In this document: positions 1-64,000 of the stretch, in pieces
Layout of the letters: each line of letters opens with the position of its first letter
Position numbering within the stretch: position 1 is the first letter of the stretch
Assembly: GCA_002009975.1 (NCBI GenBank)
Contig: MTLP01000022.1
Location: 1-64,000, forward strand
DNA length: 64,000 nucleotides
DNA from: Thermococcus sp. JdFR-02
GTDB taxonomy: Archaea; Methanobacteriota_B; Thermococci; Thermococcales; Thermococcaceae
Reading direction: 5' to 3'
Made by a program: the position numbers and the translations under genes
The notes under the pieces: model-generated
Seen by the model: the letters and a program-made list of their open reading frames with translations, nothing else
What the model was told of the DNA's origin: nothing
Database searches by the model: none

Positions 1-981
1 CCAAACAAACATCCCACCCTCAGGCCTAGTCCACACAACACCACCAGGCATAAACTCCTCCAAACAATCAAGCATAACATCCCTCTTAGGCTTATAGAAC
101 TTTATGAGGTCCTCGATATGTTTCTTTAGTAAGCCTTTTTTCATAAATGTCCAGGCAATGTATTGACCAACCGTATTTGTACAGATGTCAATGGTTTGCT
201 TTCCAACTTCAATCTTTTCCATAAGCTCCTTGTCACCAACAAGCCAAGCCAATCTAAAACCGGGAACAAATATTTTTGAAAAAGTGCCGAGGTAAATTAC
301 ATTCCCGCTCTTATCATAGTGCTTTATCGCCTTTACATGGCTACCAGAATATCTCAAATCGCCATATGGATTGTCTTCAACTATAACAAATTCAAATTCA
401 TCTGCTAATTCGACTAAATGCTTTCTCCTTTCCTCACTCATTGTAACTCCAGTTGGATTTTGAAAAGTAGGTATTGTGTATAGAAGCTTAATGCCTTTTC
501 CTTCACTCTTAAGTTTCCTCAAGGTCTTTTCAAGCTGGAAAGTGTTTAGTCCATTCTCATCCAATGGAATCTGAAGAAATTTTGGCTCATAAACCTGAAA
601 CGTATAAAATGCTACGAAATAGCTTGGAGCTTCAACTATGATTGTATCAGCTGGATTAACAAACACTCTCCCTATAATATCCATTCCTTGCTGAGATCCA
701 TGGGTTATCGCTATCTCATTAGGAGTGACATTTATGCCTTGAGTCTTTTTTAGGAATTTTGAAAGCTCTTTCCTAAGCTTTTCAAATCCAAAAGTTGTTG
801 AATATTGAAAAGCTTCAGGATTTTCAGCTATTTCTAAAAACGCTTCTTTTATTTTCTCAAGAGGAAAAGTTCTGGTATTTGGAACTCCTCCAGCAAATGA
901 GATAACATCTCCCTCTCTAATTAAGCTAAGGACTTTTTTAAGTTCAGATGTATCAACACCTAAAATCCTATGTGAAAACAT
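1..981 (-). CDS. PLP-dependent class I/II aminotransferase (3' end outside window)
   Basis: About 327 residues are visible, starting at the ATG complementary to 979-981, which has a GGGGGA ribosome site just upstream. The start MFSHRILGVDTSELKK and the region with FAGGVPNTRTFP match archaeal fold-type I aminotransferases of the LysN/2-aminoadipate and aromatic (multi-substrate) group. The PLP-binding lysine lies in GTFSKIFVPGFRLAW, and NPTG occurs in the cofactor-binding part (FQNPTGVT). It would transfer an amino group from glutamate to a 2-oxo acid; the exact substrate cannot be told. The C-terminus is cut off by the window edge. It diverges from cstA. Confidence 0.88.
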   Translation of the reverse strand, partial: MFSHRILGVDTSELKKVLSLIREGDVISFAGGVPNTRTFPLEKIKEAFLEIAENPEAFQYSTTFGFEKLRKELSKFLKKTQGINVTPNEIAITHGSQQGMDIIGRVFVNPADTIIVEAPSYFVAFYTFQVYEPKFLQIPLDENGLNTFQLEKTLRKLKSEGKGIKLLYTIPTFQNPTGVTMSEERRKHLVELADEFEFVIVEDNPYGDLRYSGSHVKAIKHYDKSGNVIYLGTFSKIFVPGFRLAWLVGDKELMEKIEVGKQTIDICTNTVGQYIAWTFMKKGLLKKHIEDLIKFYKPKRDVMLDCLEEFMPGGVVWTRPEGGMFVW

Positions 982-1289
982 TTTAAATCCCCCAAACAGG
1001 TTAAAAGGTTTCTAGAAATATGGTTTTCTTGGATTTAAATCTTTTCACATGTTTTTTGAATAAATGACAAATATTGCAATTCCACTGAAATCTTAAATAG
1101 GAATCTTGTAATTTTTGGATTTCCAAAACCTACAAAAACTTTTGGTACACCTTTCTAAATGTTAAACAAATTAATGAGAATTATTGTCTGAAGATTTTAC
1201 GATTTAACAATAATTTATTCGAAAAACCTTATATATTTAATGCTCGTAAACCATTTACTGAAAACCATGTACATGGAGGTGCTACCAAG
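982..1289. promoter_or_regulatory. divergent promoter region, aminotransferase / cstA
   Basis: This 308-base gap holds two promoters and no gene. For cstA, a TATA element (CTTATATATTTAA, about 1228-1240) lies about 30 bases before the presumed start of transcription, and GGAGGTG at 1275-1281 is the ribosome site. A perfect 12-base palindrome, CCATGTACATGG (1265-1276), overlaps that ribosome site. For the aminotransferase, the A/T-rich GATTTAAATC near 1033-1043 read on the minus strand is the best TATA candidate. Confidence 0.55.
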
Positions 1290-2984
1290 ATGAATTCTGC
1301 CATTGTAATATTGGCAGCTGCAATTATTTATGTGGCATTGTATTTTACCTATGGAAAAAGCCTTCAAAGCAAAATAGTTAAAGCAGATCCAAGCAGACCA
1401 ACACCAGCACACAAACTTTATGATGGAGTTGACTATGTCCCAGCACACCCATTAGTGCTTTATGGACACCACTTTGCCTCAATAGCAGGTGCTGGACCAA
1501 TCGTAGGTCCCGCTATAGCTATGGCATGGGGATGGTTACCAACGCTACTTTGGGTATGGTTTGGAAATGTTTTCATTGGTGCAGTTCACGACTATTTAGC
1601 ATTGATGGCATCAGTTAGATATGATGGTAAGTCTATTCAATGGATTGCAGGTAAAATAATGAGCAAAAGAACTGGTATTGCTTTCGAAGTTTACATATGG
1701 TTCACACTCTTACTTGTAGTTGCAGCGTTCGTTGCAGTTGTATCAAACATATTTGTAAACACTCCACAAGCAGCAACAGCGTCACTGTTATTCTTGTTAG
1801 TAGCAATAATCCTCGGATGGTTAATGTACAAAGCAAAGTTAAACTTCTATGCAGCAACAGCAATAGGACTTATATTGTTGGTAATAGGCGTATACATTGG
1901 GTTCAAGAACCCACTGGTAGCAAGTTACCACACCTGGAACATAGTGCTCTGGCTTTACATCATTGCAGCATCATCACTACCTGTGTGGATTCTATTACAA
2001 CCAAGAGACTATCTAAATGCCTACATACTCTGGTTCGGACTGTTAATAGGCGGTATAGCATTCATAGCATTAGCAAAGCCCTTTGAGGTTCCTGGATTTA
2101 CAATGTGGTCTGCTAATGTTGTTGGTAAGCAACCTTCACCATTCTGGCCAACGATTCCATTGGTCATTGCATGTGGTGCATTGAGTGGATTCCACTCAAT
2201 AGTTGGTTCCGGTACATCCTCAAAGCAATTGGACAATGAAATTCATGGATTATTGGTAGGATATGGTGGAATGTTCACAGAGGGATTCCTATCAACAATT
2301 GTCATTACATCTATAGCAGTTTATGGTGTTAAATTAACAGGATTAAGTGCTGATGCAGTAACATGGGGAACTCAATACATCACAAAAGGTGGATTAGGAA
2401 CATTCATTGGAGGATATGCACAAGGATTAGCTGATCTATATGGAATTGATGTAACACTAGGTAAGACCTTTGCAAGCTTGTGGGTTTCAGCATTTGCTTT
2501 AACATCATTAGACACCGCAACGAGGCTTGGAAGATTTGCATGGCAAGAAGTCTTTGGAATGGTTGTAGACACTACCCAAGGAATCTACAAGACCATAACA
2601 AACAAGTGGGTCGCATCAATCATAATTGCTTCACTTGGAACTTACTTAGCATGGGGAGCGGGTTATAAGGTGTTATGGCCCGCATTTGCTGGTATGAACC
2701 AGTTATTAGCTTCAATTGCAATGATGACCGCTGCATTATGGGCATACAAGATACAAAAAGCAGGAACATGGAGCTATGCAGTTTTAATCCCAGCATTATT
2801 CCTTTGGATAACAGTTACAGCTGGTATTATATGGTACATCATGGTAATTCCACTAAGCGGAGCAACCTTAATAGGTGCCAAGGGTTCATTGGTTGTCGGC
2901 TTGCTCTTAAACCTCCTCTTAGCTTACGACTTCTACCTTGCATGGAAGGCACCAGCAGAAGAGTATGAAGCGGCTGCTGCTTGA
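1290..2984 (+). CDS. cstA: CstA-type peptide/pyruvate transporter (carbon starvation protein)
   Basis: This 564-residue protein is almost wholly hydrophobic, with well over ten membrane segments. It carries the CstA family signature near the N-terminus (ADPSRPTPAHKLYDGVDYVP, then GHHFASIAGAGPIVGP) and the conserved SGFHSIVGSGTSSKQ and SLDTATRLGRFAWQE segments. CstA proteins import peptides, and in some bacteria pyruvate, across the cytoplasmic membrane, driven by ion gradients. The start is fixed by GGAGGTG eight bases upstream. It heads a tight plus-strand group with two small paralogues and an ArsA-like ATPase, an arrangement not known from bacterial cstA loci. Confidence 0.92.
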   Translation: MNSAIVILAAAIIYVALYFTYGKSLQSKIVKADPSRPTPAHKLYDGVDYVPAHPLVLYGHHFASIAGAGPIVGPAIAMAWGWLPTLLWVWFGNVFIGAVHDYLALMASVRYDGKSIQWIAGKIMSKRTGIAFEVYIWFTLLLVVAAFVAVVSNIFVNTPQAATASLLFLLVAIILGWLMYKAKLNFYAATAIGLILLVIGVYIGFKNPLVASYHTWNIVLWLYIIAASSLPVWILLQPRDYLNAYILWFGLLIGGIAFIALAKPFEVPGFTMWSANVVGKQPSPFWPTIPLVIACGALSGFHSIVGSGTSSKQLDNEIHGLLVGYGGMFTEGFLSTIVITSIAVYGVKLTGLSADAVTWGTQYITKGGLGTFIGGYAQGLADLYGIDVTLGKTFASLWVSAFALTSLDTATRLGRFAWQEVFGMVVDTTQGIYKTITNKWVASIIIASLGTYLAWGAGYKVLWPAFAGMNQLLASIAMMTAALWAYKIQKAGTWSYAVLIPALFLWITVTAGIIWYIMVIPLSGATLIGAKGSLVVGLLLNLLLAYDFYLAWKAPAEEYEAAAA

Positions 2985-3031
2985 AGCTTTCTAAACTTTC
3001 TTTTATTTATTTCTTTCTTGGAGGCGATTTA

Positions 3032-3310
3032 ATGCTTAAAAAGATTCTATGGTGGATATCATTACCCATAAGGGTTTTGTGGGAGTTTAATAAAGGATTT
3101 AAACTTTACTATGTGAAAGGCATACAATGGGAACTCGAAGAGTTAGAAAATATCTTTGCTTTAATTTTGCTTGGTAGTTATATCGGGATTCCAAATCCCC
3201 CCATCGATTTAAGCTATCGTTTAGTACCTTACATGATTAGAGAGATTTATGTTATGCAAGAAAAATCCACAAAAGAGATAAATCTTAGAACGGGGTGGTT
3301 AAATGTTTGA
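3032..3310 (+). CDS. small conserved protein, first of two tandem paralogues
   Basis: The 92-residue reading starts at ATG 3032 because GGAGGCG lies a few bases upstream; an in-frame upstream start would overlap cstA without a ribosome site. The N-terminus (MLKKILWWISLPIRVLWEF) could be an amphipathic or membrane-touching helix. The central block ELENIFALILLGSYIGIPNP followed by MIREIYVMQ recurs in the next gene, so the two arose by duplication. No function is recognised. The position between cstA and an ArsA-type ATPase suggests a partner of one of them. Confidence 0.75.
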   Translation: MLKKILWWISLPIRVLWEFNKGFKLYYVKGIQWELEELENIFALILLGSYIGIPNPPIDLSYRLVPYMIREIYVMQEKSTKEINLRTGWLNV

Positions 3311-3572
3311 AGGTTTAAAAGCATTCCTACGAGGATTTCTAAACTCTTTCAAAGCACGTTCTACAGATTATATAGAATTTGAAGAAAAAGAGCTTGAGAA
3401 TGTTTTTGCATTAATCCTAATGGGTTCATTTATAGGAATACCTTCACCACCAACAACACTAGTTATGCGCCTAATGCCCCATATGGTTCGGGAAATCTAT
3501 GTTATGCAGAGGAGAGTAGTTGATATGGATGATATATTTGGTGAAATTGCAGCAATGTTTGAAATAACATGA
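3303..3572 (+). CDS. small conserved protein, second of two tandem paralogues
   Basis: This 89-residue protein overlaps the previous gene by eight bases, with GGGGTGG as ribosome site. It shares ELENVFALILMGSFIGIPSP and MVREIYVMQ with its neighbour, roughly 60 percent identity over the middle 55 residues. No catalytic motif or membrane segment is evident. It ends 10 bases before the ArsA-type ATPase, so the three are probably co-translated. Function unknown. Confidence 0.78.
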   Translation: MFEGLKAFLRGFLNSFKARSTDYIEFEEKELENVFALILMGSFIGIPSPPTTLVMRLMPHMVREIYVMQRRVVDMDDIFGEIAAMFEIT

Positions 3573-3582
3573 GGTGAATAAA

Positions 3583-4575
3583 ATGAAAGAGTATTTAAGT
3601 CCAAAAGAGGGATTTAAGGTCCTTTTTTTCATTGGTAAGGGTGGAGTTGGAAAAACAACCACTTCAGCCGCTACCTCAGTGACCTTAGCGAAAAAAGGAT
3701 ATAAAACGTTAATAGTTTCAACCGACCCCGCACACAACTTAGGCGATGTCTTTATGATCAAGCTAAATGATAAACCGAAGAAGATTATAGAGAACCTTTA
3801 TGCAATGGAACTTGATATGGAAAAGTTAATTCAAAGCTACCTAAAACGCTTGGAAGAAAATCTAAAGCACATGTATAAATACTTGACAGTTATAAATTTG
3901 GAGAAATACTTTGAGGTGCTAAGCTTTTCACCCGGGATTGAAGAGTATGCAACCTTGGAAGCTATTAAGGAGATTTTACAAGAGGGGAACAAATGGGATA
4001 TTATAATCTTTGACACCCCACCAACAGGCCTTACTTTGAGAGTTCTAGCTTTACCTCAAATTGCCTTACTTTGGACGAACAAGCTCATTGAAATTAGAAA
4101 AAAGATTCTTGATAGGAGAAAAACAATAGAAAGAATTCAAGGAGAAAGAAAGTTTGTTATAGAAGGACAAGAGTATAAACTCCCAAGTGAAGAGGAAGAG
4201 GACGCTGTAATGAAAGAGCTTAAGAAATACAGAGAAGAAATAAAGTATGTACACAATATTATAACAAATGAAAACAAGACAAGCGTCATTGCAGTTATGA
4301 ATCCAGAGATGTTGCCCTTCTATGAAACAGAGAGAGCCTACGAAACACTAAGAAAGTTCAGGATACCATTTAAATTAGTTGTGATTAACAAGATCATCGA
4401 ACTTAAAGATGTCCCTCCTACACTTAAAGTCAAAATAGAAACTCAAAAGAAGGTAATGGAGAAAATTGCAGAGAGATTTAAAGGCGTTGATATACTTAAA
4501 GTTCCCATGTGGGAGGAAGAGCCGAGAGGTTTAGAATGGCTTGAAAAAATTGGAGGTATGATTGTTGGAGATTGA
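3583..4575 (+). CDS. ArsA/Get3-type P-loop ATPase
   Basis: The 330-residue protein has the deviant Walker A loop GKGGVGKTTTSAA of the ArsA/Get3/MinD class near residue 19, a Switch I region STDPAHNLGDVF, and a Switch II DTPPTGLTLR. Family members handle oxyanions (ArsA) or tail-anchored membrane proteins (Get3). No arsenite-binding cysteines are evident and no arsB lies nearby, so a Get3-like or dedicated chaperone role is more likely. The ATG at 3583 is preferred over an in-frame GTG at 3574, because GAGGTGA (3571-3577) lies five bases before it. It sits in an operon with cstA. Confidence 0.88.
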   Translation: MKEYLSPKEGFKVLFFIGKGGVGKTTTSAATSVTLAKKGYKTLIVSTDPAHNLGDVFMIKLNDKPKKIIENLYAMELDMEKLIQSYLKRLEENLKHMYKYLTVINLEKYFEVLSFSPGIEEYATLEAIKEILQEGNKWDIIIFDTPPTGLTLRVLALPQIALLWTNKLIEIRKKILDRRKTIERIQGERKFVIEGQEYKLPSEEEEDAVMKELKKYREEIKYVHNIITNENKTSVIAVMNPEMLPFYETERAYETLRKFRIPFKLVVINKIIELKDVPPTLKVKIETQKKVMEKIAERFKGVDILKVPMWEEEPRGLEWLEKIGGMIVGD

Positions 4576-4858
4576 AGAAATTTACAAAGAGCTTGAAAAG
4601 GTAATAGAGCCTACAAGTGGGGAAGATATAGTTAAGTTAGGCATAGTAAGCAAGATCATCAAAGAAAACAATAAATTTTTGATCTTTCTGAGTTTAGCAA
4701 GAAGAACTCCTTGGAGTCCTTTTGAAATGGCGATGAACTGGACAGTTCATGCCAAGATTGTTAAAGAGATAGTAAAAGTTTTAGAGGAGAAAATAGCAGA
4801 TTTTGAGATATATGATGATATGACACTGCAGAGATATTATCCGATAAAGGGGGTTTAA
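4562..4858 (+). CDS. MIP18/DUF59-like small protein
   Basis: The 98-residue protein has the layout of the DUF59 (MIP18/PaaD-type) fold: an N-terminal helix with EIYKELEKVIEPTSGEDIVKLGIV, then a strand and SLARRTPWSPFEMAMNWTVHAKI. DUF59 proteins often help assemble iron-sulphur clusters and often accompany ParA/MRP-type ATPases, which fits the ArsA-like neighbour. The TTG start at 4562 overlaps the ATPase end and is chosen because GGAGGT lies at 4552-4557; a second TTG at 4565 is possible. The usual Cys of the family is not seen, so the fold call is moderate. Confidence 0.6.
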   Translation: MLEIEEIYKELEKVIEPTSGEDIVKLGIVSKIIKENNKFLIFLSLARRTPWSPFEMAMNWTVHAKIVKEIVKVLEEKIADFEIYDDMTLQRYYPIKGV

Positions 4859-4860
4859 TC

Positions 4861-5517
4861 ATGAAAGTTTCACCTGAATTTTTACTTGCAATAATGGTTT
4901 TGGGTGCCATTGCAGCTGTGCAGTTTTTCAAAGGGAGAAAGCTTAACTTAATGATGATGCAACATTATTTAAAGGCAATAGAAGACGTTGTAAAGCCAAA
5001 GGATAAGGATTATATATGGATAGGTGGGTACGTTGGATTTAGAGCTTTTTATAAAATTAGAGAAGGTAACATTGACAAATTTGAATACACACTAACGCTC
5101 TTACCAAGACAGAGCATACTTTACTTTCCAATCTCAAAGATCATAAACAGACATGATAAGCTTTACATAGTCGTTCGTCCTTACTCTCAAATTAAAAGAG
5201 AGATACACTTAATTCAAAAGGGCTATTACAGATTTAAGCCAAAAATTGAAAATGAGCCGCTTTTGCAGAAGGATATTATTGAAGTTAATGGGAAGCAATA
5301 TGAAGCACTGTTTGAGAAAAGAAGAGACATTGAGCTTTTAAGACAATTCTTACAAGGCTTTTCAAATCCCCTGAACGTTAAACATATCTCACTAACACCT
5401 AAAACAAATGTGCTCTATATTTTCATGAAGCCAGAGCCAGAAACAATAGAGGAAGACACGCAACATATAGTAAGGTTTGTAAATGAAAAATTAAAGGAGA
5501 GCCCTTTTGATACGTGA
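4861..5517 (+). CDS. membrane-anchored protein of unknown function
   Basis: This 218-residue protein has one N-terminal membrane helix (FLLAIMVLGAIAAVQFF, residues 5-21) followed by a soluble, mostly charged domain rich in strands. No catalytic motif is recognised. It starts two bases after the DUF59-like gene with GGGGG as ribosome site, so it closes the cstA-arsA group. The soluble part probably faces the cytoplasm, since positive residues follow the helix. Confidence 0.75.
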   Translation: MKVSPEFLLAIMVLGAIAAVQFFKGRKLNLMMMQHYLKAIEDVVKPKDKDYIWIGGYVGFRAFYKIREGNIDKFEYTLTLLPRQSILYFPISKIINRHDKLYIVVRPYSQIKREIHLIQKGYYRFKPKIENEPLLQKDIIEVNGKQYEALFEKRRDIELLRQFLQGFSNPLNVKHISLTPKTNVLYIFMKPEPETIEEDTQHIVRFVNEKLKESPFDT

Positions 5518-5527
5518 TTCTTCGTCT

Positions 5528-6466
5528 TTAAATTTCTTCTTTTACATAAACGTATGCTTCTCTCAAGTCGATTCTTTCCCTTAAGAACCTCAATATATAT
5601 TGTCCACAATTAGAACCAATTAAATTCTCTCTAGTGTCACCCACTGATAATATCACGTCATAACCCCTCTCTTTGAGATCTTCCACAAATCTTCTGTGCT
5701 TTATGGGCATTCCGCTCTTTAAATCAACATCATTCCTGAGGTTGTTTTTCTTGACACTGACAGTTGGATTTAAGGGAGTTATTTTGATTAAAAAGTATTC
5801 TTTTGGGAAATACTCTTCAATAACATCTGCCTCGACCACATTTTCTTCAGCTAAAGCGAAATTGAGCGTTATCTTTTTTCCTCCTTCATCATAAAATCTT
5901 GCTCCATAATCAGCAATTTTCTCAAAGCCCCACTTTTTGACGGGTATTATTTCATCCCTCTGCTTTGAATCAGTTGAATGAATTGAAAACTGAAGCTGGA
6001 AGTTAGTTGGAAACATTTCTTTTTTGAGCTCTAAAAGTCCTTCAAAGAACCTATCAGTTCCTATTGGAGCTATCGTGGAAAGAGATGGATGAAAGTTTTC
6101 ATATTTTTCACCTAAAACCCTCAAAGCATCGAGAACAGCAGGATTAAAAGAAGGTTCTCCCATTCTTGCAAATTGAACCTTAAATTTCTTTGTTCTGACT
6201 TTTCCATCTGGAAAGCGCCTTTTTATAGGATACTCCACCTGCTCTAAAAGTTCTTCCACAGTTAGCTTCCCTTTATAAAAGAAGCCAGCATCACACATTT
6301 TACATCCAACGGGACAGCCATTGAGCGATGAAATTATCAATACCCATTTTTCGTCTATATTTTTAGTAGGAGTTGACTCTACAAACTCAACTATGTTTCC
6401 CCTCGATGTCTTTCCGATATAAACCTTAGCTACTCTCTCATCCCCAATCTCCTTAAGTATCTCCAT
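5528..6466 (-). CDS. radical SAM protein, RlmN/Cfr-like
   Basis: The 312-residue protein carries a CxxxCxxC cluster (CPVGCKMC, about residues 51-58) for the 4Fe-4S-SAM centre and the family-typical FARMGEPSFNPAVLDAL, which matches the MGEP stretch of RlmN/Cfr rRNA methylases. It lacks a long N-terminal HhH domain and is shorter than bacterial RlmN. A nucleic-acid methylase or another radical SAM role is possible. It overlaps the following FAD oxidoreductase by 14 bases, suggesting coupled expression with it. Confidence 0.8.
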   Translation of the reverse strand: MEILKEIGDERVAKVYIGKTSRGNIVEFVESTPTKNIDEKWVLIISSLNGCPVGCKMCDAGFFYKGKLTVEELLEQVEYPIKRRFPDGKVRTKKFKVQFARMGEPSFNPAVLDALRVLGEKYENFHPSLSTIAPIGTDRFFEGLLELKKEMFPTNFQLQFSIHSTDSKQRDEIIPVKKWGFEKIADYGARFYDEGGKKITLNFALAEENVVEADVIEEYFPKEYFLIKITPLNPTVSVKKNNLRNDVDLKSGMPIKHRRFVEDLKERGYDVILSVGDTRENLIGSNCGQYILRFLRERIDLREAYVYVKEEI

Positions 6467-7265
6467 ATCTCTCCCTCCTCCAAATCTCCATTGCAGTTTT
6501 TATTCCATCTGCGATGCTTAAAGCTGTCTGCCTATATATCCCATTTTTGACATCTCCTACTAAAAAGACATTTTCCTCATTTAAAACTTCTCTTGCAAAG
6601 TCCAAATTTGGTTCCCTTCCAATGGCTACTAATATTACATCAAATTCAAAATTTCCAGCTGTTGTTTTAGCTAATCGCTCTCCAACATCTAAAACCTGAC
6701 CCTTAACAACGGAGACATTTTTCCTCTCTTTTATATATTCTCTGAGTAGGGGTAATGCTTTAGGCTCACTTCTTGTGAGTATTATAACCTCCTTTGCCCT
6801 TTCACTCATAGTTAGTGCATAATCAAAAGCTACATCCCCTCCACCAATTATTAAAACCCTCTCAAAGTTCCCTTCCGGAACATCAATCACATGATAAAAT
6901 AGCCTTGATGTGTTCAAGTTAAGTCTTTTTGGTTTAGTCCCGCTGGCTATAACAACGTACTTAAATGTATATTCTCCTTTATTTGTAATAACTCTGAAGA
7001 GATTTCCTTTTTTCAAAATTCTCACAACCTCTTCGTATAGAATTTTGAGCTCATATTTTTTGACATATTCTTGAAGAATTTCAACAACTTTTACTCCCTT
7101 AATCCCATCTGGAAAGAACATTGTATTTTCAACAGAATAAGCGTTCCTTATTAAACCACCAATTGCTTCGCGTTCAAATATGAGAGCATCTATCCCATAA
7201 CGCTTGAGCTGAACAGCAGTTGCAATTCCTCCAATACCCCCTCCAACTATTCCGACAAGAGCCAC
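6453..7265 (-). CDS. FAD/NAD(P)-dependent oxidoreductase, thioredoxin-reductase-like
   Basis: The 270-residue protein has two dinucleotide-binding loops: GIVGGGIGGIATAVQLKRYG at the start for FAD, and VLIIGGGDVAFDYAL near residue 135 for NAD(P). The second FAD motif FLVGDVKNG is near the end. No CxxC redox pair is present, so it is not a true thioredoxin reductase; a flavin:ferredoxin or other electron-transfer role is open. The start overlaps the isochorismatase-like gene by 19 bases, and the end overlaps the radical SAM gene. Confidence 0.82.
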   Translation of the reverse strand: MALVGIVGGGIGGIATAVQLKRYGIDALIFEREAIGGLIRNAYSVENTMFFPDGIKGVKVVEILQEYVKKYELKILYEEVVRILKKGNLFRVITNKGEYTFKYVVIASGTKPKRLNLNTSRLFYHVIDVPEGNFERVLIIGGGDVAFDYALTMSERAKEVIILTRSEPKALPLLREYIKERKNVSVVKGQVLDVGERLAKTTAGNFEFDVILVAIGREPNLDFAREVLNEENVFLVGDVKNGIYRQTALSIADGIKTAMEIWRRERYGDT

Positions 7266-7882
7266 TCTTTCACCTCCTCCAGCAGAGGAGTTACAGCAAA
7301 TCCATGAGCTATTGCCCTTATAGTTCCTTCATGAAGAGCTCTGTTTTGAGTTAAAGTTCCATCTACTGGGAATATGACCCTAAATCCTCTTATAAAAGCT
7401 TCCCTGGCTGTTGTTTCACAGCATAGATGTGTCATAACGCCTGTTATTACAATTGTTTCAACTTTAAGATTTTTCAATAGTTCTCCCAAGTTGGTTTTAT
7501 AAAAAGCGCTGTAGGAAGTTTTGTCCAAAATGTAATCACTAAAAGGCTTAAGATCATCCACAATGTCAAAAAACTCGCTTTCTTTTTCTAATTTACTGCC
7601 CCACCAAAACTCCATCAAATTGTTTTCATCATGATGTCGGGTAAAGATTATTGGAGCATTGATATTGTCATAAAATTCTCTTAAATGTTCTATGAATTCT
7701 TTTGATGAAGGAAGAAATGCTTTAGATCCTTCATTAAGGAAATATTTTTGAAGATCTATCCCCAGTATGGCAACTCTTTTAAACTTCCTCAATTTCTTCC
7801 ATTGCCTTTCTCGAAAGTATTTTTCCCTTAGTTTCACCAAAAAGCTCTCACTAAAGTAACGTTCCTTCATAACTAACACCAT
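7247..7882 (-). CDS. isochorismatase-family cysteine hydrolase
   Basis: The protein is 211 residues from the ATG at 7882 (which overlaps the upstream stop as TAATG), or 207 from the ATG at 7870, which has a GGTG ahead of it. It shows the family core: ILGIDLQKYF with the catalytic Asp, a central Lys region, and VITGVMTHLCCETTAREAF with the nucleophilic Cys after MTHL. Family members cut amide or vinyl-ether bonds (nicotinamidase, isochorismatase, N-carbamoyl hydrolases). The substrate cannot be read from sequence. It sits in a minus-strand run with Trm-G10. Confidence 0.83.
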   Translation of the reverse strand: MVLVMKERYFSESFLVKLREKYFRERQWKKLRKFKRVAILGIDLQKYFLNEGSKAFLPSSKEFIEHLREFYDNINAPIIFTRHHDENNLMEFWWGSKLEKESEFFDIVDDLKPFSDYILDKTSYSAFYKTNLGELLKNLKVETIVITGVMTHLCCETTAREAFIRGFRVIFPVDGTLTQNRALHEGTIRAIAHGFAVTPLLEEVKEWLLSE

Positions 7883-8883
7883 TAAGTTTTCATTACATAA
7901 AAATACCTCTCTAAAGAACCATGAACCCTCTGATAGTGTTTTTCCAGAACTTTAAAACCAATCCTCTCTGCAATTTTTTCAGCATCAAAGCTCTTTGGAA
8001 AAGCTATACTTAAATAACCATCCAAAACCTCATATATGCTTTCTAGGGCTTTTATATATAGTTCATCTTTCCTCCTTCCAGCTAAAGTTGCAGAAGTCCC
8101 ATAGGGGGGATCAGTTACAACGGCTTCAAAAGTCTTATCTGGAAAGACTTCTTTGAGTTTTGTAGCATCCCCCACTCTTAGATCATAATCCTTAACTCCA
8201 TAATGCTCTAAGTTAATTTTCGCCCCTTCTACCATATCCCTTCTTATATCAACACCATAGACTTTCAATCCCATTAAACCAGCTTCAATTAAAATACCTC
8301 CAGAACCCATAAAAGGATCTAAAACTTCATTTTTGGCTCTTGCGAGATTTACTAAAGCCCTTGAAATTCTTGGATGTAAAGAGATCGGCTTAAAGAAAGG
8401 TCTGTGATGGGCTTTTCTTTTTTCAAACTCCTTTGGACTGAAGCGATGCTTCCTAATTCCAACCCAAAGCTTATTGCCACAATAAACTCTAACAACTGTT
8501 TTTGGAGTCTTCAAATTAACTTTTAAACCCTGGTGATAAATTATTGCACCAAGTTCTCTCTCAATCTCTCTAACCTCATATTTACAATTTAGCATTGTTT
8601 CATTATCAACAGCAAAAGGCTCTTTAACTAAGTTCCTCCACTCAATATCCTTTGCAGTCTCATAAAGCTCCTCCAAACTTTTAGCTTCAAAAAGTAAAAC
8701 ACCGTATTCATGAGCCATGCCTAAGCGATTTAAAAACGAATAAGCCCTTTCATCAGCATTGGAAGTTAAGAGCAAGTAATCTCTCCCAAGAACTTTGAAA
8801 TTATTATCCGCTAGCTCCAAAAGGGCTTTAACTTCACTTTCTGCTAAGCTTGGTAAATTCCCAAGGATCTCAACATAAAGCAT
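7882..8883 (-). CDS. trmG10: tRNA (guanine10-N2)-dimethyltransferase Trm-G10
   Basis: The 333-residue protein has an N-terminal THUMP-type RNA-binding part (about residues 1-155) and a C-terminal Rossmann methyltransferase. The latter contains [17 protein letters not shown] (near 186), the acidic VYGVDIRRD, and the catalytic [13 protein letters not shown] (near 255), typical of N2-guanine methylation. The archaeal enzyme makes m2G/m22G at position 10 of tRNA, which helps tRNA folding at high temperature. It is the first gene of this minus-strand run. Confidence 0.92.
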
Positions 8884-8924
8884 GGAGAAAAGTTGGAGAG
8901 AGGGCTTTTAAACTTTGCTCCAGT

Positions 8925-9935
8925 TTATGGATAACTTTTCCCATAGAGCCTCCAGAGTGCTTCGTTAAGCCATTTACTGTGAATTTCTTTTCCATAGAAC
9001 TTAACCCTGCATGCTGGCGCTTCAATTGCTCCAACGTACTTATCCGCAGCTCCGTAATACATAATCCACTTTCCTTTATATCTAACTAATGCCTCAGCAA
9101 AAACGACGTTCGGAACATTCCCTATTTTCTCCCAAAGCAACTGTGGCTCAAATATAGGCTCGTCAGACCTTGCAATGACTTTGTATGGATTGGAAGGGTC
9201 AAGAAGAGCCCATCCAATACTATAACCCTTTTCCCAGCTTGCTCCATTATAAAACAATAAAATCCCTTTGTCTGTCAATATTGGTGGAGGTCCTGGTTCT
9301 ACAAGACGCTCATCAAACATTCCCATTCTCGCTTCAAGTATTGGATTTTTCCAATCAGCTTTCCAATGTATGAGATCTTCACTATATGCAATCCATATCT
9401 TCCAGTCTCCAAAAAACATGATATAGGTTCCATTTATTTTAACTGGGAGTATTGCACCACTTTTTGTCCATGGCCATTCAGGGAAAACAATTCCATGCTT
9501 TTTCCAATTTATTAAATCTTTACTCGATGCTATTGCAAGCCTAGCGGTGGAACCGTCAAAAGCGGTGTAAGTCATATAATAAGTATCATTAACCTTTACA
9601 ATTCTCGGATCCTCACATCCCATCTTTTCCTCTGGAAGGGTAGGATAAATTATTGGCTTAGGATATTTCTCAAAGTTTATCCCATCTTTACTGATTGCAA
9701 GGGCTATATATGACCTGAATTTCTTATCTTGAGCCCTATAGAATAAATAAATAGTGTCATTGATAACTACAGCTGCAGGATTAAATGCCGCTTTAGAATC
9801 AAAGGGAAAATCTCCGGGTGACAGAATAGGTTTATCTGAAACTCTTACATATCCTTCAAGAGGTGGAGTACAATCAAAATCAAGCCCAATTACTAAAAAT
9901 ACAATAATAAATAAAGGAATAAGCAGTTTTTTCAA
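8925..9935 (-). CDS. secreted GH130-like glycosidase/phosphorylase
   Basis: The 336-residue protein starts with a signal or anchor sequence (KKLLIPLFIIVFLVIGLDF) and continues as a five-bladed propeller of the GH130 family (PH1107-type). Family signs are FYRAQDKKFRSYIALAISKD, CEDPRIVKVNDTYYMTYTAFDG, LINWKKHGIVFPEWPWTKSG, and a C-terminal KWIMYYGAADKYVG. GH130 enzymes act on beta-mannosides, by phosphorolysis or hydrolysis. Outside the cell phosphate is scarce, so hydrolysis or binding is more likely here. It lies just downstream of the MalK-like ATPase and has a cytosolic relative at 18358. Confidence 0.84.
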   Translation of the reverse strand: MKKLLIPLFIIVFLVIGLDFDCTPPLEGYVRVSDKPILSPGDFPFDSKAAFNPAAVVINDTIYLFYRAQDKKFRSYIALAISKDGINFEKYPKPIIYPTLPEEKMGCEDPRIVKVNDTYYMTYTAFDGSTARLAIASSKDLINWKKHGIVFPEWPWTKSGAILPVKINGTYIMFFGDWKIWIAYSEDLIHWKADWKNPILEARMGMFDERLVEPGPPPILTDKGILLFYNGASWEKGYSIGWALLDPSNPYKVIARSDEPIFEPQLLWEKIGNVPNVVFAEALVRYKGKWIMYYGAADKYVGAIEAPACRVKFYGKEIHSKWLNEALWRLYGKSYP

Positions 9936-9947
9936 AATCTATCCCCC

Positions 9948-11024
9948 TTATCCATAGATCGTTTTTCCCGTTTTTGGATCAAATAGATAAATCCTGTTCT
10001 TTTGTGGTTTCCAGTATATCTCCCCTCTACTAATCCTTATGTCCTCAGGAACCCTGACGACTATGTCTGTGTTGCCATAAGTGATGTGACCATAGTTCTC
10101 TACACCAAGCTTCTCGACACCTAGGAGTTTTCCTGATATATAGTCATCTTTCTGTTCTAATGCAACATCCACATGTTGGGGTCTAAATCCTAGGATAATT
10201 TCTTCAGCCTCAGGCACATCGGGAGAGAGTTTTAATGTGAAGTATTCAGTTTCAAAGAACACCTCTCCATCTTTTCTCCTTATTTCTCCCTTTATTAAGT
10301 TCATTGGAGGACTTCCAACAAAAGTTGCAACGAATGTGTTAGAGGGTTTGTAGAATATCTCATCGGGTGTTCCAACTTGCTGTAAAACTCCTTTATTCAT
10401 AACCGCTATTCTGTCAGCCATTGTCATTGCCTCAACTTGATCGTGAGTAACGTAAATTGTCGTAATGCCAAGTTCATAACTTAAAAGTTTTTTAAGTTCA
10501 AAACGCATTTGAGTTCTAATCTTTGCATCCAAGTTTGAGAGAGGTTCATCCAACAAGAAAACCTGAGGCTCTCTAACTAAAGCTCTAGCCAAAGCCACTC
10601 TCTGCTGCTGTCCACCGCTTAATTGACTTGGTTTTCTATCTAACAAATCCGCTATTCCAAGGAATTCAGCAACTTCCTTTACCTTTTTAGCTCTCTCTTG
10701 CTTTGGAACTCCAGACATTCTTAGAGGAAATTCAATGTTTCCAAAGACAGTCATATGAGGATATAGAGCATAGCTTTGAAAAACCATAGCAATGTTTCTC
10801 TTTGTAGGATCAATCTCATTAACGAGTGTATCCCCTATCCAAATTTCACCCTCGTTTGGAGTTTCAAGTCCTGCTATCATTCTAAGGGTAGTTGATTTTC
10901 CACATCCACTTGGACCAAGTAACACCATAAATTCACCATCTTTAATCTCAAGGTTTAACTTGTTTACAGCAATTAAATTGCCAAATCTTTTAGTTACTTC
11001 TTTAAGCAAAACCCTCGCCATCAT
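9948..11024 (-). CDS. ABC transporter ATP-binding protein, MalK/MsmX type
   Basis: This 358-residue ATPase shows Walker A GPSGCGKST, Q-loop VFQSYALYPHMTV, signature LSGGQQQRVALARAL, Walker B VFLLDEPLSNLD and the switch His in YVTHDQVEAMT. It also has the C-terminal OB/TOBE regulatory domain (about residues 240-358) typical of sugar-import ATPases. It would power the MalF/MalG-like permease encoded immediately upstream, whose end overlaps its start by four bases. Confidence 0.93.
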   Translation of the reverse strand: MMARVLLKEVTKRFGNLIAVNKLNLEIKDGEFMVLLGPSGCGKSTTLRMIAGLETPNEGEIWIGDTLVNEIDPTKRNIAMVFQSYALYPHMTVFGNIEFPLRMSGVPKQERAKKVKEVAEFLGIADLLDRKPSQLSGGQQQRVALARALVREPQVFLLDEPLSNLDAKIRTQMRFELKKLLSYELGITTIYVTHDQVEAMTMADRIAVMNKGVLQQVGTPDEIFYKPSNTFVATFVGSPPMNLIKGEIRRKDGEVFFETEYFTLKLSPDVPEAEEIILGFRPQHVDVALEQKDDYISGKLLGVEKLGVENYGHITYGNTDIVVRVPEDIRISRGEIYWKPQKNRIYLFDPKTGKTIYG

Positions 11025-11869
11025 CCCTTACCTCCAGTGATTACTATTCCTCTAATCAGGTATTTATTAAGCAGGAGGAATAATATTATCGTGGGAGCAG
11101 AGGCAACTATAGACCCCGCTATGATTGGGGTGTATTCAACCCACATAGCTCTTTGGAAAGCAAAACTTAAACCTACTGGAAGTGTAAAGTTCTCTGGTGA
11201 TCTTAAGAATATCAATGGTCCTATAAATGCGTTCCAAGAACCAAGGAATTGATATACAGCTACTGCTCCTAGTGCTGGTCTTGCAAGGGGCAACGCAATA
11301 AAGAAGAATGATTTTATTGGCCCACACCCATCTAAGCGTGCTGCTTCAAATATTTCATTTGAGAGCGACATAAAGTACTGTCTCATTAGGAAAATACTTG
11401 AAACATTTGTTAGCCCAAGTAATGCCAATCCAAAGATGTTGTCTATTAATCCAAGCTTGTAGATTATGATGTAGTTGGGAACTAAGGTTACGAACATTGG
11501 GATCATCATAAGCGAAAGTAGAGCTGAGAATATTGCATCTCTTCCTGGAAACCTTAGGCGAGCAAAAGCGTAACCTGCCATTGTCGAAAAGAGGATATTT
11601 CCAGCAATAATTAGTCCAGCATAAAGTGCAGTATTTCTAATCCATCTTGGGAAAAGTTCTAGTCTAAATAACTTTTCATAATTTTCCAATGTAAAAGGAT
11701 TTGGAATCCATTCTGGAGGATATCTAGAGGCTTGAGCCCAATTCATGAATGATGCTATGATTGATCTAATAAAGGGAGTTAAATAGACTAAAGCAAAAGT
11801 TATGAGGACTACGTAAGTTATTAAAATCCAAGCCTTTTTTATGAGGTTCTCCCTTTCCTTGGGAGTCAT
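11021..11869 (-). CDS. ABC sugar transporter permease, MalG type
   Basis: The protein has about 282 residues from ATG 11869, chosen because GGGAGGGC lies just upstream and this ATG overlaps the malF-type stop (ATGA); a further in-frame start upstream lacks a ribosome site. Six membrane segments are visible, and the EAA loop (EIFEAARLDGCGPIKSFFF) contacts the ATPase. It is the MalG-like half of the importer, co-translated with the MalF-like half and the MalK-like ATPase. Confidence 0.9.
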   Translation of the reverse strand: MTPKERENLIKKAWILITYVVLITFALVYLTPFIRSIIASFMNWAQASRYPPEWIPNPFTLENYEKLFRLELFPRWIRNTALYAGLIIAGNILFSTMAGYAFARLRFPGRDAIFSALLSLMMIPMFVTLVPNYIIIYKLGLIDNIFGLALLGLTNVSSIFLMRQYFMSLSNEIFEAARLDGCGPIKSFFFIALPLARPALGAVAVYQFLGSWNAFIGPLIFLRSPENFTLPVGLSFAFQRAMWVEYTPIIAGSIVASAPTIILFLLLNKYLIRGIVITGGKG

Positions 11870-12813
11870 CTTAAAGCCCTCCCGTACTTCTTTTGGAAGA
11901 TGTATGTAGTTGTGAATATTATAGCAAACAAGAACCAACTTTTAGCTGCTGCAACTCCAGGTCTAATCCTTGTAAATGCTTCATTATATATGTCCAAGGC
12001 AACTGTATAACCAGCACCTCCCGGACCTCCACTTGCTCCTGCCATAACCCATGCTAGATCAAACATCTGCAGTGCGCCGATTAAGCCCATGACAACGACG
12101 TAAACTATCATAGGTCTAAGCATTGGTATTGTTATGAAAAAGAATCTTCTGATTGGACCTGCTCCATCAAGCATTGCGGCTTCATAGAGTTCCTTTGGTA
12201 TTGCCTGCATAGCTGCTAAAAATGACACCATGAAGTGACCGCTGGTTCCCCAAATTGCAACCATTGAAATTGCTAGAAGGATATACCGTTTATCATTTAA
12301 CCAATCTATTGGTTGAAAACCAGGCACTGTGAGATCAAACACATAATTAATAAATCCATTTTTCATGAACAGCCAAATGAAAATTAGTGAGATTATAACC
12401 GAAGAGGTCGTTGCAGGAAGAAAATAAGAGACTTTAAAAAATTGTTGTCCCTTAATTTTTTGATTAGCAAAAGAAGCCAAAACAATAGCTAAAAATGTTT
12501 GAACTGGAACTACAATAGCGGTATAGATTAAAATATTCTTCAAACCTGTATAGAAAGGAGCAATTAAGTAATAAGAACCATGAAGACCTCTACTTAAATC
12601 TCTAAGCACGATTGCAAAATTTTTTAAACCAACAAACTGCATCTCACCAATATAATCCCACTTAAAGAAGCTCAGGTAGAAGGCAAATATCATAGCAAAG
12701 TATCCAAAAACTAGATTTAATAAAACTGCAATTGAAATCAAAGAGAGACCAGCTACAATCTCCTTATTTTTAGACTTCTCATAAAAAGAAGAAAATGATT
12801 TAAAAAGAGGCAT
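11866..12813 (-). CDS. ABC sugar transporter permease, MalF type
   Basis: The 315-residue membrane protein starts at ATG 12813, preceded by GAGGTGAT. It has six or more membrane helices and the EAA loop ELYEAAMLDGAGPIRRFFF. The stretch GASGGPGGAGYTVALDIYNEAF is typical of MalF-like archaeal and bacterial sugar permeases. It pairs with the MalG-type protein encoded next and starts 11 bases after the binding-protein gene. Confidence 0.9.
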   Translation of the reverse strand: MPLFKSFSSFYEKSKNKEIVAGLSLISIAVLLNLVFGYFAMIFAFYLSFFKWDYIGEMQFVGLKNFAIVLRDLSRGLHGSYYLIAPFYTGLKNILIYTAIVVPVQTFLAIVLASFANQKIKGQQFFKVSYFLPATTSSVIISLIFIWLFMKNGFINYVFDLTVPGFQPIDWLNDKRYILLAISMVAIWGTSGHFMVSFLAAMQAIPKELYEAAMLDGAGPIRRFFFITIPMLRPMIVYVVVMGLIGALQMFDLAWVMAGASGGPGGAGYTVALDIYNEAFTRIRPGVAAAKSWFLFAIIFTTTYIFQKKYGRALR

Positions 12814-12823
12814 AAAAATCACC

Positions 12824-14176
12824 TCAACCGCTTAGCTCTTCTTCCACAATTTGCTTCATGGTTGCTATGGCTTCCTCGGGAGTTATTTCTCCTCTCATTG
12901 CTGCTGCCATTGCATCACTGAATTTACCCTCTAAGATACCTGACTTTGGACCCCATAGGAATACTACCACATTGTCATACTTGAATGATAGTGTCTTTGC
13001 GTGTTGTGGCCACATGTCTGGATCATTCTCAAAGCCCTTTAGGCTTGGTAATGCGTGACCACCTTTAACTACAAGCTCTTTTTGTCCTTCTGGACCTAAG
13101 ACATACTCAACAAACTTCCATGTCTCTTGTGGGTGCTCAGACTTTGCGTTTATACCTAAGATAACGGTATATGCCATAGTTGCTCTTCCTTTCTTTCCAG
13201 CTGGAACTGGAGCAATGTCCCAATCTTCACCATACTTGAAGTCTGGGAATTGATCCGCTAAGAATGGGATCATCCAGTTACCACTTATCACCATTGCAAC
13301 TTCTTGTTGACCAAAGGCATCTCCTAACCAACCAGCTCCAACGTCACCTGGTTGGACAACATAGGGTGTCTTTCCTTGGTTTTCCATTTCAATCTTACCA
13401 ATTCTGTACAAGTTAATGTACCATGTTAATGTTTCCTTGACAACTGGGTTGTCAAACCATGAAGCATCTGCTGGTTTTTCAAACCATGGCTTTGGAGCGC
13501 CATTGCTAATAGCAACTGGAACATACCTGTTGAATCCTCCCAAATATATGGCCAATCCTGGCTTTCCAGTCTTTTCGGCAATAATCTTTGCATATTGCTC
13601 TAATTCTTCCCAGGTTTCAGGAGGCTTTGTTAAACCAGCTTGTGCAAAGAGCTTCTTGTTATAGAATAGGGCTAACATACTCCAGTCTTTTGGAAGCCCA
13701 TAGAGCTTTCCATCTTTCTTAAATGGTTCTAATAGGAATGGATAGAATTGGTCAATAAAGCTCTTGTCTGCGAGGTCAGAGATTGGATATAATGCTCCTT
13801 TTTCTATGAAGATTGGTGACCATGAGCTGTCAACGTAGAAGACATCGGGTGCTACCCCGGCTCCAAATGAAGCTAAAATGTTCTCATGGAACATTTGGGT
13901 GATGACTTCGTATTTAACCCCTATTGTTGGATTTTTCTTTTCGAATTCTTCAATGAGTGCTTGATACTTCTTCATCTCAGTTTCTCCAGCACTCCAGCCA
14001 GCAAACCTTATGAAAACTTTCTCTTGGGTTTCAACCTTTGTTTCTACTTTTGTTTCTGTCTTTACAATGGTTTCTGGAGTTGCTGTTTCTTTTTCTCCAC
14101 CTATACATCCAGCTGCAACAATAGCCAACAAAAGCACTGAAACTAAAACAAGACTGTGGACCATTTTTTTCTTCAT
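12824..14176 (-). CDS. extracellular sugar-binding lipoprotein (MalE type)
   Basis: The 450-residue protein begins with a lipoprotein signal (LVLVSVLLLAIVAAGC, lipobox AAGC, Cys near residue 24) and a Thr/Glu-rich linker, then a family 1 solute-binding domain (YKALIEEFEKKNP-like start, Walker-free, Trp-rich). It would be anchored outside the membrane and hand an oligosaccharide to the MalFG-like permease. The sugar is not known; the locus with GH65 and GH130 enzymes suggests an alpha-glucobiose or a manno-containing sugar. A TATA element and GAGGTG ribosome site precede it. Confidence 0.9.
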   Translation of the reverse strand: MKKKMVHSLVLVSVLLLAIVAAGCIGGEKETATPETIVKTETKVETKVETQEKVFIRFAGWSAGETEMKKYQALIEEFEKKNPTIGVKYEVITQMFHENILASFGAGVAPDVFYVDSSWSPIFIEKGALYPISDLADKSFIDQFYPFLLEPFKKDGKLYGLPKDWSMLALFYNKKLFAQAGLTKPPETWEELEQYAKIIAEKTGKPGLAIYLGGFNRYVPVAISNGAPKPWFEKPADASWFDNPVVKETLTWYINLYRIGKIEMENQGKTPYVVQPGDVGAGWLGDAFGQQEVAMVISGNWMIPFLADQFPDFKYGEDWDIAPVPAGKKGRATMAYTVILGINAKSEHPQETWKFVEYVLGPEGQKELVVKGGHALPSLKGFENDPDMWPQHAKTLSFKYDNVVVFLWGPKSGILEGKFSDAMAAAMRGEITPEEAIATMKQIVEEELSG

Positions 14177-14321
14177 GCTTCAACACCTCTATACAGGGGA
14201 CTTCACATTTTATACTACAATAATATTATATAAACTTTATCTTTATTTTCTACAATATATTTAAATAGTAAAAATGTTATCTTAATTTAGTGCTGATGGT
14301 GTCGATGGGGGGAACATATTT
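14177..14321. promoter_or_regulatory. divergent promoter between sugar importer and TrmB-type regulator
   Basis: Read on the minus strand, TTTATATAA (about 14226-14234) lies some 50 bases before the binding-protein start. On the plus strand, ATATATTTAAATAG (14253-14266) is a TATA candidate for the regulator, whose ribosome site is GGGGGGAA before ATG 14322. The string CTACAAT occurs at 14215-14221 and 14250-14256, each followed by an A/T stretch, so the pair may be half-sites for the regulator. The classic Thermococcales sugar-regulator (TGM) palindrome with TATCAC...GTGATA is not seen. Confidence 0.5.
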
Positions 14322-15383
14322 ATGGAGAATCTCACTCTAACGGTTATTAAAAAGCTCCAAGAGTTGGGCTTAACAAAAAGAGAAGCAGAAGTTTATCTAA
14401 CGATCTGGATAAAAAAAAGTGCTACAGTGAAGGATTTGTTAGATTCTTTAGACGTTCATCAACCCCAACTTTATAACATAATTCAAAGCCTTATTAGGAA
14501 GGGTTTTGTAAGAGCTTCAGCTGGAAGACCAAGAGTTTACATAGCAAGTGATATTACTTCTTTAATAGATGTTCAAAAGATGAAACTTGATATTCTAAAA
14601 AGAACTCTTGAAGAAGAGCTTAAGAAGATAAGGAGCAGATCAGAGGAAGAAGGACCCTATATTTCAATAGTTCGAAGTTTGGATGGAATTATCTCAAGTG
14701 TAATTGAAACTATAAACTCTGCAGAAGTTGAGATCAGAGCAGAACTTCCATATTCTATCTTTAAAGAACTCAAGCCTTATTTTTTGAGTGCTCTTCAAAG
14801 AGGAGTAAACTTGTATCTTCTAGTCTACCCAGGATTAGGAACGTTCAGTGAATTTGAGTTGTTTAAAGATCAAGTAAAGATAAAGACTTCTGAACTTGGG
14901 AATTTTCTTTTAATAATCTCTGATCTTTCAGTTGGAGTGTATTCCAGAAGAAGATTCTTTAGTACCAACAAATCACCAGTCTCAAACTCCGAGATTTATG
15001 GATATGTTGTGCAGGAAAAAGATCTCTTTCTTAGGCTTTTGAACATTCATAATAACTTGTGGCTGAAGGCTAAGGATGTACTCTGCTGGCAACCAAGACC
15101 AGAGATTTACCCCAAAACCTTTATAGAATTCTCTATGGCACTGGAGGAAATTAGAACACTTCTAAAGCTTAAATATACACCTATCGTAAGCGTTGAGGGA
15201 AGAGATGTAAAAGAAGGATTGCCCATAAAGATTAGGGGGAAAGTACGTTCTGTTAACAAATTAGGAATTATAAGCAACTTTGTTTTGGAAACTAATGAGG
15301 GAACAATGACTGTAGGAGGTTTTGATGCAGAGGTTGAAGACATTGAGGCTCAACGGATTACTATAGAAAAAGTTGAAAAATAG
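14322..15383 (+). CDS. TrmB-family sugar-responsive transcriptional regulator
   Basis: The 353-residue protein has an N-terminal winged helix (residues 1-75: LQELGLTKREAEVYLTIW and the recognition helix region QPQLYNIIQSLIRKGFV), a coiled linker, a PLD-like middle (residues ~115-240) and a C-terminal sugar-binding TrmB domain. Family members sense sugars such as maltose or trehalose and repress or activate nearby transport genes. Its position, diverging from an importer and leading a phosphorylase operon, makes it the likely local regulator. Confidence 0.88.
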   Translation: MENLTLTVIKKLQELGLTKREAEVYLTIWIKKSATVKDLLDSLDVHQPQLYNIIQSLIRKGFVRASAGRPRVYIASDITSLIDVQKMKLDILKRTLEEELKKIRSRSEEEGPYISIVRSLDGIISSVIETINSAEVEIRAELPYSIFKELKPYFLSALQRGVNLYLLVYPGLGTFSEFELFKDQVKIKTSELGNFLLIISDLSVGVYSRRRFFSTNKSPVSNSEIYGYVVQEKDLFLRLLNIHNNLWLKAKDVLCWQPRPEIYPKTFIEFSMALEEIRTLLKLKYTPIVSVEGRDVKEGLPIKIRGKVRSVNKLGIISNFVLETNEGTMTVGGFDAEVEDIEAQRITIEKVEK

Positions 15384-15400
15384 TCTCAGGGGGATTAAAT

Positions 15401-16099
15401 ATGAATGAAATAGGCATGATTTGGGACTTCGATGGTGTCCTAGTTTTTACTCCCCATGAAGAAGCTTGGAGAAGAGCAGCTGAGCACTACGGTGTTAACG
15501 ACTTTGATCACGACTTCTATGTCCATTATGTCTCAGGAAAGCCAAGGTATGAAGGAGCAGACAACATATTAACTCTGAAAGGCGTCTATGAAAAGTTTAA
15601 TGCCCAAACAGAAGAAGAAAAACAAAAACTCCTCCATGAATTTGCAGATTTCAAGAACAAAATCGTGAATGAGATGTTTGACAAAGGAGAGTACGAAATT
15701 AATGAAAATGCCATAAAATTTCTAATTGAAGCAAAAAAAGCAGGAATAAAGCATGCTTTAGCCTCGGCATCAAAAAATGCAGCAAAGCTTAGCAAGAAAA
15801 TAGAAGTTGAATTCAACGGACAAAAAGTTTCCTTAAGTGATCTCTTTGATATCAATGTAAGTGGTTTAGCTCCTAGCAAAAAAGAAGTCTTTAAAATGGC
15901 TTTGAAAGAGCTAAAATCTAAGTTTCCTAATCTAAAGGTATTCATAGTTGTTGAAGATGCTCCAGCTGGAATAAAGGCAGCTAAAGAGCTAAACATGTTA
16001 ACCCTCGGTTATATAAGAGAAGCTGACCTTAAGGCTGACTTAACTTTTAGAGACTTTAATGAGGTTAGTTTAGAGAAAATTAGATCTCTAATAAGGTAA
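15401..16099 (+). CDS. HAD phosphatase/mutase, beta-phosphoglucomutase-like
   Basis: The 232-residue protein has the HAD motif I DFDGVLVF near the start, motif II at HALASAS (Ser/Thr), a Lys at APSKKEVF and motif III VVEDAPAGIKAAKE. The cap between motifs I and II is of the beta-PGM type. Next to a GH65 phosphorylase, which releases beta-glucose 1-phosphate, a beta-phosphoglucomutase giving glucose 6-phosphate is the best reading; a sugar phosphatase is the alternative. It starts 17 bases after the regulator with GGGGGA. Confidence 0.82.
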   Translation: MNEIGMIWDFDGVLVFTPHEEAWRRAAEHYGVNDFDHDFYVHYVSGKPRYEGADNILTLKGVYEKFNAQTEEEKQKLLHEFADFKNKIVNEMFDKGEYEINENAIKFLIEAKKAGIKHALASASKNAAKLSKKIEVEFNGQKVSLSDLFDINVSGLAPSKKEVFKMALKELKSKFPNLKVFIVVEDAPAGIKAAKELNMLTLGYIREADLKADLTFRDFNEVSLEKIRSLIR

Positions 16100-16111
16100 G
16101 GAGGTCCATCC

Positions 16112-18361
16112 ATGAAATACAGCTTCAAGTTTAAAGAATATGACCCCAAAATAGAAGGAATTTACGGAACAATTCTCACATTGGGAAATGGGCATATTGG
16201 GATCAGGGGCGAAATTGAACTTGAACCAACAATCTATGGAACAACGATAGCTGGAGTTTATGATTATGCTCCCTACTTTTATAGAGAGATCATCAATGCC
16301 CCAAGGGTGATAGGAATACAAGCACTTTTCAACGGCGAACCGATATGCTTAAGCGGTCAAAAGCTCCTAAACTACGAGAGAGAGCTGGATATCGAAGATG
16401 CAACACTGAAAACTTTTGTAAGTGTAAAGACTCAAAGCGGTGCTAAAATAGACTATGAGAGCATAAGGATAGTTCATGGAAAGAGAAAGAATTTGGCTAT
16501 TCTAAAATTTAAAATCAAAGCAGATAGAGATGGTCTTTTAACGTTAATAAGTCCAATTGAGACAGATGTAGCCAATCCATCGTATAGGAACGAGATAATG
16601 ATAAAACATTACAACGTTGAAGAGCTTGAGGAAAGTAAAAAGGGAATCTACGCAGGCGTTCGAACCTTAGATGGAAAGTATAAAATTGAAATAGCCAGTT
16701 CTCTTGTAAGTGAAGGCAATATCAAAAGAACAGTTGTTAAAAATACAAAAGGCATAACCGAGATCTTAAACGTTAAAATTGAAAAAGGCAAGACCTATGA
16801 ATTCATAAAATATATAGTTATAATCTCCTCTGAGGATTCAAACCTGAAAGATAAAGCATTTCAAGAGATAGAGGAGGCTAGAGCTCTTGGTTTTGATAAA
16901 CTCTACAAGGAACATAAAGAATATTGGGAAAAAATTTGGGAAAAAGCCAACATTGAAATAGATGGTGATGATCAAGCTGAAAAAGGCTTAAAGTTCAGTC
17001 TCTTCCATTTAATTCAGTCCATGCCAAAGGATAGCAAAATATCATTAACCGCAAGGGGAATTCATGGCTTTGGTTATAGAGGACACGTCTTTTGGGATAC
17101 GGAAATCTATGCATTGCCATTCTTCATGGCTGTCTTTCCAGAAAAAACTAGGGAAATGCTAATGTATAGATACAATAACTTAGATGCCGCACGAGAAAAT
17201 GCAAAGCTTAATGGATATAAAGGGGCTCAATTTCCATGGGAATCAGCAGATGATGGTTATGAAGCAACACCACCCCTTATTCCTCTTGATATGATAGGAA
17301 AAGGTGTAGTTAGAATATACACCGGTGAGGAGGAACATCATATAACCGCTGATATAGCCTATGCAGTGGAACTTTATTACAAATTCACTAACGATGATGA
17401 CTTTATGTCCAAATATGGGCTTGAAATTATCTTGGAAACCGCAAGATTTTGGGCAAGCAGAGTGGAATATGATAAAGAAAAGGGCTATGTTATTAAGAAA
17501 GTTATTGGTCCAGATGAGTACCATGAACATGTAAACAACAACTTCTTCACAAATTTAATGGCAAAATATAACCTCATTTTAGCAGCCGAGTACTATAGAA
17601 AAGCTAAAGAACTCGGAGGAGATTGGCTCGAAACTGTAAAAAGAATTGGAGTGAATGAAGAGGAAGTTATGAAATGGCTCGAAATTGCTGAAAAAATCTA
17701 CATTCCAAGGCAAGTAAATGGAGTCTTCGAACAGTTTGACGGCTACTTTGATCTAATGGATTACACGATTGATCCCTATGGTATTGGAGAAAATAGGCTT
17801 CCAGAGGAAGTAAAGAGAAACTTAGGAAAGACAAAGCTGATTAAGCAAGCCGATGTCATAGCAGCGCAGTATCTCCTTAAAGAACAGTTTGACCTCGAAA
17901 CAATCAAGAAGAACTTTGATTACTATGTCGTTAGAACCACTCATGCATCATCACTTTCAATGCCCGCATACAGTATAGTAGCATCATGGCTCGGCTATGA
18001 GGATTTAGCCTACGACTACTTCATAAAATGTGCCTTCATAGACCTTCACAATATTTACGGCAACACTCAAGATGGCTTCCATTTAGCAACTGCTGGTGGA
18101 GTTTGGCAAATACTCTTTAGAGGTTTCTGCGGAATCGAGATAAAGGGAGATACTTTGAAAATTACACCAAGACTCCCACAAAAATGGAGATCAGTAAAGC
18201 TAAAATTCTTCTTTAAGGGAGCATTACTTAGCTTGGAAATCAAGAATGATGAAGTGAAAGCTAAAGTCATCAATGATAAGAGCGCCAAAATTAGCGCATT
18301 TAGTAAAGATGTTCTTTTGAAGCCCGGAGAAGAGATTATTTTAAGAGGTGAAGCAAGATGA
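16112..18361 (+). CDS. GH65 family disaccharide phosphorylase/hydrolase
   Basis: The 749-residue protein matches GH65 in length and order: N-terminal beta-sandwich (about 1-270), helical barrel (about 300-650), C-terminal sheet. The catalytic acid is E469 in GPDEYHEHVNNN. The barrel also shows RGHVFWDTEIYALPF, PWESADDG and the phosphate-site THASSLSMPAYS. GH65 enzymes split maltose, trehalose, kojibiose or nigerose with inversion, using phosphate. The neighbouring mutase supports phosphorolysis. Which alpha-glucobiose is used cannot be told. It overlaps the next gene by four bases. Confidence 0.92.
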   Translation: MKYSFKFKEYDPKIEGIYGTILTLGNGHIGIRGEIELEPTIYGTTIAGVYDYAPYFYREIINAPRVIGIQALFNGEPICLSGQKLLNYERELDIEDATLKTFVSVKTQSGAKIDYESIRIVHGKRKNLAILKFKIKADRDGLLTLISPIETDVANPSYRNEIMIKHYNVEELEESKKGIYAGVRTLDGKYKIEIASSLVSEGNIKRTVVKNTKGITEILNVKIEKGKTYEFIKYIVIISSEDSNLKDKAFQEIEEARALGFDKLYKEHKEYWEKIWEKANIEIDGDDQAEKGLKFSLFHLIQSMPKDSKISLTARGIHGFGYRGHVFWDTEIYALPFFMAVFPEKTREMLMYRYNNLDAARENAKLNGYKGAQFPWESADDGYEATPPLIPLDMIGKGVVRIYTGEEEHHITADIAYAVELYYKFTNDDDFMSKYGLEIILETARFWASRVEYDKEKGYVIKKVIGPDEYHEHVNNNFFTNLMAKYNLILAAEYYRKAKELGGDWLETVKRIGVNEEEVMKWLEIAEKIYIPRQVNGVFEQFDGYFDLMDYTIDPYGIGENRLPEEVKRNLGKTKLIKQADVIAAQYLLKEQFDLETIKKNFDYYVVRTTHASSLSMPAYSIVASWLGYEDLAYDYFIKCAFIDLHNIYGNTQDGFHLATAGGVWQILFRGFCGIEIKGDTLKITPRLPQKWRSVKLKFFFKGALLSLEIKNDEVKAKVINDKSAKISAFSKDVLLKPGEEIILRGEAR

Positions 18362-19287
18362 TTGAAAAAGTGTTAAATTTAAATAAGGGGGTTCTTTCAG
18401 TTAAACCTCTACAAAAGCTCTCTCATCCAATTTTAAAGCCGTCAAAAGAGGGTTTTGACTCAAAGAATATTTACAATCCTACAGTTGTTAAAGTTAAAGA
18501 CACTATAATCATGCTCTATCGTGCAGAAAGCAAAAAGGATAAAATAACAGGAAGGATAGGGTTAGCCTTAAGTCAAGATGGAATAAACTTCTTGAGACAC
18601 CCAGAGCCAATACTAGAACCAGAGTATGATTATGAAGTTATGGGAGTTGAAGACCCAAGAGTTGTAAAAGTCGGCAACACATATTATATGACTTACACTG
18701 GTTATGACGGCAAGACAGCAAAGCTTTGTATTGCAAGTTCAAAAAACTTAGTAAATTGGAAAAAACATGGTGTAGTCTTTGAAGACTTTCCACAAACAAA
18801 AGACTGGACAAAGAGCGGTGCTATCTTGCCTCAGAAACTAGAAAAGGGAGAATTTAAAGGGAAATATATTATGTATTTTGGAGACTCAAATATATGGTTA
18901 GCCTATTCTAATGATTTGATAAATTGGGAGTACATTGAAAACCCGGTGCTAAAACCAAGAAAAGACAACTTTGATAATGTGCTTGTAGAACCAGGACCAT
19001 TTACAATAATGACAGAATTAGGAATTTTACTAATATACAACAGTGCTGGAAAAGAAGGGGATACGTTAAAATACAAAGTTGGAGTTGCTTTATTTGACAA
19101 AGAAGACCCAACAAAGCTAATAGCTCGTACAGAAAAGCCAATTCTAGAGCCCACTTATGAATGGGAAATCAATGGATGGGTAAATAACGTCGTATTCGTT
19201 GAAGGATTAATTGAGCATGACAACAAAATCTATATCTACTACGGAGGAGCAGATAAATACATTGGATTAGCTTATTGGGAGGTATAA
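18358..19287 (+). CDS. cytosolic GH130 family phosphorylase (PH1107-like)
   Basis: The 309-residue protein lacks a signal peptide and shows the GH130 propeller signs: YNPTVVKVKDTIIMLYRAES, MGVEDPRVVKVGNTYYMTYT, LVNWKKHGVVF and IYYGGADKYIGLAYWEV at the end. GH130 enzymes phosphorolyse beta-1,4-(or 1,2-)mannosides to mannose 1-phosphate. It is co-translated with GH65, and the pairing of an alpha-glucobiose enzyme with a beta-mannoside enzyme is odd. It is related to the secreted copy at 8925. Confidence 0.86.
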   Translation: MIEKVLNLNKGVLSVKPLQKLSHPILKPSKEGFDSKNIYNPTVVKVKDTIIMLYRAESKKDKITGRIGLALSQDGINFLRHPEPILEPEYDYEVMGVEDPRVVKVGNTYYMTYTGYDGKTAKLCIASSKNLVNWKKHGVVFEDFPQTKDWTKSGAILPQKLEKGEFKGKYIMYFGDSNIWLAYSNDLINWEYIENPVLKPRKDNFDNVLVEPGPFTIMTELGILLIYNSAGKEGDTLKYKVGVALFDKEDPTKLIARTEKPILEPTYEWEINGWVNNVVFVEGLIEHDNKIYIYYGGADKYIGLAYWEV

Positions 19288-19339
19288 AGGCTCAGTGGGT
19301 GTTCACTTCTTCATCAATCAGCATGCTTGCTAATCGTCA

Positions 19340-19445
19340 TCGCCTAAATTTGTTTATTTTTATTCTCTTTTAAACTTAGCTAAAATAGCTAAGCTTTTAT
19401 GATATAATGTCCAATAATTATTGAAAAAATTTCGTGGTGATTGAA
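19340..19445 (+). promoter_or_regulatory. T-rich terminator region and palindrome before aminotransferase
   Basis: T-rich runs around 19350-19375 fit an archaeal terminator for the GH65/GH130 operon. CTTAGCTA AAA TAGCTAAG at 19375-19393 is an inverted repeat with 8-base perfect arms, lying just ahead of the probable TATA region (about 19395-19405) of the aminotransferase. It could be an operator. Confidence 0.45.
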
Positions 19446-20642
19446 ATGATACATGCATCTAAAAGGTCGATGGGGATTGAATATGCCATCAGGGATGTTG
19501 TATTGCCTGCAAGAGAACTTGAGAAAAAAGGGATAAAAGTAATCAAACTTAACATTGGTGATCCTGTTAAGTTTGATTTCCAGCCTCCACAGCACATGAA
19601 AGAGGCGTATTGTAAAGCTATTATGGAAGGGCACAACTATTATGGGGATAGCGAGGGAGATTTAGAGCTTAGGAAAGCAATCGTAGAGAGGGAAAAGAAA
19701 AAGAATGGAGTCAACATAACACCTGACGACGTTATGGTAACCGCAGCAGTTACCGAGGCATTACAATTCATCTTTGGTTCCATCGTTGAGGAAGGAGATG
19801 AGGTTTTAATTCCAGGGCCGAGTTATCCTCCATACGTTGCTCTAGTTAAGTTCTATGGAGGAATTCCAAAAGCATATCTAGGAATTGAAGAAGAAGGATG
19901 GCAGCCAGATATAGATGATATGAGGAAAAAGATAAGCGAGAAAACAAAGGCAATAGCAGTTATAAACCCAAACAACCCCACAGGAGCTCTTTATGGTAAG
20001 AAGACTTTGAAAGAGATCATTGATTTAGCTGGAGAATATGACATCCCCATTATAAGTGATGAAATTTATGATTTAATGACTTATGAAGGAAAGCATGTTT
20101 CTCCAGGCTCATTAACTAAAGATGTTCCCGTTATAGTCATGAATGGACTTTCAAAAGTTTACTTTGCAACAGGCTGGCGTTTAGGATACATGTACTTTGT
20201 TGATCCAGAAAACAAGCTTGCTGAAGTTAAAGAAGCAATTGGAAAGCTCGCAAGAATTAGGCTTTGTCCAAACACTCCAGCGCAAAAAGCGGCGATTGCC
20301 GGATTAATAGGTCCAATGGACTATCTCGATGAATATATGGCGAAGCTAAAAGAAAGGAGAGACTACATTTACAAGCGCTTAAATGAAATTCCAGGAATAA
20401 GCACGCAAAAACCTGAAGGAGCGTTCTACATATTCCCCAAGATAGAAGAAAGAAGCAAATGGAAGAGTGATAAAGAGTTCGTGCTTGATGTCCTAAGAAA
20501 TGCCCACATATTGGTAGTTCACGGCTCTGGATTTGGAGAGGGTGGAGAATGGCACTTCAGAGCAGTGTTCTTGCCACCTGTCGAGATTCTTGAACAAGCT
20601 ATGGACAACTTAGAAAAGTTCATGAAAGAAAAACTAAAGTAA
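19446..20642 (+). CDS. alanine aminotransferase-type PLP enzyme
   Basis: The 398-residue enzyme starts at ATG 19446, with GGTGAT before it; two in-frame GTGs upstream lie inside the ribosome site. It closely follows the Pyrococcus alanine aminotransferase pattern: LNIGDPVKFDFQPP, HNYYGDSEGDLELRKAI, NPNNPTGALYGK, SDEIYDLMTYEGKHVS, and the PLP Lys in NGLSKVYFATGWRLGYM, with RAVFLPP near the end. It converts pyruvate plus glutamate to alanine, which these organisms excrete as a fermentation product. Confidence 0.9.
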   Translation: MIHASKRSMGIEYAIRDVVLPARELEKKGIKVIKLNIGDPVKFDFQPPQHMKEAYCKAIMEGHNYYGDSEGDLELRKAIVEREKKKNGVNITPDDVMVTAAVTEALQFIFGSIVEEGDEVLIPGPSYPPYVALVKFYGGIPKAYLGIEEEGWQPDIDDMRKKISEKTKAIAVINPNNPTGALYGKKTLKEIIDLAGEYDIPIISDEIYDLMTYEGKHVSPGSLTKDVPVIVMNGLSKVYFATGWRLGYMYFVDPENKLAEVKEAIGKLARIRLCPNTPAQKAAIAGLIGPMDYLDEYMAKLKERRDYIYKRLNEIPGISTQKPEGAFYIFPKIEERSKWKSDKEFVLDVLRNAHILVVHGSGFGEGGEWHFRAVFLPPVEILEQAMDNLEKFMKEKLK

Positions 20643-20665
20643 TCTCTTCACTTTTTAATTTGTTT

Positions 20666-20869
20666 TTAACCGCCTGAGACAACTGGTATTACTTCAACGT
20701 AATCCCCATCTTTTATTTTAGCATCTTCTAGGGCAACTTTCCCATTAACCTTGGCTATGGCACTTTCTGTGTTGAATCCAACTAATTTTAAGATATCCTT
20801 AACTTTCAATCCCTCTCTAAATTCAAGCTCCCTCTCAATGTTTCTTCCGATGACCTTGACCTTTATCAT
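20666..20869 (-). CDS. ubiquitin-like MoaD/ThiS/SAMP-fold protein
   Basis: The 67-residue protein starts at ATG 20869, with GGGAGTG upstream, and ends in VVSGG, the di-glycine tail that is adenylated in sulphur carriers and SAMP modifiers. The body (VKVIGRNIERELEF...LKVKDIL...VNGKVALEDAKIKDGDYVEVIP) is a typical beta-grasp. It may carry sulphur for molybdopterin, thiamin or tRNA thiolation, or be attached to proteins. No partner E1 enzyme is in the window. Confidence 0.85.
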   Translation of the reverse strand: MIKVKVIGRNIERELEFREGLKVKDILKLVGFNTESAIAKVNGKVALEDAKIKDGDYVEVIPVVSGG

Positions 20870-20907
20870 AAACACTCCCTCCCATTGATGATTTGAAATA
20901 AAAGGTA

Positions 20908-20985
20908 TGGCGCCCCGGCGGGGATTTGAACCCCGGACCTTGAGGTCCGCAGCCTCACGCCCTATCCAGACTAGGCCACCGGGGC
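20908..20985 (-). tRNA. tRNA-Arg (anticodon GCG)
   Basis: The acceptor stem GCCCCGG pairs with CCGGGGC, the anticodon stem TGAGG/CCTCA encloses loop CTGCGGA (anticodon GCG), and the T arm is GGGGTTCAAATCCCC. The discriminator G and an encoded CCA are present. Confidence 0.95.
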
Positions 20986-21113
20986 ATCCAAATGAAGTTT
21001 CCAGGATTTGCTTATAAATTTTGCCTATGGTCTTTATTTAGCTTTTAAGCCTTTTAAGAGAAAGGCGAAAAACTTATAAACCTTCTTTTTTCCTAATATC
21101 TATCGGCAGTTAT

Positions 21114-21191
21114 GCGGTGGTAGTCTAGCCTGGCCTAGGACAGCGGCCTGCCACGCCGCGGGCCCGGGTTCAAATCCCGGCCACCGCACCA
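21114..21191 (+). tRNA. tRNA-Gly (anticodon GCC), integration target
   Basis: Acceptor GCGGTGG pairs with CCACCGC, the anticodon stem GCGGC/GCCGC encloses CTGCCAC (anticodon GCC), and the T arm has GGGTTCAAATCCC; CCA is encoded. The gene is complete. Its 3' part from 21147 is the left att repeat of the provirus, so integration restored a working tRNA. Confidence 0.96.
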
Positions 21192-21192
21192 C
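21147..21192 (+). repeat. left attachment site (attL), 46-bp direct repeat
   Basis: This segment begins in the anticodon loop (CCTGCCACGCC) and runs through the T arm and acceptor to CACCAC. It is identical to 44840-44885. Identity ends abruptly on both sides, so the core is 46 bp. Confidence 0.95.
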
Positions 21193-21399
21193 CACTAATT
21201 TTTCAAGCCTTGAGAGAGCATCTTCTTGCGAAACTATTCCTGCAAGAACCATATTAACCACCCGCGAGAGATTATAACCTCTGCGCCTAACTTCCGCGAC
21301 CAAATCCTCATAAAGGTACAAATGAACACGTTTCTTTCGCCTTGTTTCAGCTTTAACTCCCGAATGAGAGCCGCTATTTTTATGCCCACGTTTGCCCAT
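21147..21399 (-). CDS. int: SSV-type integrase, N-terminal part (int-N)
   Basis: From ATG 21399, 69 unique residues (MGKRGHKNSGSHSGVKAETR onward, basic, with a possible ribbon-helix-helix-like LYLYEDLVAEVRRRGYNLSR) precede the att core. Translation then enters the antisense of the tRNA as VRWPGFEPGPAAWQ. The same peptide begins int-C at 44885, in the same frame. Excision would rebuild a 346-residue integrase (69 + 277). In the integrated state the N-part lacks all catalytic residues, so it should be silent. Confidence 0.9.
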
Positions 21400-21455
21400 T
21401 TTGACCCACTACTATTCCTGTCTATATTATAATATATGAACATTTGGAGTTCACC

Positions 21456-21776
21456 TCATGCTTTAAGCCATTCCCAATAGATCCTACCTAGTTTTATTGT
21501 CCTGGAACCAAAGGCTTTAGAAAAAGCGATGTAATCTTTCCCGTTTATGATAACCCTCTCAAGGATTCCGAGCTCTTCGAGGCGTTTGATCATGTTGTAA
21601 ACCTGTCTGTCTGAAATGTTGCTTACTTCCGCGACTTCTTGAACAAATCTTTTTAAGTTTCCAAGGAAGAGTTTACCGTTGTGCTCTATTTTTAACTTCT
21701 CGAGCAAGTTTTCATACGCCAGCTTGTTGCCTTTTATCATTCCATACTCAAATGCTTTATCTAACCATGAAGTCAT
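21456..21776 (-). CDS. winged-helix transcriptional regulator (provirus)
   Basis: The 106-residue protein has a helical N-terminal part and a winged-helix core in the middle: FVQEVAEVSNISDRQVYNMIKRLEELGILERVIINGKDYIAF, with ISDRQVYNMIKRLEELG as recognition helix. It starts at ATG 21776 after GGGTGA. It sits next to int-N and could control excision or replication genes. The C-terminus (RIYWEWLKA) is short and aromatic. Confidence 0.8.
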   Translation of the reverse strand: MTSWLDKAFEYGMIKGNKLAYENLLEKLKIEHNGKLFLGNLKRFVQEVAEVSNISDRQVYNMIKRLEELGILERVIINGKDYIAFSKAFGSRTIKLGRIYWEWLKA

Positions 21777-21972
21777 ATTTTCACCCGTGAAATGTTTTTT
21801 TCATAAAGCTATTTCTCAAGGACAAAAGAAGCTTTCTCATGCCTTTTTTCTTCAAAGTTGCATGAGTGCTATAGTGAAATAAAGATTTCATATTTATAAA
21901 CCCCTTACCATACAGGCTTGCTTGAGCATCAAGGAAATATTCTGAAAAATTAAGGCACAATTGTGCCACGGC

Positions 21973-22278
21973 TCAAGCCTCCTCTTCAATGCAAGGTTCA
22001 TTATAATAATAGCATTGTAAATCTTTGATGAATCTTCTAAGGAACTCATCTTTCTTGCTTGCTTCAACAAGTACTGCTCCTGCAATAAGAAGCTCTTCAG
22101 GAATGCTGAGTGAAATTTCCCCTTGGCTAACACTGAAAAGCCAGACATCAGCCCCATAAGTCAATTCAACTGCAACTTCCAATTCTTTTCCTTTGAATCG
22201 TATCTTCGCTAATACAATCACCTCATTCTCTAAATCAACCTCAACTTTCTTAACCTCTAAAACCTTCACCAAACCCAT
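21973..22278 (-). CDS. provirus protein of unknown function (101 aa)
   Basis: The gene starts at ATG 22278 with GGGGGTGG upstream. The N-terminal half alternates charged and hydrophobic residues as strands (VLEVKKVEVDLENEVIVLAKIRF), and the C-terminal end is acidic with two Cys (DLQCYYYNEPCIEEEA). No family is recognised. It is preceded by a region with two GAACATTGTTC palindromes. Confidence 0.7.
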   Translation of the reverse strand: MGLVKVLEVKKVEVDLENEVIVLAKIRFKGKELEVAVELTYGADVWLFSVSQGEISLSIPEELLIAGAVLVEASKKDEFLRRFIKDLQCYYYNEPCIEEEA

Positions 22279-22281
22279 CAA

Positions 22282-22446
22282 ACCACCCCCTTTGCTTTTA
22301 TATTAACAAAACAATACCAAAGAAAGCGTCAAAATTGAAGAGATGAACATTGTTCAATTTTGTAATTAAGCGTGTGCTAAGATCTCTCCCTTTACTCACT
22401 CTATCCTGTACATCTATGTCCATTGATTTTGAACATTGTTCAATCA
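22282..22446. promoter_or_regulatory. palindrome-rich control region of provirus
   Basis: TGAACATTGTTCA occurs at 22344-22356 and a longer form, TTGAACATTGTTCAA, at 22429-22443. The first is nested in a hairpin with 10-base arms (CAAAATTGAA at 22330-22339, TTCAATTTTG at 22353-22362). Two copies of one palindrome before a gene suggest binding of a dimeric repressor. Confidence 0.55.
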
Positions 22447-23034
22447 TCAAACTACCCCCTTAAAGAGAAGCTTGAAAGTATCAACAACTTCTTCTGGTTT
22501 CATCTTAACAACAAAATCTTTCTCAATAACTGCATATCTATCTCTTGAAATTCCCTTTCCCCTGACCTCTGATCTTGGAACAACTCTGCTTGCATTGAAC
22601 AAATAGAACTCCTCCCACTCAACATTAACAAAATAGTATAAATCCCTGTTCAAAAGCCTTGAAAGATAGTAAAGTGTCTCAAACTGAGCCCAATTAACAG
22701 TAAGCTTTAAGCCCTTAGTTGTATAAGCATGCTTAAACTTCAGCTCGAAAAAGCCAAGATAACGTTTCCTCCTCCCATTATCCATAACCAAGACAGGAAT
22801 TGCATCAATATCATACATGATCAAGTTATGAGGAAACAGCTGCCTCATGACTGCTGAAAACAAAAGCTTGTTCTGAGCATCATTAAGCTGATTAACGAGA
22901 AAACGCTTAAGTTTCTCATCCTTTATAGTCTCATTTATATACTCCTTTACCGCTTCTATCTCCTCAATAGGCTTTGCCCTAAACTCATTACGAGAAAGCT
23001 GAGAAGAATAAAACGAAAGAACTTGCTTCCTCAT
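22447..23034 (-). CDS. PD-(D/E)XK-type nuclease-like protein (provirus)
   Basis: The 195-residue protein has the spacing of a PD-(D/E)XK nuclease core: YDIDAIPVLVMD, then YLGFFELKFKHAY (E-x-K), then a helix with QFETLYYLSRLL and a strand YYFVNVE, as in Cas4/RecB-like and archaeal virus nucleases. It could process replication intermediates. The start ATG overlaps the upstream stop (ATGA). It ends the mcm-led operon, which supports a role in DNA replication or repair. The fold call rests on motif spacing only. Confidence 0.62.
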   Translation of the reverse strand: MRKQVLSFYSSQLSRNEFRAKPIEEIEAVKEYINETIKDEKLKRFLVNQLNDAQNKLLFSAVMRQLFPHNLIMYDIDAIPVLVMDNGRRKRYLGFFELKFKHAYTTKGLKLTVNWAQFETLYYLSRLLNRDLYYFVNVEWEEFYLFNASRVVPRSEVRGKGISRDRYAVIEKDFVVKMKPEEVVDTFKLLFKGVV

Positions 23035-23348
23035 AAGACTCCCACCTCACCTTGAGATTCGAAGATTTCCTCGACATGGTCCATGTCGAAGATTCCTTCG
23101 TCTCCAGGTCCTACTGTCGAAGATTCCTTCGAACTTCCTGGAGTCGAAAGTTTCTTAGACACTTGACTCAGCCACTTCAAGAACTCAATAATAGCTTCAC
23201 CCTTCTTCTCACTGATCTCAAATTCATCCCCTGTCCCATAATTCACGTAAGCTATCCACTTATGCCTCTTACTGTCATAATAGAAACTGATCTTCTCAAT
23301 CTTGCTTATATCAATCCCAAACTCACGCCACTCAACAACTACTTTCAT
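23031..23348 (-). CDS. provirus protein of unknown function (105 aa)
   Basis: This small acidic protein has a compact N-terminal part (VVVEWREFGIDISKIEKISFYYDSKR to about residue 75) and a low-complexity Ser/Gly/Asp/Glu C-terminus. The DNA encoding that tail contains three near-identical 16-base repeats and a palindrome (23058-23131). It overlaps both neighbours by four bases. No family is recognised. Confidence 0.72.
   Translation of the reverse strand: MKVVVEWREFGIDISKIEKISFYYDSKRHKWIAYVNYGTGDEFEISEKKGEAIIEFLKWLSQVSKKLSTPGSSKESSTVGPGDEGIFDMDHVEEIFESQGEVGVL
23058..23131. repeat. iteron-like repeats inside coding sequence
   Basis: The 16-mer GTCGAAGATTCCTTCG occurs exactly at 23085-23100 and 23116-23131, with a variant TTCGAAGATTTCCTCG at 23058-23073. 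Between the first two lies a perfect palindrome, CGACATGG T CCATGTCG (23072-23088). Repeat spacing is 27 and 31 bases. Confidence 0.6.
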
Positions 23349-23857
23349 GCCCTCACCTCCTGGACCTTCAGCTCTCCAGTCTCGACGTTCAAAACATTCC
23401 TGACAACCCTAACCTTCCACCTATCCCAACTCCTGGAGATCCATGTTCCTGTTGAGCCCTCATTCCTCTTCCACAAGATTGCCGTTACCTTGAACTCTTT
23501 CCCATCAAAGCTCTCAAAAACAAGCCAGGCTCTAAGCTTTGCAACACCACTAGAGCGATAGCCATAATAGATTGCCTCCGCAAAAATAGGAGCGTATCTA
23601 ATGATAATCTTCCTCTTTCTCTTTCCTTTAAGCTGCAGAAATTCCCTATTGTTCCACTTCTTGAACTTTTTAAATTCTATATCAACCTCTGGTGGTTTGA
23701 ACTCTCTAACCCCAAGTTCTGGTAAAGAAAAGTCGTAGTGGGCAAAGAAGCTTCTGAGCTGCTCATATTCTGCTTTAGTTATGAAACGAGGCATATTGTA
23801 TGGTGGAATTATAAATTTGACATCACCAACCCTGACAACAACAGCAGCTTCGCTCAT
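23345..23857 (-). CDS. provirus protein of unknown function (170 aa)
   Basis: The protein is basic in the middle (LKGKRKRKIIIRYAP) and rich in Trp and Phe toward the end (WLVFESFDGKEF, TAILWKRNEG, WISRSWDRWKVR), which suits a nucleic-acid-binding beta-rich domain. No family is recognised. It lies in the tightly overlapping operon that starts with mcm. GGGGGTGAAAGG precedes the ATG. Confidence 0.72.
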   Translation of the reverse strand: MSEAAVVVRVGDVKFIIPPYNMPRFITKAEYEQLRSFFAHYDFSLPELGVREFKPPEVDIEFKKFKKWNNREFLQLKGKRKRKIIIRYAPIFAEAIYYGYRSSGVAKLRAWLVFESFDGKEFKVTAILWKRNEGSTGTWISRSWDRWKVRVVRNVLNVETGELKVQEVRA

Positions 23858-24231
23858 CCTTTCACCCCCACTTTGATGATGGGAACCTCAGGAACTTCGG
23901 TTTCTGGAATTTGATAACGAGATACGAGAATAGCCTTCTCCTCTTTGCTCCAATGTGCGTGGGCAAGGGATTGCAATTTGGTGAGAATCTCTTTATATTT
24001 TTTATAAGGAACCTTTTGCCTAAGCCTTATTTTGTAGTATTTCCCATCAATAATTATTTTCACAGGCACGTCAAGGCTTTTAAGGACCTGCTTAACACGC
24101 TCAAGCTCCAGAACCTCAGCTTTCCCTGGCACCTCGTCATCATCAATAAGAACCTGAATCTGCTGAGCCTCCCACCTAGCTTTAGCCTCCTCAAACTTAG
24201 AAAGATGTTTAACTTTGGTCCGACCTTTCAT
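23854..24231 (-). CDS. provirus protein of unknown function (125 aa)
   Basis: The N-terminus is basic and helical (KGRTKVKHLSKFEEAKARWEAQQIQ), and the centre carries VPVKIIIDGKYYKIRLRQKVPYKKYKEIL, which is strand-rich. It starts four bases after mcm ends, with GGAGGTGAAAG. A helper of the MCM helicase is a reasonable guess by position only. Confidence 0.72.
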   Translation of the reverse strand: MKGRTKVKHLSKFEEAKARWEAQQIQVLIDDDEVPGKAEVLELERVKQVLKSLDVPVKIIIDGKYYKIRLRQKVPYKKYKEILTKLQSLAHAHWSKEEKAILVSRYQIPETEVPEVPIIKVGVKG

Positions 24232-24235
24232 TCTT

Positions 24236-27016
24236 TCACCTCCTTAAAGTTGGAATAAAAACATCCGCGCGAATCTCCATTATTTCACCCTCTTTTTTCA
24301 AAATCTCCAAAATTTTATCTAAATCTCTCCTTGTAAGACCCTCTTGCCTCACTTTCTCAAGAACATGCTCATATGTTGCTTCACCTTTTTCTCTGTAAAG
24401 CCTAACAATTACATCCTTCACAATCTCATCATACTGAGCAACCTTCGAAGAAACACCCGCAACTAGATAATTCACATCAGGTAGTCCAGTTTCAGGATCA
24501 CGGAGCGTTGTATTGTACATAAACTCCATAAGCATAATTGCAACTCTTGCATCTTCAACTGTAACAACGTCACTTAATCTCATTCTTGCAGCAGCTTGAG
24601 CTAATCTGATCAAAGCCTCAGCTTGCCTTGCCGTTGCCGTTGTTATATCTTGAACACGCATGCCTTCAGCTTCATTTCGCAAAACCTTCTTGAACAAGTT
24701 CCTAAGATTGAGATATGCCTTCTCAAGCTCTTTTTCAGCCTCTTTTGAGAGTCTCGGAAAAACATGCTTTCTAGCATATGCAACATATTTCCGCAAAAGC
24801 TCTGGAGAAATTTTAGGCTTAACAACCTCAGTATCACCACTCCTAATCTTTGCAATATGTCTAAAAATCTCACGATCTTTCTTGTCATCAGGATCATCTA
24901 AAATCGTGAAGATTAAATCAAACCTGCTAAGGATCGTTGGAGGAAGTTTTATCTGCTCAACAATTGGTTTATAGCGGTTGAATCTTCCATGCTTTGGATT
25001 AGCTGCAGCAATAACTGTAGTTCTTGTGTTTATGATAGTCGTGATTCCCCCTTTACTGATACCCACCCTTTGCTGTTCCATTGCCTCATGGATCTTGTTC
25101 CTATCCTCTTCACTCATCTTATCCAGCTCATCTAAGAACGCGAAGCCTCCATCAGCAATTGTCAAAACACCAGCTTCAATAATCCAACCACCAGAAACAT
25201 CATCTCTGACTGCAACTGCAATCAGGCTCTTACCGGTTGAGTTTGGAGCGCTGGTGTAAATGCTTCTCGGGGCTTTACTAGCTGCTTGCGCGAGTATTGT
25301 AGATTTAGCAGTTCCCGGATCGCCAACAAGAAGAATATGAATATCTCCCCTAAGCCAAGTTCCATCAGGCAACTCTACTGGAACTCCTCCAAACAAAGCT
25401 AAAGCGAGACCAAGCTTAACTTCCTTCATACCCTTCGTCGCAGGAGCTATAGAATCAATAATATCGTCAATAAGTGTTGGACTCTGAGCAAGCTTTTTAA
25501 TTTTCATTTCATCCTCCGGAGTGATTTCAATATCTTCAAAAGAGGCAAACTCAGAGATAATGTTATTCACAATCAAAGCTTTTTCCTTGATTGGAAGCTT
25601 TGTAGCCTTTGAAGAATCAGCCCTAAGTCTGAGAATACCTACAAGGGTAATCCTATCTCCAGGTCTCACTTTATCAACCAAATCACCAAGAACAATGGCA
25701 TCAACGTGCCTTGGCAATTCACCACCAGACAGTTGTTCAGGTTTATCTTGGATCCTGATCCTCTGAGCATTCACAAACTCGCTCTTATCCTCATCTAAAA
25801 CCATATCCTTACTTCCACAATCGGTGCACCTAGATGGCTTTACCATAAAAGTAAAAGGCTTTTGAATGCGAATCATTTCATGACCACATTGCTTGCAGAC
25901 AAAGACTGCTTTCCTTACAAATGGCTGAATCGCTGATATTCTTGAAACAACGCCCTCCACTTGGATAAAACGATTGATATGATTAGAACCAATTTGTCTT
26001 GGCATTAAAGTCTCTGGTAGATTGTAAAAGCGGACTTGAATATCAAGAACTTCTCTTGAATCCTCTGGAATACCCAACTCATCTTGAATCTCCTCTATGG
26101 CTACTCTCAAGCCATCCTGAGCTGCAAGTAATGCCTCCTCAGGATCCTTAAGAACAGCCCTAGCGGTATTTGGACATGCAGCATTCAAATGCTTCCAATC
26201 AACATCAATAGCCTTAATAGGCAAAGTAGTCAAAGCCTCAATAATCTTATCACGATAAATCAGCTTATCTTTTCCATCAAAACGGACAGAATAACTCTTA
26301 AAGAAATCTGCAAAAGCCCTAATCATCTCTTCCCTTTCCCTACCATCAGCTAAAGCCTTTGCTTCTTTGAGCTGCTCCCTTTGAAGCAAAACCATCAACT
26401 GCTCATCAATATCCCTACGAACATCATCAAGAAGCCTATAGTACAGTGTTTTTCTAATCTCAGTTGGTTGAACAATGTCAGTATTATTAAGAACTCTTGA
26501 AATAGCCTGAGATAGTGTAGTAGATGTATATCTATTACCCAAGGATTGATTGATCTTTTTGGTTTTATCTTCTATTGTCTCTCTATCATAGAATTTCTCT
26601 TTACCATCTTCATGTGAAGGAAGAGTATAAAGAGCTAAAATTGGTATAGCTTCATTTGGTCTTCTTAGGTCAATTGCCTTTTTTACAGCTTCAATTAATA
26701 TCTCAAAGTCTTTTGCATTGTTTTGCATTTGGATTTGCAGTTTTGCATTGTTTTGCATTTGGGATGCAAAATGTGAGAAGTCTTTATTTTGAATTTGCAT
26801 GTCTTGCAAAGTTGGAAAATTATCTTTTTGCACAATTTCTTTATTGTTTACAATATTCTCTAGTTCTTGAACTGTGATGAAGTCTTTTTCAGAATAGCCA
26901 AATTTGAGCATTAGGTAATGTCTCAGTGCAAGATCCTGGATCTTCTTAACCTGCACTCTCTGAATCCCCATGTCTTTTAAGAACTGTAAGTACTCTTTTC
27001 CAATTTCAGCACTCAT
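24236..27016 (-). CDS. mcm: MCM replicative helicase with long N-terminal extension (provirus)
   Basis: This 926-residue protein has about 250 extra N-terminal residues before the usual MCM N-domain. The MCM part has a zinc ribbon (CKQCGH...CTDCGS, about residues 370-402), Walker A GDPGTAKST near 562, Walker B FAFLDELDKM, sensor 1 AAANPKHGRFN, arginine finger LSRFD and a C-terminal winged helix. It unwinds DNA for replication. The extension holds a 10-residue repeat (QMQNNAK twice). ATG 27016 is chosen for GGTGAT ahead of it. Its codons 55-84 are duplicated at 30423-30513. Confidence 0.93.
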   Translation of the reverse strand: MSAEIGKEYLQFLKDMGIQRVQVKKIQDLALRHYLMLKFGYSEKDFITVQELENIVNNKEIVQKDNFPTLQDMQIQNKDFSHFASQMQNNAKLQIQMQNNAKDFEILIEAVKKAIDLRRPNEAIPILALYTLPSHEDGKEKFYDRETIEDKTKKINQSLGNRYTSTTLSQAISRVLNNTDIVQPTEIRKTLYYRLLDDVRRDIDEQLMVLLQREQLKEAKALADGREREEMIRAFADFFKSYSVRFDGKDKLIYRDKIIEALTTLPIKAIDVDWKHLNAACPNTARAVLKDPEEALLAAQDGLRVAIEEIQDELGIPEDSREVLDIQVRFYNLPETLMPRQIGSNHINRFIQVEGVVSRISAIQPFVRKAVFVCKQCGHEMIRIQKPFTFMVKPSRCTDCGSKDMVLDEDKSEFVNAQRIRIQDKPEQLSGGELPRHVDAIVLGDLVDKVRPGDRITLVGILRLRADSSKATKLPIKEKALIVNNIISEFASFEDIEITPEDEMKIKKLAQSPTLIDDIIDSIAPATKGMKEVKLGLALALFGGVPVELPDGTWLRGDIHILLVGDPGTAKSTILAQAASKAPRSIYTSAPNSTGKSLIAVAVRDDVSGGWIIEAGVLTIADGGFAFLDELDKMSEEDRNKIHEAMEQQRVGISKGGITTIINTRTTVIAAANPKHGRFNRYKPIVEQIKLPPTILSRFDLIFTILDDPDDKKDREIFRHIAKIRSGDTEVVKPKISPELLRKYVAYARKHVFPRLSKEAEKELEKAYLNLRNLFKKVLRNEAEGMRVQDITTATARQAEALIRLAQAAARMRLSDVVTVEDARVAIMLMEFMYNTTLRDPETGLPDVNYLVAGVSSKVAQYDEIVKDVIVRLYREKGEATYEHVLEKVRQEGLTRRDLDKILEILKKEGEIMEIRADVFIPTLRR
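26711..26762 (-). repeat. 22-bp tandem repeat in mcm N-terminal coding region
   Basis: TTTTGCATTGTTTTGCATTTGG occurs at 26711-26732 and 26741-26762, a 30-base period that keeps the frame and gives the peptide QMQNNAK twice. The A/T-rich simple pattern could slip and vary in length. Confidence 0.85.
26764..26854 (-). repeat. 91-bp inverted repeat, copy A (inside mcm)
   Basis: It is identical, in inverted orientation, to 30423-30513. It encodes mcm residues around IVNNKEIVQKDNFPTLQDMQ to DFSHFA. Exact identity over 91 bases implies a recent event or ongoing gene conversion. Confidence 0.93.
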
Positions 27017-27021
27017 AAAAA

Positions 27022-27324
27022 TCACCGAGAAGAGTGATAGTCAAGAATTTCCACTTGTACAATATCCCCAAAATTTATCCCTAGCTTTTCTCTAATATCT
27101 TTAGGGATAACTATTAGTCCTCTGTCCTCTAAACGTTCAGAAATGGTGGCATATTTTCCAACTACTGGTTTCTTTTTAACAATCTTTGTAATTTTTGCCA
27201 CTCTACATTTTATGTAATCTCCCCTAGTTAGATTAAGAAGTTCTCTAGTGCTCTTTGGAATTACTATTCTGCCACCTTTTACAACTCTTGTGTGATATTT
27301 TACGATTGGAGTTCTATCCTCCAT
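27022..27324 (-). CDS. double-AbrB/SpoVT-domain regulator (provirus, minus)
   Basis: The 100-residue protein consists of two swapped-hairpin AbrB domains in tandem: HTRVVKGGRIVIPKSTRELLNL-type first half and ATISERLEDRGLIVIPKDIREKLGI second half. Such proteins bind DNA as dimers or act as antitoxin-like regulators. ATG 27324 follows GGGTGA. It reads straight into mcm (three-base overlap with the upstream in-frame frame) and diverges from a paralogue at 27474, with palindromes between them. Confidence 0.87.
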   Translation of the reverse strand: MEDRTPIVKYHTRVVKGGRIVIPKSTRELLNLTRGDYIKCRVAKITKIVKKKPVVGKYATISERLEDRGLIVIPKDIREKLGINFGDIVQVEILDYHSSR

Positions 27325-27473
27325 TGCTATCACCCGAATAATTCCTATTATGTGATTAAATCACATTATTTAAATACTTTTCGGTTAGTGAAAATTACAC
27401 ATATCAAAAATCATAAATAATATGCGTGAGAATTTCATAATATCATGATAAAATCACAAATGGAGGGAGGATA
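27325..27473. promoter_or_regulatory. divergent promoter of the two AbrB genes, with palindromic operator
   Basis: ATGTGATT A AATCACAT at 27350-27366 is a perfect 8-base inverted repeat, and a half-like copy, TGATAAAATCAC, occurs around 27445-27457. Both lie where promoters of the divergent genes are expected, which fits autoregulation. Confidence 0.55.
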
Positions 27474-27818
27474 ATGAGCGAATCTCAGGAATCTATTATT
27501 CGATATCATGCAAAAGTCACTAGTGGAGGTAGGATTATTATTCCTGATATAACCCGAAGGATATTGGGAATAAAGAAGGGTAACATTGTAAAACTAAAAG
27601 TTTCTAAGGTAGATAGTGTTAAAGAAAAAGAAAAGCGCGTGATAATAAGAACGGGTCCAGAAGTAATTTTTGAAGCAAAAGTTGGAAGTAGAGGCTTGAT
27701 TACTATTCCCGACAAAGCAAGAGAACTTCTTAAAATTTCAGATGGAGATTATGTAGAAGTGGAACTTCTAGACTATAAACCTGCCACTTTGGGACTTATA
27801 GAATTCCTCCGGACTTGA
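27474..27818 (+). CDS. double-AbrB/SpoVT-domain regulator (provirus, plus)
   Basis: The 114-residue protein is a paralogue of the gene at 27022. It has AbrB domain 1 (HAKVTSGGRIIIPDITRRILGI) and domain 2 (AKVGSRGLITIPDKARELLKI), with a 16-residue tail. GGAGGGAGG precedes ATG 27474. It diverges from the mcm-operon regulator, so the two may form a switch between replication and the cargo genes to the right. Confidence 0.88.
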   Translation: MSESQESIIRYHAKVTSGGRIIIPDITRRILGIKKGNIVKLKVSKVDSVKEKEKRVIIRTGPEVIFEAKVGSRGLITIPDKARELLKISDGDYVEVELLDYKPATLGLIEFLRT

Positions 27819-27938
27819 ACAAAGAAGTTAATAAGTAAAGCTCTACTTAGGAAAAAATCAAAACCTTAAATAATTCTTCTCTTCAATGTGAAAAAGTTTA
27901 TATTTTGAGATGTTGTTTATTTTGTTTGGTGAATGTAA

Positions 27939-28226
27939 GTGCCGGAGTGTCCTTATTGTGGTAAGTGGTTTAAGACTAAGAGAGGTCTTGAACAGCATAT
28001 TACTAAGGTCCACAAGATTGATACTCCTTTTGGCAAGGCTTTGAATCCGGCATCGTTTGATTTTATGGGTAAGCTTAAGAGAGAGGAAGAGCGTGCTAAA
28101 AGGCGCCAGCAGAGGAAGAAATCTTCTGGTGGATTTGGTTTGGGATTTGGAGATCTTTTTGGATCATCGTCTGGTTCTAAAAAGAAGTCTAAGAAGAAAA
28201 AGAAGGGTCCGTTTGATTTCTTCTGA
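27939..28226 (+). CDS. C2H2 zinc-finger protein (provirus)
   Basis: The 95-residue protein begins with a classic C2H2 finger, CPYCGKWFKTKRGLEQHITKVH (Cys-x2-Cys-x12-His-x4-His pattern), followed by a basic linker and a Ser/Gly/Lys-rich tail ending in FDFF. The start is GTG 27939 with GGTGA upstream. C2H2 proteins are common in archaeal viruses and plasmids as DNA-binding regulators. It is closely followed by a nuclease-like gene. Confidence 0.85.
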   Translation: MPECPYCGKWFKTKRGLEQHITKVHKIDTPFGKALNPASFDFMGKLKREEERAKRRQQRKKSSGGFGLGFGDLFGSSSGSKKKSKKKKKGPFDFF

Positions 28227-28255
28227 TTGATTTTTGTATTGTTTGGTGATGTGAT

Positions 28256-29125
28256 ATGGGATTGAAGGATTTTCTTAAGAAAGCGGGAGAAGTCACGAAG
28301 AAGGCTGTGGATAGGGCAGCAAAGGAAGTGAAATGGCGTAGGAAAGTTGGTGAGGCAAAGAGGGAGATTCTCTCAAGGTTCACGGTCAAGCAGCTGGAGA
28401 GGATTGCTAATTCTAAAAGAATATCCCTTTATCGACAGGATCCATTTACGGGAGAGCGTGAACGTCTCCGCTCTAAGGGAGCAATTGTTGATAAGATTGC
28501 TTCTAATCTGAGCTTTCAGCAAGTTGTTGACTTGGCCAGGAGGTACAAGGTGAGATATTCCGACGTTGTTCAAGATCTTGAGAAGTTTAGGCAAGAGTTG
28601 TTTGAGGAAAAGCAGAGAAAGAGAGGGGAAGAGGAAATTCTGAGGGATATTTATGAAGTTGATGAGTTTGAAGAGGAATTTAGGAATGAATCTTCTAAAG
28701 TACTTGAGATGATAACTGAATTCGAACCAATGGGTATAGTGAGAGATGAAAAAGAGTTGAGAAATCAATTAGCTTCATGGCTTTCAGCCAAGCTTGGTAA
28801 GAGAGTTGTCAAGCTTGAATATCCATTTGAACACGGAAAAGTTGACATCCTTATTAAAGATGAGATAGCTATTGAAGTCAAAGTAGCAGACGGAAAACAA
28901 AAGTTGAAAAACCTTGTTGGGGAAGTTACAACTGACAAAATGTATTTCAGTAGTGTTATTGCAGTTATTTTTGATATTGGAAAGGATGTAGGGCTTGATT
29001 TCTTTGTTAATCAGTTGAAAGCCTTGGGTGCAATTACTGTTGTGATTCCTGCCCAAGTAAAGAAGAGTGGTCGTAGGCAGGAGATAGTTATTCGTCAGGG
29101 TCGGAGGAAGATAATTATTAGGTAG
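28256..29125 (+). CDS. PD-(D/E)XK-nuclease-like protein with helical N-terminus (provirus)
   Basis: The 289-residue protein has a basic, helical N-terminal half (FTVKQLERIANSKRI, with YDVVQDLEKFRQELFEEK coiled coil) and a C-terminal part with the nuclease pattern EHGKVDILIKDEIAIEVKVADG (D, then E-x-K, about residues 197-212), followed by QLKALGAITVVIP. Such modules cut or nick DNA in defence, transposition or phage systems. The partner C2H2 gene just upstream could give sequence specificity. No methylase is nearby. A non-catalytic restriction-fold is possible. Confidence 0.65.
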   Translation: MGLKDFLKKAGEVTKKAVDRAAKEVKWRRKVGEAKREILSRFTVKQLERIANSKRISLYRQDPFTGERERLRSKGAIVDKIASNLSFQQVVDLARRYKVRYSDVVQDLEKFRQELFEEKQRKRGEEEILRDIYEVDEFEEEFRNESSKVLEMITEFEPMGIVRDEKELRNQLASWLSAKLGKRVVKLEYPFEHGKVDILIKDEIAIEVKVADGKQKLKNLVGEVTTDKMYFSSVIAVIFDIGKDVGLDFFVNQLKALGAITVVIPAQVKKSGRRQEIVIRQGRRKIIIR

Positions 29126-29181
29126 TTTGGCAGGATACTCTGACAATCTTTTAGATAGTAGGTTGCCATGGGGTGATTAAA

Positions 29182-29943
29182 ATGGATGCTAAACAAAGTT
29201 CCGAAAAGGATAAAAACTTTGAAAATTGGCTCGCTCTTCTCGTTAGATTCTACTTCATTGCAATAATATTCGGATTTTTAACAACAGTGTATGGCATTAT
29301 CTCTGGAAATGTATGGGAAAAACTCGGGAATTTGATGATCATGACTACTAGCGTTGCTATTACTGTTATAATGGTGTATTTTATTGCTCTCCAGACAAAA
29401 GCTACTAGAGAAATGGCTGAAAAAACTTCAGCCCAAGTTCAACTAACTCATGATATGGTAAAACAAATGGTTCAAGAAACGGCCATCATGAATGAAACTC
29501 TTATTGAAATGAAAAAACAACGCCTGAATATTGAAGAATACAAAAACTATCTCATTGAATATCTTAGGTACCTTGTCTTAAGATTGGAAGGAAATGCAAC
29601 TAGTGGCTATCAAAACGTTGAAGAGCCCTACTTGTTTATTTCGAAGAGATACAAGGATAGGATTGGCACGTCTTCTCTTTCTCCTGCAGAAGAGGGTTTC
29701 ATACGGAGAGTTTCGAGATTCATCGAGAAGTTCCTTAAGGCGCATGGTTTAGAACCTCAGGAAATAAGGAAATACAATAATTTAATCTCTGATTACAGTA
29801 GAGGCAATAGCCAACTTTTAAAAACTATTCGGGAGAGACCTAAGGAACTTCTGGAAATTACAAAACCTATTTTTCAGATGGTCGAGGAGATGAGTGATAA
29901 AGAATTAGAAGAGGAGATTTTGAGGACCTTGGGATTTTCTTAA
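29182..29943 (+). CDS. two-helix membrane protein with coiled coil (provirus, paralogue 1)
   Basis: The 253-residue protein has two membrane helices near the N-terminus (about residues 20-40 and 50-70), the second ending in YFIALQTKATREMAEK. A long coiled coil and a charged helical C-terminal domain follow. The FIALQTxATR stretch recurs in the protein at 32020, so the two are paralogues. ATG 29182 follows GGGGTGAT. Function unknown; the membrane-plus-coiled-coil plan is frequent in superinfection-exclusion and defence proteins, but that is inference. Confidence 0.75.
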   Translation: MDAKQSSEKDKNFENWLALLVRFYFIAIIFGFLTTVYGIISGNVWEKLGNLMIMTTSVAITVIMVYFIALQTKATREMAEKTSAQVQLTHDMVKQMVQETAIMNETLIEMKKQRLNIEEYKNYLIEYLRYLVLRLEGNATSGYQNVEEPYLFISKRYKDRIGTSSLSPAEEGFIRRVSRFIEKFLKAHGLEPQEIRKYNNLISDYSRGNSQLLKTIRERPKELLEITKPIFQMVEEMSDKELEEEILRTLGFS

Positions 29944-29958
29944 TTAAAATGCCATGAG

Positions 29959-30429
29959 GTGGTGTTGGTGGACAATATGGTTTGGATAACTTTTTTTCTC
30001 ACACTTCTTTCCGGTGCCATTACAGCCCTAATAGGGGTTCATACCCAACATTGGTATTCTAAAAAGAAGACTCAAGAACGAATGATTAAAGCGTTAAGAG
30101 AAGAAATTCGAACAAATATTAAACGACTAGATTACAGTATTCAGTCTTTACAGAAAAAAGAAAAAACTGATAGAGAACTAACGCCTTATTTAACTGTTTG
30201 TTATGAGACATTCATAACTCAAGCTCCTGAATTATATTATGAATTATCATCAAGGACCAATTATCTTGTTGATGAAGCCTATGCAGATCTTCAAATGCTC
30301 AATAGGTTGTATACATTAGTAAATTTGGCAGTATCATTTACTGATGAGATTCCAGAACCTGAGATTAAGTTTTTGAAGGAAGTAAAGGAAAAATTAGAAA
30401 ATGTCTTAAGTGATTTGGAAAAATTGTAA
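29959..30429 (+). CDS. single-helix membrane protein (provirus)
   Basis: It has up to 156 residues. The start is uncertain (GTG 29959, GTG 29968 or ATG 29977) because GAGGTGGTG at 29956-29964 overlaps the first choice. One membrane helix (VWITFFLTLLSGAITALIGV) is followed by a cytosolic helical domain with KALREEIRTNIKRLDYSIQS. The stop codon lies inside the 91-bp inverted repeat. No family is recognised. Confidence 0.68.
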   Translation: MVLVDNMVWITFFLTLLSGAITALIGVHTQHWYSKKKTQERMIKALREEIRTNIKRLDYSIQSLQKKEKTDRELTPYLTVCYETFITQAPELYYELSSRTNYLVDEAYADLQMLNRLYTLVNLAVSFTDEIPEPEIKFLKEVKEKLENVLSDLEKL

Positions 30430-30513
30430 ACAATAAAGAAATTGTGCAAAAAGATAATTTTCCAACTTTGCAAGACATGCAAATTCAAAATAAAGACTTC
30501 TCACATTTTGCAT
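30423..30513 (+). repeat. 91-bp inverted repeat, copy B
   Basis: This is a perfect copy, in opposite orientation, of 26764-26854 inside mcm. It overlaps the last codons of the gene at 29959 and touches the stop of the protease gene at 30513. It has no start codon of its own and appears to be a stray piece of mcm. Confidence 0.93.
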
Positions 30514-31424
30514 TATCCTCTTCTTTTTACTCTAACGATGGACTCTCCAAGATGGTTGTCAAAGATTTTAACAACTGGTGTTTGGTCAAATGTTAGTGTG
30601 ACAGTGTGATAGAGTGTCATTATTTTATCGTAGAAGTCTGAATCATTTTCCAAGTATTCTATTTTTAATCCTAGTTGTTGGGCTTTTTTGCGAGTTATAT
30701 GCCTGTCATGTACTTTTGTATCTTCATGGCTTGAGAGGTATTTTGCTATTTTTCGTGCTTTTTCAGCAGCATTTTGTTCTCCTTTAAACATGTATTTTTC
30801 GAGCCATTCTTGGACAAGTTCTTTTGCCAGTTCGGTTGCATATTCACATTCTATGAGTAAACCTGGTGGATATTGCCTTAATATTGGTATCCATGCGGCT
30901 ATTGCATTTGGGTTCTCTTCACATTCCTTCTTTGCTTTTTCAAATTGTTTTTGGATTGCTTCAGCTGATACCATCTGATGACCGTTTTCTGTTGGTATAA
31001 CAAACTGTGGATCTATTGGACCTAACGAGGAGTGTGATGCCATAACTATGACATCTGCTGCGGTTGCTATCATGGTTGCAGCGGACATTGCAGCTTGTGG
31101 GATTATGACACGTATGTGGTTGTATTTTTCTCTTAAGTAATCTACAAGGGCTTCAGCAACGGTTGGTGAACCACCAGGACTATGTAGGACTAAATCTAGT
31201 TCGTCTCCTTTTAGATTTCTTGTAATTTCGATGAATCCTTCTATGTCAATATCTGTTAGTGATACTAAGTGTGGAGGATTAGTTGGATCCATCCAAGCTG
31301 TTGCATAAAGAATAGTATCCCTACCAGTGTATTCGTAGATATCTTTTAAAAGATTCTGCCTGAAATGGTCATAAGGGTTAGGAAAATCTTCTATAGCGTT
31401 TAGAACGTCGTGCCAATTCACCAA
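30513..31424 (-). CDS. SDH/ClpP-fold serine protease (provirus)
   Basis: The 303-residue protein has the crotonase/ClpP-like core of SppA-, SDH- and NfeD-type proteases: LDLVLHSPGGSPTVAEALVDYL, then IPQAAMSAATMIATAADVIVMASHSSLGPIDPQF. The Ser in AMSAAT is the likely nucleophile. It lacks a signal or membrane segment, so it should act in the cytosol, as the SDH-proteinase (PF01972-like) group does. A TTG (31424) or GTG (31421) start follows GGTGGGAG. The 3' end abuts the inverted repeat. Confidence 0.84.
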   Translation of the reverse strand: MVNWHDVLNAIEDFPNPYDHFRQNLLKDIYEYTGRDTILYATAWMDPTNPPHLVSLTDIDIEGFIEITRNLKGDELDLVLHSPGGSPTVAEALVDYLREKYNHIRVIIPQAAMSAATMIATAADVIVMASHSSLGPIDPQFVIPTENGHQMVSAEAIQKQFEKAKKECEENPNAIAAWIPILRQYPPGLLIECEYATELAKELVQEWLEKYMFKGEQNAAEKARKIAKYLSSHEDTKVHDRHITRKKAQQLGLKIEYLENDSDFYDKIMTLYHTVTLTFDQTPVVKIFDNHLGESIVRVKRRG

Positions 31425-31437
31425 AAGGCTCCCACCT

Positions 31438-31626
31438 TCAAATTGATCTTGAACGTAGAATATAGTTTTTCTTTGCTTTATGTCTTGTTTTCCTACGTAA
31501 GTTTAGGTAGAAGTTATCTATTCTCTCAAGTCTTTCATAGAGTGTTATAGTGTTATATAAGCGTGTATTATCTCTTGATCTTTTTATAAGTTCTTCAAAC
31601 TCAATCTGTATTTTTAATTCTGCCAA
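31438..31626 (-). CDS. small basic helical protein (provirus)
   Basis: This 62-residue protein starts at TTG 31626, with GGGTGA about eight bases upstream. It is entirely charged and helical (KIQIEFEELIKRSRDNTRLY, then RKTRHKAKKNYILRSRS). It is just upstream of the protease gene on the same strand and may be its co-transcribed partner. No family is recognised, and it could be spurious. Confidence 0.5.
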   Translation of the reverse strand: MAELKIQIEFEELIKRSRDNTRLYNTITLYERLERIDNFYLNLRRKTRHKAKKNYILRSRSI

Positions 31627-32019
31627 TCTTCTTCACCCAATAAAGAGTTAGTATCAATTTTATAAAATTTTTTCTACATGCTATATACTATAATAGTGGA
31701 TATTATATAACGAAAACTTCATCTTTTAGGGCAAAGAGATCTTGTTCATCACAATCCAAGAGCTTGAGGATATAATACATATAAAAATTTGGAAAAAATA
31801 ATTTTTCCAAGTATTTCCGCAACGGAAATAGAAAAAGAAGCAAGGGAATCTTTTCCAATTGAAATGGAAAACAATGGAAAAATGGAAATCCAATTGGAAA
31901 AGAATGGAAAAGAGTTTGAAATATATATCATAACAATCAAAAGCTAAAACCCTATTTATAACTTAAAGCGCAGTTACTGTTATTAATTAAAGAAAACAAA
32001 AAAAGATTGGTGGGAGGAG
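31627..32019. other. long non-genic stretch of provirus
   Basis: This 393-base A/T-rich gap holds the mcm relic above and promoter-like A/T runs. The nested TTTTCCA/TGGAAAA hairpins (31789-31900) could form a terminator or replication-origin structure; TTGGAAAAA ATAA TTTTTCCAA and TATTTCCG CAA CGGAAATA are perfect. GGTGGGAGGAG before ATG 32020 serves the next gene. Confidence 0.5.
31730..31947 (+). pseudogene. decayed mcm N-terminal fragment
   Basis: Reading the plus strand gives FITIQELEDII, then after a one-base frame change in an A-run, FPIEMENNGKMEIQLEKNGKE and FEIYI, ending at TAA 31945-31947. The functional mcm has FITVQELENIV, then QMQNNAKLQIQMQNNAKDFEIL in the same order and spacing. 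The fragment has no good start and is frameshifted, so it is read as a relic, not a gene. Several hairpins lie in it (31789-31810, 31813-31831, 31851-31870). Confidence 0.45.
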
Positions 32020-32865
32020 ATGCACAGAGAGTATACTTATTTCCGTACATTAATACTCCTTCTGCTATTGATAGTTGTTCTTGCTGTGATTATAGGAGTT
32101 ATACTCAAGCAATATCCTACTGCCGGAATTTATCTAAGTGCAACAGGTACCATAACAACAATATTAATGATCATATTCATAGCACTTCAAACTGAGGCTA
32201 CTAGGAAATCTGTTGAGGAGATTAGAAAAGACAGGCTCATGCCCGTTATGAAAAAAGTAATTGGTGCTCTTGGCATAACTAAAAAATTAATTATAGAAAA
32301 TAAGAATAATCTTAATGAGGGAAACTATTCTATTTATTTAATATCTCCTACGGTATCTACTACGGCACCAACCAAAATATTGAAGGATACCCTTCTCACA
32401 ATGGGTGAGGATTATATTGCAACTGTTAAAGCAAATGATTTACTAAAAGAATACGGAGTGGATATAGATAATTATAATAGAGAGATTGTTAATTTGATGA
32501 GTATTCTTAGAGAAATAGAATCGGTATTGTTAAGCGATAAAATTCTTCAGATCAAGTTACTGAAAATCCTCAAGAAATGGGAATTAAAAACAAACATTAC
32601 GGCTCCAAAACTTGAGACAATAATTAATAATTTTAGCAAACATGACTTTAATAGGAAATGGACTAGTGGGACTCCATATGAAAAATATCTAGAGTTATGG
32701 AGAGAATTAAAAGATTTCTTTAACAAGTACTCTGAAGAGAATGAAGAATTGAGAAAACTTCTTAAAAAACGACAAAAATATGTTGGAAGAATAATGGAGC
32801 ATTCTGATGAACTCATTGAGAAAATAGGCAAGATAGTAGAGGATATAAGCCGTGATGTCTTGTAA
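32020..32865 (+). CDS. two-helix membrane protein with coiled coil (provirus, paralogue 2)
   Basis: The 281-residue protein has two N-terminal membrane helices (LILLLLLIVVLAVIIGVIL and about residues 42-60), the second followed by FIALQTEATRKSVEE, the motif shared with the protein at 29182. The rest is helical and charged, with a C-terminal coiled coil (NEELRKLLKKRQKYVGRIMEH). GGGAGGAG precedes ATG. It marks the right end of the plus-strand cargo block; virion genes start on the other strand. Confidence 0.75.
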   Translation: MHREYTYFRTLILLLLLIVVLAVIIGVILKQYPTAGIYLSATGTITTILMIIFIALQTEATRKSVEEIRKDRLMPVMKKVIGALGITKKLIIENKNNLNEGNYSIYLISPTVSTTAPTKILKDTLLTMGEDYIATVKANDLLKEYGVDIDNYNREIVNLMSILREIESVLLSDKILQIKLLKILKKWELKTNITAPKLETIINNFSKHDFNRKWTSGTPYEKYLELWRELKDFFNKYSEENEELRKLLKKRQKYVGRIMEHSDELIEKIGKIVEDISRDVL

Positions 32866-32936
32866 CAGATTATAATATCACCATTTTTCCCTTGTTTCAT
32901 CTTTGAATCTTCTTTTGGATCATAACATCACCTCCA

Positions 32937-35006
32937 TCACGTTTCACGTGAGTAGTTATAGAATAGGTCCCACAGTGTCCAAGCTACTAAAAACACAAAG
33001 AGAACGAATGTTACTCCGCTGTTGGTTAGGTTTGGTTTTTCTCTGAGAATGCCAAGCCACATTGCTTGCATTATTAGTGCAGCACCAATGCCGGAGAGGG
33101 GATTTTGGGTTTGCCAGAGGACCACGATTGTTATCACGAAAATAAATCCTTGTGGGAGTATTAGCTTGATCATGCTGTCTGCTTTGATTGCGTTCACTAC
33201 AGTATCTCCAAAACTTCCGCCTGAGTCTAAAAATGCTTTTGCATATTCATTTATTGGTACTATTGCTTGTGAAAGGTTTTCTGGAATTGTGGGCTTGATT
33301 TCTGGAATTGTACTTGTTGTCTCATTTCCTTGCGGCTCAAGGTAAACGCTTATTGTTAAATCGCTTGTTAGTTCGATGTTTAGTGTTCTGTTTTCATAAT
33401 TTTCTTTTGAGAATGTGAGCGTATAATTTCCCTCAACTAATTGTAGACTTTCTCCAGAATTGAGATAGTTTGTTTCGTTGTTTACAGTGACGCTAACGTT
33501 GTTTAGCATGGTATTATTTGAGGCATCATAAAAATACAGTGTTATTAGTTTTACGTTGTCAAGCATTATATTAGTGAAATTCACTATTATCCCGTTTGCA
33601 TTAATGAGTTTCTGCAATGTAACGCTTTTGTAAAGCTCTTTTTCGAATCTAAAGACATACGTGCCATATTTAACTAAAGCACTATCACCGCTGTTAAAAG
33701 TTCCTAAGAGGGAATTATTCGCATAAACTGTAAAATTATTAATTAGCTGATTATTCACGTCATAAGCATAGAAATAAACCGTATAGCTTTGTCTATCTAA
33801 CGTTAGAGTTAGAGTAGTGTCGCTTTGAACGTCTAAAGTTTGCTGAGCATCAACATAATACTGCTTTTGAGCTAAAAACGTATGAGTGCCTGCAGGTATT
33901 ATAACACTATCACCGCTGTTAAAAGTTCCGTAAAAAGTATTATCTATGTAAACATCCACGCCATTGAGAGTATTCCCTAAATCGTCTTTGAAATCAAAAG
34001 TTACTGTAACAGGATTATTCACTTCTTCGGCTCCTATCGTAGTAGAGGGTTCTTGGTCGGTGTATTTGCGGACAAACACGTAATCCATTTGATAATGTTC
34101 TCCAAACTGGAAAAACGTTATCCTCCACCCTTGCACATTCACAGTTGTGGCGTATGAAGTTGTCCACGTTTGTCCACCATATGTTACTTTTCCAATCACT
34201 TCACTACTCTTTAACGTTGTTTCAATTGTGAAAATATCCCCATTTGCTGGTTGAAATGTTGATATTGTATTATAAATGGTATTATCAACTCTCACATTAA
34301 AATCCGCTGAAACTACCTTCTTGTTTGCTCCAATGTTGTATGTTTGATAGCTGTCAGGTGCCGCTCCTACAAAAATACTACCTGCATTAGGATAGTTTGA
34401 CACATGCTTAACTTTTGCTTTTATTATATAGCCATCCGTATTTGGAAATGTCCAGACACTTCTGAAATAATTCCAACCTGTTGAACTATCATAATCAATA
34501 TCCACCCAACTATTTGAGACAGTTGGAGCAGCATCAAGGTTGTACCATTCCCATTTCGTGTTATCAAACGTATTAAAATCATCAAAAAACTCAAAAACTG
34601 CATTCCCATCACTTGCATCTGTCGCTTGTGAGTTCCCATAGTAAAGATAAATTGTAGTGCTTCCTCCTGCTAGAATTGAGGGCACTTTAACCCAAATTAT
34701 AGCTTGTTGGTTTGTAGCATCCCAAGACTCTATATAATAGTTTAAGGGATTTCCTTGTGCGTCTGCAAATCTTATATCACTTCCATCAGCGTTTACTTTG
34801 TTCCAACTGTCAAAGTTTGTTGAATCTAGAGTTACCTTTACTTGAAAATCTGTTAAATCATACGCGTTATTATTTGTAATTGTTATCTCTCTCCTATAAA
34901 GCCAATTACTATAAACACTCGCCCAAGGATCGTTAGTGTTTGCTTGAATTAATGGGATTAAGCTTGATAACACTAAAAACAAGATAAGAAGTGAGAGCTT
35001 GCGCAT
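32937..35006 (-). CDS. secreted surface protein with DUF2341 and PEGA-like repeats (provirus)
   Basis: The 689-residue protein has a signal peptide (LSLLILFLVLSSLIPLIQA), then a DUF2341/ConA-like lectin region (LYRREITITNNNAYDLTDFQ, VKVPSILAGGSTTIYLYYGN, FFDDFNTFDN). At least four PEGA-like repeats follow (GTFNSGDSVIIPAGTHTF, GTFNSGDSALVKYGTYVF and similar), and two or three membrane helices lie near the C-terminus. This suits a large virion spike or cell-attachment protein. GAGGTGATAACTC precedes ATG. Confidence 0.85.
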   Translation of the reverse strand: MRKLSLLILFLVLSSLIPLIQANTNDPWASVYSNWLYRREITITNNNAYDLTDFQVKVTLDSTNFDSWNKVNADGSDIRFADAQGNPLNYYIESWDATNQQAIIWVKVPSILAGGSTTIYLYYGNSQATDASDGNAVFEFFDDFNTFDNTKWEWYNLDAAPTVSNSWVDIDYDSSTGWNYFRSVWTFPNTDGYIIKAKVKHVSNYPNAGSIFVGAAPDSYQTYNIGANKKVVSADFNVRVDNTIYNTISTFQPANGDIFTIETTLKSSEVIGKVTYGGQTWTTSYATTVNVQGWRITFFQFGEHYQMDYVFVRKYTDQEPSTTIGAEEVNNPVTVTFDFKDDLGNTLNGVDVYIDNTFYGTFNSGDSVIIPAGTHTFLAQKQYYVDAQQTLDVQSDTTLTLTLDRQSYTVYFYAYDVNNQLINNFTVYANNSLLGTFNSGDSALVKYGTYVFRFEKELYKSVTLQKLINANGIIVNFTNIMLDNVKLITLYFYDASNNTMLNNVSVTVNNETNYLNSGESLQLVEGNYTLTFSKENYENRTLNIELTSDLTISVYLEPQGNETTSTIPEIKPTIPENLSQAIVPINEYAKAFLDSGGSFGDTVVNAIKADSMIKLILPQGFIFVITIVVLWQTQNPLSGIGAALIMQAMWLGILREKPNLTNSGVTFVLFVFLVAWTLWDLFYNYSRET

Positions 35007-35012
35007 GAGTTA

Positions 35013-35168
35013 TCACCTCAGTACACCAATTTTTGTAAGAATTTTCTCTATTCTACTAACACTCTTCAAAATTTCTTCATTGTTATGTGCAAGTTTTTTG
35101 ATTCTTTTAAGCTCGAACTCGAGTGCAATTTTTTGAGTTTCGTCAATTCTCCTAACAATTGGTAGCAT
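35013..35168 (-). CDS. very small coiled-coil protein (provirus, 51 aa)
   Basis: A 51-residue reading frame from ATG (35166-35168) to TGA (35013-35015) gives a charged helix: LPIVRRIDETQKIALEFELK, then a second heptad-rich stretch with IEKILTKIGVLR. It fills exactly the gap between the two virion genes, and its stop overlaps the ribosome site (GAGGTGA) of the next gene. The fit suggests a real small gene; its own ribosome site is weak. Confidence 0.6.
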   Translation of the reverse strand: MLPIVRRIDETQKIALEFELKRIKKLAHNNEEILKSVSRIEKILTKIGVLR

Positions 35169-35516
35169 TTATAACAACCTCCCCCATGCTATTGAGATCA
35201 TTACAATTATGTAACTCAAGTATGTGATTACTCTAAGAGCCCAAGCCCATGTCTCATCTACTCCAAGAGCTCGCCAGAGGTGATAGTTACCTCCAATGAT
35301 ATTAGAGAGAAGTGTTTTTACAACATCATATGCTCCCCAAGGTGTGGGTGTGTCTGGATTGATATTCTCAATTTTCTCAAGTGTTTGTTGCAGCTCTGGT
35401 TGCTCGTTTAGGTTGATATAAGAAAAGTCTGGATATACTGATCCAACTATGGCAATTGCAATGTTTAATATAAATATAAAATACATGAAGTTTAATCCAG
35501 CATTTGTTAATCCCAT
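35169..35516 (-). CDS. small membrane protein (provirus, 115 aa)
   Basis: It has an N-terminal membrane helix (FMYFIFILNIAIAIVGSVYP), an outside loop with PDTPTPWGAYD, and one or two C-terminal helices (ALRVITYLSYIIVMISIAW). GAGGTGAGAAA precedes ATG 35516. It belongs to the virion block, possibly a minor membrane-embedded coat component. No family recognised. Confidence 0.74.
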   Translation of the reverse strand: MGLTNAGLNFMYFIFILNIAIAIVGSVYPDFSYINLNEQPELQQTLEKIENINPDTPTPWGAYDVVKTLLSNIIGGNYHLWRALGVDETWAWALRVITYLSYIIVMISIAWGRLL

Positions 35517-35520
35517 TTTC

Positions 35521-37515
35521 TCACCTCGATTCTCCTCTATATATTATCAAGCTAAGGATCGAAATTCCCATGAGGCTTGAGAGTAGCCATGCTGGAGTGT
35601 CAATTATTCCAGAAATCTTCCCAATTCCAAGAATAAACGTGGCGATAAGTGGAGAAATGAATTTAAATCGTGCTGGTGCTATTAAAAGTCCACCGATGCC
35701 AAAAATTCCTATAAGTGCAGCAACTGGAAATACGGTGTTAGAAGTTTTCGATGTTCCTAACGCTTCATTTACCCAAACTCCCCAAGTTTTCTCAAACCCA
35801 TTATCTCCTTTTATTTCAATGTATGCAAAATCAGCATCTTCTGGAGGGATAAATGAACCTATATAATATCTTGAGTATTCGGTAATGTTGTAAGTTGTAA
35901 TTGTTTGTCCTTGCCTTGAGAATGTTATTTTTAGATTAAAGTAGTTTGTTGCATTTAAATCGTCAACAAACTCAATTTTAACAACTTTTGATTCTGCATC
36001 CCACCAAGCATCAGCATAAAGCCCACCTCTTTCTTCTATGGATGAGCTTAGTAATATTGTGATACCTTCTCCACTAAAAGTGAACCATGCTGCTGCTCTT
36101 GTAATGTTGTTTGAATCTGTGAATTTAATGTAATATTTTCCTCCAAGGACACCAAGAACCGTATTTGTTGATTTTGCAGTATCAGCATAGACTATCTGTC
36201 CTTTAGTATTTTTGATTGTTAGAGTTCCTGCTTCAACTGGAATTATTGAAATGCTTTCAATTACTCCGCTTGCATCAGAGGAAAGAAATGCAATATCTGA
36301 TTCTAAAGCGTTAACAATGTAAATTGAGCTTACACCTCCAGCGCTTAAAACTACTTTATATGTACCATTAGGAGCATCGTAAATCTTGTTTGAGCCGTAC
36401 CAGTCATAGTAAGCTAGTAACGTATCATTTGCATCATAAAAGCTAACTGTCGTTGGAACTGGAAGGTGAGTTCCACCATCTGGATAGACCTTGTAGATAG
36501 TGCCATTTATGTTTATGCTGAAGCTTTCTGTTCCTTCAATGTTTAGGATGTAATCCTCACTTATGAATGAATTAAAAACAACCAATTCATCTATAATTGT
36601 ACCTGTTGTGTTTGAGATGTCTCCAATTTTTGAGAGTGTGAAGTTTCCTTGCCAGTTAAATCGTATGATGCTTTGATTTAGAATAATGTATCCATATCCT
36701 GCTTTCCATCCAAATGCTGCCTGAACATAAGCTCCAATTGTTGGTGTTATTCCGTCTAAAATGTATGTATTACCATTGCTATCCTGGACATAAAGATACC
36801 CATTTGAGTTTATTCCTAAGTTGTCAAGAATTCTAATGTCTTTTGTGCCATCCCACTTAAGCCAGAACTTTAAAGCTCCCTCTGTAAGATTGTATATTTG
36901 ATTCAAGTAAATCTCGGTTCTATTGAGGAGAAAGCCTTGGATAGTGTTATCAGCACCAGGTGGAATATATTTCAGCTCTGTAAGTTTTGATTTTATTCCA
37001 ACATTGTCATTGGTGAAGTAGATATACATTGCATCAAATGTTGTATAGAAGTCACCTTGAGCAAGTGTTCCTGATCTGTATGCTTCAATTGTAATTGTAA
37101 AGGAACTGCCATAAATATCGAATAATTGTTGGATATCCTCATGATATTCGGTGTATTGAGATCCTTCGTTTATTTGATCACTTACTCCGGTCCATACAAC
37201 ATTGCCGTTCACTTTGACTCTGATATTGTATGTTACTCCCTCAAGAGTTCCATCACTATCATCTACCAGATAAGCATGCCACTTTAATCTAAATCCTGCG
37301 AGATATTTCTGATCTCCCAAATCAACATATATTGTTTTCAAGACTTTCCAGGATCCACTTTCATCCACTGTATGTGTTATTGATATGGTTGTGTTATCAC
37401 TTGTAAGTGTGAAGCCTTCAAAGCTCAAATATTCAATCTGTTCTGCTCTAACTTTTTGTGTAATTAATGAGAGTGAAATGAGAAAAATGAAAAATAAAGA
37501 TAAAGATTTGTACAT
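35521..37515 (-). CDS. secreted LamG/ConA-like surface protein (provirus)
   Basis: The 664-residue protein starts at ATG 37515 (GAGGTGAGAACA before it). It has a signal peptide (LSLFFIFLISLSLITQKVRA), a jelly-roll N-terminal part, a LamG/ConA-like middle (LKFWLKWDGTKDIRILDNLG, DELVVFNSFISEDYIL) and several C-terminal membrane helices. PAV1- and TPV1-type viruses carry one or two large proteins with such lectin-like domains, thought to act in adsorption; that comparison is from family knowledge. Confidence 0.83.
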   Translation of the reverse strand: MYKSLSLFFIFLISLSLITQKVRAEQIEYLSFEGFTLTSDNTTISITHTVDESGSWKVLKTIYVDLGDQKYLAGFRLKWHAYLVDDSDGTLEGVTYNIRVKVNGNVVWTGVSDQINEGSQYTEYHEDIQQLFDIYGSSFTITIEAYRSGTLAQGDFYTTFDAMYIYFTNDNVGIKSKLTELKYIPPGADNTIQGFLLNRTEIYLNQIYNLTEGALKFWLKWDGTKDIRILDNLGINSNGYLYVQDSNGNTYILDGITPTIGAYVQAAFGWKAGYGYIILNQSIIRFNWQGNFTLSKIGDISNTTGTIIDELVVFNSFISEDYILNIEGTESFSININGTIYKVYPDGGTHLPVPTTVSFYDANDTLLAYYDWYGSNKIYDAPNGTYKVVLSAGGVSSIYIVNALESDIAFLSSDASGVIESISIIPVEAGTLTIKNTKGQIVYADTAKSTNTVLGVLGGKYYIKFTDSNNITRAAAWFTFSGEGITILLSSSIEERGGLYADAWWDAESKVVKIEFVDDLNATNYFNLKITFSRQGQTITTYNITEYSRYYIGSFIPPEDADFAYIEIKGDNGFEKTWGVWVNEALGTSKTSNTVFPVAALIGIFGIGGLLIAPARFKFISPLIATFILGIGKISGIIDTPAWLLSSLMGISILSLIIYRGESR

Positions 37516-37525
37516 TGTTCTCACC

Positions 37526-37786
37526 TCACATGACTTTTCTTTGTTGACTCTCTGCATAGAATGCTGCTACCAATATTGCAATGAATGTTCCGAAAATCAG
37601 CACTAAAGGTGTCTGGTGCCAGAGAGTGAGAAAATAGCTAACTAAAGGAGCTGTCAATGGATTAGCCATTGCAACATCAATGATTGGAATCTTAATTAAC
37701 CCAAGAACTACTGAGAGCACTGAAAATACAAAGATTATTATAAAGATAAAGATCAAACCAAGAAATGATTCTCTAAAATAGCCCAC
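37526..37786 (-). CDS. small two-helix membrane protein (provirus, 86 aa)
   Basis: It starts at GTG 37786, chosen because GGAGGGG lies eight bases upstream; a longer in-frame start lies inside the preceding gene without a site. Two long membrane helices (FLGLIFIFIIIFVFSVLSVV and PLVLIFGTFIAILVAAFY) are joined by a loop with NPLTAPLVSYFL. It is a plausible second coat-like or scaffolding membrane protein. Confidence 0.72.
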   Translation of the reverse strand: MGYFRESFLGLIFIFIIIFVFSVLSVVLGLIKIPIIDVAMANPLTAPLVSYFLTLWHQTPLVLIFGTFIAILVAAFYAESQQRKVM

Positions 37787-39701
37787 GCTTACCCCTCCTG
37801 CTTTTTTTAGGAGAAGGTAAAATTGTTGATGGCTTAAACTTTGGAAGAACAAAGATTTTATTCTTGTTTAGTCGCTTGGACTTCTTCCACCATGCTGAAT
37901 CATAAAAACCTAAAATAGCAACCTCTCCTTTTGGAAATCTTGGCTTTCTACGTACTCTTGTTTTAGCGAGTCTTGTTAATAAAACACTTGCAGAAGCTAT
38001 TAGCGCTACTTTTTGTGAAATTAGTTCCTTTTTCATACTTTGCTTTGATAAAATCATTTGAGGTATATTTGTTTCTTGAATTGTTCTTGTTTTCTCAATT
38101 ATTTCTTGCTCTTGTTTTATTCTTTGCTCTGGTTTGTTTATGAGAATTTTTTCCTTTTTAGATGATAACTTAAACATATTTTTATTGATTTCATATATGC
38201 TTGGCTCAACTTTGTATGTGGATCTTATTTGCTCTTTGCCTTGTCTGCCTTGTATAATGCTACTAGTCACTTCTTGCTCTTGTATATCCTTAATTTCAGG
38301 AATAATTCCAATTATCAAATTATCTTCATCTTCTTTGAAGCGTATTCTTTGAAACATTGGAGAAAGAGTAGCTCCAGCACCAATCACAGCAGTAGAGATG
38401 CTAATTTTTTGAACACCCCTTTTCATGAGCTGAGTTGCGACGTTTATATCTTGTTTTGCTTTTTCTACAAGAATTGTTTGTGGGATAATTGCAGCACCTC
38501 TACGGATTTTGAAAAAGCTTAGTTTACCTGTTGCATCTCTTGCATACCATCCAGAATGAACAACTTTATCTCCCTCTTTTAGCAACCATTCTGTTATCCC
38601 ACCTTTACTGTAAACTTCAATTGATTTTGTACCTTTTTGGATAAGCATGTATCCTTTTTGTGGGTCAATAATTAGCTTTTGTGTTGGTTCTGGACCAGAG
38701 AACACTTTCTCCCAAGGAGGAAGTCTTGGTCCTCCTTTGTTAATATTCACGTTTTTCGCTTGTATCACATTGTTTACTCTAGAGCTGCTTATGAGTGCTG
38801 AGAATGCTCCACCAGCCAATAATCCACCAGCTACTTCACCAAAAAGCTCTCCACTATAAAAGCTTTGTATGAATCCTTCTTTTATTGCTTTTCTGTTTAT
38901 CCAAATCTTTGGTGCTTGTGTTAAGAGTATTGGAATTTCTATAGGCAACATAAAGAATCCTATTGCACCTTGAACGATGTCTTTTCCGGTTTCTTTCACA
39001 GCCCAAGTAGCTCTAGAATCACCTGTATATGGTGTGTTCTCTATTCCAAAACTCTCAATAACGAACTGTGTTGGTGAGAATATCCAGTTCTCTGCTTGCT
39101 TGTTTCTCTGTAACTCTTCAAATGACATTGTTTGTGTTCCAATTAAGAAATCTGACTTATTCTGCTCAAACAAGCTTTGGTCATTGTTAAGCCCTAAAAA
39201 CTCTCTAGTTTTGTATATTCCTCTGTAGTATGCATCCATTCCTCTAAATAACTGCTCTTCTTTTGTTTTGTCGCCGAGTGAATGAGATTTTCCTGAAAGG
39301 TCATCTTCTTCTTGAACATTAGTATTTTTCTCACTTTTTACAGGAACCCTTTTATTGACTGCCACAAAACCGGTATCACTAACAAATCTATCTCTCTTTT
39401 GAGTTTCTATAAGCAACTTAGCTTTAAATAATGCCTCATTTGCTTGTTTTTCAACATATTGGTTAGATCTTTTTTCAAGCTGTATCTCATAGTGATCTCC
39501 CCTATCTATTGCACCTTTAAAAATAGCTATATCTCTCTTATACTTTTCCACAATCTCCTCTCTTGGTGGTTCTGCTTGTGCATAATCGTAATTCTCGATT
39601 GGGTGAGATAAATTAACTGTTATGTTGTATTCTGGATTATAATAAACATATCTTGTTTGTCCGTTTTTTGTTTTTGTAGTTCCAACAAAGATCAGTGCCA
39701 T
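37773..39701 (-). CDS. large virion-block protein, unknown (642 aa)
   Basis: There is no signal peptide. The N-terminal third is charged and mixed; two hydrophobic stretches sit near the middle (GFFMLPIEIPILLTQAPKIW, GEVAGGLLAGGAFSALISS), and the last part is basic with RKSR-type runs. Such a protein could span the virion membrane or bind DNA inside. It overlaps both neighbours. Length and position match one of the large internal genes of PAV1-like viruses by general layout only. Confidence 0.7.
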   Translation of the reverse strand: MALIFVGTTKTKNGQTRYVYYNPEYNITVNLSHPIENYDYAQAEPPREEIVEKYKRDIAIFKGAIDRGDHYEIQLEKRSNQYVEKQANEALFKAKLLIETQKRDRFVSDTGFVAVNKRVPVKSEKNTNVQEEDDLSGKSHSLGDKTKEEQLFRGMDAYYRGIYKTREFLGLNNDQSLFEQNKSDFLIGTQTMSFEELQRNKQAENWIFSPTQFVIESFGIENTPYTGDSRATWAVKETGKDIVQGAIGFFMLPIEIPILLTQAPKIWINRKAIKEGFIQSFYSGELFGEVAGGLLAGGAFSALISSSRVNNVIQAKNVNINKGGPRLPPWEKVFSGPEPTQKLIIDPQKGYMLIQKGTKSIEVYSKGGITEWLLKEGDKVVHSGWYARDATGKLSFFKIRRGAAIIPQTILVEKAKQDINVATQLMKRGVQKISISTAVIGAGATLSPMFQRIRFKEDEDNLIIGIIPEIKDIQEQEVTSSIIQGRQGKEQIRSTYKVEPSIYEINKNMFKLSSKKEKILINKPEQRIKQEQEIIEKTRTIQETNIPQMILSKQSMKKELISQKVALIASASVLLTRLAKTRVRRKPRFPKGEVAILGFYDSAWWKKSKRLNKNKIFVLPKFKPSTILPSPKKSRRGKRGLF

Positions 39702-40465
39702 TATCTCACCACCTGTTCAAGGAGTAGATCTAAGTCAATACCGTCGATCTTCTCGCTTATTTCATCAAATGCGTTTGCAATGCCAAGCTTTTTGATGATT
39801 TTTTCTCCTATATGACCTGCAAATGCCCTTACATGTGCGTTCTTTAGCCTTCTATATTCTTCTTCATCATTTGGAGCTGAAAACTTGAAATTCATTGTTG
39901 GAACAATGCCGCTTCTTGCGATTATCTGAGAAAAGCTTACTATTTTTCCAGATTTCTTCAGTTGTGTTGTTGCTTTTAGCAAAGCCCAAAGTCTTGGAGG
40001 AATCCATGCTCCTGCATACCCTCTACGGTAAACGTGAACTAAAATATCTGTACGTCTGTGGAGAACATCTAATTCCCAAAATGCAGGAGTACAAAATATA
40101 AAGACTTGTTTTAGTGCTCCAATTGACTTTAGAGCTTCATCAAAGAGTATGTTTTGTGAGCTCATTGCTCTTCTATGATGTAAAACGTTCTGAGCCTCGT
40201 CAATGATATGAACAGTTCCTGCTGGCGTTTGTTTTTGACTCTTTAAGCGCCTAAACATTATTGCAACGTCTGCAACTGTAAAGTAGACATTGTTTTCAAG
40301 CTCAAATCTCGCTCCATAGCTGTCTCTTAGATAATAAGCAATAGCCCTTGCGAGTGCAGATTTTCCAGTTCTTTCTCTCCCATCAACTAGAATGACAAGA
40401 TCCTCTTGTTCCTTCATTGCAACTTTAAATGCTCTACCTATCATCTCGAAGAACTTATTCGCCAT
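39701..40465 (-). CDS. P-loop ATPase, Zot/packaging-like (provirus)
   Basis: The 254-residue protein starts at ATG 40465 (GGAGGAAG upstream); an earlier in-frame ATG lacks a site. It has Walker A VDGRERTGKSALARAI (about residues 27-40) and Walker B GTVHIIDEAQNVL, with a sensor-like IFCTPAFWELD. This is the pattern of Zot-type and A32-like ATPases used by spindle-shaped and filamentous viruses for assembly or genome handling. Confidence 0.82.
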   Translation of the reverse strand: MANKFFEMIGRAFKVAMKEQEDLVILVDGRERTGKSALARAIAYYLRDSYGARFELENNVYFTVADVAIMFRRLKSQKQTPAGTVHIIDEAQNVLHHRRAMSSQNILFDEALKSIGALKQVFIFCTPAFWELDVLHRRTDILVHVYRRGYAGAWIPPRLWALLKATTQLKKSGKIVSFSQIIARSGIVPTMNFKFSAPNDEEEYRRLKNAHVRAFAGHIGEKIIKKLGIANAFDEISEKIDGIDLDLLLEQVVR

Positions 40466-40910
40466 TTTCTTCTTCCTCCACTGAGAGGGTTTGTGGGATT
40501 TCAAGCTGCATTATGTCTAATAGTCCATGTTTAACTGCAAACTTAACAAGAGCCTCAGCGACAATAATGAGGACATTTGCTTTGACATCCAAGGATATCT
40601 GCTCAGGCTTGAGTTCGAAACTCTTGAGGTGCTTGTAAATCTCGAACGCCTTTTTTTCCTTCTTATTTAATTCATCTGATTTTATCTTTGGCTCAATGAG
40701 TGTAAAAACCTCATCAATACTTGTTTGAAGATTTTGGAAGAGTTTAATATCAAATTTCCCATTAATATATTTTGATCTAAACTGAGCTAAAGAGGAATTT
40801 AAATCTAAAAGAGAAAAAGTCATGTAGAGGCGAAAAGCCTCATGGGGTCTTGCCATATCTTTTTTTATTGCTTGAGCTTCGTATTCAAAGAAGACATCTA
40901 ATTTTGTCAT
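40455..40910 (-). CDS. helical virion-block protein (provirus, 151 aa)
   Basis: It is an all-helical, charged protein (KAFEIYKHLKSFELKPEQIS, VNANVLIIVAEALVKFAVKH-like stretch) ending in acidic SVEEEENGE. It overlaps the ATPase by 11 bases and the next gene by four, so all three are co-translated. AGGTGG precedes ATG. No family recognised. Confidence 0.72.
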   Translation of the reverse strand: MTKLDVFFEYEAQAIKKDMARPHEAFRLYMTFSLLDLNSSLAQFRSKYINGKFDIKLFQNLQTSIDEVFTLIEPKIKSDELNKKEKKAFEIYKHLKSFELKPEQISLDVKANVLIIVAEALVKFAVKHGLLDIMQLEIPQTLSVEEEENGE

Positions 40911-41803
40911 ATCTTGACCACCTTTGTGGTGTTTTGTATTGTTTGATCGGCTAAGTGTCTAAGCAGTTCTGGAGAGATTTCAACATTCACTTGCGGTGGT
41001 TTTCCAAAACTCTTTAACATCATTATTGCAAATGCAAGACCAACAAGAACCAAGAATACCGCAAATGCGAATTTTACAATGTCGCTCTTGAGGACTGAGC
41101 TCATTTGTAGTGCGTATAAGTCCATATTTCCAGTAACTTTTGGAGCGCTTGCTCCATGTGAGTACTCTCCTATTAGGTTTAGATCAAGTTGTCTGACAAC
41201 AAGAACTTGTCTGTTAGTCTTGAGCTCCTCAAGTTGCATATTTTCCTTTACTTCAACTACTTGTGCATTCTTGTCAACAAAAGCCCTCATTTCCTGTTCT
41301 GTCCGCTTTAACTCATCATTAAGTGCTTTTAATGTTGCTTCAGCTTCTTTGAGTTTCTTTTCGTCCTGTATCTTACTCATTGAGTTTAACAACTTATTGT
41401 AGTCGTAGTTCAGCTCAAGATACTTTTTAATCAAATCATCTCTTCCAAGCTCTTTGAGAGCTGTTAAAATTGCCCACATGCTTGGATGTATTGAAGTACC
41501 ATATTCAACACTTAGTATGTAGAGTGGTTTACCCCAAAGGTATGTCTTGTGAGCAGGATTAACAATGAAATTGAGCTTTGATTTTCCAACCTTTATCCTT
41601 AGAATGTTTCCAATAATATCTTTAGTATAGCCAAATTTTGTTATTGCACCGTGCAGGATGTAAAAACTACCTGGTCCTGGAATCCTTCCTTTAATGACAG
41701 TTCCACCAAGAGCAAGAGCAATTATTGAGACTGTTGTTAGTACTGAAATTGTCATTATCATCATTATAAGGAATGTTGAACTGACAACAACAGGTACGCC
41801 CAT
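40907..41803 (-). CDS. two-helix membrane protein with coiled coil (provirus, 298 aa)
   Basis: An N-terminal membrane helix (LIMMIMTISVLTTVSIIALA), a soluble domain with YILHGAITKFGYTKDIIGNI, a coiled coil (EATLKALNDELKRTEQEMRA) and a second membrane helix near the end (FAFAVFLVLVGLAFAIMML-like) are visible. GGGGGTGA precedes ATG. It may link the ATPase to the membrane during assembly. Confidence 0.74.
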   Translation of the reverse strand: MGVPVVVSSTFLIMMIMTISVLTTVSIIALALGGTVIKGRIPGPGSFYILHGAITKFGYTKDIIGNILRIKVGKSKLNFIVNPAHKTYLWGKPLYILSVEYGTSIHPSMWAILTALKELGRDDLIKKYLELNYDYNKLLNSMSKIQDEKKLKEAEATLKALNDELKRTEQEMRAFVDKNAQVVEVKENMQLEELKTNRQVLVVRQLDLNLIGEYSHGASAPKVTGNMDLYALQMSSVLKSDIVKFAFAVFLVLVGLAFAIMMLKSFGKPPQVNVEISPELLRHLADQTIQNTTKVVKI

Positions 41804-42276
41804 TAGTACTCACCCCCAAATGGGAAAAACTTTCTTCTCCTTGGTAATTGAGGGATATTTGCCTGATAACTAATGACTTTCGAGATTTGACTTATTTTAT
41901 CCAATAGATGTCCGCTCTTTGCTCTTGAGAGATGAGCATTAACATAAATCTTAAGCATCTCAAAGTCTTCAATCGTCGCTTTTAGTTCATCTCCCATAAA
42001 TTTTGGAATTTGGAACAGCTCAATGAGTTCTAACTTTGCGAGTGATGCCCTAACCATGCTAATTTCTTTCTCAGAAAAGTTAGCAAGACTTAAACTTGGA
42101 TCCTTTAGCGTTATAAGTTTCTCCAAGCGACTTGGGAAATATCTTTCACTGTCTCTGATCGCATTAATAATAACGTCATTAGTTTCAAAACTTGGTGTTG
42201 CTTTAATTTCAGTTCTAAATTCCTTTAGAACGTCATCCAATGGATTTAATTGTGGATATTCATTAAATTCATTCAC
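41803..42276 (-). CDS. helical virion-block protein (provirus, 157 aa)
   Basis: It starts at GTG 42276 with GGAGGGG ahead. Entirely helical and charged (FSEKEISMVRASLAKLELIE, LKIYVNAHLSRAKSG), ending in basic PRRRKFFPFGG. No family recognised. It overlaps the upstream and downstream genes. Confidence 0.7.
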   Translation of the reverse strand: MNEFNEYPQLNPLDDVLKEFRTEIKATPSFETNDVIINAIRDSERYFPSRLEKLITLKDPSLSLANFSEKEISMVRASLAKLELIELFQIPKFMGDELKATIEDFEMLKIYVNAHLSRAKSGHLLDKISQISKVISYQANIPQLPRRRKFFPFGGEY

Positions 42277-42568
42277 CTCTACCCCTCCTGAAAGTGTTTA
42301 CCCAATTTTGATCTAAGAAAACTCCAACCGTGTAAACAAGTCCAGCTATGAATGCACCCCACCACATAAATGCCAGTCCCCATTCATTTCCTTCAAGCTG
42401 AAGAACACTTCCAGAATCCGTTATTACGTTTAAATCAAAGCTATAAATTCCAGCAATTAAAAAAAGTGCACTCCCCACTGCAATTAGGAGTGGATTATCA
42501 CCATTCGCTCCAGCAATATACATTGCTGCTGCAATTACGAGTACTACTAAGTATATTTCCAACAGCAT
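42269..42568 (-). CDS. three-helix membrane protein (provirus, 99 aa)
   Basis: It starts at ATG 42568 after GAGGTGGG. Three membrane segments: LEIYLVVLVIAAAMYIAG, LLIAVGSALFLIAGIYSF and LAFMWWGAFIAGLVYTVGVF, with a short outside loop between the last two. It sits next to the VP1-like protein and could be a minor coat protein. Confidence 0.76.
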   Translation of the reverse strand: MLLEIYLVVLVIAAAMYIAGANGDNPLLIAVGSALFLIAGIYSFDLNVITDSGSVLQLEGNEWGLAFMWWGAFIAGLVYTVGVFLDQNWVNTFRRGRGE

Positions 42569-42604
42569 AGTATCCCACCTCAAAAATAAATTGAAGAAAA
42601 AGGA

Positions 42605-43015
42605 TCAGCCTCTACCTATAAAAGCGTAAACTGCACCTATGAGCATTCCAAATACTGATACTAATATTGTCAGACCCCATGCCTCGAAACCTTGTCCTGT
42701 ATAGCTAAGGAAATTTTGATACGGTGTATAGAAAGTGCTATTTGCTGAAATCTTTGCAGAAACTGTTGGTTCGACTTGTGCTACAACCATAATTGCAATG
42801 AAAGCTGTAATAAAAACTGCTGCTAATGCTGCACCAACTCTTGGATCTAATGAACCTCTTCTCCTTGCGAAATTTATTTCCCAAGGCATGATGACTGGTG
42901 TTCTTTGCTTTTCAAGTTTCTCAAGCCTACTTAGTGCCTTTGCCTGTGCCTTCTCTAACCCTACTACCACAAAACTCAAAACAAGCAAAATTGGCGTCGG
43001 TAGTTTAAACTTCAC
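42605..43015 (-). CDS. VP1-like two-helix major coat protein of spindle-shaped virus
   Basis: The 136-residue protein starts at GTG 43015 (GAGGAGGTGGG upstream). A basic N-terminal part ends in PWEINFARRRGSLDPR, followed by two long membrane helices (VGAALAAVFITAFIAIMVVA and AWGLTILVSVFGMLIGAVYA) with a polar loop. Fusellovirus VP1 and PAV1/TPV1 coat proteins have this order, with removal of the N-terminal part before the helices. The order of this block supports it as the main virion protein. Confidence 0.72.
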   Translation of the reverse strand: MKFKLPTPILLVLSFVVVGLEKAQAKALSRLEKLEKQRTPVIMPWEINFARRRGSLDPRVGAALAAVFITAFIAIMVVAQVEPTVSAKISANSTFYTPYQNFLSYTGQGFEAWGLTILVSVFGMLIGAVYAFIGRG

Positions 43016-43226
43016 ATGCCCACCTCCTCAAATAGGATTCCAACAGAAAAATTAGCCCCAAATCTTTAAATAACTTAGTCAAACGCTTTCTTTGGGCTAA
43101 AGAAGTCATAACAATGCTTATTATGTTTGTCAAACTTTCTAAATTAAGGCATATAATATAATCTAATTAATATGGTTGGAAAATCTTGCTCACTATGACA
43201 AACAAAAAAGAAAGTGTGTGAGAAAG

Positions 43227-43514
43227 TTAGACAAGCTCTTCGATTGCCTTGAGTAGAGACTTCTTCGAGTCACTTCTTGTTCTCATCTTCAAAAGAGGAG
43301 CAAGTTTCTCTGGAGGTATCCTAAGTGAAAGAGATAAAACAGCAAGTTCATAGACCTTTGCTCTGTTACTAAGCTCGTATTTTTCCTGTAATCTTTCAAC
43401 TATTTTTCTCAATGTTTCGTTCTCTCTAATATATGTGTAATCGTCTTTTTTCTCTTTGAAATATTTCAGCAATATTATCTTTTGTGCTTGTTCTAACTCT
43501 AACACTTCAGCCAT
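43227..43514 (-). CDS. small helical protein, possible regulator (provirus, 95 aa)
   Basis: It is an acidic then basic helical protein: LEQAQKIILLKYFKEKKDDY, then ENETLRKIVERLQEKYELSN and ends in SLLKAIEELV. AAGGTGAAG precedes ATG. The 200-base gap to the VP1-like gene downstream holds the promoter of the virion block. Whether it controls that promoter is open. Confidence 0.65.
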   Translation of the reverse strand: MAEVLELEQAQKIILLKYFKEKKDDYTYIRENETLRKIVERLQEKYELSNRAKVYELAVLSLSLRIPPEKLAPLLKMRTRSDSKKSLLKAIEELV

Positions 43515-43525
43515 AATTCTTCACC

Positions 43526-43630
43526 TTATTTTCTTGCCTTTTTCTTTATTGTCCTTCCAAGCCTCAAACCAAGTAGCATTGAAACAATTCCCAATCCAGA
43601 TAAAACTACCATCCAAAAAACCCAACTCAT
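43526..43630 (-). CDS. very small membrane protein (provirus, 34 aa)
   Basis: ATG at 43628-43630 overlaps the upstream stop (ATGA) and follows GGAGGTGAAAAA, so this tiny frame is well placed for translation. It is one membrane helix (WVFWMVVLSGLGIVSMLLGL) and a basic tail (RLGRTIKKKARK). It ends 11 bases before the next gene. Confidence 0.65.
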   Translation of the reverse strand: MSWVFWMVVLSGLGIVSMLLGLRLGRTIKKKARK

Positions 43631-44055
43631 TTTTTCACCTCCTTTGCAGGCTGGAAGCTTCGCCGTTCACGGCGAGGAGGAAAGCTCGTAAAGTTTATCT
43701 TCAGGAGATCCCATCCCAACGAGATCATGCCAACGAGGATTGTTAATAGTCCTATACTAGTGAGTCCAAAACCAACTTTTTCATCCCAACTCATCGGTGG
43801 ACCCTCATCAGAAGCCCAACAACACGTAGGAAATTCCTTATCAGTGAAATTGTGGGCTTCTAAGTACCTATCGACTGCATACATGCAAGTGCCTCCACAA
43901 GCAACCCTTATTCCAAGCTCTTTTTCAGCCCATTCAATTGCCTTGTATGTATTTTGAACACAGAGAGGAGGTTCCGCATGCTCTAGGATAACCCACCCTA
44001 CTACGAATAACAAAATCCCTATGCCGAGGACTACGAGATCCTCTTTGTATGTCAT
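43627..44055 (-). CDS. two-helix membrane protein with Cys-rich outer loop (provirus)
   Basis: The 142-residue protein has an N-terminal helix (VVLGIGILLFVVGWVILEHA), a loop of about 60 residues with five cysteines (PPLCVQ, RVACGGTCMYA, PTCCWASD), and a C-terminal helix (FGLTSIGLLTILVGMISLGW) with a basic tail. The cysteines probably form disulphides outside the cell. GGAGGA precedes ATG. It starts four bases into int-C. Confidence 0.76.
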   Translation of the reverse strand: MTYKEDLVVLGIGILLFVVGWVILEHAEPPLCVQNTYKAIEWAEKELGIRVACGGTCMYAVDRYLEAHNFTDKEFPTCCWASDEGPPMSWDEKVGFGLTSIGLLTILVGMISLGWDLLKINFTSFPPRRERRSFQPAKEVKK

Positions 44056-44885
44056 TCCTCCAACACCTCTTTTAGCTTATCAACAACGCGAGAATAAGCC
44101 GTATCGGCTTTTTTCATCAAATCGAGATAGTGCTTCTCAAGAACAGAGCGTGAAACTCTGCTATGAATAAAGTTCACAAGATATCCGTCAATATAATCAA
44201 TGAGAAAATTAGTGTGCCATTTCCTTATCGTTGAGGGATTAACGCGCCCATAGTGGAGCTTCTTGTTAATCGTATCGTACTTCACATTTACTTGGCTTAA
44301 CTCATGTACAAGCTCCGCTGGAAAGTATACGAAAAAGGCTGCTTTCGTGCCTTTTCTCCCCATGAGTGGATACTTCGCCGCTTTGCCAAAAACAATGACT
44401 TTTGAAGCATCGTAGTTTGTGAGCATGTCATGAACAGCTGAGAGCCTCGCTCCGCTATAAACAAGAAGCTTGAAGAAAAGCAAAGTATCTACATCTGCAT
44501 GCTTCTTGAAGTACTCATAAGCCTCTCTGAGCTCTTCAATTGAGATGTAGATTTCTCTTTTACCAGTTTGCTTGATTTTGATAATCTCTTTCAACTGCTC
44601 GTGCTCTTCCCTTGTAATCACGTTTATCTCTTTCAAGAAGTGTATGAAATTTCTAAGTGCCTTGCAGAGGTTACGCTTGTAGTTTTCCTTGATTAATGCT
44701 TTTTGCAAGTCTTCATAGCTGTGTACCTTGTACTTAGCAAAAAATCTCTCAAGTGCTCTTAAGTAGTCTTTCGCTGTCTTTGCGGCTACTTTTTGTGAGA
44801 GCCATTCGCCAAATTGCTCCTTATATTTATTCCACCACTCCTGCCACGCCGCGGGCCCGGGTTCAAATCCCGGCCACCGCACCAC
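44052..44885 (-). CDS. int: SSV-type integrase, C-terminal catalytic part (int-C)
   Basis: It begins inside attR (VRWPGFEPGPAAWQ) and continues with an alpha-helical core-binding domain (to about residue 120) and the tyrosine-recombinase catalytic domain. Catalytic residues: Arg in LVYSGARLSAVHD, Lys in GRKGTKAAFF, then STIRKWHTNFL where the usual first His is replaced by Ser but Arg is kept, His in FIHSRVSR and the nucleophile Tyr in LEKHYLDL. Joined to int-N (21399-21193) in the same frame after excision, it gives 346 residues. Confidence 0.9.
   Translation of the reverse strand: MVRWPGFEPGPAAWQEWWNKYKEQFGEWLSQKVAAKTAKDYLRALERFFAKYKVHSYEDLQKALIKENYKRNLCKALRNFIHFLKEINVITREEHEQLKEIIKIKQTGKREIYISIEELREAYEYFKKHADVDTLLFFKLLVYSGARLSAVHDMLTNYDASKVIVFGKAAKYPLMGRKGTKAAFFVYFPAELVHELSQVNVKYDTINKKLHYGRVNPSTIRKWHTNFLIDYIDGYLVNFIHSRVSRSVLEKHYLDLMKKADTAYSRVVDKLKEVLEE
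44840..44885 (+). repeat. right attachment site (attR), 46-bp direct repeat
   Basis: This is an exact copy of tRNA-Gly positions 21147-21192, without the 5' half of the tRNA, so it is not a functional tRNA. It marks the right end of the provirus. Confidence 0.95.
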
Positions 44886-45070
44886 AACTCATTCTTAGAA
44901 GCTTCTTCAATCTCTTCTTGGGATAAGTGCTCTTTTAGAAATCTGTTGGTCAATCTGAATAAGCTGTACTCTTTGTTGAGAACCTTTTCTACATCAACAT
45001 TTTTGAAATTGTTAGTAGAGCCCTATACTTCCTTTTCAAAGATCTTTAAGAGTTTTCCACACTTAAACTA
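44886..45070 (-). pseudogene. possible remnant of a second integrase N-part
   Basis: On the minus strand one frame reads LLKIFEKEV, an in-frame stop, GSTNNFKNVDVEKVL, then YSLFRLTNRFLKEHLSQEEI and EEASKNELWCGGRDLNPG as it enters the att core. The charged helical peptide running directly into the tRNA antisense is what an int-N looks like, but in a different frame from the resident integrase. The stop shows decay. It could instead be a chance open stretch. Confidence 0.3.
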
Positions 45071-45247
45071 GATATATCAGCCAATGATTGAGATTAAACT
45101 CCAATCGTTGGAATGTCAAGTTCAAGCCTCTAATTCCGAAGTTGAAGCCTACTATAAACGAGAAGAAGTATAAGATCAAACTATCCTAAACGATATAAAT
45201 GACAAAATCTAACATTTAACTAAGAATCACTTGGAGGGTATTAACAA
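44886..45247. other. 362-base stretch right of attR
   Basis: Apart from the possible integrase remnant, this gap holds the promoter of the next module: a TATA-like GATATAAATG at about 45194-45203 and GGAGGG ahead of ATG 45248. No RNA gene is visible. Confidence 0.5.
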
Positions 45248-45661
45248 ATGACCATTTTTGCCCCTTCCATTGCAAAGATATTATCTAAAATCTCCACCAA
45301 TGTATGGAACAAAATTGTTATGGATGAGCTAGAATTCAAACTCAGAGATCAACTTAAAAGATATGGATTTGGCAAGTTTGCCACTCTAATGATTGCTATA
45401 GGTTTAAACGATTATCAGTTTAAAGAACCGGCGGAAAGGGTCTATTGGTCCGAGATACATGAAATAATAAAAAACAAATCTGTTCCTAAAACTACAAAAG
45501 AATTAGAAGAGTTATTAGCTCCTTTCTACGAGAATAAACGATTACACAGGATCAAAATCAAGAGATTACAAAAATTTCTCAATAGTTGTATAACATATAT
45601 TTCTGGAATTCAAGTCCATCCGAAGTTAGTAGAAACTTTAGGTTATGATACAATACCATAA
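45248..45661 (+). CDS. protein resembling the N-terminal half of AGOG DNA glycosylase
   Basis: The 137-residue protein recalls, in order and spacing, the N-terminal helical part of archaeal AGOG (8-oxoguanine glycosylase): FATLMIAIGLNDYQFKEPAE, WSEIHEII, and ELLAPFYENKRLHRIKIKRL, where AGOG has a Q-x-x-G-x-x-x-Y-region and an SRFNRRLIPQK-like basic stretch. The catalytic HhH with its Lys and Asp lies in the C-terminal half of AGOG and is missing. It may bind DNA without cutting bases. It is followed 12 bases later by a two-domain protein. The likeness is from memory and needs a profile search. Confidence 0.45.
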   Translation: MTIFAPSIAKILSKISTNVWNKIVMDELEFKLRDQLKRYGFGKFATLMIAIGLNDYQFKEPAERVYWSEIHEIIKNKSVPKTTKELEELLAPFYENKRLHRIKIKRLQKFLNSCITYISGIQVHPKLVETLGYDTIP

Positions 45662-45673
45662 GGAGAGTTGTAA

Positions 45674-46654
45674 ATGGGCTTAAAGAGTCTTCATGCCAAT
45701 TTGCAAAATGAACTTGTTAAAATAGGTAATAAATTTGGATTCTTAGCTACAAAAGAGTATCATCTAAAAAATCTTTATCCAAGATACTCACCAATAGTCG
45801 ATGTAGTCTGGTTCTATCAACTCTCAGAAGAACAGTCATTAGCAATAAGCAAAGTATATGATTTATGGCGTTATTGGAAAGGTTCAAGAGCATTGTATCC
45901 ATATGTAGCCTTTGAAATTACATCTTTAGATGCCACCTCAAAGACAATCATGAGTGAAATCTGGAATCTAAAGCTTGCTGGGTTCAGATATTCTTTTAAT
46001 GTTGTTCCTAGTAAAAATCCAAAACATCCAGATTACATGCACAAAGAGAGAGCTGAAAGAATAGCTAGGACATTAAAACATTTTTCTGGAGTGAGTGATG
46101 CTTTTGTTGTTTCAATAGAAGAGCTTAAAGAAGCCATTTATAATATGAAAAGTTCTCCTATCAAGGTATTATCTACAAGGAAACCAACATTATTCAAAAT
46201 TCCACATTTGAGAGATAATCTCCACAATAACATAATACACAAGTTAGCAGAATTCGGAAAAAAACATGGTTTCATCCCTATGGTTGAGTACACTCCAAGC
46301 TGGCTCAAAAAGTTTGAGAAGAGAGCAACTTTTATTCGGCATGATGTTGTATGGCTCCTAGAATTGCCTGTTGATACTGAGATTCAGTTTAAGGAGTTCT
46401 TAAGATTTCTGGGGATTAATCCAGTTAGAGACGTTAATCCTATTGAAGTACTAGCTTTTGAAGTTGAATTAGGAGCTTTTAATAAGCACAGCATCGGCAG
46501 TGTTCTCAATCTTGCCAGAATATCCAGAAGAGGTGTTTTAGTAATAGAGAATAAAAAGCCCAATCTTACGGAGACTGTAAGGCTTATCTCATCCAACAGA
46601 GTAGATGTAAAGAGTGTTACTGAATTTAAAGAGCTGTTTAAGAATCTAAAGTAA
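45674..46654 (+). CDS. protein with two copies of one domain, unknown function
   Basis: The 326-residue protein repeats a unit: ELVKIGNKFGFLATKEYHL...DVVWFYQL...YVAFEIT (residues ~14-105) and NIIHKLAEFGKKHGFIPMVEY...DVVWLLEL...VLAFEVE (residues ~184-290). Each unit has a D and an E in strands (DVVW, AFE), as in restriction-endonuclease-like folds, but no clear E-x-K lysine. GGAGAG precedes ATG. It probably forms one operon with the AGOG-like gene. It may bind DNA or nick it; no family recognised. Confidence 0.7.
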   Translation: MGLKSLHANLQNELVKIGNKFGFLATKEYHLKNLYPRYSPIVDVVWFYQLSEEQSLAISKVYDLWRYWKGSRALYPYVAFEITSLDATSKTIMSEIWNLKLAGFRYSFNVVPSKNPKHPDYMHKERAERIARTLKHFSGVSDAFVVSIEELKEAIYNMKSSPIKVLSTRKPTLFKIPHLRDNLHNNIIHKLAEFGKKHGFIPMVEYTPSWLKKFEKRATFIRHDVVWLLELPVDTEIQFKEFLRFLGINPVRDVNPIEVLAFEVELGAFNKHSIGSVLNLARISRRGVLVIENKKPNLTETVRLISSNRVDVKSVTEFKELFKNLK

Positions 46655-46997
46655 CAATCATAAAGTTTTTTACCAAGTTTAAAAATTAAAAGAAGAGAAA
46701 ACATTCCTAACTCCACTATTTTAAGAGTTTTTAATGTCATCAATTATCTTCTGAGTAAGTTCTATCTGCCTGTACTTCAAGATCATAGATAGTACTATTC
46801 CAATGTTACCTTAAGTAAAATGTTCCGAACTCAAGTAGAGCTATGATTGCATTAACCAAACTCTCATATATACTCAATAACCTAGCCTAGTAAACTCATG
46901 ATTTTAAACCATTTAACAATTAGGAGATTCTGTCCACCATTTTCGAATCAATCTGTTAAAAACATCCTTAAAACAGAAAAGGAAAAATCAAAAGTAA
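46655..46997. other. 343-base intergenic stretch with decayed sequence
   Basis: It is A/T-rich. A minus-strand frame reads LSMILKYRQIELTQKIIDDI then KNS and a stop (about 46730-46800), without a start and with upstream stops, so it may be the tail of a lost gene. Otherwise nothing is recognised. Confidence 0.4.
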
Positions 46998-47801
46998 CTA
47001 ATCCCCAGTAGCTCCCTTTAATGCATCTTTACAGCCACACCTTCTCTCCCTTGGAATGTATTCAATAGCCTTCATTAATAACAGTTTTATCTCCTCGCTT
47101 TTTTTCGCCATTAGCTCAACAACCTCTGTATGGGTGAGCTTTGTTGGACTTATTCCAGCTGCAAAGTTGGTAACTATCGCAACGCTTGAATAGCACATTT
47201 CAAGCTCTCTTGCCAATATAGCCTCTGGTACTTGGGTCATTCCAACCACATCTGCTCCTAGAATCTTGAGCATTCTAATCTCCGCTTTAGTTTCAAACCT
47301 AGGTCCTTCCATACAAGCATAAGTCCCCTTTGGATGATAGGGGAATCTAAGCTCTTTTGCTGCTCTTATTATTGCATTCCTAAGCTCTGGACAATAAGGT
47401 TCTGTAAAGTCAACATGGGCAACAAATTTCCTATCATGTGGACTCTCCTCACCATCATAGAAGGTATAAACTCTATTCTTTGTAAAATCGATGAGCTGAT
47501 CCAAAACAACAAAATCTCCGGGTTTCATATTTTCATTTAGAGAGCCGACTGCGGAAGTTGCTAAAATCCTCTCAACCCCTAACTCATATAACCCCCAAAT
47601 GTTTGCTCTGTAGTTTATTTTATGGGGCGGAACGCTGTGTTTTTCACCGTGCCTTGGCATAAATACGATCTCTTCCCCTTTGTATTCTCCAATTTTAACC
47701 TTAACTTCCCCATAAGGAGTTCTTATTATCTCTTCTCTTATATTTTCCAAAAGTCTTGGATCATAAACTCCACTACCACCAATAATAGCTATTCTTGGCA
47801 T
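46998..47801 (-). CDS. mtnP: 5'-methylthioadenosine phosphorylase
   Basis: The 267-residue enzyme starts at ATG 47801 with GGTGAT before it. Motifs: IAIIGGSGVYD (phosphate loop), MPRHGEKHSVPPHKINYRAN, ATSAVGSLNENMKPGDFVVLDQLIDFT, ACMEGPRFETKAE and GMTQVPEAILARELEMCYSSVAIVTN. It splits methylthioadenosine with phosphate to adenine and methylthioribose 1-phosphate, in methionine salvage. The C-terminal CGCKDALKG resembles the CxC disulphide region of hyperthermophile enzymes. Confidence 0.93.
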   Translation of the reverse strand: MPRIAIIGGSGVYDPRLLENIREEIIRTPYGEVKVKIGEYKGEEIVFMPRHGEKHSVPPHKINYRANIWGLYELGVERILATSAVGSLNENMKPGDFVVLDQLIDFTKNRVYTFYDGEESPHDRKFVAHVDFTEPYCPELRNAIIRAAKELRFPYHPKGTYACMEGPRFETKAEIRMLKILGADVVGMTQVPEAILARELEMCYSSVAIVTNFAAGISPTKLTHTEVVELMAKKSEEIKLLLMKAIEYIPRERRCGCKDALKGATGD

Positions 47802-47926
47802 CTGCATCACCTAAGAATACTTGGAAATAAGGCTTAAAATGTTGTTGATAATTGCTGCTCTATTTTTTAATCATAAAATATTAAAAACAGACGTAAGTAG
47901 TTACGACAGAAAACGAAAAAATAAAA

Positions 47927-48136
47927 TCAACTTAATTCGTCATAGACTACTCCAACCACTTCACCATCATCTAATGAAACAAAACTTATTTTTAACTTTT
48001 TACCTGTTTTTGGATCAACAACAACAAAATCAGGCTTTTTTAAATATTCACTCCTAGGCAGATGCCAAACATCGCCGTAATGTTTTTTTAGGCTTTCAAA
48101 AAATTTCTTGACATCCTTTCTAACAACCGTTGTCAT
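47927..48136 (-). CDS. small conserved protein, unknown (69 aa)
   Basis: It starts at ATG 48136 after GGTGAT. A helical start (VRKDVKKFFESLKKHYGDVW) leads to strands (FVVVDPKTGKKLKISFVSLD, VVGVVYDELS). Compact, with no motif recognised. It stands alone, with its own promoter region. Confidence 0.68.
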   Translation of the reverse strand: MTTVVRKDVKKFFESLKKHYGDVWHLPRSEYLKKPDFVVVDPKTGKKLKISFVSLDDGEVVGVVYDELS

Positions 48137-48247
48137 AGATATCACCAATATATTATACTACTTTTGAATATAAAAGACTTTCTAATCGCTATTCGTTAAA
48201 ATTAATATCGACAATTGCCTTAATGTTTAAAAATAGAGAAAGTAACA

Positions 48248-49105
48248 TCACTTAGATTTTTTGCATAGCATAGAACCTTGAGGAACTTTCAATTCTCTTG
48301 CAATCGGTTTACATTTGGCTTTGAGTAGATAAAAGATCTTATCCTCCTTTATTTCGTTAAGGGTTTCAAAATTCCCCTGTCCTTTTGCAATTATTACATC
48401 TGCCCTTTCAAAGAGTTCTTTAAATTCCTTACTAACCCTATCAAATGGAGCTCCCACAATCCTTGTTCCTGTTGAGATTATCTCAGCAATTTCATCAAAT
48501 TTGGCATTTTTTAAATCCTCAATCGTTGCATCATTAATTATTGCCCCCTCTTTCCCAGCAACATAAATATCCAAATGCGGAAACTCTTCCTTGAGTTTTT
48601 CTAAAAAGAGCTTATCAAAGTAAATTTCACCACAATTATCAGTCAAATAAAGAAGAACTTTGCTTTTTCCCAGCTTTTCAAAGAGTTCATCGCTCTCATC
48701 TACATAAAGCTCTTCGCTGAGCATTGTTAAGATGTCTTCCTCTATCCTTTTTAGCTCATAGCCAACGGCAAAATCTATTACGTTTCCAGCTATTGCCAAC
48801 TTTAGGGCTGTTTTCAAATCTATGGAAATTTTTCTCTTTAAATCCTCAACAACCTTCTCTGCTAACCTATTTGACACTTCCTTATACTTTCTAAAGGGAT
48901 CATCCTCATCGAGGAACTCATAAAGCTCAAGAAATATCTCACTTCCAGTTGTCGCTGGTATTGAATCTTCATTAAAGTACTTTTCAACCAGCTTTGCTGT
49001 AAAAATCATAGCTTCCTTTCTTTTTATTAAATCATCAGTGCTGAACTCCACTATCTTTTGAGCTTGATTTATCATGCATGAGAGGCATTCATAATGCACT
49101 TTCAT
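48248..49105 (-). CDS. DUF89/ARMT1-type metal-dependent phosphatase
   Basis: The 285-residue protein has the archaeal DUF89 plan: N-terminal CLSCMINQAQKIVEF with a Cys pair, a helical domain, and the metal site LLYLTDNCGEIYFDKLF (Asp-Asn) with VIIAKGQGNFETLNE later. DUF89 proteins are thought to dephosphorylate sugar-phosphate side-products as damage control. GGGTGAT precedes ATG. Confidence 0.88.
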   Translation of the reverse strand: MKVHYECLSCMINQAQKIVEFSTDDLIKRKEAMIFTAKLVEKYFNEDSIPATTGSEIFLELYEFLDEDDPFRKYKEVSNRLAEKVVEDLKRKISIDLKTALKLAIAGNVIDFAVGYELKRIEEDILTMLSEELYVDESDELFEKLGKSKVLLYLTDNCGEIYFDKLFLEKLKEEFPHLDIYVAGKEGAIINDATIEDLKNAKFDEIAEIISTGTRIVGAPFDRVSKEFKELFERADVIIAKGQGNFETLNEIKEDKIFYLLKAKCKPIARELKVPQGSMLCKKSK

Positions 49106-49166
49106 TTTATCACCCTACAATTAATGCCCCAAAGATCATATAAAAGTGCCTATTCTTAGGAAAAGT

Positions 49167-49205
49167 TTTAAATGTATAAAACCGAACATTTGTTCGGTGG
49201 TGCGT
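49167..49205 (+). promoter_or_regulatory. promoter with perfect palindromic operator before MFS transporter
   Basis: TTTTAAATG (about 49167-49175) is a TATA candidate. ACCGAACA TT TGTTCGGT at 49181-49198 is an inverted repeat with perfect 8-base arms, covering the expected transcription start. GGTGG follows as ribosome site. A repressor bound here would block transcription. Confidence 0.6.
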
Positions 49206-50489
49206 ATGGAGACCATTGAGAAGGCTAAATTCGGAAAGTTTCACTATAATCTGTTAGCAGTTTTGGGAACAATCTGGGCGTTTATAGCAATAAATACTAT
49301 AGCTGCAAGTTTTTTAATTCCTCTACTAAAAAAAGAACCTGCGTTTCAAGGGAGCTTGGCTAAATTAGGTTCCCTCGGTTCAGCTGCTTTATTTGGAATG
49401 CTTTTTGGAGCTTGGCTTTTTGGAAGCTTAGCCGATTATATAGGAAGAAAAAAGAGCTTAGCGATTGCAGTGACAACTTTTGGGCTTGGCTCAATAATAA
49501 GTGCCTTTTCTCAAAGCTTAGATCAGCTTATAGCTTTGCGTTTTGTAGTTGGTTTAGGCTTAGGTGGTTCATTGCCAGTGGCAAGTTCATATTTTGCCGA
49601 GTTCATGCCTCAACGAATCAGAGGAGCTATGATATCAATATTGGAAAGTTTCTGGGCGATAGGAACGATAATTATTGGAATAGTCGCTTTGGCAATCGGA
49701 ACGAGCTGGAGAAACCTTTTATTCTTTGGCGGTACAGTATTGCTAATCTTACCTATACTATTAGCCCTTCCAGAGTCTCCAAGGTTTTTGCTTGTTAAGG
49801 GTAGAGTTGAAGAAGCCGAAAGAATTATAGAAAAGATTTTTGGAGTCAAAGTAAAGCTCAAAAAGCTTGAAGAGAAGCATGAAAAAGTTACAATAGCGGA
49901 ACTTTGGGAAAAATTTGCAAAAACAACATTAATGCTGACAGTTGCATGGTTCAGCATTGCTTTTGCATACTACGGCTTTTTCATCTGGCTACCAAAGTTC
50001 CTAGCTTCAACTCTAAGCATTACCGTCTTTAAGAGCTTTCAATATTTCATTATAACAGCTATAGCTCAACTTCCCGGTTATTACAGTGCAGCCTATTTAA
50101 TTGAAAAGATTGGAAGGAAAAAGACATTGTCAAGTTATCTCCTAATCTCAGGTTTAGCTGGTATTATGTTCTATAAATTTGCAAGTTCAGGCAATGTAAA
50201 TTTAATAATGCTCAGTGCGATACTCTTCAGCTTTTTCAACTTAGGTGCTTGGGGAGCTATTTACGCCTACACACCAGAGCTATATCCGACTAACGTTAGG
50301 GGTACTGGAACAGGATGGGCTGGAGCAATGGCAAGAATAGGAGGTGGTTTAGCTCCAATAATAGCTGGAAAATTAATGGAAAGTTACACCGTTGGAGTTG
50401 CTGTTCTCGTTATTGCAATAGTCTCAATAGTTGGTGCAGTGGATGTTTTGCTCTTAGGTGAAGAGACAAAAGGAAAAGCCTTAGCTTGA
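49206..50489 (+). CDS. MFS sugar/organic-acid transporter
   Basis: The 427-residue protein has 12 membrane segments and the sugar-porter signs GSLADYIGRKKSLAI, LGGSLPVASSYFAEFMPQRI, PESPRFLLVKGR, LIEKIGRKKTL and ELYPTNVRGTGTGWAGA. The start is ATG 49206, because the operator and GGTGGTGCGT lie directly upstream; an upstream in-frame ATG would begin before the promoter. The substrate is unknown (sugar, benzoate or nicotinate-like are all possible). Confidence 0.88.
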   Translation: METIEKAKFGKFHYNLLAVLGTIWAFIAINTIAASFLIPLLKKEPAFQGSLAKLGSLGSAALFGMLFGAWLFGSLADYIGRKKSLAIAVTTFGLGSIISAFSQSLDQLIALRFVVGLGLGGSLPVASSYFAEFMPQRIRGAMISILESFWAIGTIIIGIVALAIGTSWRNLLFFGGTVLLILPILLALPESPRFLLVKGRVEEAERIIEKIFGVKVKLKKLEEKHEKVTIAELWEKFAKTTLMLTVAWFSIAFAYYGFFIWLPKFLASTLSITVFKSFQYFIITAIAQLPGYYSAAYLIEKIGRKKTLSSYLLISGLAGIMFYKFASSGNVNLIMLSAILFSFFNLGAWGAIYAYTPELYPTNVRGTGTGWAGAMARIGGGLAPIIAGKLMESYTVGVAVLVIAIVSIVGAVDVLLLGEETKGKALA

Positions 50490-50550
50490 TTTTTTATTTT
50501 TATCGAAAAATAGTTTAAGGAAGAGTTGCAATATTCTTTGGGCGATATTT

Positions 50551-51129
50551 ATGGCCGAAGAAAAGTTGCCAAAAGGAATTTTAGAAAATCTATTCCCAAA
50601 TGAGGAAGTTCTCTACACCGTGAAAAAGAAGTTTAGCCTTGAAGCAAAGCCCAAATGGCTTGTTGTGACAAATATGCGCATCCTATATATTGACGAGAAG
50701 CTCTTAGGAAGATACGATCTAATAGCGGTTCCCTATGAAAAACTTGAGTTTGTGTATTTTAAAGCTACCAAAGTCTCATCAGAGTTCGTTATTAAAAAAG
50801 AAGATGGAGAAGAGCTTTCTCTTTCAAGACTTGACAAAAATGAAGCTATGAAAGCAATAGAAGCAGTTAGAGATGCTTTAAATGCGATAGCAGTTGAACC
50901 AGTGACAATCCAAAGAAAGAAGAAATTGATGAGTGAGGAATGGATTATTCATAAACCAAAAGAAACTGTAAGCAGGGCAATAAGAGTACAGCGCTCAGTT
51001 CCAACTCTTGTTAAAGAAAAGGAGGACCCAATTGAAAAGCTAAAAAAGCTTAAGGAGCTTTATGACATGGGCATTATAACTCAGGAAGAATACGAAGAAA
51101 AAAGAAGAAAACTTCTTGAAAAAATATAG
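50551..51129 (+). CDS. PH-domain and SHOCT protein
   Basis: The 192-residue protein has a bacterial-type PH domain (NEEVLYTVKKKFSLEAKPKW, VVTNMRILYIDEKLLGRYDL, residues ~15-110), a linker, and a C-terminal SHOCT motif (DPIEKLKKLKELYDMGIITQ then EEYEEKRRKLLEKI). SHOCT helices often mediate oligomerisation. No enzyme motif is present. Confidence 0.85.
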   Translation: MAEEKLPKGILENLFPNEEVLYTVKKKFSLEAKPKWLVVTNMRILYIDEKLLGRYDLIAVPYEKLEFVYFKATKVSSEFVIKKEDGEELSLSRLDKNEAMKAIEAVRDALNAIAVEPVTIQRKKKLMSEEWIIHKPKETVSRAIRVQRSVPTLVKEKEDPIEKLKKLKELYDMGIITQEEYEEKRRKLLEKI

Positions 51130-51147
51130 CGCCTCTTCATTACATCT

Positions 51148-51348
51148 TTACCATATCCAAAGTTTAGGGTCTGCTTCCTCCCTGCCTTGAAGGGTGAGGA
51201 GTCCTGTTGGAGGCTTATAGTCAGCCGCTAAGGAGTAACCCAAAAGAAAACCCCAGAGAATACTAAAAGGGACAATATAAGGAACATCACTCTTATCTGG
51301 CTTTTCATAGAGGGTCACCTTCTCATTAATGTTATTATTTGTCTGCAC
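51148..51348 (-). CDS. small single-helix protein of peptide cluster (66 aa)
   Basis: It starts at GTG 51348 with GAGGTTGTGAA upstream. A polar N-terminus is followed by one membrane helix (VPYIVPFSILWGFLLGYSLA) and a short outer tail with PPTGLLTLQGREEADPKLW. It is the last gene of the minus-strand small-peptide cluster. Confidence 0.6.
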   Translation of the reverse strand: MQTNNNINEKVTLYEKPDKSDVPYIVPFSILWGFLLGYSLAADYKPPTGLLTLQGREEADPKLWIW

Positions 51349-51349
51349 T

Positions 51350-51712
51350 TCACAACCTCAACGAAGTAGGCATAGTAAAATCCTGATAGAGAACTATTAG
51401 AGAGAGCACCAACATGAACAAAGCAAATCCAGCTATCACTACCCGTTTAATGTAAGATGCATCTTTGAGAAATTTTAAATTCTCCAATATAACAATCGAG
51501 ACAAATACTGCAAATGTCATTGCATCTGAAGCCATTAGATTCAATGGGATTCTCCGATTAATCTTGAGCATAATAACTAAAAGTAGGTATGGAAATGTAA
51601 CAATTCCCGCTTTTTGGAAGCTCTCGAGTGAGATATCCCCAAACTTTTTGTAGTTAAGCAATATGAATGAGAACAAAGAAATAAAGAGGACAGGATAATA
51701 CGTTGGGTTCAT
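51350..51712 (-). CDS. four-helix membrane protein of peptide cluster
   Basis: The 120-residue protein (ATG 51712, GAGGTGAGC before it) has about four membrane helices: YYPVLFISLFSFILLNY, VTFPYLLLVIMLKI, AMTFAVFVSIVILENL and VVIAGFALFMLVLSLIVLY. Small membrane proteins of this size serve as immunity or export partners in bacteriocin loci. No family recognised. Confidence 0.7.
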   Translation of the reverse strand: MNPTYYPVLFISLFSFILLNYKKFGDISLESFQKAGIVTFPYLLLVIMLKINRRIPLNLMASDAMTFAVFVSIVILENLKFLKDASYIKRVVIAGFALFMLVLSLIVLYQDFTMPTSLRL

Positions 51713-51724
51713 TAAGCTCACCTC

Positions 51725-51907
51725 TCATGCTGTGAGTCCACCACCGATTGTTGCAAGGGCTCCTCCGAATACTGCACCTAAACCACCACTAGCTATAGCA
51801 ATGCCAACTCCCCCAACAACAAGTGAAACACCAACTCCAATCATGGAATTTGCATCCGATAACTCCAGAGCATATCGTCCAGCCCTTGCATGGTAGTATT
51901 CTGCCAT
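51725..51907 (-). CDS. Gly/Ala-rich hydrophobic peptide, bacteriocin-like (60 aa)
   Basis: The 60-residue product has a polar start (MAEYYHARAGRYALELSDAN) and then a Gly/Ala/Ile/Val-rich hydrophobic stretch (MIGVGVSLVVGGVGIAIASG and GLGAVFGGALATIGG) to the end. The composition and length resemble circular or pore-forming bacteriocin precursors. AGGAGAC precedes ATG. It lies between a SpoIIM-like gene and small membrane proteins. Confidence 0.65.
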   Translation of the reverse strand: MAEYYHARAGRYALELSDANSMIGVGVSLVVGGVGIAIASGGLGAVFGGALATIGGGLTA

Positions 51908-51940
51908 AGTTTTGTCTCCTCTAAGAAGAGCTCTTTCGTA

Positions 51941-52081
51941 TTAATCCATATAGTAATTGTACATCTTTTTAGCAAAATGCCTTTTAATTGCTCCTATCTC
52001 AGCTTTTTCAGCAACTGCTCCATCAATTACCATTCCCACAGCCATCAACACCAGTCCCAACACCAAAGCTTTTCTCCACAT
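51941..52081 (-). CDS. 46-aa secreted peptide with shared leader
   Basis: This is a short frame, ATG 52079-52081 to TAA 51941-51943, with GGGGTGATTAAA before it. The first 22 residues (WRKALVLGLVLMAVGMV then IDGAV) form a signal-like helix, and the tail is charged (EKAEIGAIKRHFAKKMYNYY). The leader is nearly identical to that of the 88-residue product at 52877. Confidence 0.65.
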   Translation of the reverse strand: MWRKALVLGLVLMAVGMVIDGAVAEKAEIGAIKRHFAKKMYNYYMD

Positions 52082-52086
52082 TTTAA

Positions 52087-52650
52087 TCACCCCAAACTTT
52101 CGGCAATTTTAAGTGTTATTGTACTCTCAATCAGAGCAGCAATGAAGATTAAAATCATCGAGATAGCAACAAGCTTGAAGAATTCCTTAGCATCCTCCTC
52201 ACTAATCATCTCCTCCTTCTTGCCCAAAGCAAATCTTAAGGCTTCGTAAGGAATCTTGAAGCCAGCTGCTCCGGCTATAATTAAAGCGGGGATTTCGAAA
52301 ATGCCGTGGGGGAAGATTAGGAGAAAGAATGTTTTAACTTCGCCTAAGCTTAAGGAAGACTGGAATAATACTCCCAAGTTAATTCCATTCATGATTAAGT
52401 TTAGAAAAGTCAAACCCCCAAAAGTCAAAACACCGCCAAATGAAAGGAGAAGAATAACTTTGAAATTGTTTGCGAAGATATAAGAAAAACTTAGCTTTTC
52501 TTCACTAAACTCTCTTTCTAAAAATGGGGCAATATTGACATTTTCATGTTCATGAATTTTATAATGGGTTGAGAGTGAAATCCCAAGGAGAAACCCAATA
52601 AAAAATAGTAGAGATGAAAGGAAAATAGGCCTGTTGAGCTTCTCCTTCAA
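52087..52650 (-). CDS. SpoIIM/DUF95-family membrane protein
   Basis: The 187-residue protein starts at TTG 52650, overlapping the upstream stop, with GGAGG seven bases ahead. It has five membrane helices and the family pattern FANNFKVILLLSFGGVLTFG, NGINLGVLF and FPHGIFEIPALIIAGAAGFK. DUF95 (SpoIIM) proteins are needed for production of or immunity to circular bacteriocins such as AS-48, besides their role in sporulation. Here the sporulation role cannot apply, so the peptide link is the best one. Confidence 0.85.
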   Translation of the reverse strand: MKEKLNRPIFLSSLLFFIGFLLGISLSTHYKIHEHENVNIAPFLEREFSEEKLSFSYIFANNFKVILLLSFGGVLTFGGLTFLNLIMNGINLGVLFQSSLSLGEVKTFFLLIFPHGIFEIPALIIAGAAGFKIPYEALRFALGKKEEMISEEDAKEFFKLVAISMILIFIAALIESTITLKIAESLG

Positions 52651-52865
52651 TTTTGAGCCTCCTTTGCCATTGGTAGGAGGAATTCTATGGCATATCCAAG
52701 CTCTGCGTATATTATTGTAAAGGCTAGCATTGCCCCAAGGAAGTCTGTCACTGATTTAATGGGAAGGAAGTCGTTAAAGAGTAACGCTATGCTCACAGTT
52801 GTTCCAAAAGCCATTATGAACCCAACGACAAGTAAGCCAATGTACTTTCTAATAGATCCCTTCAT
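52647..52865 (-). CDS. two-helix membrane protein of peptide cluster (72 aa)
   Basis: It starts at ATG 52865 with GGGGGAC ahead; a longer in-frame start lies inside the upstream gene without a site. Two membrane helices: YIGLLVVGFIMAFGTTVSIA and MLAFTIIYAELGYAIEFLL. Small two-helix proteins accompany SpoIIM in bacteriocin loci. It overlaps the SpoIIM-like gene by four bases. Confidence 0.68.
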   Translation of the reverse strand: MKGSIRKYIGLLVVGFIMAFGTTVSIALLFNDFLPIKSVTDFLGAMLAFTIIYAELGYAIEFLLPMAKEAQN

Positions 52866-52876
52866 ATAACGTCCCC

Positions 52877-53143
52877 CTAGGCCCACACCGCAAGACCAAC
52901 ATAGGGTATTGCCTTTGCTACAGTTTTTAAACCAAACTTTAGAGCAAATTTTGTGGCTACTGCAGCGCTTCCTAATGCTGCAGTGCCTGCCTTTACCCCA
53001 CCCATAGCTTGTCGCCAATCTCCTGTTTTGTGCCACCTATAAATCCCATATGCTATATCAAATTTCCCTTTTTCAACTGCTCCACCCACTACCATTCCTA
53101 CAGTCATCAACACTAGCCCTAACACTAAAGCCTTCCTCCACAT
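52877..53143 (-). CDS. 88-aa secreted peptide precursor, bacteriocin-like
   Basis: ATG 53143 is preceded by GGTGGTTTTCAA. A 22-residue signal-like leader (WRKALVLGLVLMTVGMV) is shared with the peptide at 51941. The middle is charged (EKGKFDIAYGIYRWHKTGDW), and the last 42 residues are helical, Ala/Gly-rich and cationic (GGVKAGTAALGSAAVATKFA, LKFGLKTVAKAIPYVGLAVW). That tail has the look of a pore-forming or circular peptide, so it is the likely first gene and main product of the cluster. Confidence 0.68.
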   Translation of the reverse strand: MWRKALVLGLVLMTVGMVVGGAVEKGKFDIAYGIYRWHKTGDWRQAMGGVKAGTAALGSAAVATKFALKFGLKTVAKAIPYVGLAVWA

Positions 53144-53523
53144 TTGAAAACCACCAATCGAGTTCGTGTTCTTAATACTATTTAAAGTTTTCTTTATAAT
53201 TCCATAATTACTATTGACATTTTTATGATGATTGAACAGAATATATAACAATCACAAATAGTAAGTTGTGGTTCCCATTAAGTCATTGAAAATTTGTAAG
53301 TACGTGAGTTTTTGAGCAAAGCAATGCAATGGAAGATCAAAAATCAGATTGCTAATCTGACTGAAAGAAAGTTTTGCAAGTACTTGTCCGATTTCCACAG
53401 GAGAATTGATCTGACTCTCAATCTAAATAGATTGTACAACTTCACAGGGGGTAGAAACTAAAGTTCATATCATTAACCTAAGGGTTATAAACTTAATCTA
53501 CATCTCTTATTTTGGTGGTGAAA
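53144..53523. other. 380-base stretch between peptide cluster and SRP54
   Basis: It contains the minus-strand promoter of the peptide cluster and, near 53480-53510, the plus-strand leader of SRP54. A plus-strand frame of about 47 codons (53322-53461: MQWKIKNQIANLTERKFCKY, later FHRRIDLTLNLNRLYNF) has no ribosome site and looks like a gene remnant. No RNA gene is recognised. Confidence 0.4.
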
Positions 53524-54876
53524 GTGGCTTTAGAAAATTTGGGAAAAGCCTTAAATAACGCCCTAAAAAAGCTTGCTCGTGCTAGAACTGTTGATGAAGC
53601 TGTAATAAAAGAAGTTGTGAGAGATATTCAAAGAGCTTTAATCATGAGTGATGTTAATGTTAGATTAGTCCTTGAATTGACGAAAAAAATCGAAAAGAGA
53701 GCGTTAGAAGAAAAATTACCCCCTGGAATTTCAAGAAAGGAGCACATAATCAAAATAGTTTATGAAGAGCTGACAAACTTCTTGGGAAAAGAAGCCAAGC
53801 CAATTGAGATTAGAGGAAAACCTACTGTTCTCTTAATGGTTGGTATTCAAGGTTCAGGTAAAACCACAAGTGTTGGAAAATTGGCGAGATATCTGCAAAA
53901 GAGGGGTTATAGAGTGGGATTAGTTTGTGCAGATACTTGGAGACCCGGAGCATATCATCAACTAAAGCAACTCGCTGAACCCTTTGGAATTGAAGTTTTC
54001 GGGAATCCAGAGGAAAAAGATGCGGTGAAATTAGCTAAAGAAGGTGTAGACTATTTTAGGCAAAAAGGAGTTGATGTGATTATCGTTGATTCTGCTGGAC
54101 GACATAAAGAGGAGAAGGGACTAATTGAAGAGATGAAACAGATAAGCAGTGCAATAAAACCCCATGAAGTTATTTTAGTAATTGATGGAACAATCGGGCA
54201 GCAAGCATATAACCAAGCCTTAGCCTTTAAAGAAGCGACTCCAATCGGTTCAATAATAGTAACAAAGCTCGATGGGAGTGCAAAGGGAGGAGGAGCATTA
54301 TCTGCAGTTGTTGCCACGGGAGCACCAATTAAATTTATTGGCGTTGGTGAGAAAATTGATGATTTAGAACCCTTTGATCCAAAGCGCTTTGTCTCAAGAT
54401 TGCTTGGTTTAGGAGATATTCAAGGACTCTTGGAAAAGTTTGAAGAAGCGAGCAAAGAAGTAAAAATTGAACAGGATATTGAGAAATTCATACGTGGGAA
54501 GTTTAACTTGAGAGATATGTATACTCAATTAGAAGCTATGCAAAAGATGGGACCTCTAAAGCAAATATTACAGATGATACCCGGGCTAGGGTATGAATTG
54601 CCAGATGATATGGTTAGGATGAGTGAAGAAAGGCTTAAAAAGTTTAAAGTCATTATGGACTCAATGACGAAAGAGGAACTTGAGAATCCTTCCATAATCA
54701 ATTACTCAAGAATTAAAAGAATTGCAAGAGGTTCTGGGACTTCTGTTAGAGATGTGAGGGAGCTATTAGAGCAATATAATCAGATGAAAAAATTCTTTAA
54801 GAGTATGAATAGGAGAAAATTGGCAAAGATGGCAAGAAAATTAGGTGGAATGAATTTTGGAGGGTTTGGAATATGA
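53524..54876 (+). CDS. srp54: signal recognition particle protein SRP54
   Basis: The 450-residue GTPase has the N-domain (1-90), the G domain with [41 protein letters not shown] and [14 protein letters not shown], and the Met-rich M domain (~300-435: [16 protein letters not shown]). It binds signal peptides and SRP RNA to target nascent membrane proteins. GTG 53524 is chosen, because two in-frame GTGs before it form the GGTGGTG ribosome site. Confidence 0.95.
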
Positions 54877-55112
54877 TGGAGGCATTTGTTTTGGTTATAG
54901 TAAAACCCGGAAATGAGGAGAAAGTGTATAACAAATTAAAGGAATGTCCCAAAGTTAAAGAGATATACAGGGTCTACGGAGAATATGACATAGTATTAAG
55001 GGTGGAAGTTGATAACATCAAGGCTTTAGATGAGTTTCATGACACCATTTTGAGAAAGATTAGAGAGATTGAAATGACTGAAACGCTAATAGCAAGTTCA
55101 TATCGAGTTTAG
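54873..55112 (+). CDS. stand-alone Lrp/AsnC ligand-binding (RAM) domain protein
   Basis: The 79-residue protein has only the alpha-beta RAM domain ([52 protein letters not shown]), with no DNA-binding part. Such proteins bind amino acids and may modulate Lrp-type regulators by mixing into their oligomers. It overlaps the SRP54 stop by four bases. Confidence 0.85.
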
Positions 55113-55122
55113 AGGTGGGGAG

Positions 55123-55635
55123 ATGAAAAAACTAGTCGCGATAATTCATTTAGACACTTTAAAAGTTGATTACGACCCCTCTTTTAAATTTAGATGTTTG
55201 GAAAACTGTGCAAAGTGTTGTGCTGAACTCGATATACCCTTAAGAGACGAGGATATAATGAGGATCGAAGATCTCGGCTTCAATGCTTGGGAATTTGTAG
55301 ACTACAACAAGATGTTCTATAGAGGAGACAAATTCATTGGCTATGCTTTGAAAAAGAGACCTTTCGATGGTTTATGTCCCTTTTTAGACGAAAACAGCAG
55401 ATGCAAGATATATCCGAGCAGACCTTTAGCTTGCAAGCTCTATCCTTTCATGCTGGTAAAACAAGGAAACATAATTGAGGTATATGTCAAAGATCCCAAC
55501 TGTCCGGGAGTAGGGGATAGAGATGGAAAACCAGTAAATTTTGAATTTGTTATGGAGTACTTTGGGGAAGTTATTGAAGAATATAGAAGGAAATTAAACT
55601 ATACTCGAGTTCCAAAAGCTGCTGGAACGCCATGA
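55123..55635 (+). CDS. YkgJ-family cysteine-cluster protein
   Basis: The 170-residue protein has the family pattern CLENCAKCC near residue 26, then CPFLDENSRCKIYPSRPLACKLYPF and a last Cys in PNCPGVGD. These cysteines probably hold an iron-sulphur or zinc centre. Function is unknown for the family. It starts 10 bases after the RAM gene. Confidence 0.82.
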   Translation: MKKLVAIIHLDTLKVDYDPSFKFRCLENCAKCCAELDIPLRDEDIMRIEDLGFNAWEFVDYNKMFYRGDKFIGYALKKRPFDGLCPFLDENSRCKIYPSRPLACKLYPFMLVKQGNIIEVYVKDPNCPGVGDRDGKPVNFEFVMEYFGEVIEEYRRKLNYTRVPKAAGTP

Positions 55636-55734
55636 ATTATAAACGCACAACATTGTATTGCGATGAGATTTTGATATAACCGAAACCTATTTATACATTT
55701 TTTTGTCAATCATGAATCCAAGAGAGGTGATAAT

Positions 55735-56448
55735 ATGAGTCAAATAGAAGCAGTTAAAGAAAAGCTTAGAGTAGTTAGGATTCTTAAGCTCTTAAAAAAG
55801 ACGTATACGTACGATGATCTGTCAAAAATAACTGGTTTGCCAATAACTGTGCTTAATCGTTACGTTAGAGGAAAAGTCCTACCAAGCACAGATAGAGCAA
55901 AAGAGCTTTTGCAAATGCTTTCACCATACATAAATATTGAAGAAGAAGTTAGGAGAAGAATAGAGTTCGATGAGCACGGACTCTTTGACAATATGAAAAT
56001 ACTAAGCGATACCGCTTTAATGAGCCTAATTGCTGAAGAGATAGCTTCAAAATACATGGGAAAGGATGTTTCAAAGGTTTTAACAGCAGCAACAGATGGA
56101 ATTCCTTTAGCGGTTCATATAGCAGACGAATTAAACGTTGATGTAGTTTATGCTAAAAAGAAAAAAGAAGTTGGAGTAGAGAAGTTTTATGAAGTCAACT
56201 ATGTTCCAAGTGCTTCTGGAAGTGTCATGACGCTTTATCTACCCCAATGGGCATTGAAGAAGGGTGATAATGTTCTCATAGTTGATGATGTTATAAGGAG
56301 CGGTGAAACTCAAAGAGCATTAATTGACATGTGCAAACAAGCTGGAGCTGTTCCAATTGGGATGTTTTTCCTAATTAGTGTTGGAGACTTTGTCGATAAG
56401 CTCAGGGAGGAGTATAATATTCCCGTAGATGTGCTGGTGAGATTATGA
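55735..56448 (+). CDS. gfcR: GfcR/PyrE-like regulator (HTH plus phosphoribosyltransferase domain)
   Basis: The 237-residue protein has an N-terminal helix-turn-helix (KKTYTYDDLSKITGLPITVL, NRYVRGKVLPS) and a PRTase domain with the PRPP loop VLIVDDVIRSGETQRALID. Haloarchaeal GfcR of this plan controls sugar catabolism genes; PurR-like proteins sense PRPP. Enzyme activity as orotate PRTase is less likely. GAGGTGATAAT precedes ATG, and the next gene overlaps by four bases. Confidence 0.85.
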   Translation: MSQIEAVKEKLRVVRILKLLKKTYTYDDLSKITGLPITVLNRYVRGKVLPSTDRAKELLQMLSPYINIEEEVRRRIEFDEHGLFDNMKILSDTALMSLIAEEIASKYMGKDVSKVLTAATDGIPLAVHIADELNVDVVYAKKKKEVGVEKFYEVNYVPSASGSVMTLYLPQWALKKGDNVLIVDDVIRSGETQRALIDMCKQAGAVPIGMFFLISVGDFVDKLREEYNIPVDVLVRL

Positions 56449-57629
56449 TAAATACTGAAATAAGAATGCTCAATAGCATACTAAGAGGAGGGATTAGAGA
56501 AGGGAACAGCATAATGTTTTCCGGTTCTTTTAATGATGATCACAGGATTTTGATGCATCAATTTATTTTTGCCCTTCTCAAACAAGATTACAAAGTATTG
56601 CTCGTAGAGTTCAAGCAGAGCCCAAAGAGTCTGCTAAAATGGCTTGAAGAGTATAAAATCGATTACGATAAGTTCATAGAAAAAGAGCAGCTCAAGATTA
56701 TAGATGGACACACAAATTTATATGCAAAAACACAGGTGGTTGGAAAAGATGTACTTTCAAACCCAATGGATTTGCCCATAACAACGGCTATCCTGAGGAG
56801 AGAATTAACTTCAAAGGGATACAACTTTTTAGTTATAGATGATCTCTCAATTCTTTACGCCGTCCTTCCAAGCAAAGATGAGTTCTTTAAAATAACGGTT
56901 AGATTCATAAACTCCCTTCTCTTAGAAGGAATTGTAACCGTAACCTCATTCATTGAAAAGCTTGCATCTCCCACAGAGTTCTCTCTCCTAACTTTGCCTT
57001 TTGGATACGTGATCTCCATTGAAGATGATAAGGTGAGGATAAAGAAAGCTCCACATCCAATCGGACCCGTGGATTACTTCAAATACATAAAGACAGATGA
57101 AGGAATAAAATCCTATGAAGAGCACTATGAAAGCTTGGAGAAGATAAAGGAATCTCTCTATTTAGACGATGAGGGAATTTTATGGAGCGGAAACCAAAGG
57201 GTTCAAGTAATAGACGAGGAGAGCGAGGCAAAGTTAATAGAAAGTCTATTCGAGTATTACGGCAGTCAATCTGCCAAGAAATTCATGTACTTCTGGGGAA
57301 GGGAGGAGTTTTTAGGGCGTGGAAAGCTGTATTTGCAGATTTATAGAAGCTTGGATAAAGTTTTGAAAAGAATAATTCACGATACAAAGGTGACTGGTGG
57401 GGGAACACTTGAAATAGGACACATGGAGGAAGATATAATCATAATAAGAGCTAAAAACCTATTCCCAAGGATTCCAAACTTTGGAGAACAAATTCACCTC
57501 CATGATGTTGGAGGATTAACACAAATAATAGAAGAAGTTATTGGTGGAAAATGGGAAGGGGATGAAGTTAAGTGTGAAGCAAAAGGTGACAGTTATTGTG
57601 AATTCATTATAAAGAGGGTTAGCAAATGA
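56445..57629 (+). CDS. KaiC-like ATPase fold (degenerate P-loop) with V4R domain
   Basis: The N-terminal 220 residues follow the RecA/KaiC layout (LRGGIREGNSIMFSGSFNDD where a P-loop belongs, DYKVLLVEFKQSPKS, YNFLVIDDLSILYAV as Walker B-like), but no GKT is present, so ATP binding is doubtful. The C-terminal part (~250-394) is a V4R domain with TLEIGHMEEDIIIIRAKNLF and GDSYCEFIIKRV, a small-ligand or metal-binding fold. It would act as a sensor for the GfcR-like regulator. Confidence 0.72.
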   Translation: MINTEIRMLNSILRGGIREGNSIMFSGSFNDDHRILMHQFIFALLKQDYKVLLVEFKQSPKSLLKWLEEYKIDYDKFIEKEQLKIIDGHTNLYAKTQVVGKDVLSNPMDLPITTAILRRELTSKGYNFLVIDDLSILYAVLPSKDEFFKITVRFINSLLLEGIVTVTSFIEKLASPTEFSLLTLPFGYVISIEDDKVRIKKAPHPIGPVDYFKYIKTDEGIKSYEEHYESLEKIKESLYLDDEGILWSGNQRVQVIDEESEAKLIESLFEYYGSQSAKKFMYFWGREEFLGRGKLYLQIYRSLDKVLKRIIHDTKVTGGGTLEIGHMEEDIIIIRAKNLFPRIPNFGEQIHLHDVGGLTQIIEEVIGGKWEGDEVKCEAKGDSYCEFIIKRVSK

Positions 57630-58081
57630 AATGTCCGATTTGTGGAGTTGAGATGGAAAATATTGAGGAGCATTTAAAGGGTCATATAAACTTTGAAAGA
57701 AAGCTTCTAAAGGAGGAACTTGATTCTCTGAAGAACATGGATCGTTTTATGCTTTATAACGTGATGGGGAAGACTATAGTAGTTAATACAAAAATCGATA
57801 AGCCTTTTACTTTCCACTGCTCAGCAGAGAATTGTGGCATAGACATAAAATTGGAAGGAACGATCAAGGTAACTGACTTTAAAGATTACATTGTCACAAA
57901 GGCAATAGCCCTTTCAAAAATCGAGAGCTTTAAAGAGCTTTTAAAAAGTTCCTTAGATGACAAGCCCTTAGTTTTTGAAGGGTATGTAAATGGGAAAAAA
58001 GTCAAGCTTCCTGCAGAGAGCACAGAGGATTTTTCAAGAAGATTTCTCTCAATGAAAGACTCGTATTACATACTTCGTTAA
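57626..58081 (+). CDS. zinc-finger protein of the gfcR operon (151 aa)
   Basis: It begins with a C2H2-like finger (CPICGVEMENIEEHLKGHI; Cys-x2-Cys, His-x3-His) and continues with a mixed domain that has CSAENCGIDIKL in the middle. It overlaps the V4R gene by four bases and ends four bases over the converging Lrp gene. DNA or protein binding likely; no exact family recognised. Confidence 0.72.
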   Translation: MKCPICGVEMENIEEHLKGHINFERKLLKEELDSLKNMDRFMLYNVMGKTIVVNTKIDKPFTFHCSAENCGIDIKLEGTIKVTDFKDYIVTKAIALSKIESFKELLKSSLDDKPLVFEGYVNGKKVKLPAESTEDFSRRFLSMKDSYYILR

Positions 58082-58527
58082 GGCTTTAAGTTCATATCCT
58101 CCTTTACGATTTCCATTGCAACATGGGTAGTCGTTTTTTCAACTCCGTCAATAGACAGTACACTCTTTACGAATTTGTTCATATCTTCCCTTCCTCTGAA
58201 CTTTGCCACAACGATTATGTCAAATTCCCCAGTTACGTCATAAACGCACATCACATGATCATCCTTAGCTATCTCCTTTTCTATCTCTATTATCCTTTTT
58301 CCTTGAGCTCTAACACCAATTATAGCTGTAAGACCATAACCGAGCTTTTCATAATCTAATTTTGGGTAGAAGCCTTTTATCACACCTTCCTCTTCAAGTC
58401 TCTTAATTCTATTATACACAGTGCCAACTGCAATCCCTAACTCTTTAGCGATTTCTCTATAAGATAGACGAGCATCTTTTTGTAAGAGCGTTAATATTTG
58501 CCTATCCAAGTCATCTATCACTATCAT
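58078..58527 (-). CDS. Lrp/AsnC family transcriptional regulator
   Basis: The protein has about 149 residues from ATG 58527 (GTG 58521 is possible: GGGGG lies just before). N-terminal helix-turn-helix (LDRQILTLLQKDARLSYREI, AVGTVYNRIKRLEEEGVIKG) and C-terminal RAM domain (GEFDIIVVAKFRGREDMNKF) are both clear. These regulators form octamers that respond to amino acids. It converges on the gfcR operon. Confidence 0.9.
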   Translation of the reverse strand: MIVIDDLDRQILTLLQKDARLSYREIAKELGIAVGTVYNRIKRLEEEGVIKGFYPKLDYEKLGYGLTAIIGVRAQGKRIIEIEKEIAKDDHVMCVYDVTGEFDIIVVAKFRGREDMNKFVKSVLSIDGVEKTTTHVAMEIVKEDMNLKP

Positions 58528-58591
58528 CCCCCTTTCCATAATTTACCGTAAAGTTTAAATATTCTTCCCTTTTCAATCCTTCTTGGACTGA

Positions 58592-58669
58592 GGACCGGTA
58601 GCCTAGCCAGGATAGGGCAGCGGCCTCCTAAGCCGCAGGTCCGGGGTTCGAATCCCCGCCGGTCCGCCA
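58592..58669 (+). tRNA. tRNA-Arg (anticodon CCT)
   Basis: Acceptor GGACCGG pairs with CCGGTCC, the anticodon stem GCGGC/GCCGC encloses CTCCTAA (anticodon CCT), and the T arm is GGGGTTCGAATCCCC. Discriminator G and CCA are encoded. Unlike the Gly tRNA, it carries no inserted element. Confidence 0.95.
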
Positions 58670-58736
58670 AAACAAAAATCTAGCCTTTTTATAATTTTCT
58701 TCCAAATTAAAAATAGAAGAGTACAAACTAGTGAAG

Positions 58737-59879
58737 CTACCACTTTGATAGGAGGTAATCCTTCTCCTTCAAAAATATCTCTGCTCTTCTTTCAATGATC
58801 CTCTCAGCTTCTAATGTACTCATGTCTTTAGTTTTTTCAACGAAATCTGCTGTCTTTGCAAAGTAAAGCGGAACTAGTGGTTCCGGCTTTTCTAATATTC
58901 CATTCTTGTAAGCAACAGCAGCATCGTATAAAACATGGCTCCAAAGAATGTCATCGAAGTCAAATGTTTTTAGAGCTTTTTCAACACTTCCAAATGTTTC
59001 CTCTGAAAGAACTTTCTTCAAAATATCTCTATTCTCCTCAAATCCTTCTTTTGCCTTAATTTTTAGTTTCTCAAGGTTAATTTTAACTTCTTCTGGTTCT
59101 GCTTTTTCGACCTTTCCTACTAGAGGTACCTCCGTAATCTCCCTCACATTTTTCCAAACATTTTCATATTTCTTCATCAGCATAAATAGGGTCCCAACAA
59201 CTTGATTGAACATTGGGCCTAGACTCTCTGCTGGGTCCTTTGGGTTATGAATCTTTAAACCTAACGCCGTTTGAATAACTTTAAACCCTTCTGCAATTGC
59301 TGTAGTTGTTAAAAAGATGTCAACTCCAAATCTTGCAACGTCAGTCTTCCAAACTTCTCCATTTTTTAAATAGACATCAAAGAGCCTTGAACTTACTCCA
59401 AAATCTCCTCCAATTGGCTGTCTGACTTTAAATCCATACAAAGCGGTTGTCATTGGAAAGGCGATGTTGTTCGTTATAGTTCCATCGTATTTATGCCTAA
59501 TATAATATGGAACAACAAAATCGTAGCCATCAACAATAGGCTTTGCAAATTTATAAATCCACTCTGGAGTTATGCTCCTCAAATCACTATCAACAAAGAT
59601 CAAAATTTCTGCACCTTTTTCTCTTGCAAGTTCCATTAGCTCCTTCATAGCACTCCCTTTTCCGGGAATAGGCCATTTATAAACAAAGCTTAAAACTTCA
59701 ATTCCTTCTGGGACTTTTGTGCTTAAAACAACGTCTCTTGTGCCATCTTTACTTCCGCCATCAGCGTTTACTATTATTCCTCCCCCAAAATACTTTTTTA
59801 AGCCTTCTGCAACCTGTTTAACGACAAAGCCAATTGTGTCAGCGTTATTATAGCTCGGGATTCCAACCATAATTTTCAT
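58737..59879 (-). CDS. GT2/GT81-type glycosyltransferase, glucosyl-3-phosphoglycerate-synthase-like
   Basis: The 380-residue protein starts at ATG 59879 (GGAGGGA upstream). It shows a GT-A fold start (VGIPSYNNADTIGFVVKQVA), NADGGSKDGT, the sugar-nucleotide/metal DSD in LIFVDSDLRSITPEWIYK, and QPIGGDFGVSS, as in GpgS-type GT81 enzymes that make glucosylglycerate, a compatible solute. Mannosyl transfer is an alternative. The C-terminal 130 residues are helical. It diverges from two oxidoreductases. Confidence 0.75.
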   Translation of the reverse strand: MKIMVGIPSYNNADTIGFVVKQVAEGLKKYFGGGIIVNADGGSKDGTRDVVLSTKVPEGIEVLSFVYKWPIPGKGSAMKELMELAREKGAEILIFVDSDLRSITPEWIYKFAKPIVDGYDFVVPYYIRHKYDGTITNNIAFPMTTALYGFKVRQPIGGDFGVSSRLFDVYLKNGEVWKTDVARFGVDIFLTTTAIAEGFKVIQTALGLKIHNPKDPAESLGPMFNQVVGTLFMLMKKYENVWKNVREITEVPLVGKVEKAEPEEVKINLEKLKIKAKEGFEENRDILKKVLSEETFGSVEKALKTFDFDDILWSHVLYDAAVAYKNGILEKPEPLVPLYFAKTADFVEKTKDMSTLEAERIIERRAEIFLKEKDYLLSKW

Positions 59880-59893
59880 CCTTTCATCCCTCC

Positions 59894-59923
59894 AAAAATA
59901 CAACCATCCAAAGTGGTTTATAT
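59894..59923. promoter_or_regulatory. shared 30-bp motif, copy 1
   Basis: The motif reads AAAAATACAACC then ATCCAAAGTGGTTTATAT; AACCA...TGGTT is an inverted pair. About 25 of 30 bases match 62036-62065. It lies between the divergent glycosyltransferase and oxidoreductase promoters (TATA candidates near 59917-59925 minus and 59933-59942 plus). Confidence 0.55.
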
Positions 59924-59975
59924 TGGGGAAAGCATTATATACTTTTTGTTTTTAGAACAACCTTGAGGGATATAT

Positions 59976-61004
59976 ATGGCAGAAAGGAAACTCCGAGTAG
60001 GAGTCATAGGATGTGGCAACATTTTTAATTTAGCGCACAGAAATGCCCTAAAAAAGCTGGAAAACATCAAAGTTGTTGCTTTTATGGACATTAAAGTGGA
60101 AAAAGCAAAACAAGCAGCGAAAGAGTTTAATGCAAGCTATTATAGAAATCTAGATGAGTTTCTTGATTTAGATTTAGACGTTGTTGAAATTCTAACTCCA
60201 ACCTACACACATGCAGACTTGGCTATTAAAGCATTAAAGAGTGGAAAACATGTTATCGTTGAAAAACCAATAGCCTTAACCTCTGAAGAAGCTGAAAGAA
60301 TGATAAAAACTGCTGAAAAAGAAGATTTAAAGCTCTTTGTAGGACATGTAAGACGTTTTGACAAAAGATGGATGCAGATAAAAGAGATACTCAAAAAAAG
60401 AAACATTTTACCGATGCATATAAAGAAATCAGAAGTTCAAAGATTGCCTTTTCCAGAGACTTACTGGTATTGGAAGAACAACAAAAGCGGAGGAGTTGCA
60501 ATAGACTTAGGGGTTCACGTTACAGACTTCTTGAGATGGTACTTTGAGAGCGAGCCTGTTGAAGTGTTTGCTCTTGGTAAAATGATAAAAAAAGAAGCAA
60601 TAGCAAATAACACTTACGATCATTTTGTCATGATGATTAAGTTTAATGGAGGAAAAACAGGAATAGCTGAAGTGAGCTGGGCTTATCCATATCCAGCGCG
60701 CTATGGAGTTTTCTATCATCATCTAGATATCATCGGCAAAAATGGAAGAATCAGGTATACCCCAATGGATACCCCAGTAGTTGGAGTCGCGAAAAGGCAC
60801 TTTGAAATGCCACGCTTTTCCCCATTGTTATCAACATTCCCAGATGCCTTTGAGAGGGAATTAAGACACTTTATAGAATGCATATCCAGAAACAAAGAAC
60901 CTGTTGTGACAGCACATGATGCAAAGATAGCCCTAGAGATAGCAGAAAAAGCCCTTGAATCCGCTAAAAGAGGAGAAGCGGTTAGAATGGAGGTGAGAGA
61001 ATGA
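59976..61004 (+). CDS. Gfo/Idh/MocA-family oxidoreductase 1
   Basis: The 342-residue protein has the N-terminal Rossmann motif VGVIGCGNIFNLAH and the family signature EKPIALTSEEAERMI near residue 95. The C-terminal sheet domain has SGGVAIDLGVHVTDFLRWYF with the active-site His region (DLGVH) and YDHF. Family members oxidise or reduce sugars and inositols with NAD(P). GAGGGA precedes ATG. It overlaps its paralogue by four bases. Confidence 0.88.
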   Translation: MAERKLRVGVIGCGNIFNLAHRNALKKLENIKVVAFMDIKVEKAKQAAKEFNASYYRNLDEFLDLDLDVVEILTPTYTHADLAIKALKSGKHVIVEKPIALTSEEAERMIKTAEKEDLKLFVGHVRRFDKRWMQIKEILKKRNILPMHIKKSEVQRLPFPETYWYWKNNKSGGVAIDLGVHVTDFLRWYFESEPVEVFALGKMIKKEAIANNTYDHFVMMIKFNGGKTGIAEVSWAYPYPARYGVFYHHLDIIGKNGRIRYTPMDTPVVGVAKRHFEMPRFSPLLSTFPDAFERELRHFIECISRNKEPVVTAHDAKIALEIAEKALESAKRGEAVRMEVRE

Positions 61005-62023
61005 TTAGGTTTGGAATCATAAGTTATGCTCATCCTCATGCCATAAGATATGCTGAAACCATAGTAAATAATCCAAAGGCTAAGCTCTATGCAATTTCCG
61101 GTGACGGTGCAAACAGTGATGTTGCAAAAAGGGAAGCACAAAGATTTACAGTCAAAGGTTCTATAGTAAGATTTTACGAAAATTATGAACAGCTTTTGAA
61201 AGATAAAAAGGTTGATGCTGTTTATATTGCAATTGAAACTTACAGACACAAAGAAGTTGCAATTAGGGCTGCAGAAGAGGGGAAGCACATACTTTTAGAA
61301 AAACCAATAGCATTAAATCTTAAAGATGCTGAGGAGATTATTAAAACTGCAAAAAAGAATGATGTTAAGTTAATGGTTCCATTCAATCCACGTTTTACAA
61401 CCCCATTAATGAAAGCCAAGGAAATGATAGAAAGGGGAGAGATAGGCAAGCTAGAGTATATAAATGCAATTTCAGAATATGTAAAACCTCCAATCTTCTT
61501 AGAGGGGCTGGATTTGAGCTGGTTCTTAGATAGCAAAAAATCTGGTGGCGGTGGCTTTATGGACACAGCACCACATGGAATCGATTCCCTTCTATGGCTA
61601 GTAAAAAGCGAACCTAAGAAGGTTTATGCCGATATAGGCTCAAAGATCTACGGATTTCCAGTGGATGATATTGGAACAGCAGTTTTAGAGTTTAAAAATG
61701 GCGTTATAGCAGTTTTAAGTGCTGGATGGGGCAATCCAAAAGGTTACTCATACAACCTTGAACTTAAGTATTACTTGGTTGGAAAAGAAGGATTCTTGGA
61801 TGTAAGAACAGTTTACCCAGATTTTACAGTGTATCAAGATAGAGCTGAGAAGATCTATTGGGAAAGAGTGGATGTTGAAAACATTGTTAAAAGCTTCGTA
61901 AATTCAATAATCTACGATAAGGATCCTCCAATTACTGGAGAAGACGCCAAGAAGAACCTTGCAATAATTTTAGCCGCTTATGAATCTTCTAAGACTGGAA
62001 AGGTTATTAAACTTTCCCTGTAA
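61001..62023 (+). CDS. Gfo/Idh/MocA-family oxidoreductase 2
   Basis: The 340-residue protein starts at ATG 61001 after GGAGGTGAGAGA. FGIISYAHPHAIRYAETI replaces the usual glycine-rich start and lacks the G-x-G-x-x-G loop, so cofactor binding may differ. EKPIALNLKDAEEII and SGGGGFMDTAPHGIDSLLWL match the family. It follows its paralogue in the same operon, suggesting a two-step or two-subunit oxidation of one sugar. Confidence 0.82.
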   Translation: MIRFGIISYAHPHAIRYAETIVNNPKAKLYAISGDGANSDVAKREAQRFTVKGSIVRFYENYEQLLKDKKVDAVYIAIETYRHKEVAIRAAEEGKHILLEKPIALNLKDAEEIIKTAKKNDVKLMVPFNPRFTTPLMKAKEMIERGEIGKLEYINAISEYVKPPIFLEGLDLSWFLDSKKSGGGGFMDTAPHGIDSLLWLVKSEPKKVYADIGSKIYGFPVDDIGTAVLEFKNGVIAVLSAGWGNPKGYSYNLELKYYLVGKEGFLDVRTVYPDFTVYQDRAEKIYWERVDVENIVKSFVNSIIYDKDPPITGEDAKKNLAIILAAYESSKTGKVIKLSL

Positions 62024-62035
62024 CTTTACTTTTTT

Positions 62036-62065
62036 CAAAATACAACAACTGAAAGTGGTTCTATC
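62036..62065. promoter_or_regulatory. shared 30-bp motif, copy 2, before ABC transporter
   Basis: The motif reads CAAAATACAACAACTG then AAAGTGGTTCTATC, matching 59894-59923 at about 25 of 30 positions. It lies directly upstream of the TATA candidate CTTATATAT (about 62072-62080) for the binding-protein gene. Confidence 0.55.
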
Positions 62066-62124
62066 ATAACGCTTATATATCCTATGTTGCATAATTTTAG
62101 TGACATGTACCGAGGTGGTGTCTA

Positions 62125-63447
62125 ATGAAAAAGGCAGTACTTAGCCTATTTTTGATTGGAGTTTTAGCCTTTGCTGTTGTAGCAAGTGGATGTGTAAGTA
62201 AGGAAGAAACAACGCCCACAACTTCAGAACAACCAAAAGAAACTACGCCTGCAAAACTTATATGGGTTTCAACCCAACTTAATCCACCCGAAGAGAGAGC
62301 ATTTGTCCAAGAGGTTCTTCTAAGCGAATTTAAGAAGGAGACAGGAATTGATGTTGAGTTTATTGCCATATCCTATACAGACTTGGCAACAAGACTTGAA
62401 GCTGAAGAAACAACTGGCAAGGTTACAATTGATGTAATTGGTGAATTACACGGAGGATTGGATTACTTTAACTCAAAAGGCTGGCTAATGGACCTAAGCA
62501 ACATGCCAGCCTTAAGTGGAAGAACTTTCATCTCAACCTTTGAAAAGTATGCAACAATTGGTGGAAAGAAGGTTTATGTTCCATGGATGAGCGCTACCTA
62601 CGTAATGGTAATTAACAAGAAAGCTTTTGACTATCTCCCAGATGGACTAACAAAGGATGATGTTATGAAAGGAACCGAGAAGTGGACTTATGACGCATTC
62701 TTAGCTTGGGCTAAGAAGCTTAAAGAAGCAACTGGTTCACCACAAGTTGGATTCCCAGCAGGTCCAAAAGGATTATTCGTAAGATTCTTGCACGGTTACA
62801 TATACCCTGCATATACTGGATATCAAGCAAAAGCCTTTGATTCACCAGAAGCTGTAACAATGTGGAACTACCTTAAGAGCCTCTGGCCATACGTGCACCC
62901 AGCAAGTACAACATGGGATGCTATGTCAGATCCACTCCTTAAGGGAGAAGTCCTAATCGCTTGGGATCACACTGCAAGAATTAAGAATGCTATTGAAACA
63001 AGACCAGATGACTTTGTAGTTGTTCCAGTTCCAAGAGGACCAAAGGGAAGAGGATTCATCCTAGTCGTCGCTGGATTAGCCATTCCACAAAACGCTCCAA
63101 ATCCAGATGCAGCTTGGAAATTAATTGACTACCTTACAAAGCCAGAAACACAAGTTAAGGTTCTCGAAAAGGTTGGATTCTTCCCAACAGTTAAAGAGGC
63201 AAGCGGCGCTCTACCAGCAGGACCACTTAAGATCTTAGCTGAGGGTGTTGCTGCTCAGTCATCAACACCAGATGCAGTAGTTGCTATGATTCCAAACTTG
63301 GGTGCAAAGGGTGGTGAATTCAAAGCTATTTACAAGGAAGCATTTACAAGGATTGTCTTAAACAACGAAGATCCAGCAACAGTTACAAAAGAACTTGGTC
63401 CAAAGCTTAAGGGATTGTTCGAGGAAGTAGGAATAGAAGTTCCATGA
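62125..63447 (+). CDS. extracellular solute-binding lipoprotein (ABC importer)
   Basis: The 440-residue protein has a lipoprotein signal (AVLSLFLIGVLAFAVVASGC, lipobox ASGC), a Thr/Pro linker, and a family 1 binding domain (LLSEFKKETGIDVEFIAIS, then GGKKVYVPWMSATYVMVINK and IDYLTKPETQVKVLEKVGFF). It would pass a sugar to the permease that follows. GAGGTGG precedes ATG. It differs clearly from the binding protein at 12824. Confidence 0.9.
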   Translation: MKKAVLSLFLIGVLAFAVVASGCVSKEETTPTTSEQPKETTPAKLIWVSTQLNPPEERAFVQEVLLSEFKKETGIDVEFIAISYTDLATRLEAEETTGKVTIDVIGELHGGLDYFNSKGWLMDLSNMPALSGRTFISTFEKYATIGGKKVYVPWMSATYVMVINKKAFDYLPDGLTKDDVMKGTEKWTYDAFLAWAKKLKEATGSPQVGFPAGPKGLFVRFLHGYIYPAYTGYQAKAFDSPEAVTMWNYLKSLWPYVHPASTTWDAMSDPLLKGEVLIAWDHTARIKNAIETRPDDFVVVPVPRGPKGRGFILVVAGLAIPQNAPNPDAAWKLIDYLTKPETQVKVLEKVGFFPTVKEASGALPAGPLKILAEGVAAQSSTPDAVVAMIPNLGAKGGEFKAIYKEAFTRIVLNNEDPATVTKELGPKLKGLFEEVGIEVP

Positions 63448-63460
63448 GGGAGGAGGAAGA

Positions 63461-64000
63461 ATGAAGATTAAATCTGAATTCCTTCCCTACCTTTTAATTT
63501 TACCTGCCTTTGCGTATTTAATGTTCTTTGTTGGTTATCCTCTAGCTCAGGCATTGTATTTAGCCTTTACTCAGAATGGTGCGTTTTCTTTAGCCACAGT
63601 TCGTAGAGCGATTAGCGATTATTATTTTTGGACTGCTTTAAAATATACCCTCGGTTTAGCTGCTATAATAGTTCCAACCCAAGTTATTTTAGCATTGGTT
63701 TTAGCATTGGTTATGAATAAGAGTTTTAAGGGTAGAGATTTGAGTATATACGCTCTTGTGATTCCCTTAACAATAAGTGATGTTGCTGCTGGTCTTATCT
63801 GGTACTCAATGCTTTCACCCTACGGGTTTTTAAATAAGCTCCTAATGAATATTGGGATTCTTGATAACCCAATCTACTTTTTTGGATATCAATTTAGGCA
63901 TATGGAATTCTTGGCAATAGTTTTGGCTGAGCTTTGGAGGGCTACCGCTATAGTTTTTGTTATAATCTTAGCAGGTCTCCAGATGATAAGTAACGAATAT
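63461..64000 (+). CDS. ABC transporter permease, MalF type (cut by window end)
   Basis: 180 codons are visible from ATG 63461 (GGGAGGAGGAAG ahead). Membrane helices include YLLILPAFAYLMFFVGYPLA, KYTLGLAAIIVPTQVILALV and LSIYALVIPLTISDVAAGLI, and VLAELWRATAIVFVIILAGL leads into the expected EAA loop. It is co-transcribed with the binding protein and is the first permease of the importer. Confidence 0.88.
   Translation, partial: MKIKSEFLPYLLILPAFAYLMFFVGYPLAQALYLAFTQNGAFSLATVRRAISDYYFWTALKYTLGLAAIIVPTQVILALVLALVMNKSFKGRDLSIYALVIPLTISDVAAGLIWYSMLSPYGFLNKLLMNIGILDNPIYFFGYQFRHMEFLAIVLAELWRATAIVFVIILAGLQMISNEY

What the first reader, a model, noticed from the sequence alone, without database searches (positions are those of the whole stretch)
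51148..53143. Candidate archaeal circular-bacteriocin-like locus
Seven overlapping minus-strand genes include a SpoIIM/DUF95 membrane protein, three very small hydrophobic or leader-bearing peptides (46, 60 and 88 residues) and small two- to four-helix proteins. DUF95 proteins are production/immunity factors of circular bacteriocins. The 88-residue product ends in a 42-residue cationic Ala/Gly-rich helix and the 60-residue product in a Gly-rich hydrophobic stretch. No obvious ABC exporter is inside the cluster.
Basis: partly seen in the sequence, partly recalled or inferred. Interest (0 to 1): 0.75.

Follow-up and report, generated by a model that had tools for sequence, protein, structure and literature searches.

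The report
Archaeal circular-bacteriocin-like peptide modules
Heat-loving archaea carry swappable three-gene units that appear to make a secreted, bacteriocin-like peptide, a matching membrane protein that probably protects the producer, and a SpoIIM export protein; the window holds one intact unit and one decayed unit, and the layout resembles bacterial circular bacteriocins although the peptide sequences are unrelated and no ring has been shown.

Summary
The locus is real, but the anatomy needs correcting. It is one intact three-gene module (88-aa precursor, 72-aa membrane partner, SpoIIM/DUF95) followed by a decayed second one. The '46' and '60' peptides are one precursor cut by an in-frame TAA. 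In 17 of 94 Thermococcales genomes the same module occurs with a near-constant leader (MWRKALxLGLVLMAxGMVVGGA) and a hypervariable Ala/Gly-rich core. All 33 strong leader copies lie beside a cluster-type SpoIIM. Archaeoglobales and Methanococcales have the same module with their own leaders. Core and partner co-vary (Mantel r=0.62, p=5e-5), travel together between genera and orders, and do not co-vary with the leader. This is the signature of a secreted toxin with cognate immunity. Architecture, core size and SpoIIM match bacterial circular bacteriocins such as gassericin A. The cores do not match those families by Pfam, NCBIfam, PDB or profile comparison, and cyclisation and killing are untested. 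The gene clusters were noticed before (arCOG01996, 2014/2015) but read as a defence or membrane-remodelling system. My reading: a new, archaeal variant of the circular-bacteriocin type of system. Secreted peptide plus immunity is likely; the ring itself is inferred.

The parts
52877..53143 (-). Precursor peptide 1 (88 aa): constant leader (residues 1-22, 53078-53143) plus variable cationic Ala/Gly-rich core (residues 23-88, 52880-53077)
   Evidence: ORF and coding score; leader family; dN/dS 0.14, core 0.25, against the G080 homologue
53171..53190 (-). Promoter-like (TATA-type) box AAACTTTAAATAGTATTAAG upstream of precursor 1
   Evidence: Similar ACTTTAAATAGTA or ACTTTTTATTGTA boxes lie upstream of the first precursor in the other loci; function inferred
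52647..52865 (-). Small two-helix membrane partner 1 (72 aa), predicted immunity protein
   Evidence: family F5 beside the same core type in L037, L042 and L044; partner-core co-variation; dN/dS 0.11
52087..52650 (-). SpoIIM/DUF95 membrane protein (187 aa, TTG start), cluster-type subfamily
   Evidence: PF01944 E 1.9e-32; subfamily alignment with PHGxFE motif and 80% identical C-half
51725..52081 (-).
51350..51721 (-). Small multi-helix membrane protein in the partner position of module 2 (120-123 aa)
   Evidence: Coding score; no Pfam match; no homologue found in the fetched loci
51148..51348 (-). 66-aa ORF, possible truncated remnant of the module-2 SpoIIM (GFLLGYSLAADYK resembles the SpoIIM N-terminus)
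   Evidence: Weak BLAST match E 8e-4 over 23 aa

Best explanation
The locus is a circular-bacteriocin-like peptide module. A precursor is made with a lineage-specific, signal-like leader. The leader is removed and the 55-70-residue helical, Ala/Gly-rich core is exported with the help of SpoIIM and an ABC-2 exporter that is beside the module in some loci and in trans here. The core is probably joined head to tail, as in bacterial SpoIIM-dependent bacteriocins, and inserts into the membranes of competing archaea. The small membrane protein between precursor and SpoIIM protects the producer from its own core. Shown here: gene anatomy, constant leader and variable core, core-partner pairing, cassette exchange, purifying selection, homology of SpoIIM to that of gassericin A. 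Inferred: cleavage, export, killing, immunity, cyclisation. Module 2 of the window is decayed.
For: Leader nearly invariant while the cores differ. 33 of 33 strong leader copies lie in SpoIIM loci (Fisher p 8e-17). The order precursor - small membrane protein - SpoIIM is repeated, in tandem arrays in some genomes. The same module with different leaders occurs in Archaeoglobales and Methanococcales. The only two cross-order partner matches fall on the same module pairs as the two strongest cross-order core matches (L055-L081, L043-L073). Mantel: core~partner r=0.62, p=5e-5; core~leader r=-0.02; partner~SpoIIM r=0.04. Between the window and another genus (G080), core plus partner are 82-98% identical in nearly every stretch while the leader is 71-78% and SpoIIM falls to 58% (dS core 0.17, partner 0.36, SpoIIM 1.29). 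Core length (median 66), Ala+Gly 35%, hydropathy 0.67 and a non-charged, mostly hydrophobic last residue in 45 of 47 resemble four known circular bacteriocins. The gassericin A cluster has the same parts, and its SpoIIM matches the archaeal profile (E 1e-8). SpoIIM is described as class-defining and needed for export of leucocyclicin Q (PMC13289728, PMC7132975).
Against: No match of any core to PF09221, PF12173 or TIGR03651, or to PDB bacteriocins, and none by profile comparison. AlphaFold2 models are all-helical but of low confidence (pLDDT 52 and 59). No transporter in the window cluster. No dedicated leader peptidase or cyclase is shared by the loci; a transglutaminase-like neighbour is confined to 7 of 94 genomes. 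The leader also fits an ordinary Sec signal, which would not need SpoIIM. No activity or mass data.
Confidence: 0.58

Rival explanations
1. Linear secreted archaeocin: the leader is a Sec signal peptide, the mature peptide stays linear and makes pores, the partner gives immunity, and SpoIIM helps export or immunity.
For: Leader with charged start, hydrophobic stretch and small residues before the core; same toxin-immunity signature; cores unlike known circular bacteriocins.
Against: SpoIIM is the hallmark of circular bacteriocins (PMC13289728) and is always present; nearly all cores end in non-charged, mostly hydrophobic residues and have the size of circular ones.
Confidence: 0.24
2. Membrane-remodelling or vesicle-forming complex, as proposed for arCOG01996 neighbourhoods in 2015 (PMC5898192).
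For: SpoIIM acts in engulfment in Bacillus; Yip1-family proteins follow SpoIIM in Methanococcales loci.
Against: Does not explain a constant leader with hypervariable cores, core-specific partners, cassette swapping, patchy presence and decay.
Confidence: 0.08
3. Intracellular membrane toxin-antitoxin or phage-defence unit: the peptide depolarises the producer's own membrane and the partner is the antitoxin. Makarova 2014 suggested a membrane-associated defence system.
For: Hydrophobic peptide paired with a membrane partner; VapBC-type genes follow SpoIIM in several loci.
Against: A leader conserved within each order but swapped between orders on homologous cores points to host-specific processing or export; tandem arrays of different cores fit a secreted repertoire better.
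Confidence: 0.08

Closest known systems
Bacterial circular bacteriocins, subgroup ii (gassericin A cluster, Lactobacillus gasseri pLgLA39)
   Same: Small precursor with leader, SpoIIM/DUF95, a short hydrophobic ORF, ABC ATPase and ABC-2 permease; core size, Ala/Gly content and hydrophobicity; homologous SpoIIM with the PHGxFE motif
   Different: Core sequences unrelated; archaeal partner lies between precursor and SpoIIM; exporter often absent from the cluster; constant leader shared by many different cores
Bacterial circular bacteriocins, subgroup i (AS-48, uberolysin, circularin A, carnocyclin A; PF09221)
   Same: About 60-70-residue hydrophobic helical core; SpoIIM in the cluster
   Different: No sequence or profile match (controls 66, 67); fold not established
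arCOG01996 (DUF95) gene cassettes of Archaeoglobi, Methanococci and Thermococci (Makarova et al. 2014, PMC4158269; 2015, PMC5898192)
   Same: Same lineages, DUF95 with small diverged membrane proteins, Yip1 and a SalXY-like ABC transporter: almost certainly the same loci
   Different: Interpreted as a defence or membrane-remodelling/vesicle system; the text read does not mention leaders, precursor cores, core-partner pairing or circular bacteriocins
VARTIG modules of Thermococcales (PMC8416519)
   Same: Hypervariable, exchangeable conflict-type loci in Thermococcales
   Different: Centred on a large Ig-domain protein; no such protein in these loci and no SpoIIM mentioned

Membership tests
Circular (head-to-tail cyclised) bacteriocins | Short precursor with leader and a 58-70-residue hydrophobic core | tested here: met
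   47 cores, 51-98 aa, median 66, Ala+Gly 35%, hydropathy 0.67; leader conservation
Circular (head-to-tail cyclised) bacteriocins | SpoIIM/DUF95 gene in the cluster | tested here: met
   PF01944 E 1.9e-32; archaeal profile matches gassericin SpoIIM E 1e-8
Circular (head-to-tail cyclised) bacteriocins | Small hydrophobic immunity protein encoded beside the precursor | tested here: met
   Anatomy only: partner median 86 aa, hydropathy 1.0, co-varies with the core. Immunity itself not tested
Circular (head-to-tail cyclised) bacteriocins | ABC transporter in the cluster | tested here: inconclusive
   None in the window. ABC-2 permease (PF12679) beside the precursor or module in several relatives, with a DrrA-type ATPase in some, including contig C3 of the same genome; but its accessory protein is present in 61 of 94 genomes
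Circular (head-to-tail cyclised) bacteriocins | Precursor belongs to PF09221, PF12173 or TIGR03651, or matches a solved circular bacteriocin | tested here: not met
   No such match for 47 precursors up to E 5 in Pfam and NCBIfam; no PDB match for two core profiles up to E 10; Pfam and PDB controls behave; hhalign negative
Circular (head-to-tail cyclised) bacteriocins | Saposin-like 4-5-helix globular fold | tested here: inconclusive
   All-helical AlphaFold2 models with pLDDT 52 and 59, pTM about 0.3
Circular (head-to-tail cyclised) bacteriocins | Peptide bond between N- and C-terminus | not testable with these tools
   Needs mass spectrometry
Circular (head-to-tail cyclised) bacteriocins | Antimicrobial activity | not testable with these tools
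   Needs an inhibition assay
arCOG01996 DUF95 cassettes (Makarova 2014/2015) | DUF95 paralogue with small diverged membrane proteins in Archaeoglobi, Methanococci and Thermococci | tested here: met
   Same lineages and neighbours (Yip1, SalXY/MacB-like ABC); arCOG assignment itself not run

The most novel reading that the evidence does not exclude
Hyperthermophilic Euryarchaeota wage chemical warfare with a modular repertoire of head-to-tail circular peptides. A lineage-specific leader and a largely constant SpoIIM form a fixed chassis into which core-plus-immunity cassettes are swapped between genera and orders. These would be the first circular bacteriocin-type archaeocins.
Probability: 0.45. 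Interest if true: 0.88.

Novelty: new variant of a known kind. Interest (0 to 1): 0.75.

Why it matters
Peptide antibiotics of hyperthermophilic archaea are hardly known, and no SpoIIM-type circular bacteriocin in archaea turned up in the open literature searched. If right, it assigns a concrete function to a gene family long listed as archaeal dark matter, adds a large set of naturally heat-stable antimicrobial candidates, and offers a clear natural case of toxin-immunity cassettes exchanged behind a constant export leader. It can be tested in culturable hyperthermophiles.

Tried and rejected
Reading the 46- and 60-aa ORFs as two peptides: rejected, same frame with one nonsense codon. Homology of cores to AS-48-type or gassericin-type peptides by HMM, PDB sequence and hhalign: negative, with Pfam and PDB controls. 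Structure-based comparison: two AlphaFold2 jobs gave low confidence, so no fold search was run. Transglutaminase-like neighbour as a general cyclase: rejected, 7 of 94 genomes. The large secreted NPCBM/Ig protein as a module-specific part: rejected, 61 of 94 genomes. Carriage by viruses: no relative in viral contigs. SpoIIM as generic housekeeping: the generic paralogue (30-41% identity) is near-universal in the order but has no leader peptide beside it.

Full report
What is in the window. On the minus strand between 53143 and 51148 lie, in order: an 88-aa leader-bearing peptide (53143-52877), a 72-aa two-helix membrane protein (52865-52647), a 187-aa SpoIIM/DUF95 protein with a TTG start (52650-52087; PF01944 E 1.9e-32), a second leader-bearing ORF, a 120-123-aa membrane protein (51721-51350) and a 66-aa ORF (51348-51148). 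A codon-usage score supports all of them as coding. Flanks are ordinary: an MFS-type transporter and a 192-aa protein on one side, an SRP54-like gene on the other.

Correction of the observation. The second leader-bearing ORF stops at TAA 51941-51943 and continues in the same frame to 51725. The '46-aa' and '60-aa' peptides are therefore one 118-codon precursor with a nonsense codon. An intact homologue in another genus (L046:9377) has AAA at that position. The 66-aa ORF weakly resembles the N-terminus of SpoIIM and may be the rest of a second, decayed module. The window thus holds one intact module and one broken one.

The family. A profile of the leader finds 33 strong copies (E <= 4e-10) in 17 of 94 Thermococcales genomes, all inside loci with a SpoIIM of the cluster type. 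Co-occurrence is 17 with both, 0 leader only, 2 SpoIIM only (a remnant and a contig-edge copy), 75 neither (Fisher p 8e-17). The generic SpoIIM paralogue (30-41% identity) is present in nearly all genomes and has no leader peptide beside it. The window genome has three such loci (C7 = window, C3, C15). Residues W2, K4, L6 and L12 of the leader are invariant and G9, G16 and G21 nearly so, whereas the cores share almost nothing. Most first precursors carry a similar promoter-like box.

The module. Order is precursor, small hydrophobic protein, SpoIIM, often in tandem; one genome (G085) has an array of several modules. The small protein belongs to many unrelated families, each tied to a core type. 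Among 19 non-redundant Thermococcales modules, core similarity predicts partner similarity (Mantel r 0.62, p 5e-5) but not leader similarity (r -0.02), and partner does not follow SpoIIM (r 0.04). The N-half of SpoIIM (40% identical) tracks the core weakly (r 0.37, p 0.018, 11 modules), the C-half (80% identical) does not.

Beyond Thermococcales. A scan of 84,980 species genomes for the SpoIIM subfamily led to Archaeoglobales (Archaeoglobus, Geoglobus, Ferroglobus) and Methanococcales (Methanocaldococcus, Methanothermococcus), where most loci with enough flanking sequence have the same order: a precursor with an order-specific leader (MYAVRxWDEEVxKWLAVGMCLAMVGMAVMPAVxVGD; MKLNLLKGFAAVAMLCMVGAVFA or MKFLxKxVYKIFGAVVLVSMIGALVAEP), a small membrane protein, and SpoIIM. 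Two homologous core-plus-partner pairs cross the orders behind different leaders: L055 with L081 (core E 1e-7, partner E 1e-7) and L043 with L073 (core E 6e-8, partner E 3e-5). These are the only cross-order partner matches found, and the same pairs give the two strongest cross-order core matches.

Exchange and selection. The window module and its homologue in another genus (G080, L037) are 82-98% identical in DNA through core and partner apart from the core-partner junction (74%), but 71-78% in the leader, down to 58% inside SpoIIM and 33-51% outside. Synonymous divergence is 0.17 (core), 0.36 (partner) and 1.29 (SpoIIM). So core and partner move as a cassette. dN/dS of the precursor (0.14) and partner (0.11) shows purifying selection after the transfer.

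How it probably works. A peptide exported by a lineage-adapted leader, hypervariable outside it, with a co-inherited membrane partner, in patchy, duplicated and decaying loci, is best read as a secreted antagonist with cognate immunity. SpoIIM is described as class-defining for circular bacteriocins and is needed for export of leucocyclicin Q (PMC7132975, PMC13289728). The gassericin A cluster (L094), a tested example, has precursor - SpoIIM - short hydrophobic ORF - ABC ATPase - ABC-2 permease, and its SpoIIM matches the archaeal profile, including LPHGIFE. In several Thermococcales loci an ABC-2 permease (PF12679) is divergently transcribed from the precursor or adjacent to the module, with a DrrA-type ATPase in some. 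Methanococcales have Yip1, a CARDB protein and a MacB-like ABC transporter downstream. The cores have the size and composition of circular bacteriocins. Cyclisation, killing and immunity are inferred.

Limits. No core matches a known circular-bacteriocin family by Pfam, NCBIfam, PDB or profile comparison, with Pfam and PDB controls behaving as expected. AlphaFold2 was not confident. No dedicated cyclase or leader peptidase was identified. Partner genes were assigned by position (next gene downstream). The cleavage site is a guess between Gly21 and Asp29.

Prior work. Makarova et al. 2014 noted DUF95 (arCOG01996) clusters with variable membrane proteins in Archaeoglobi, Pyrococci and Methanococcales and suggested a membrane-associated defence system, with a figure legend naming a predicted antimicrobial-peptide transporter; in 2015 they preferred membrane remodelling or vesicle formation. 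I found no open-access paper that describes the leaders, the precursors, the pairing or a link to circular bacteriocins. Subscription papers and preprints were not searchable.

Verdict. The gene cluster is real and known in outline. The anatomy and evolution found here make it, most likely, an archaeal variant of the SpoIIM-dependent bacteriocin type. Membership in the circular bacteriocins proper is not established.

Noticed in passing
window 39701-46654: A block of ORFs with a tyrosine-integrase-like protein (44885-44052), an ATPase-like protein (40504-39701) and coiled-coil/membrane ORFs looks like an integrated mobile element or provirus a few kb from the module.
   Followed up: no
L043:9205-9822, L051:4931-5543, L056:6592-7171, L066:6609-7251, L067:1358-1979, L071:1328-1953, L072:6581-7232 and 9090-9736, L080:1574-2220: VapBC-like pairs (a short DUF104-type antitoxin and a PIN-type toxin, judged by eye) sit directly downstream of SpoIIM in several loci of all three orders, sometimes degraded; they may stabilise the modules.
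   Followed up: no
L046:7935-9224, L047:8457-9746, L048:10571-11758 and 13311-14600, L050, L053, L054, L057: An AAA_14/DUF4143 ATPase follows SpoIIM on the same strand in eight loci, twice within one array.
   Followed up: partly
L046:5034-6425, L037:10515-11870, L048:4537-5892, L050:5130-6485: A secreted transglutaminase-like protein is divergent from the first precursor in four genomes and found in only 7 of 94 Thermococcales; it could act on peptides but cannot be the general cyclase.
   Followed up: partly
L071, L074: Two 3-kb contigs binned as bacteria (Desulfurellaceae, Arcobacter) carry Archaeoglobales-type leaders and SpoIIM and are probably misbinned archaeal contigs.
   Followed up: no
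L065, L068, L069 downstream of SpoIIM: Methanococcales loci continue with Yip1, a CARDB-domain secreted protein and (in L068 and L069) a MacB-like ABC ATPase and permease, a conserved set that may be their exporter.
   Followed up: partly
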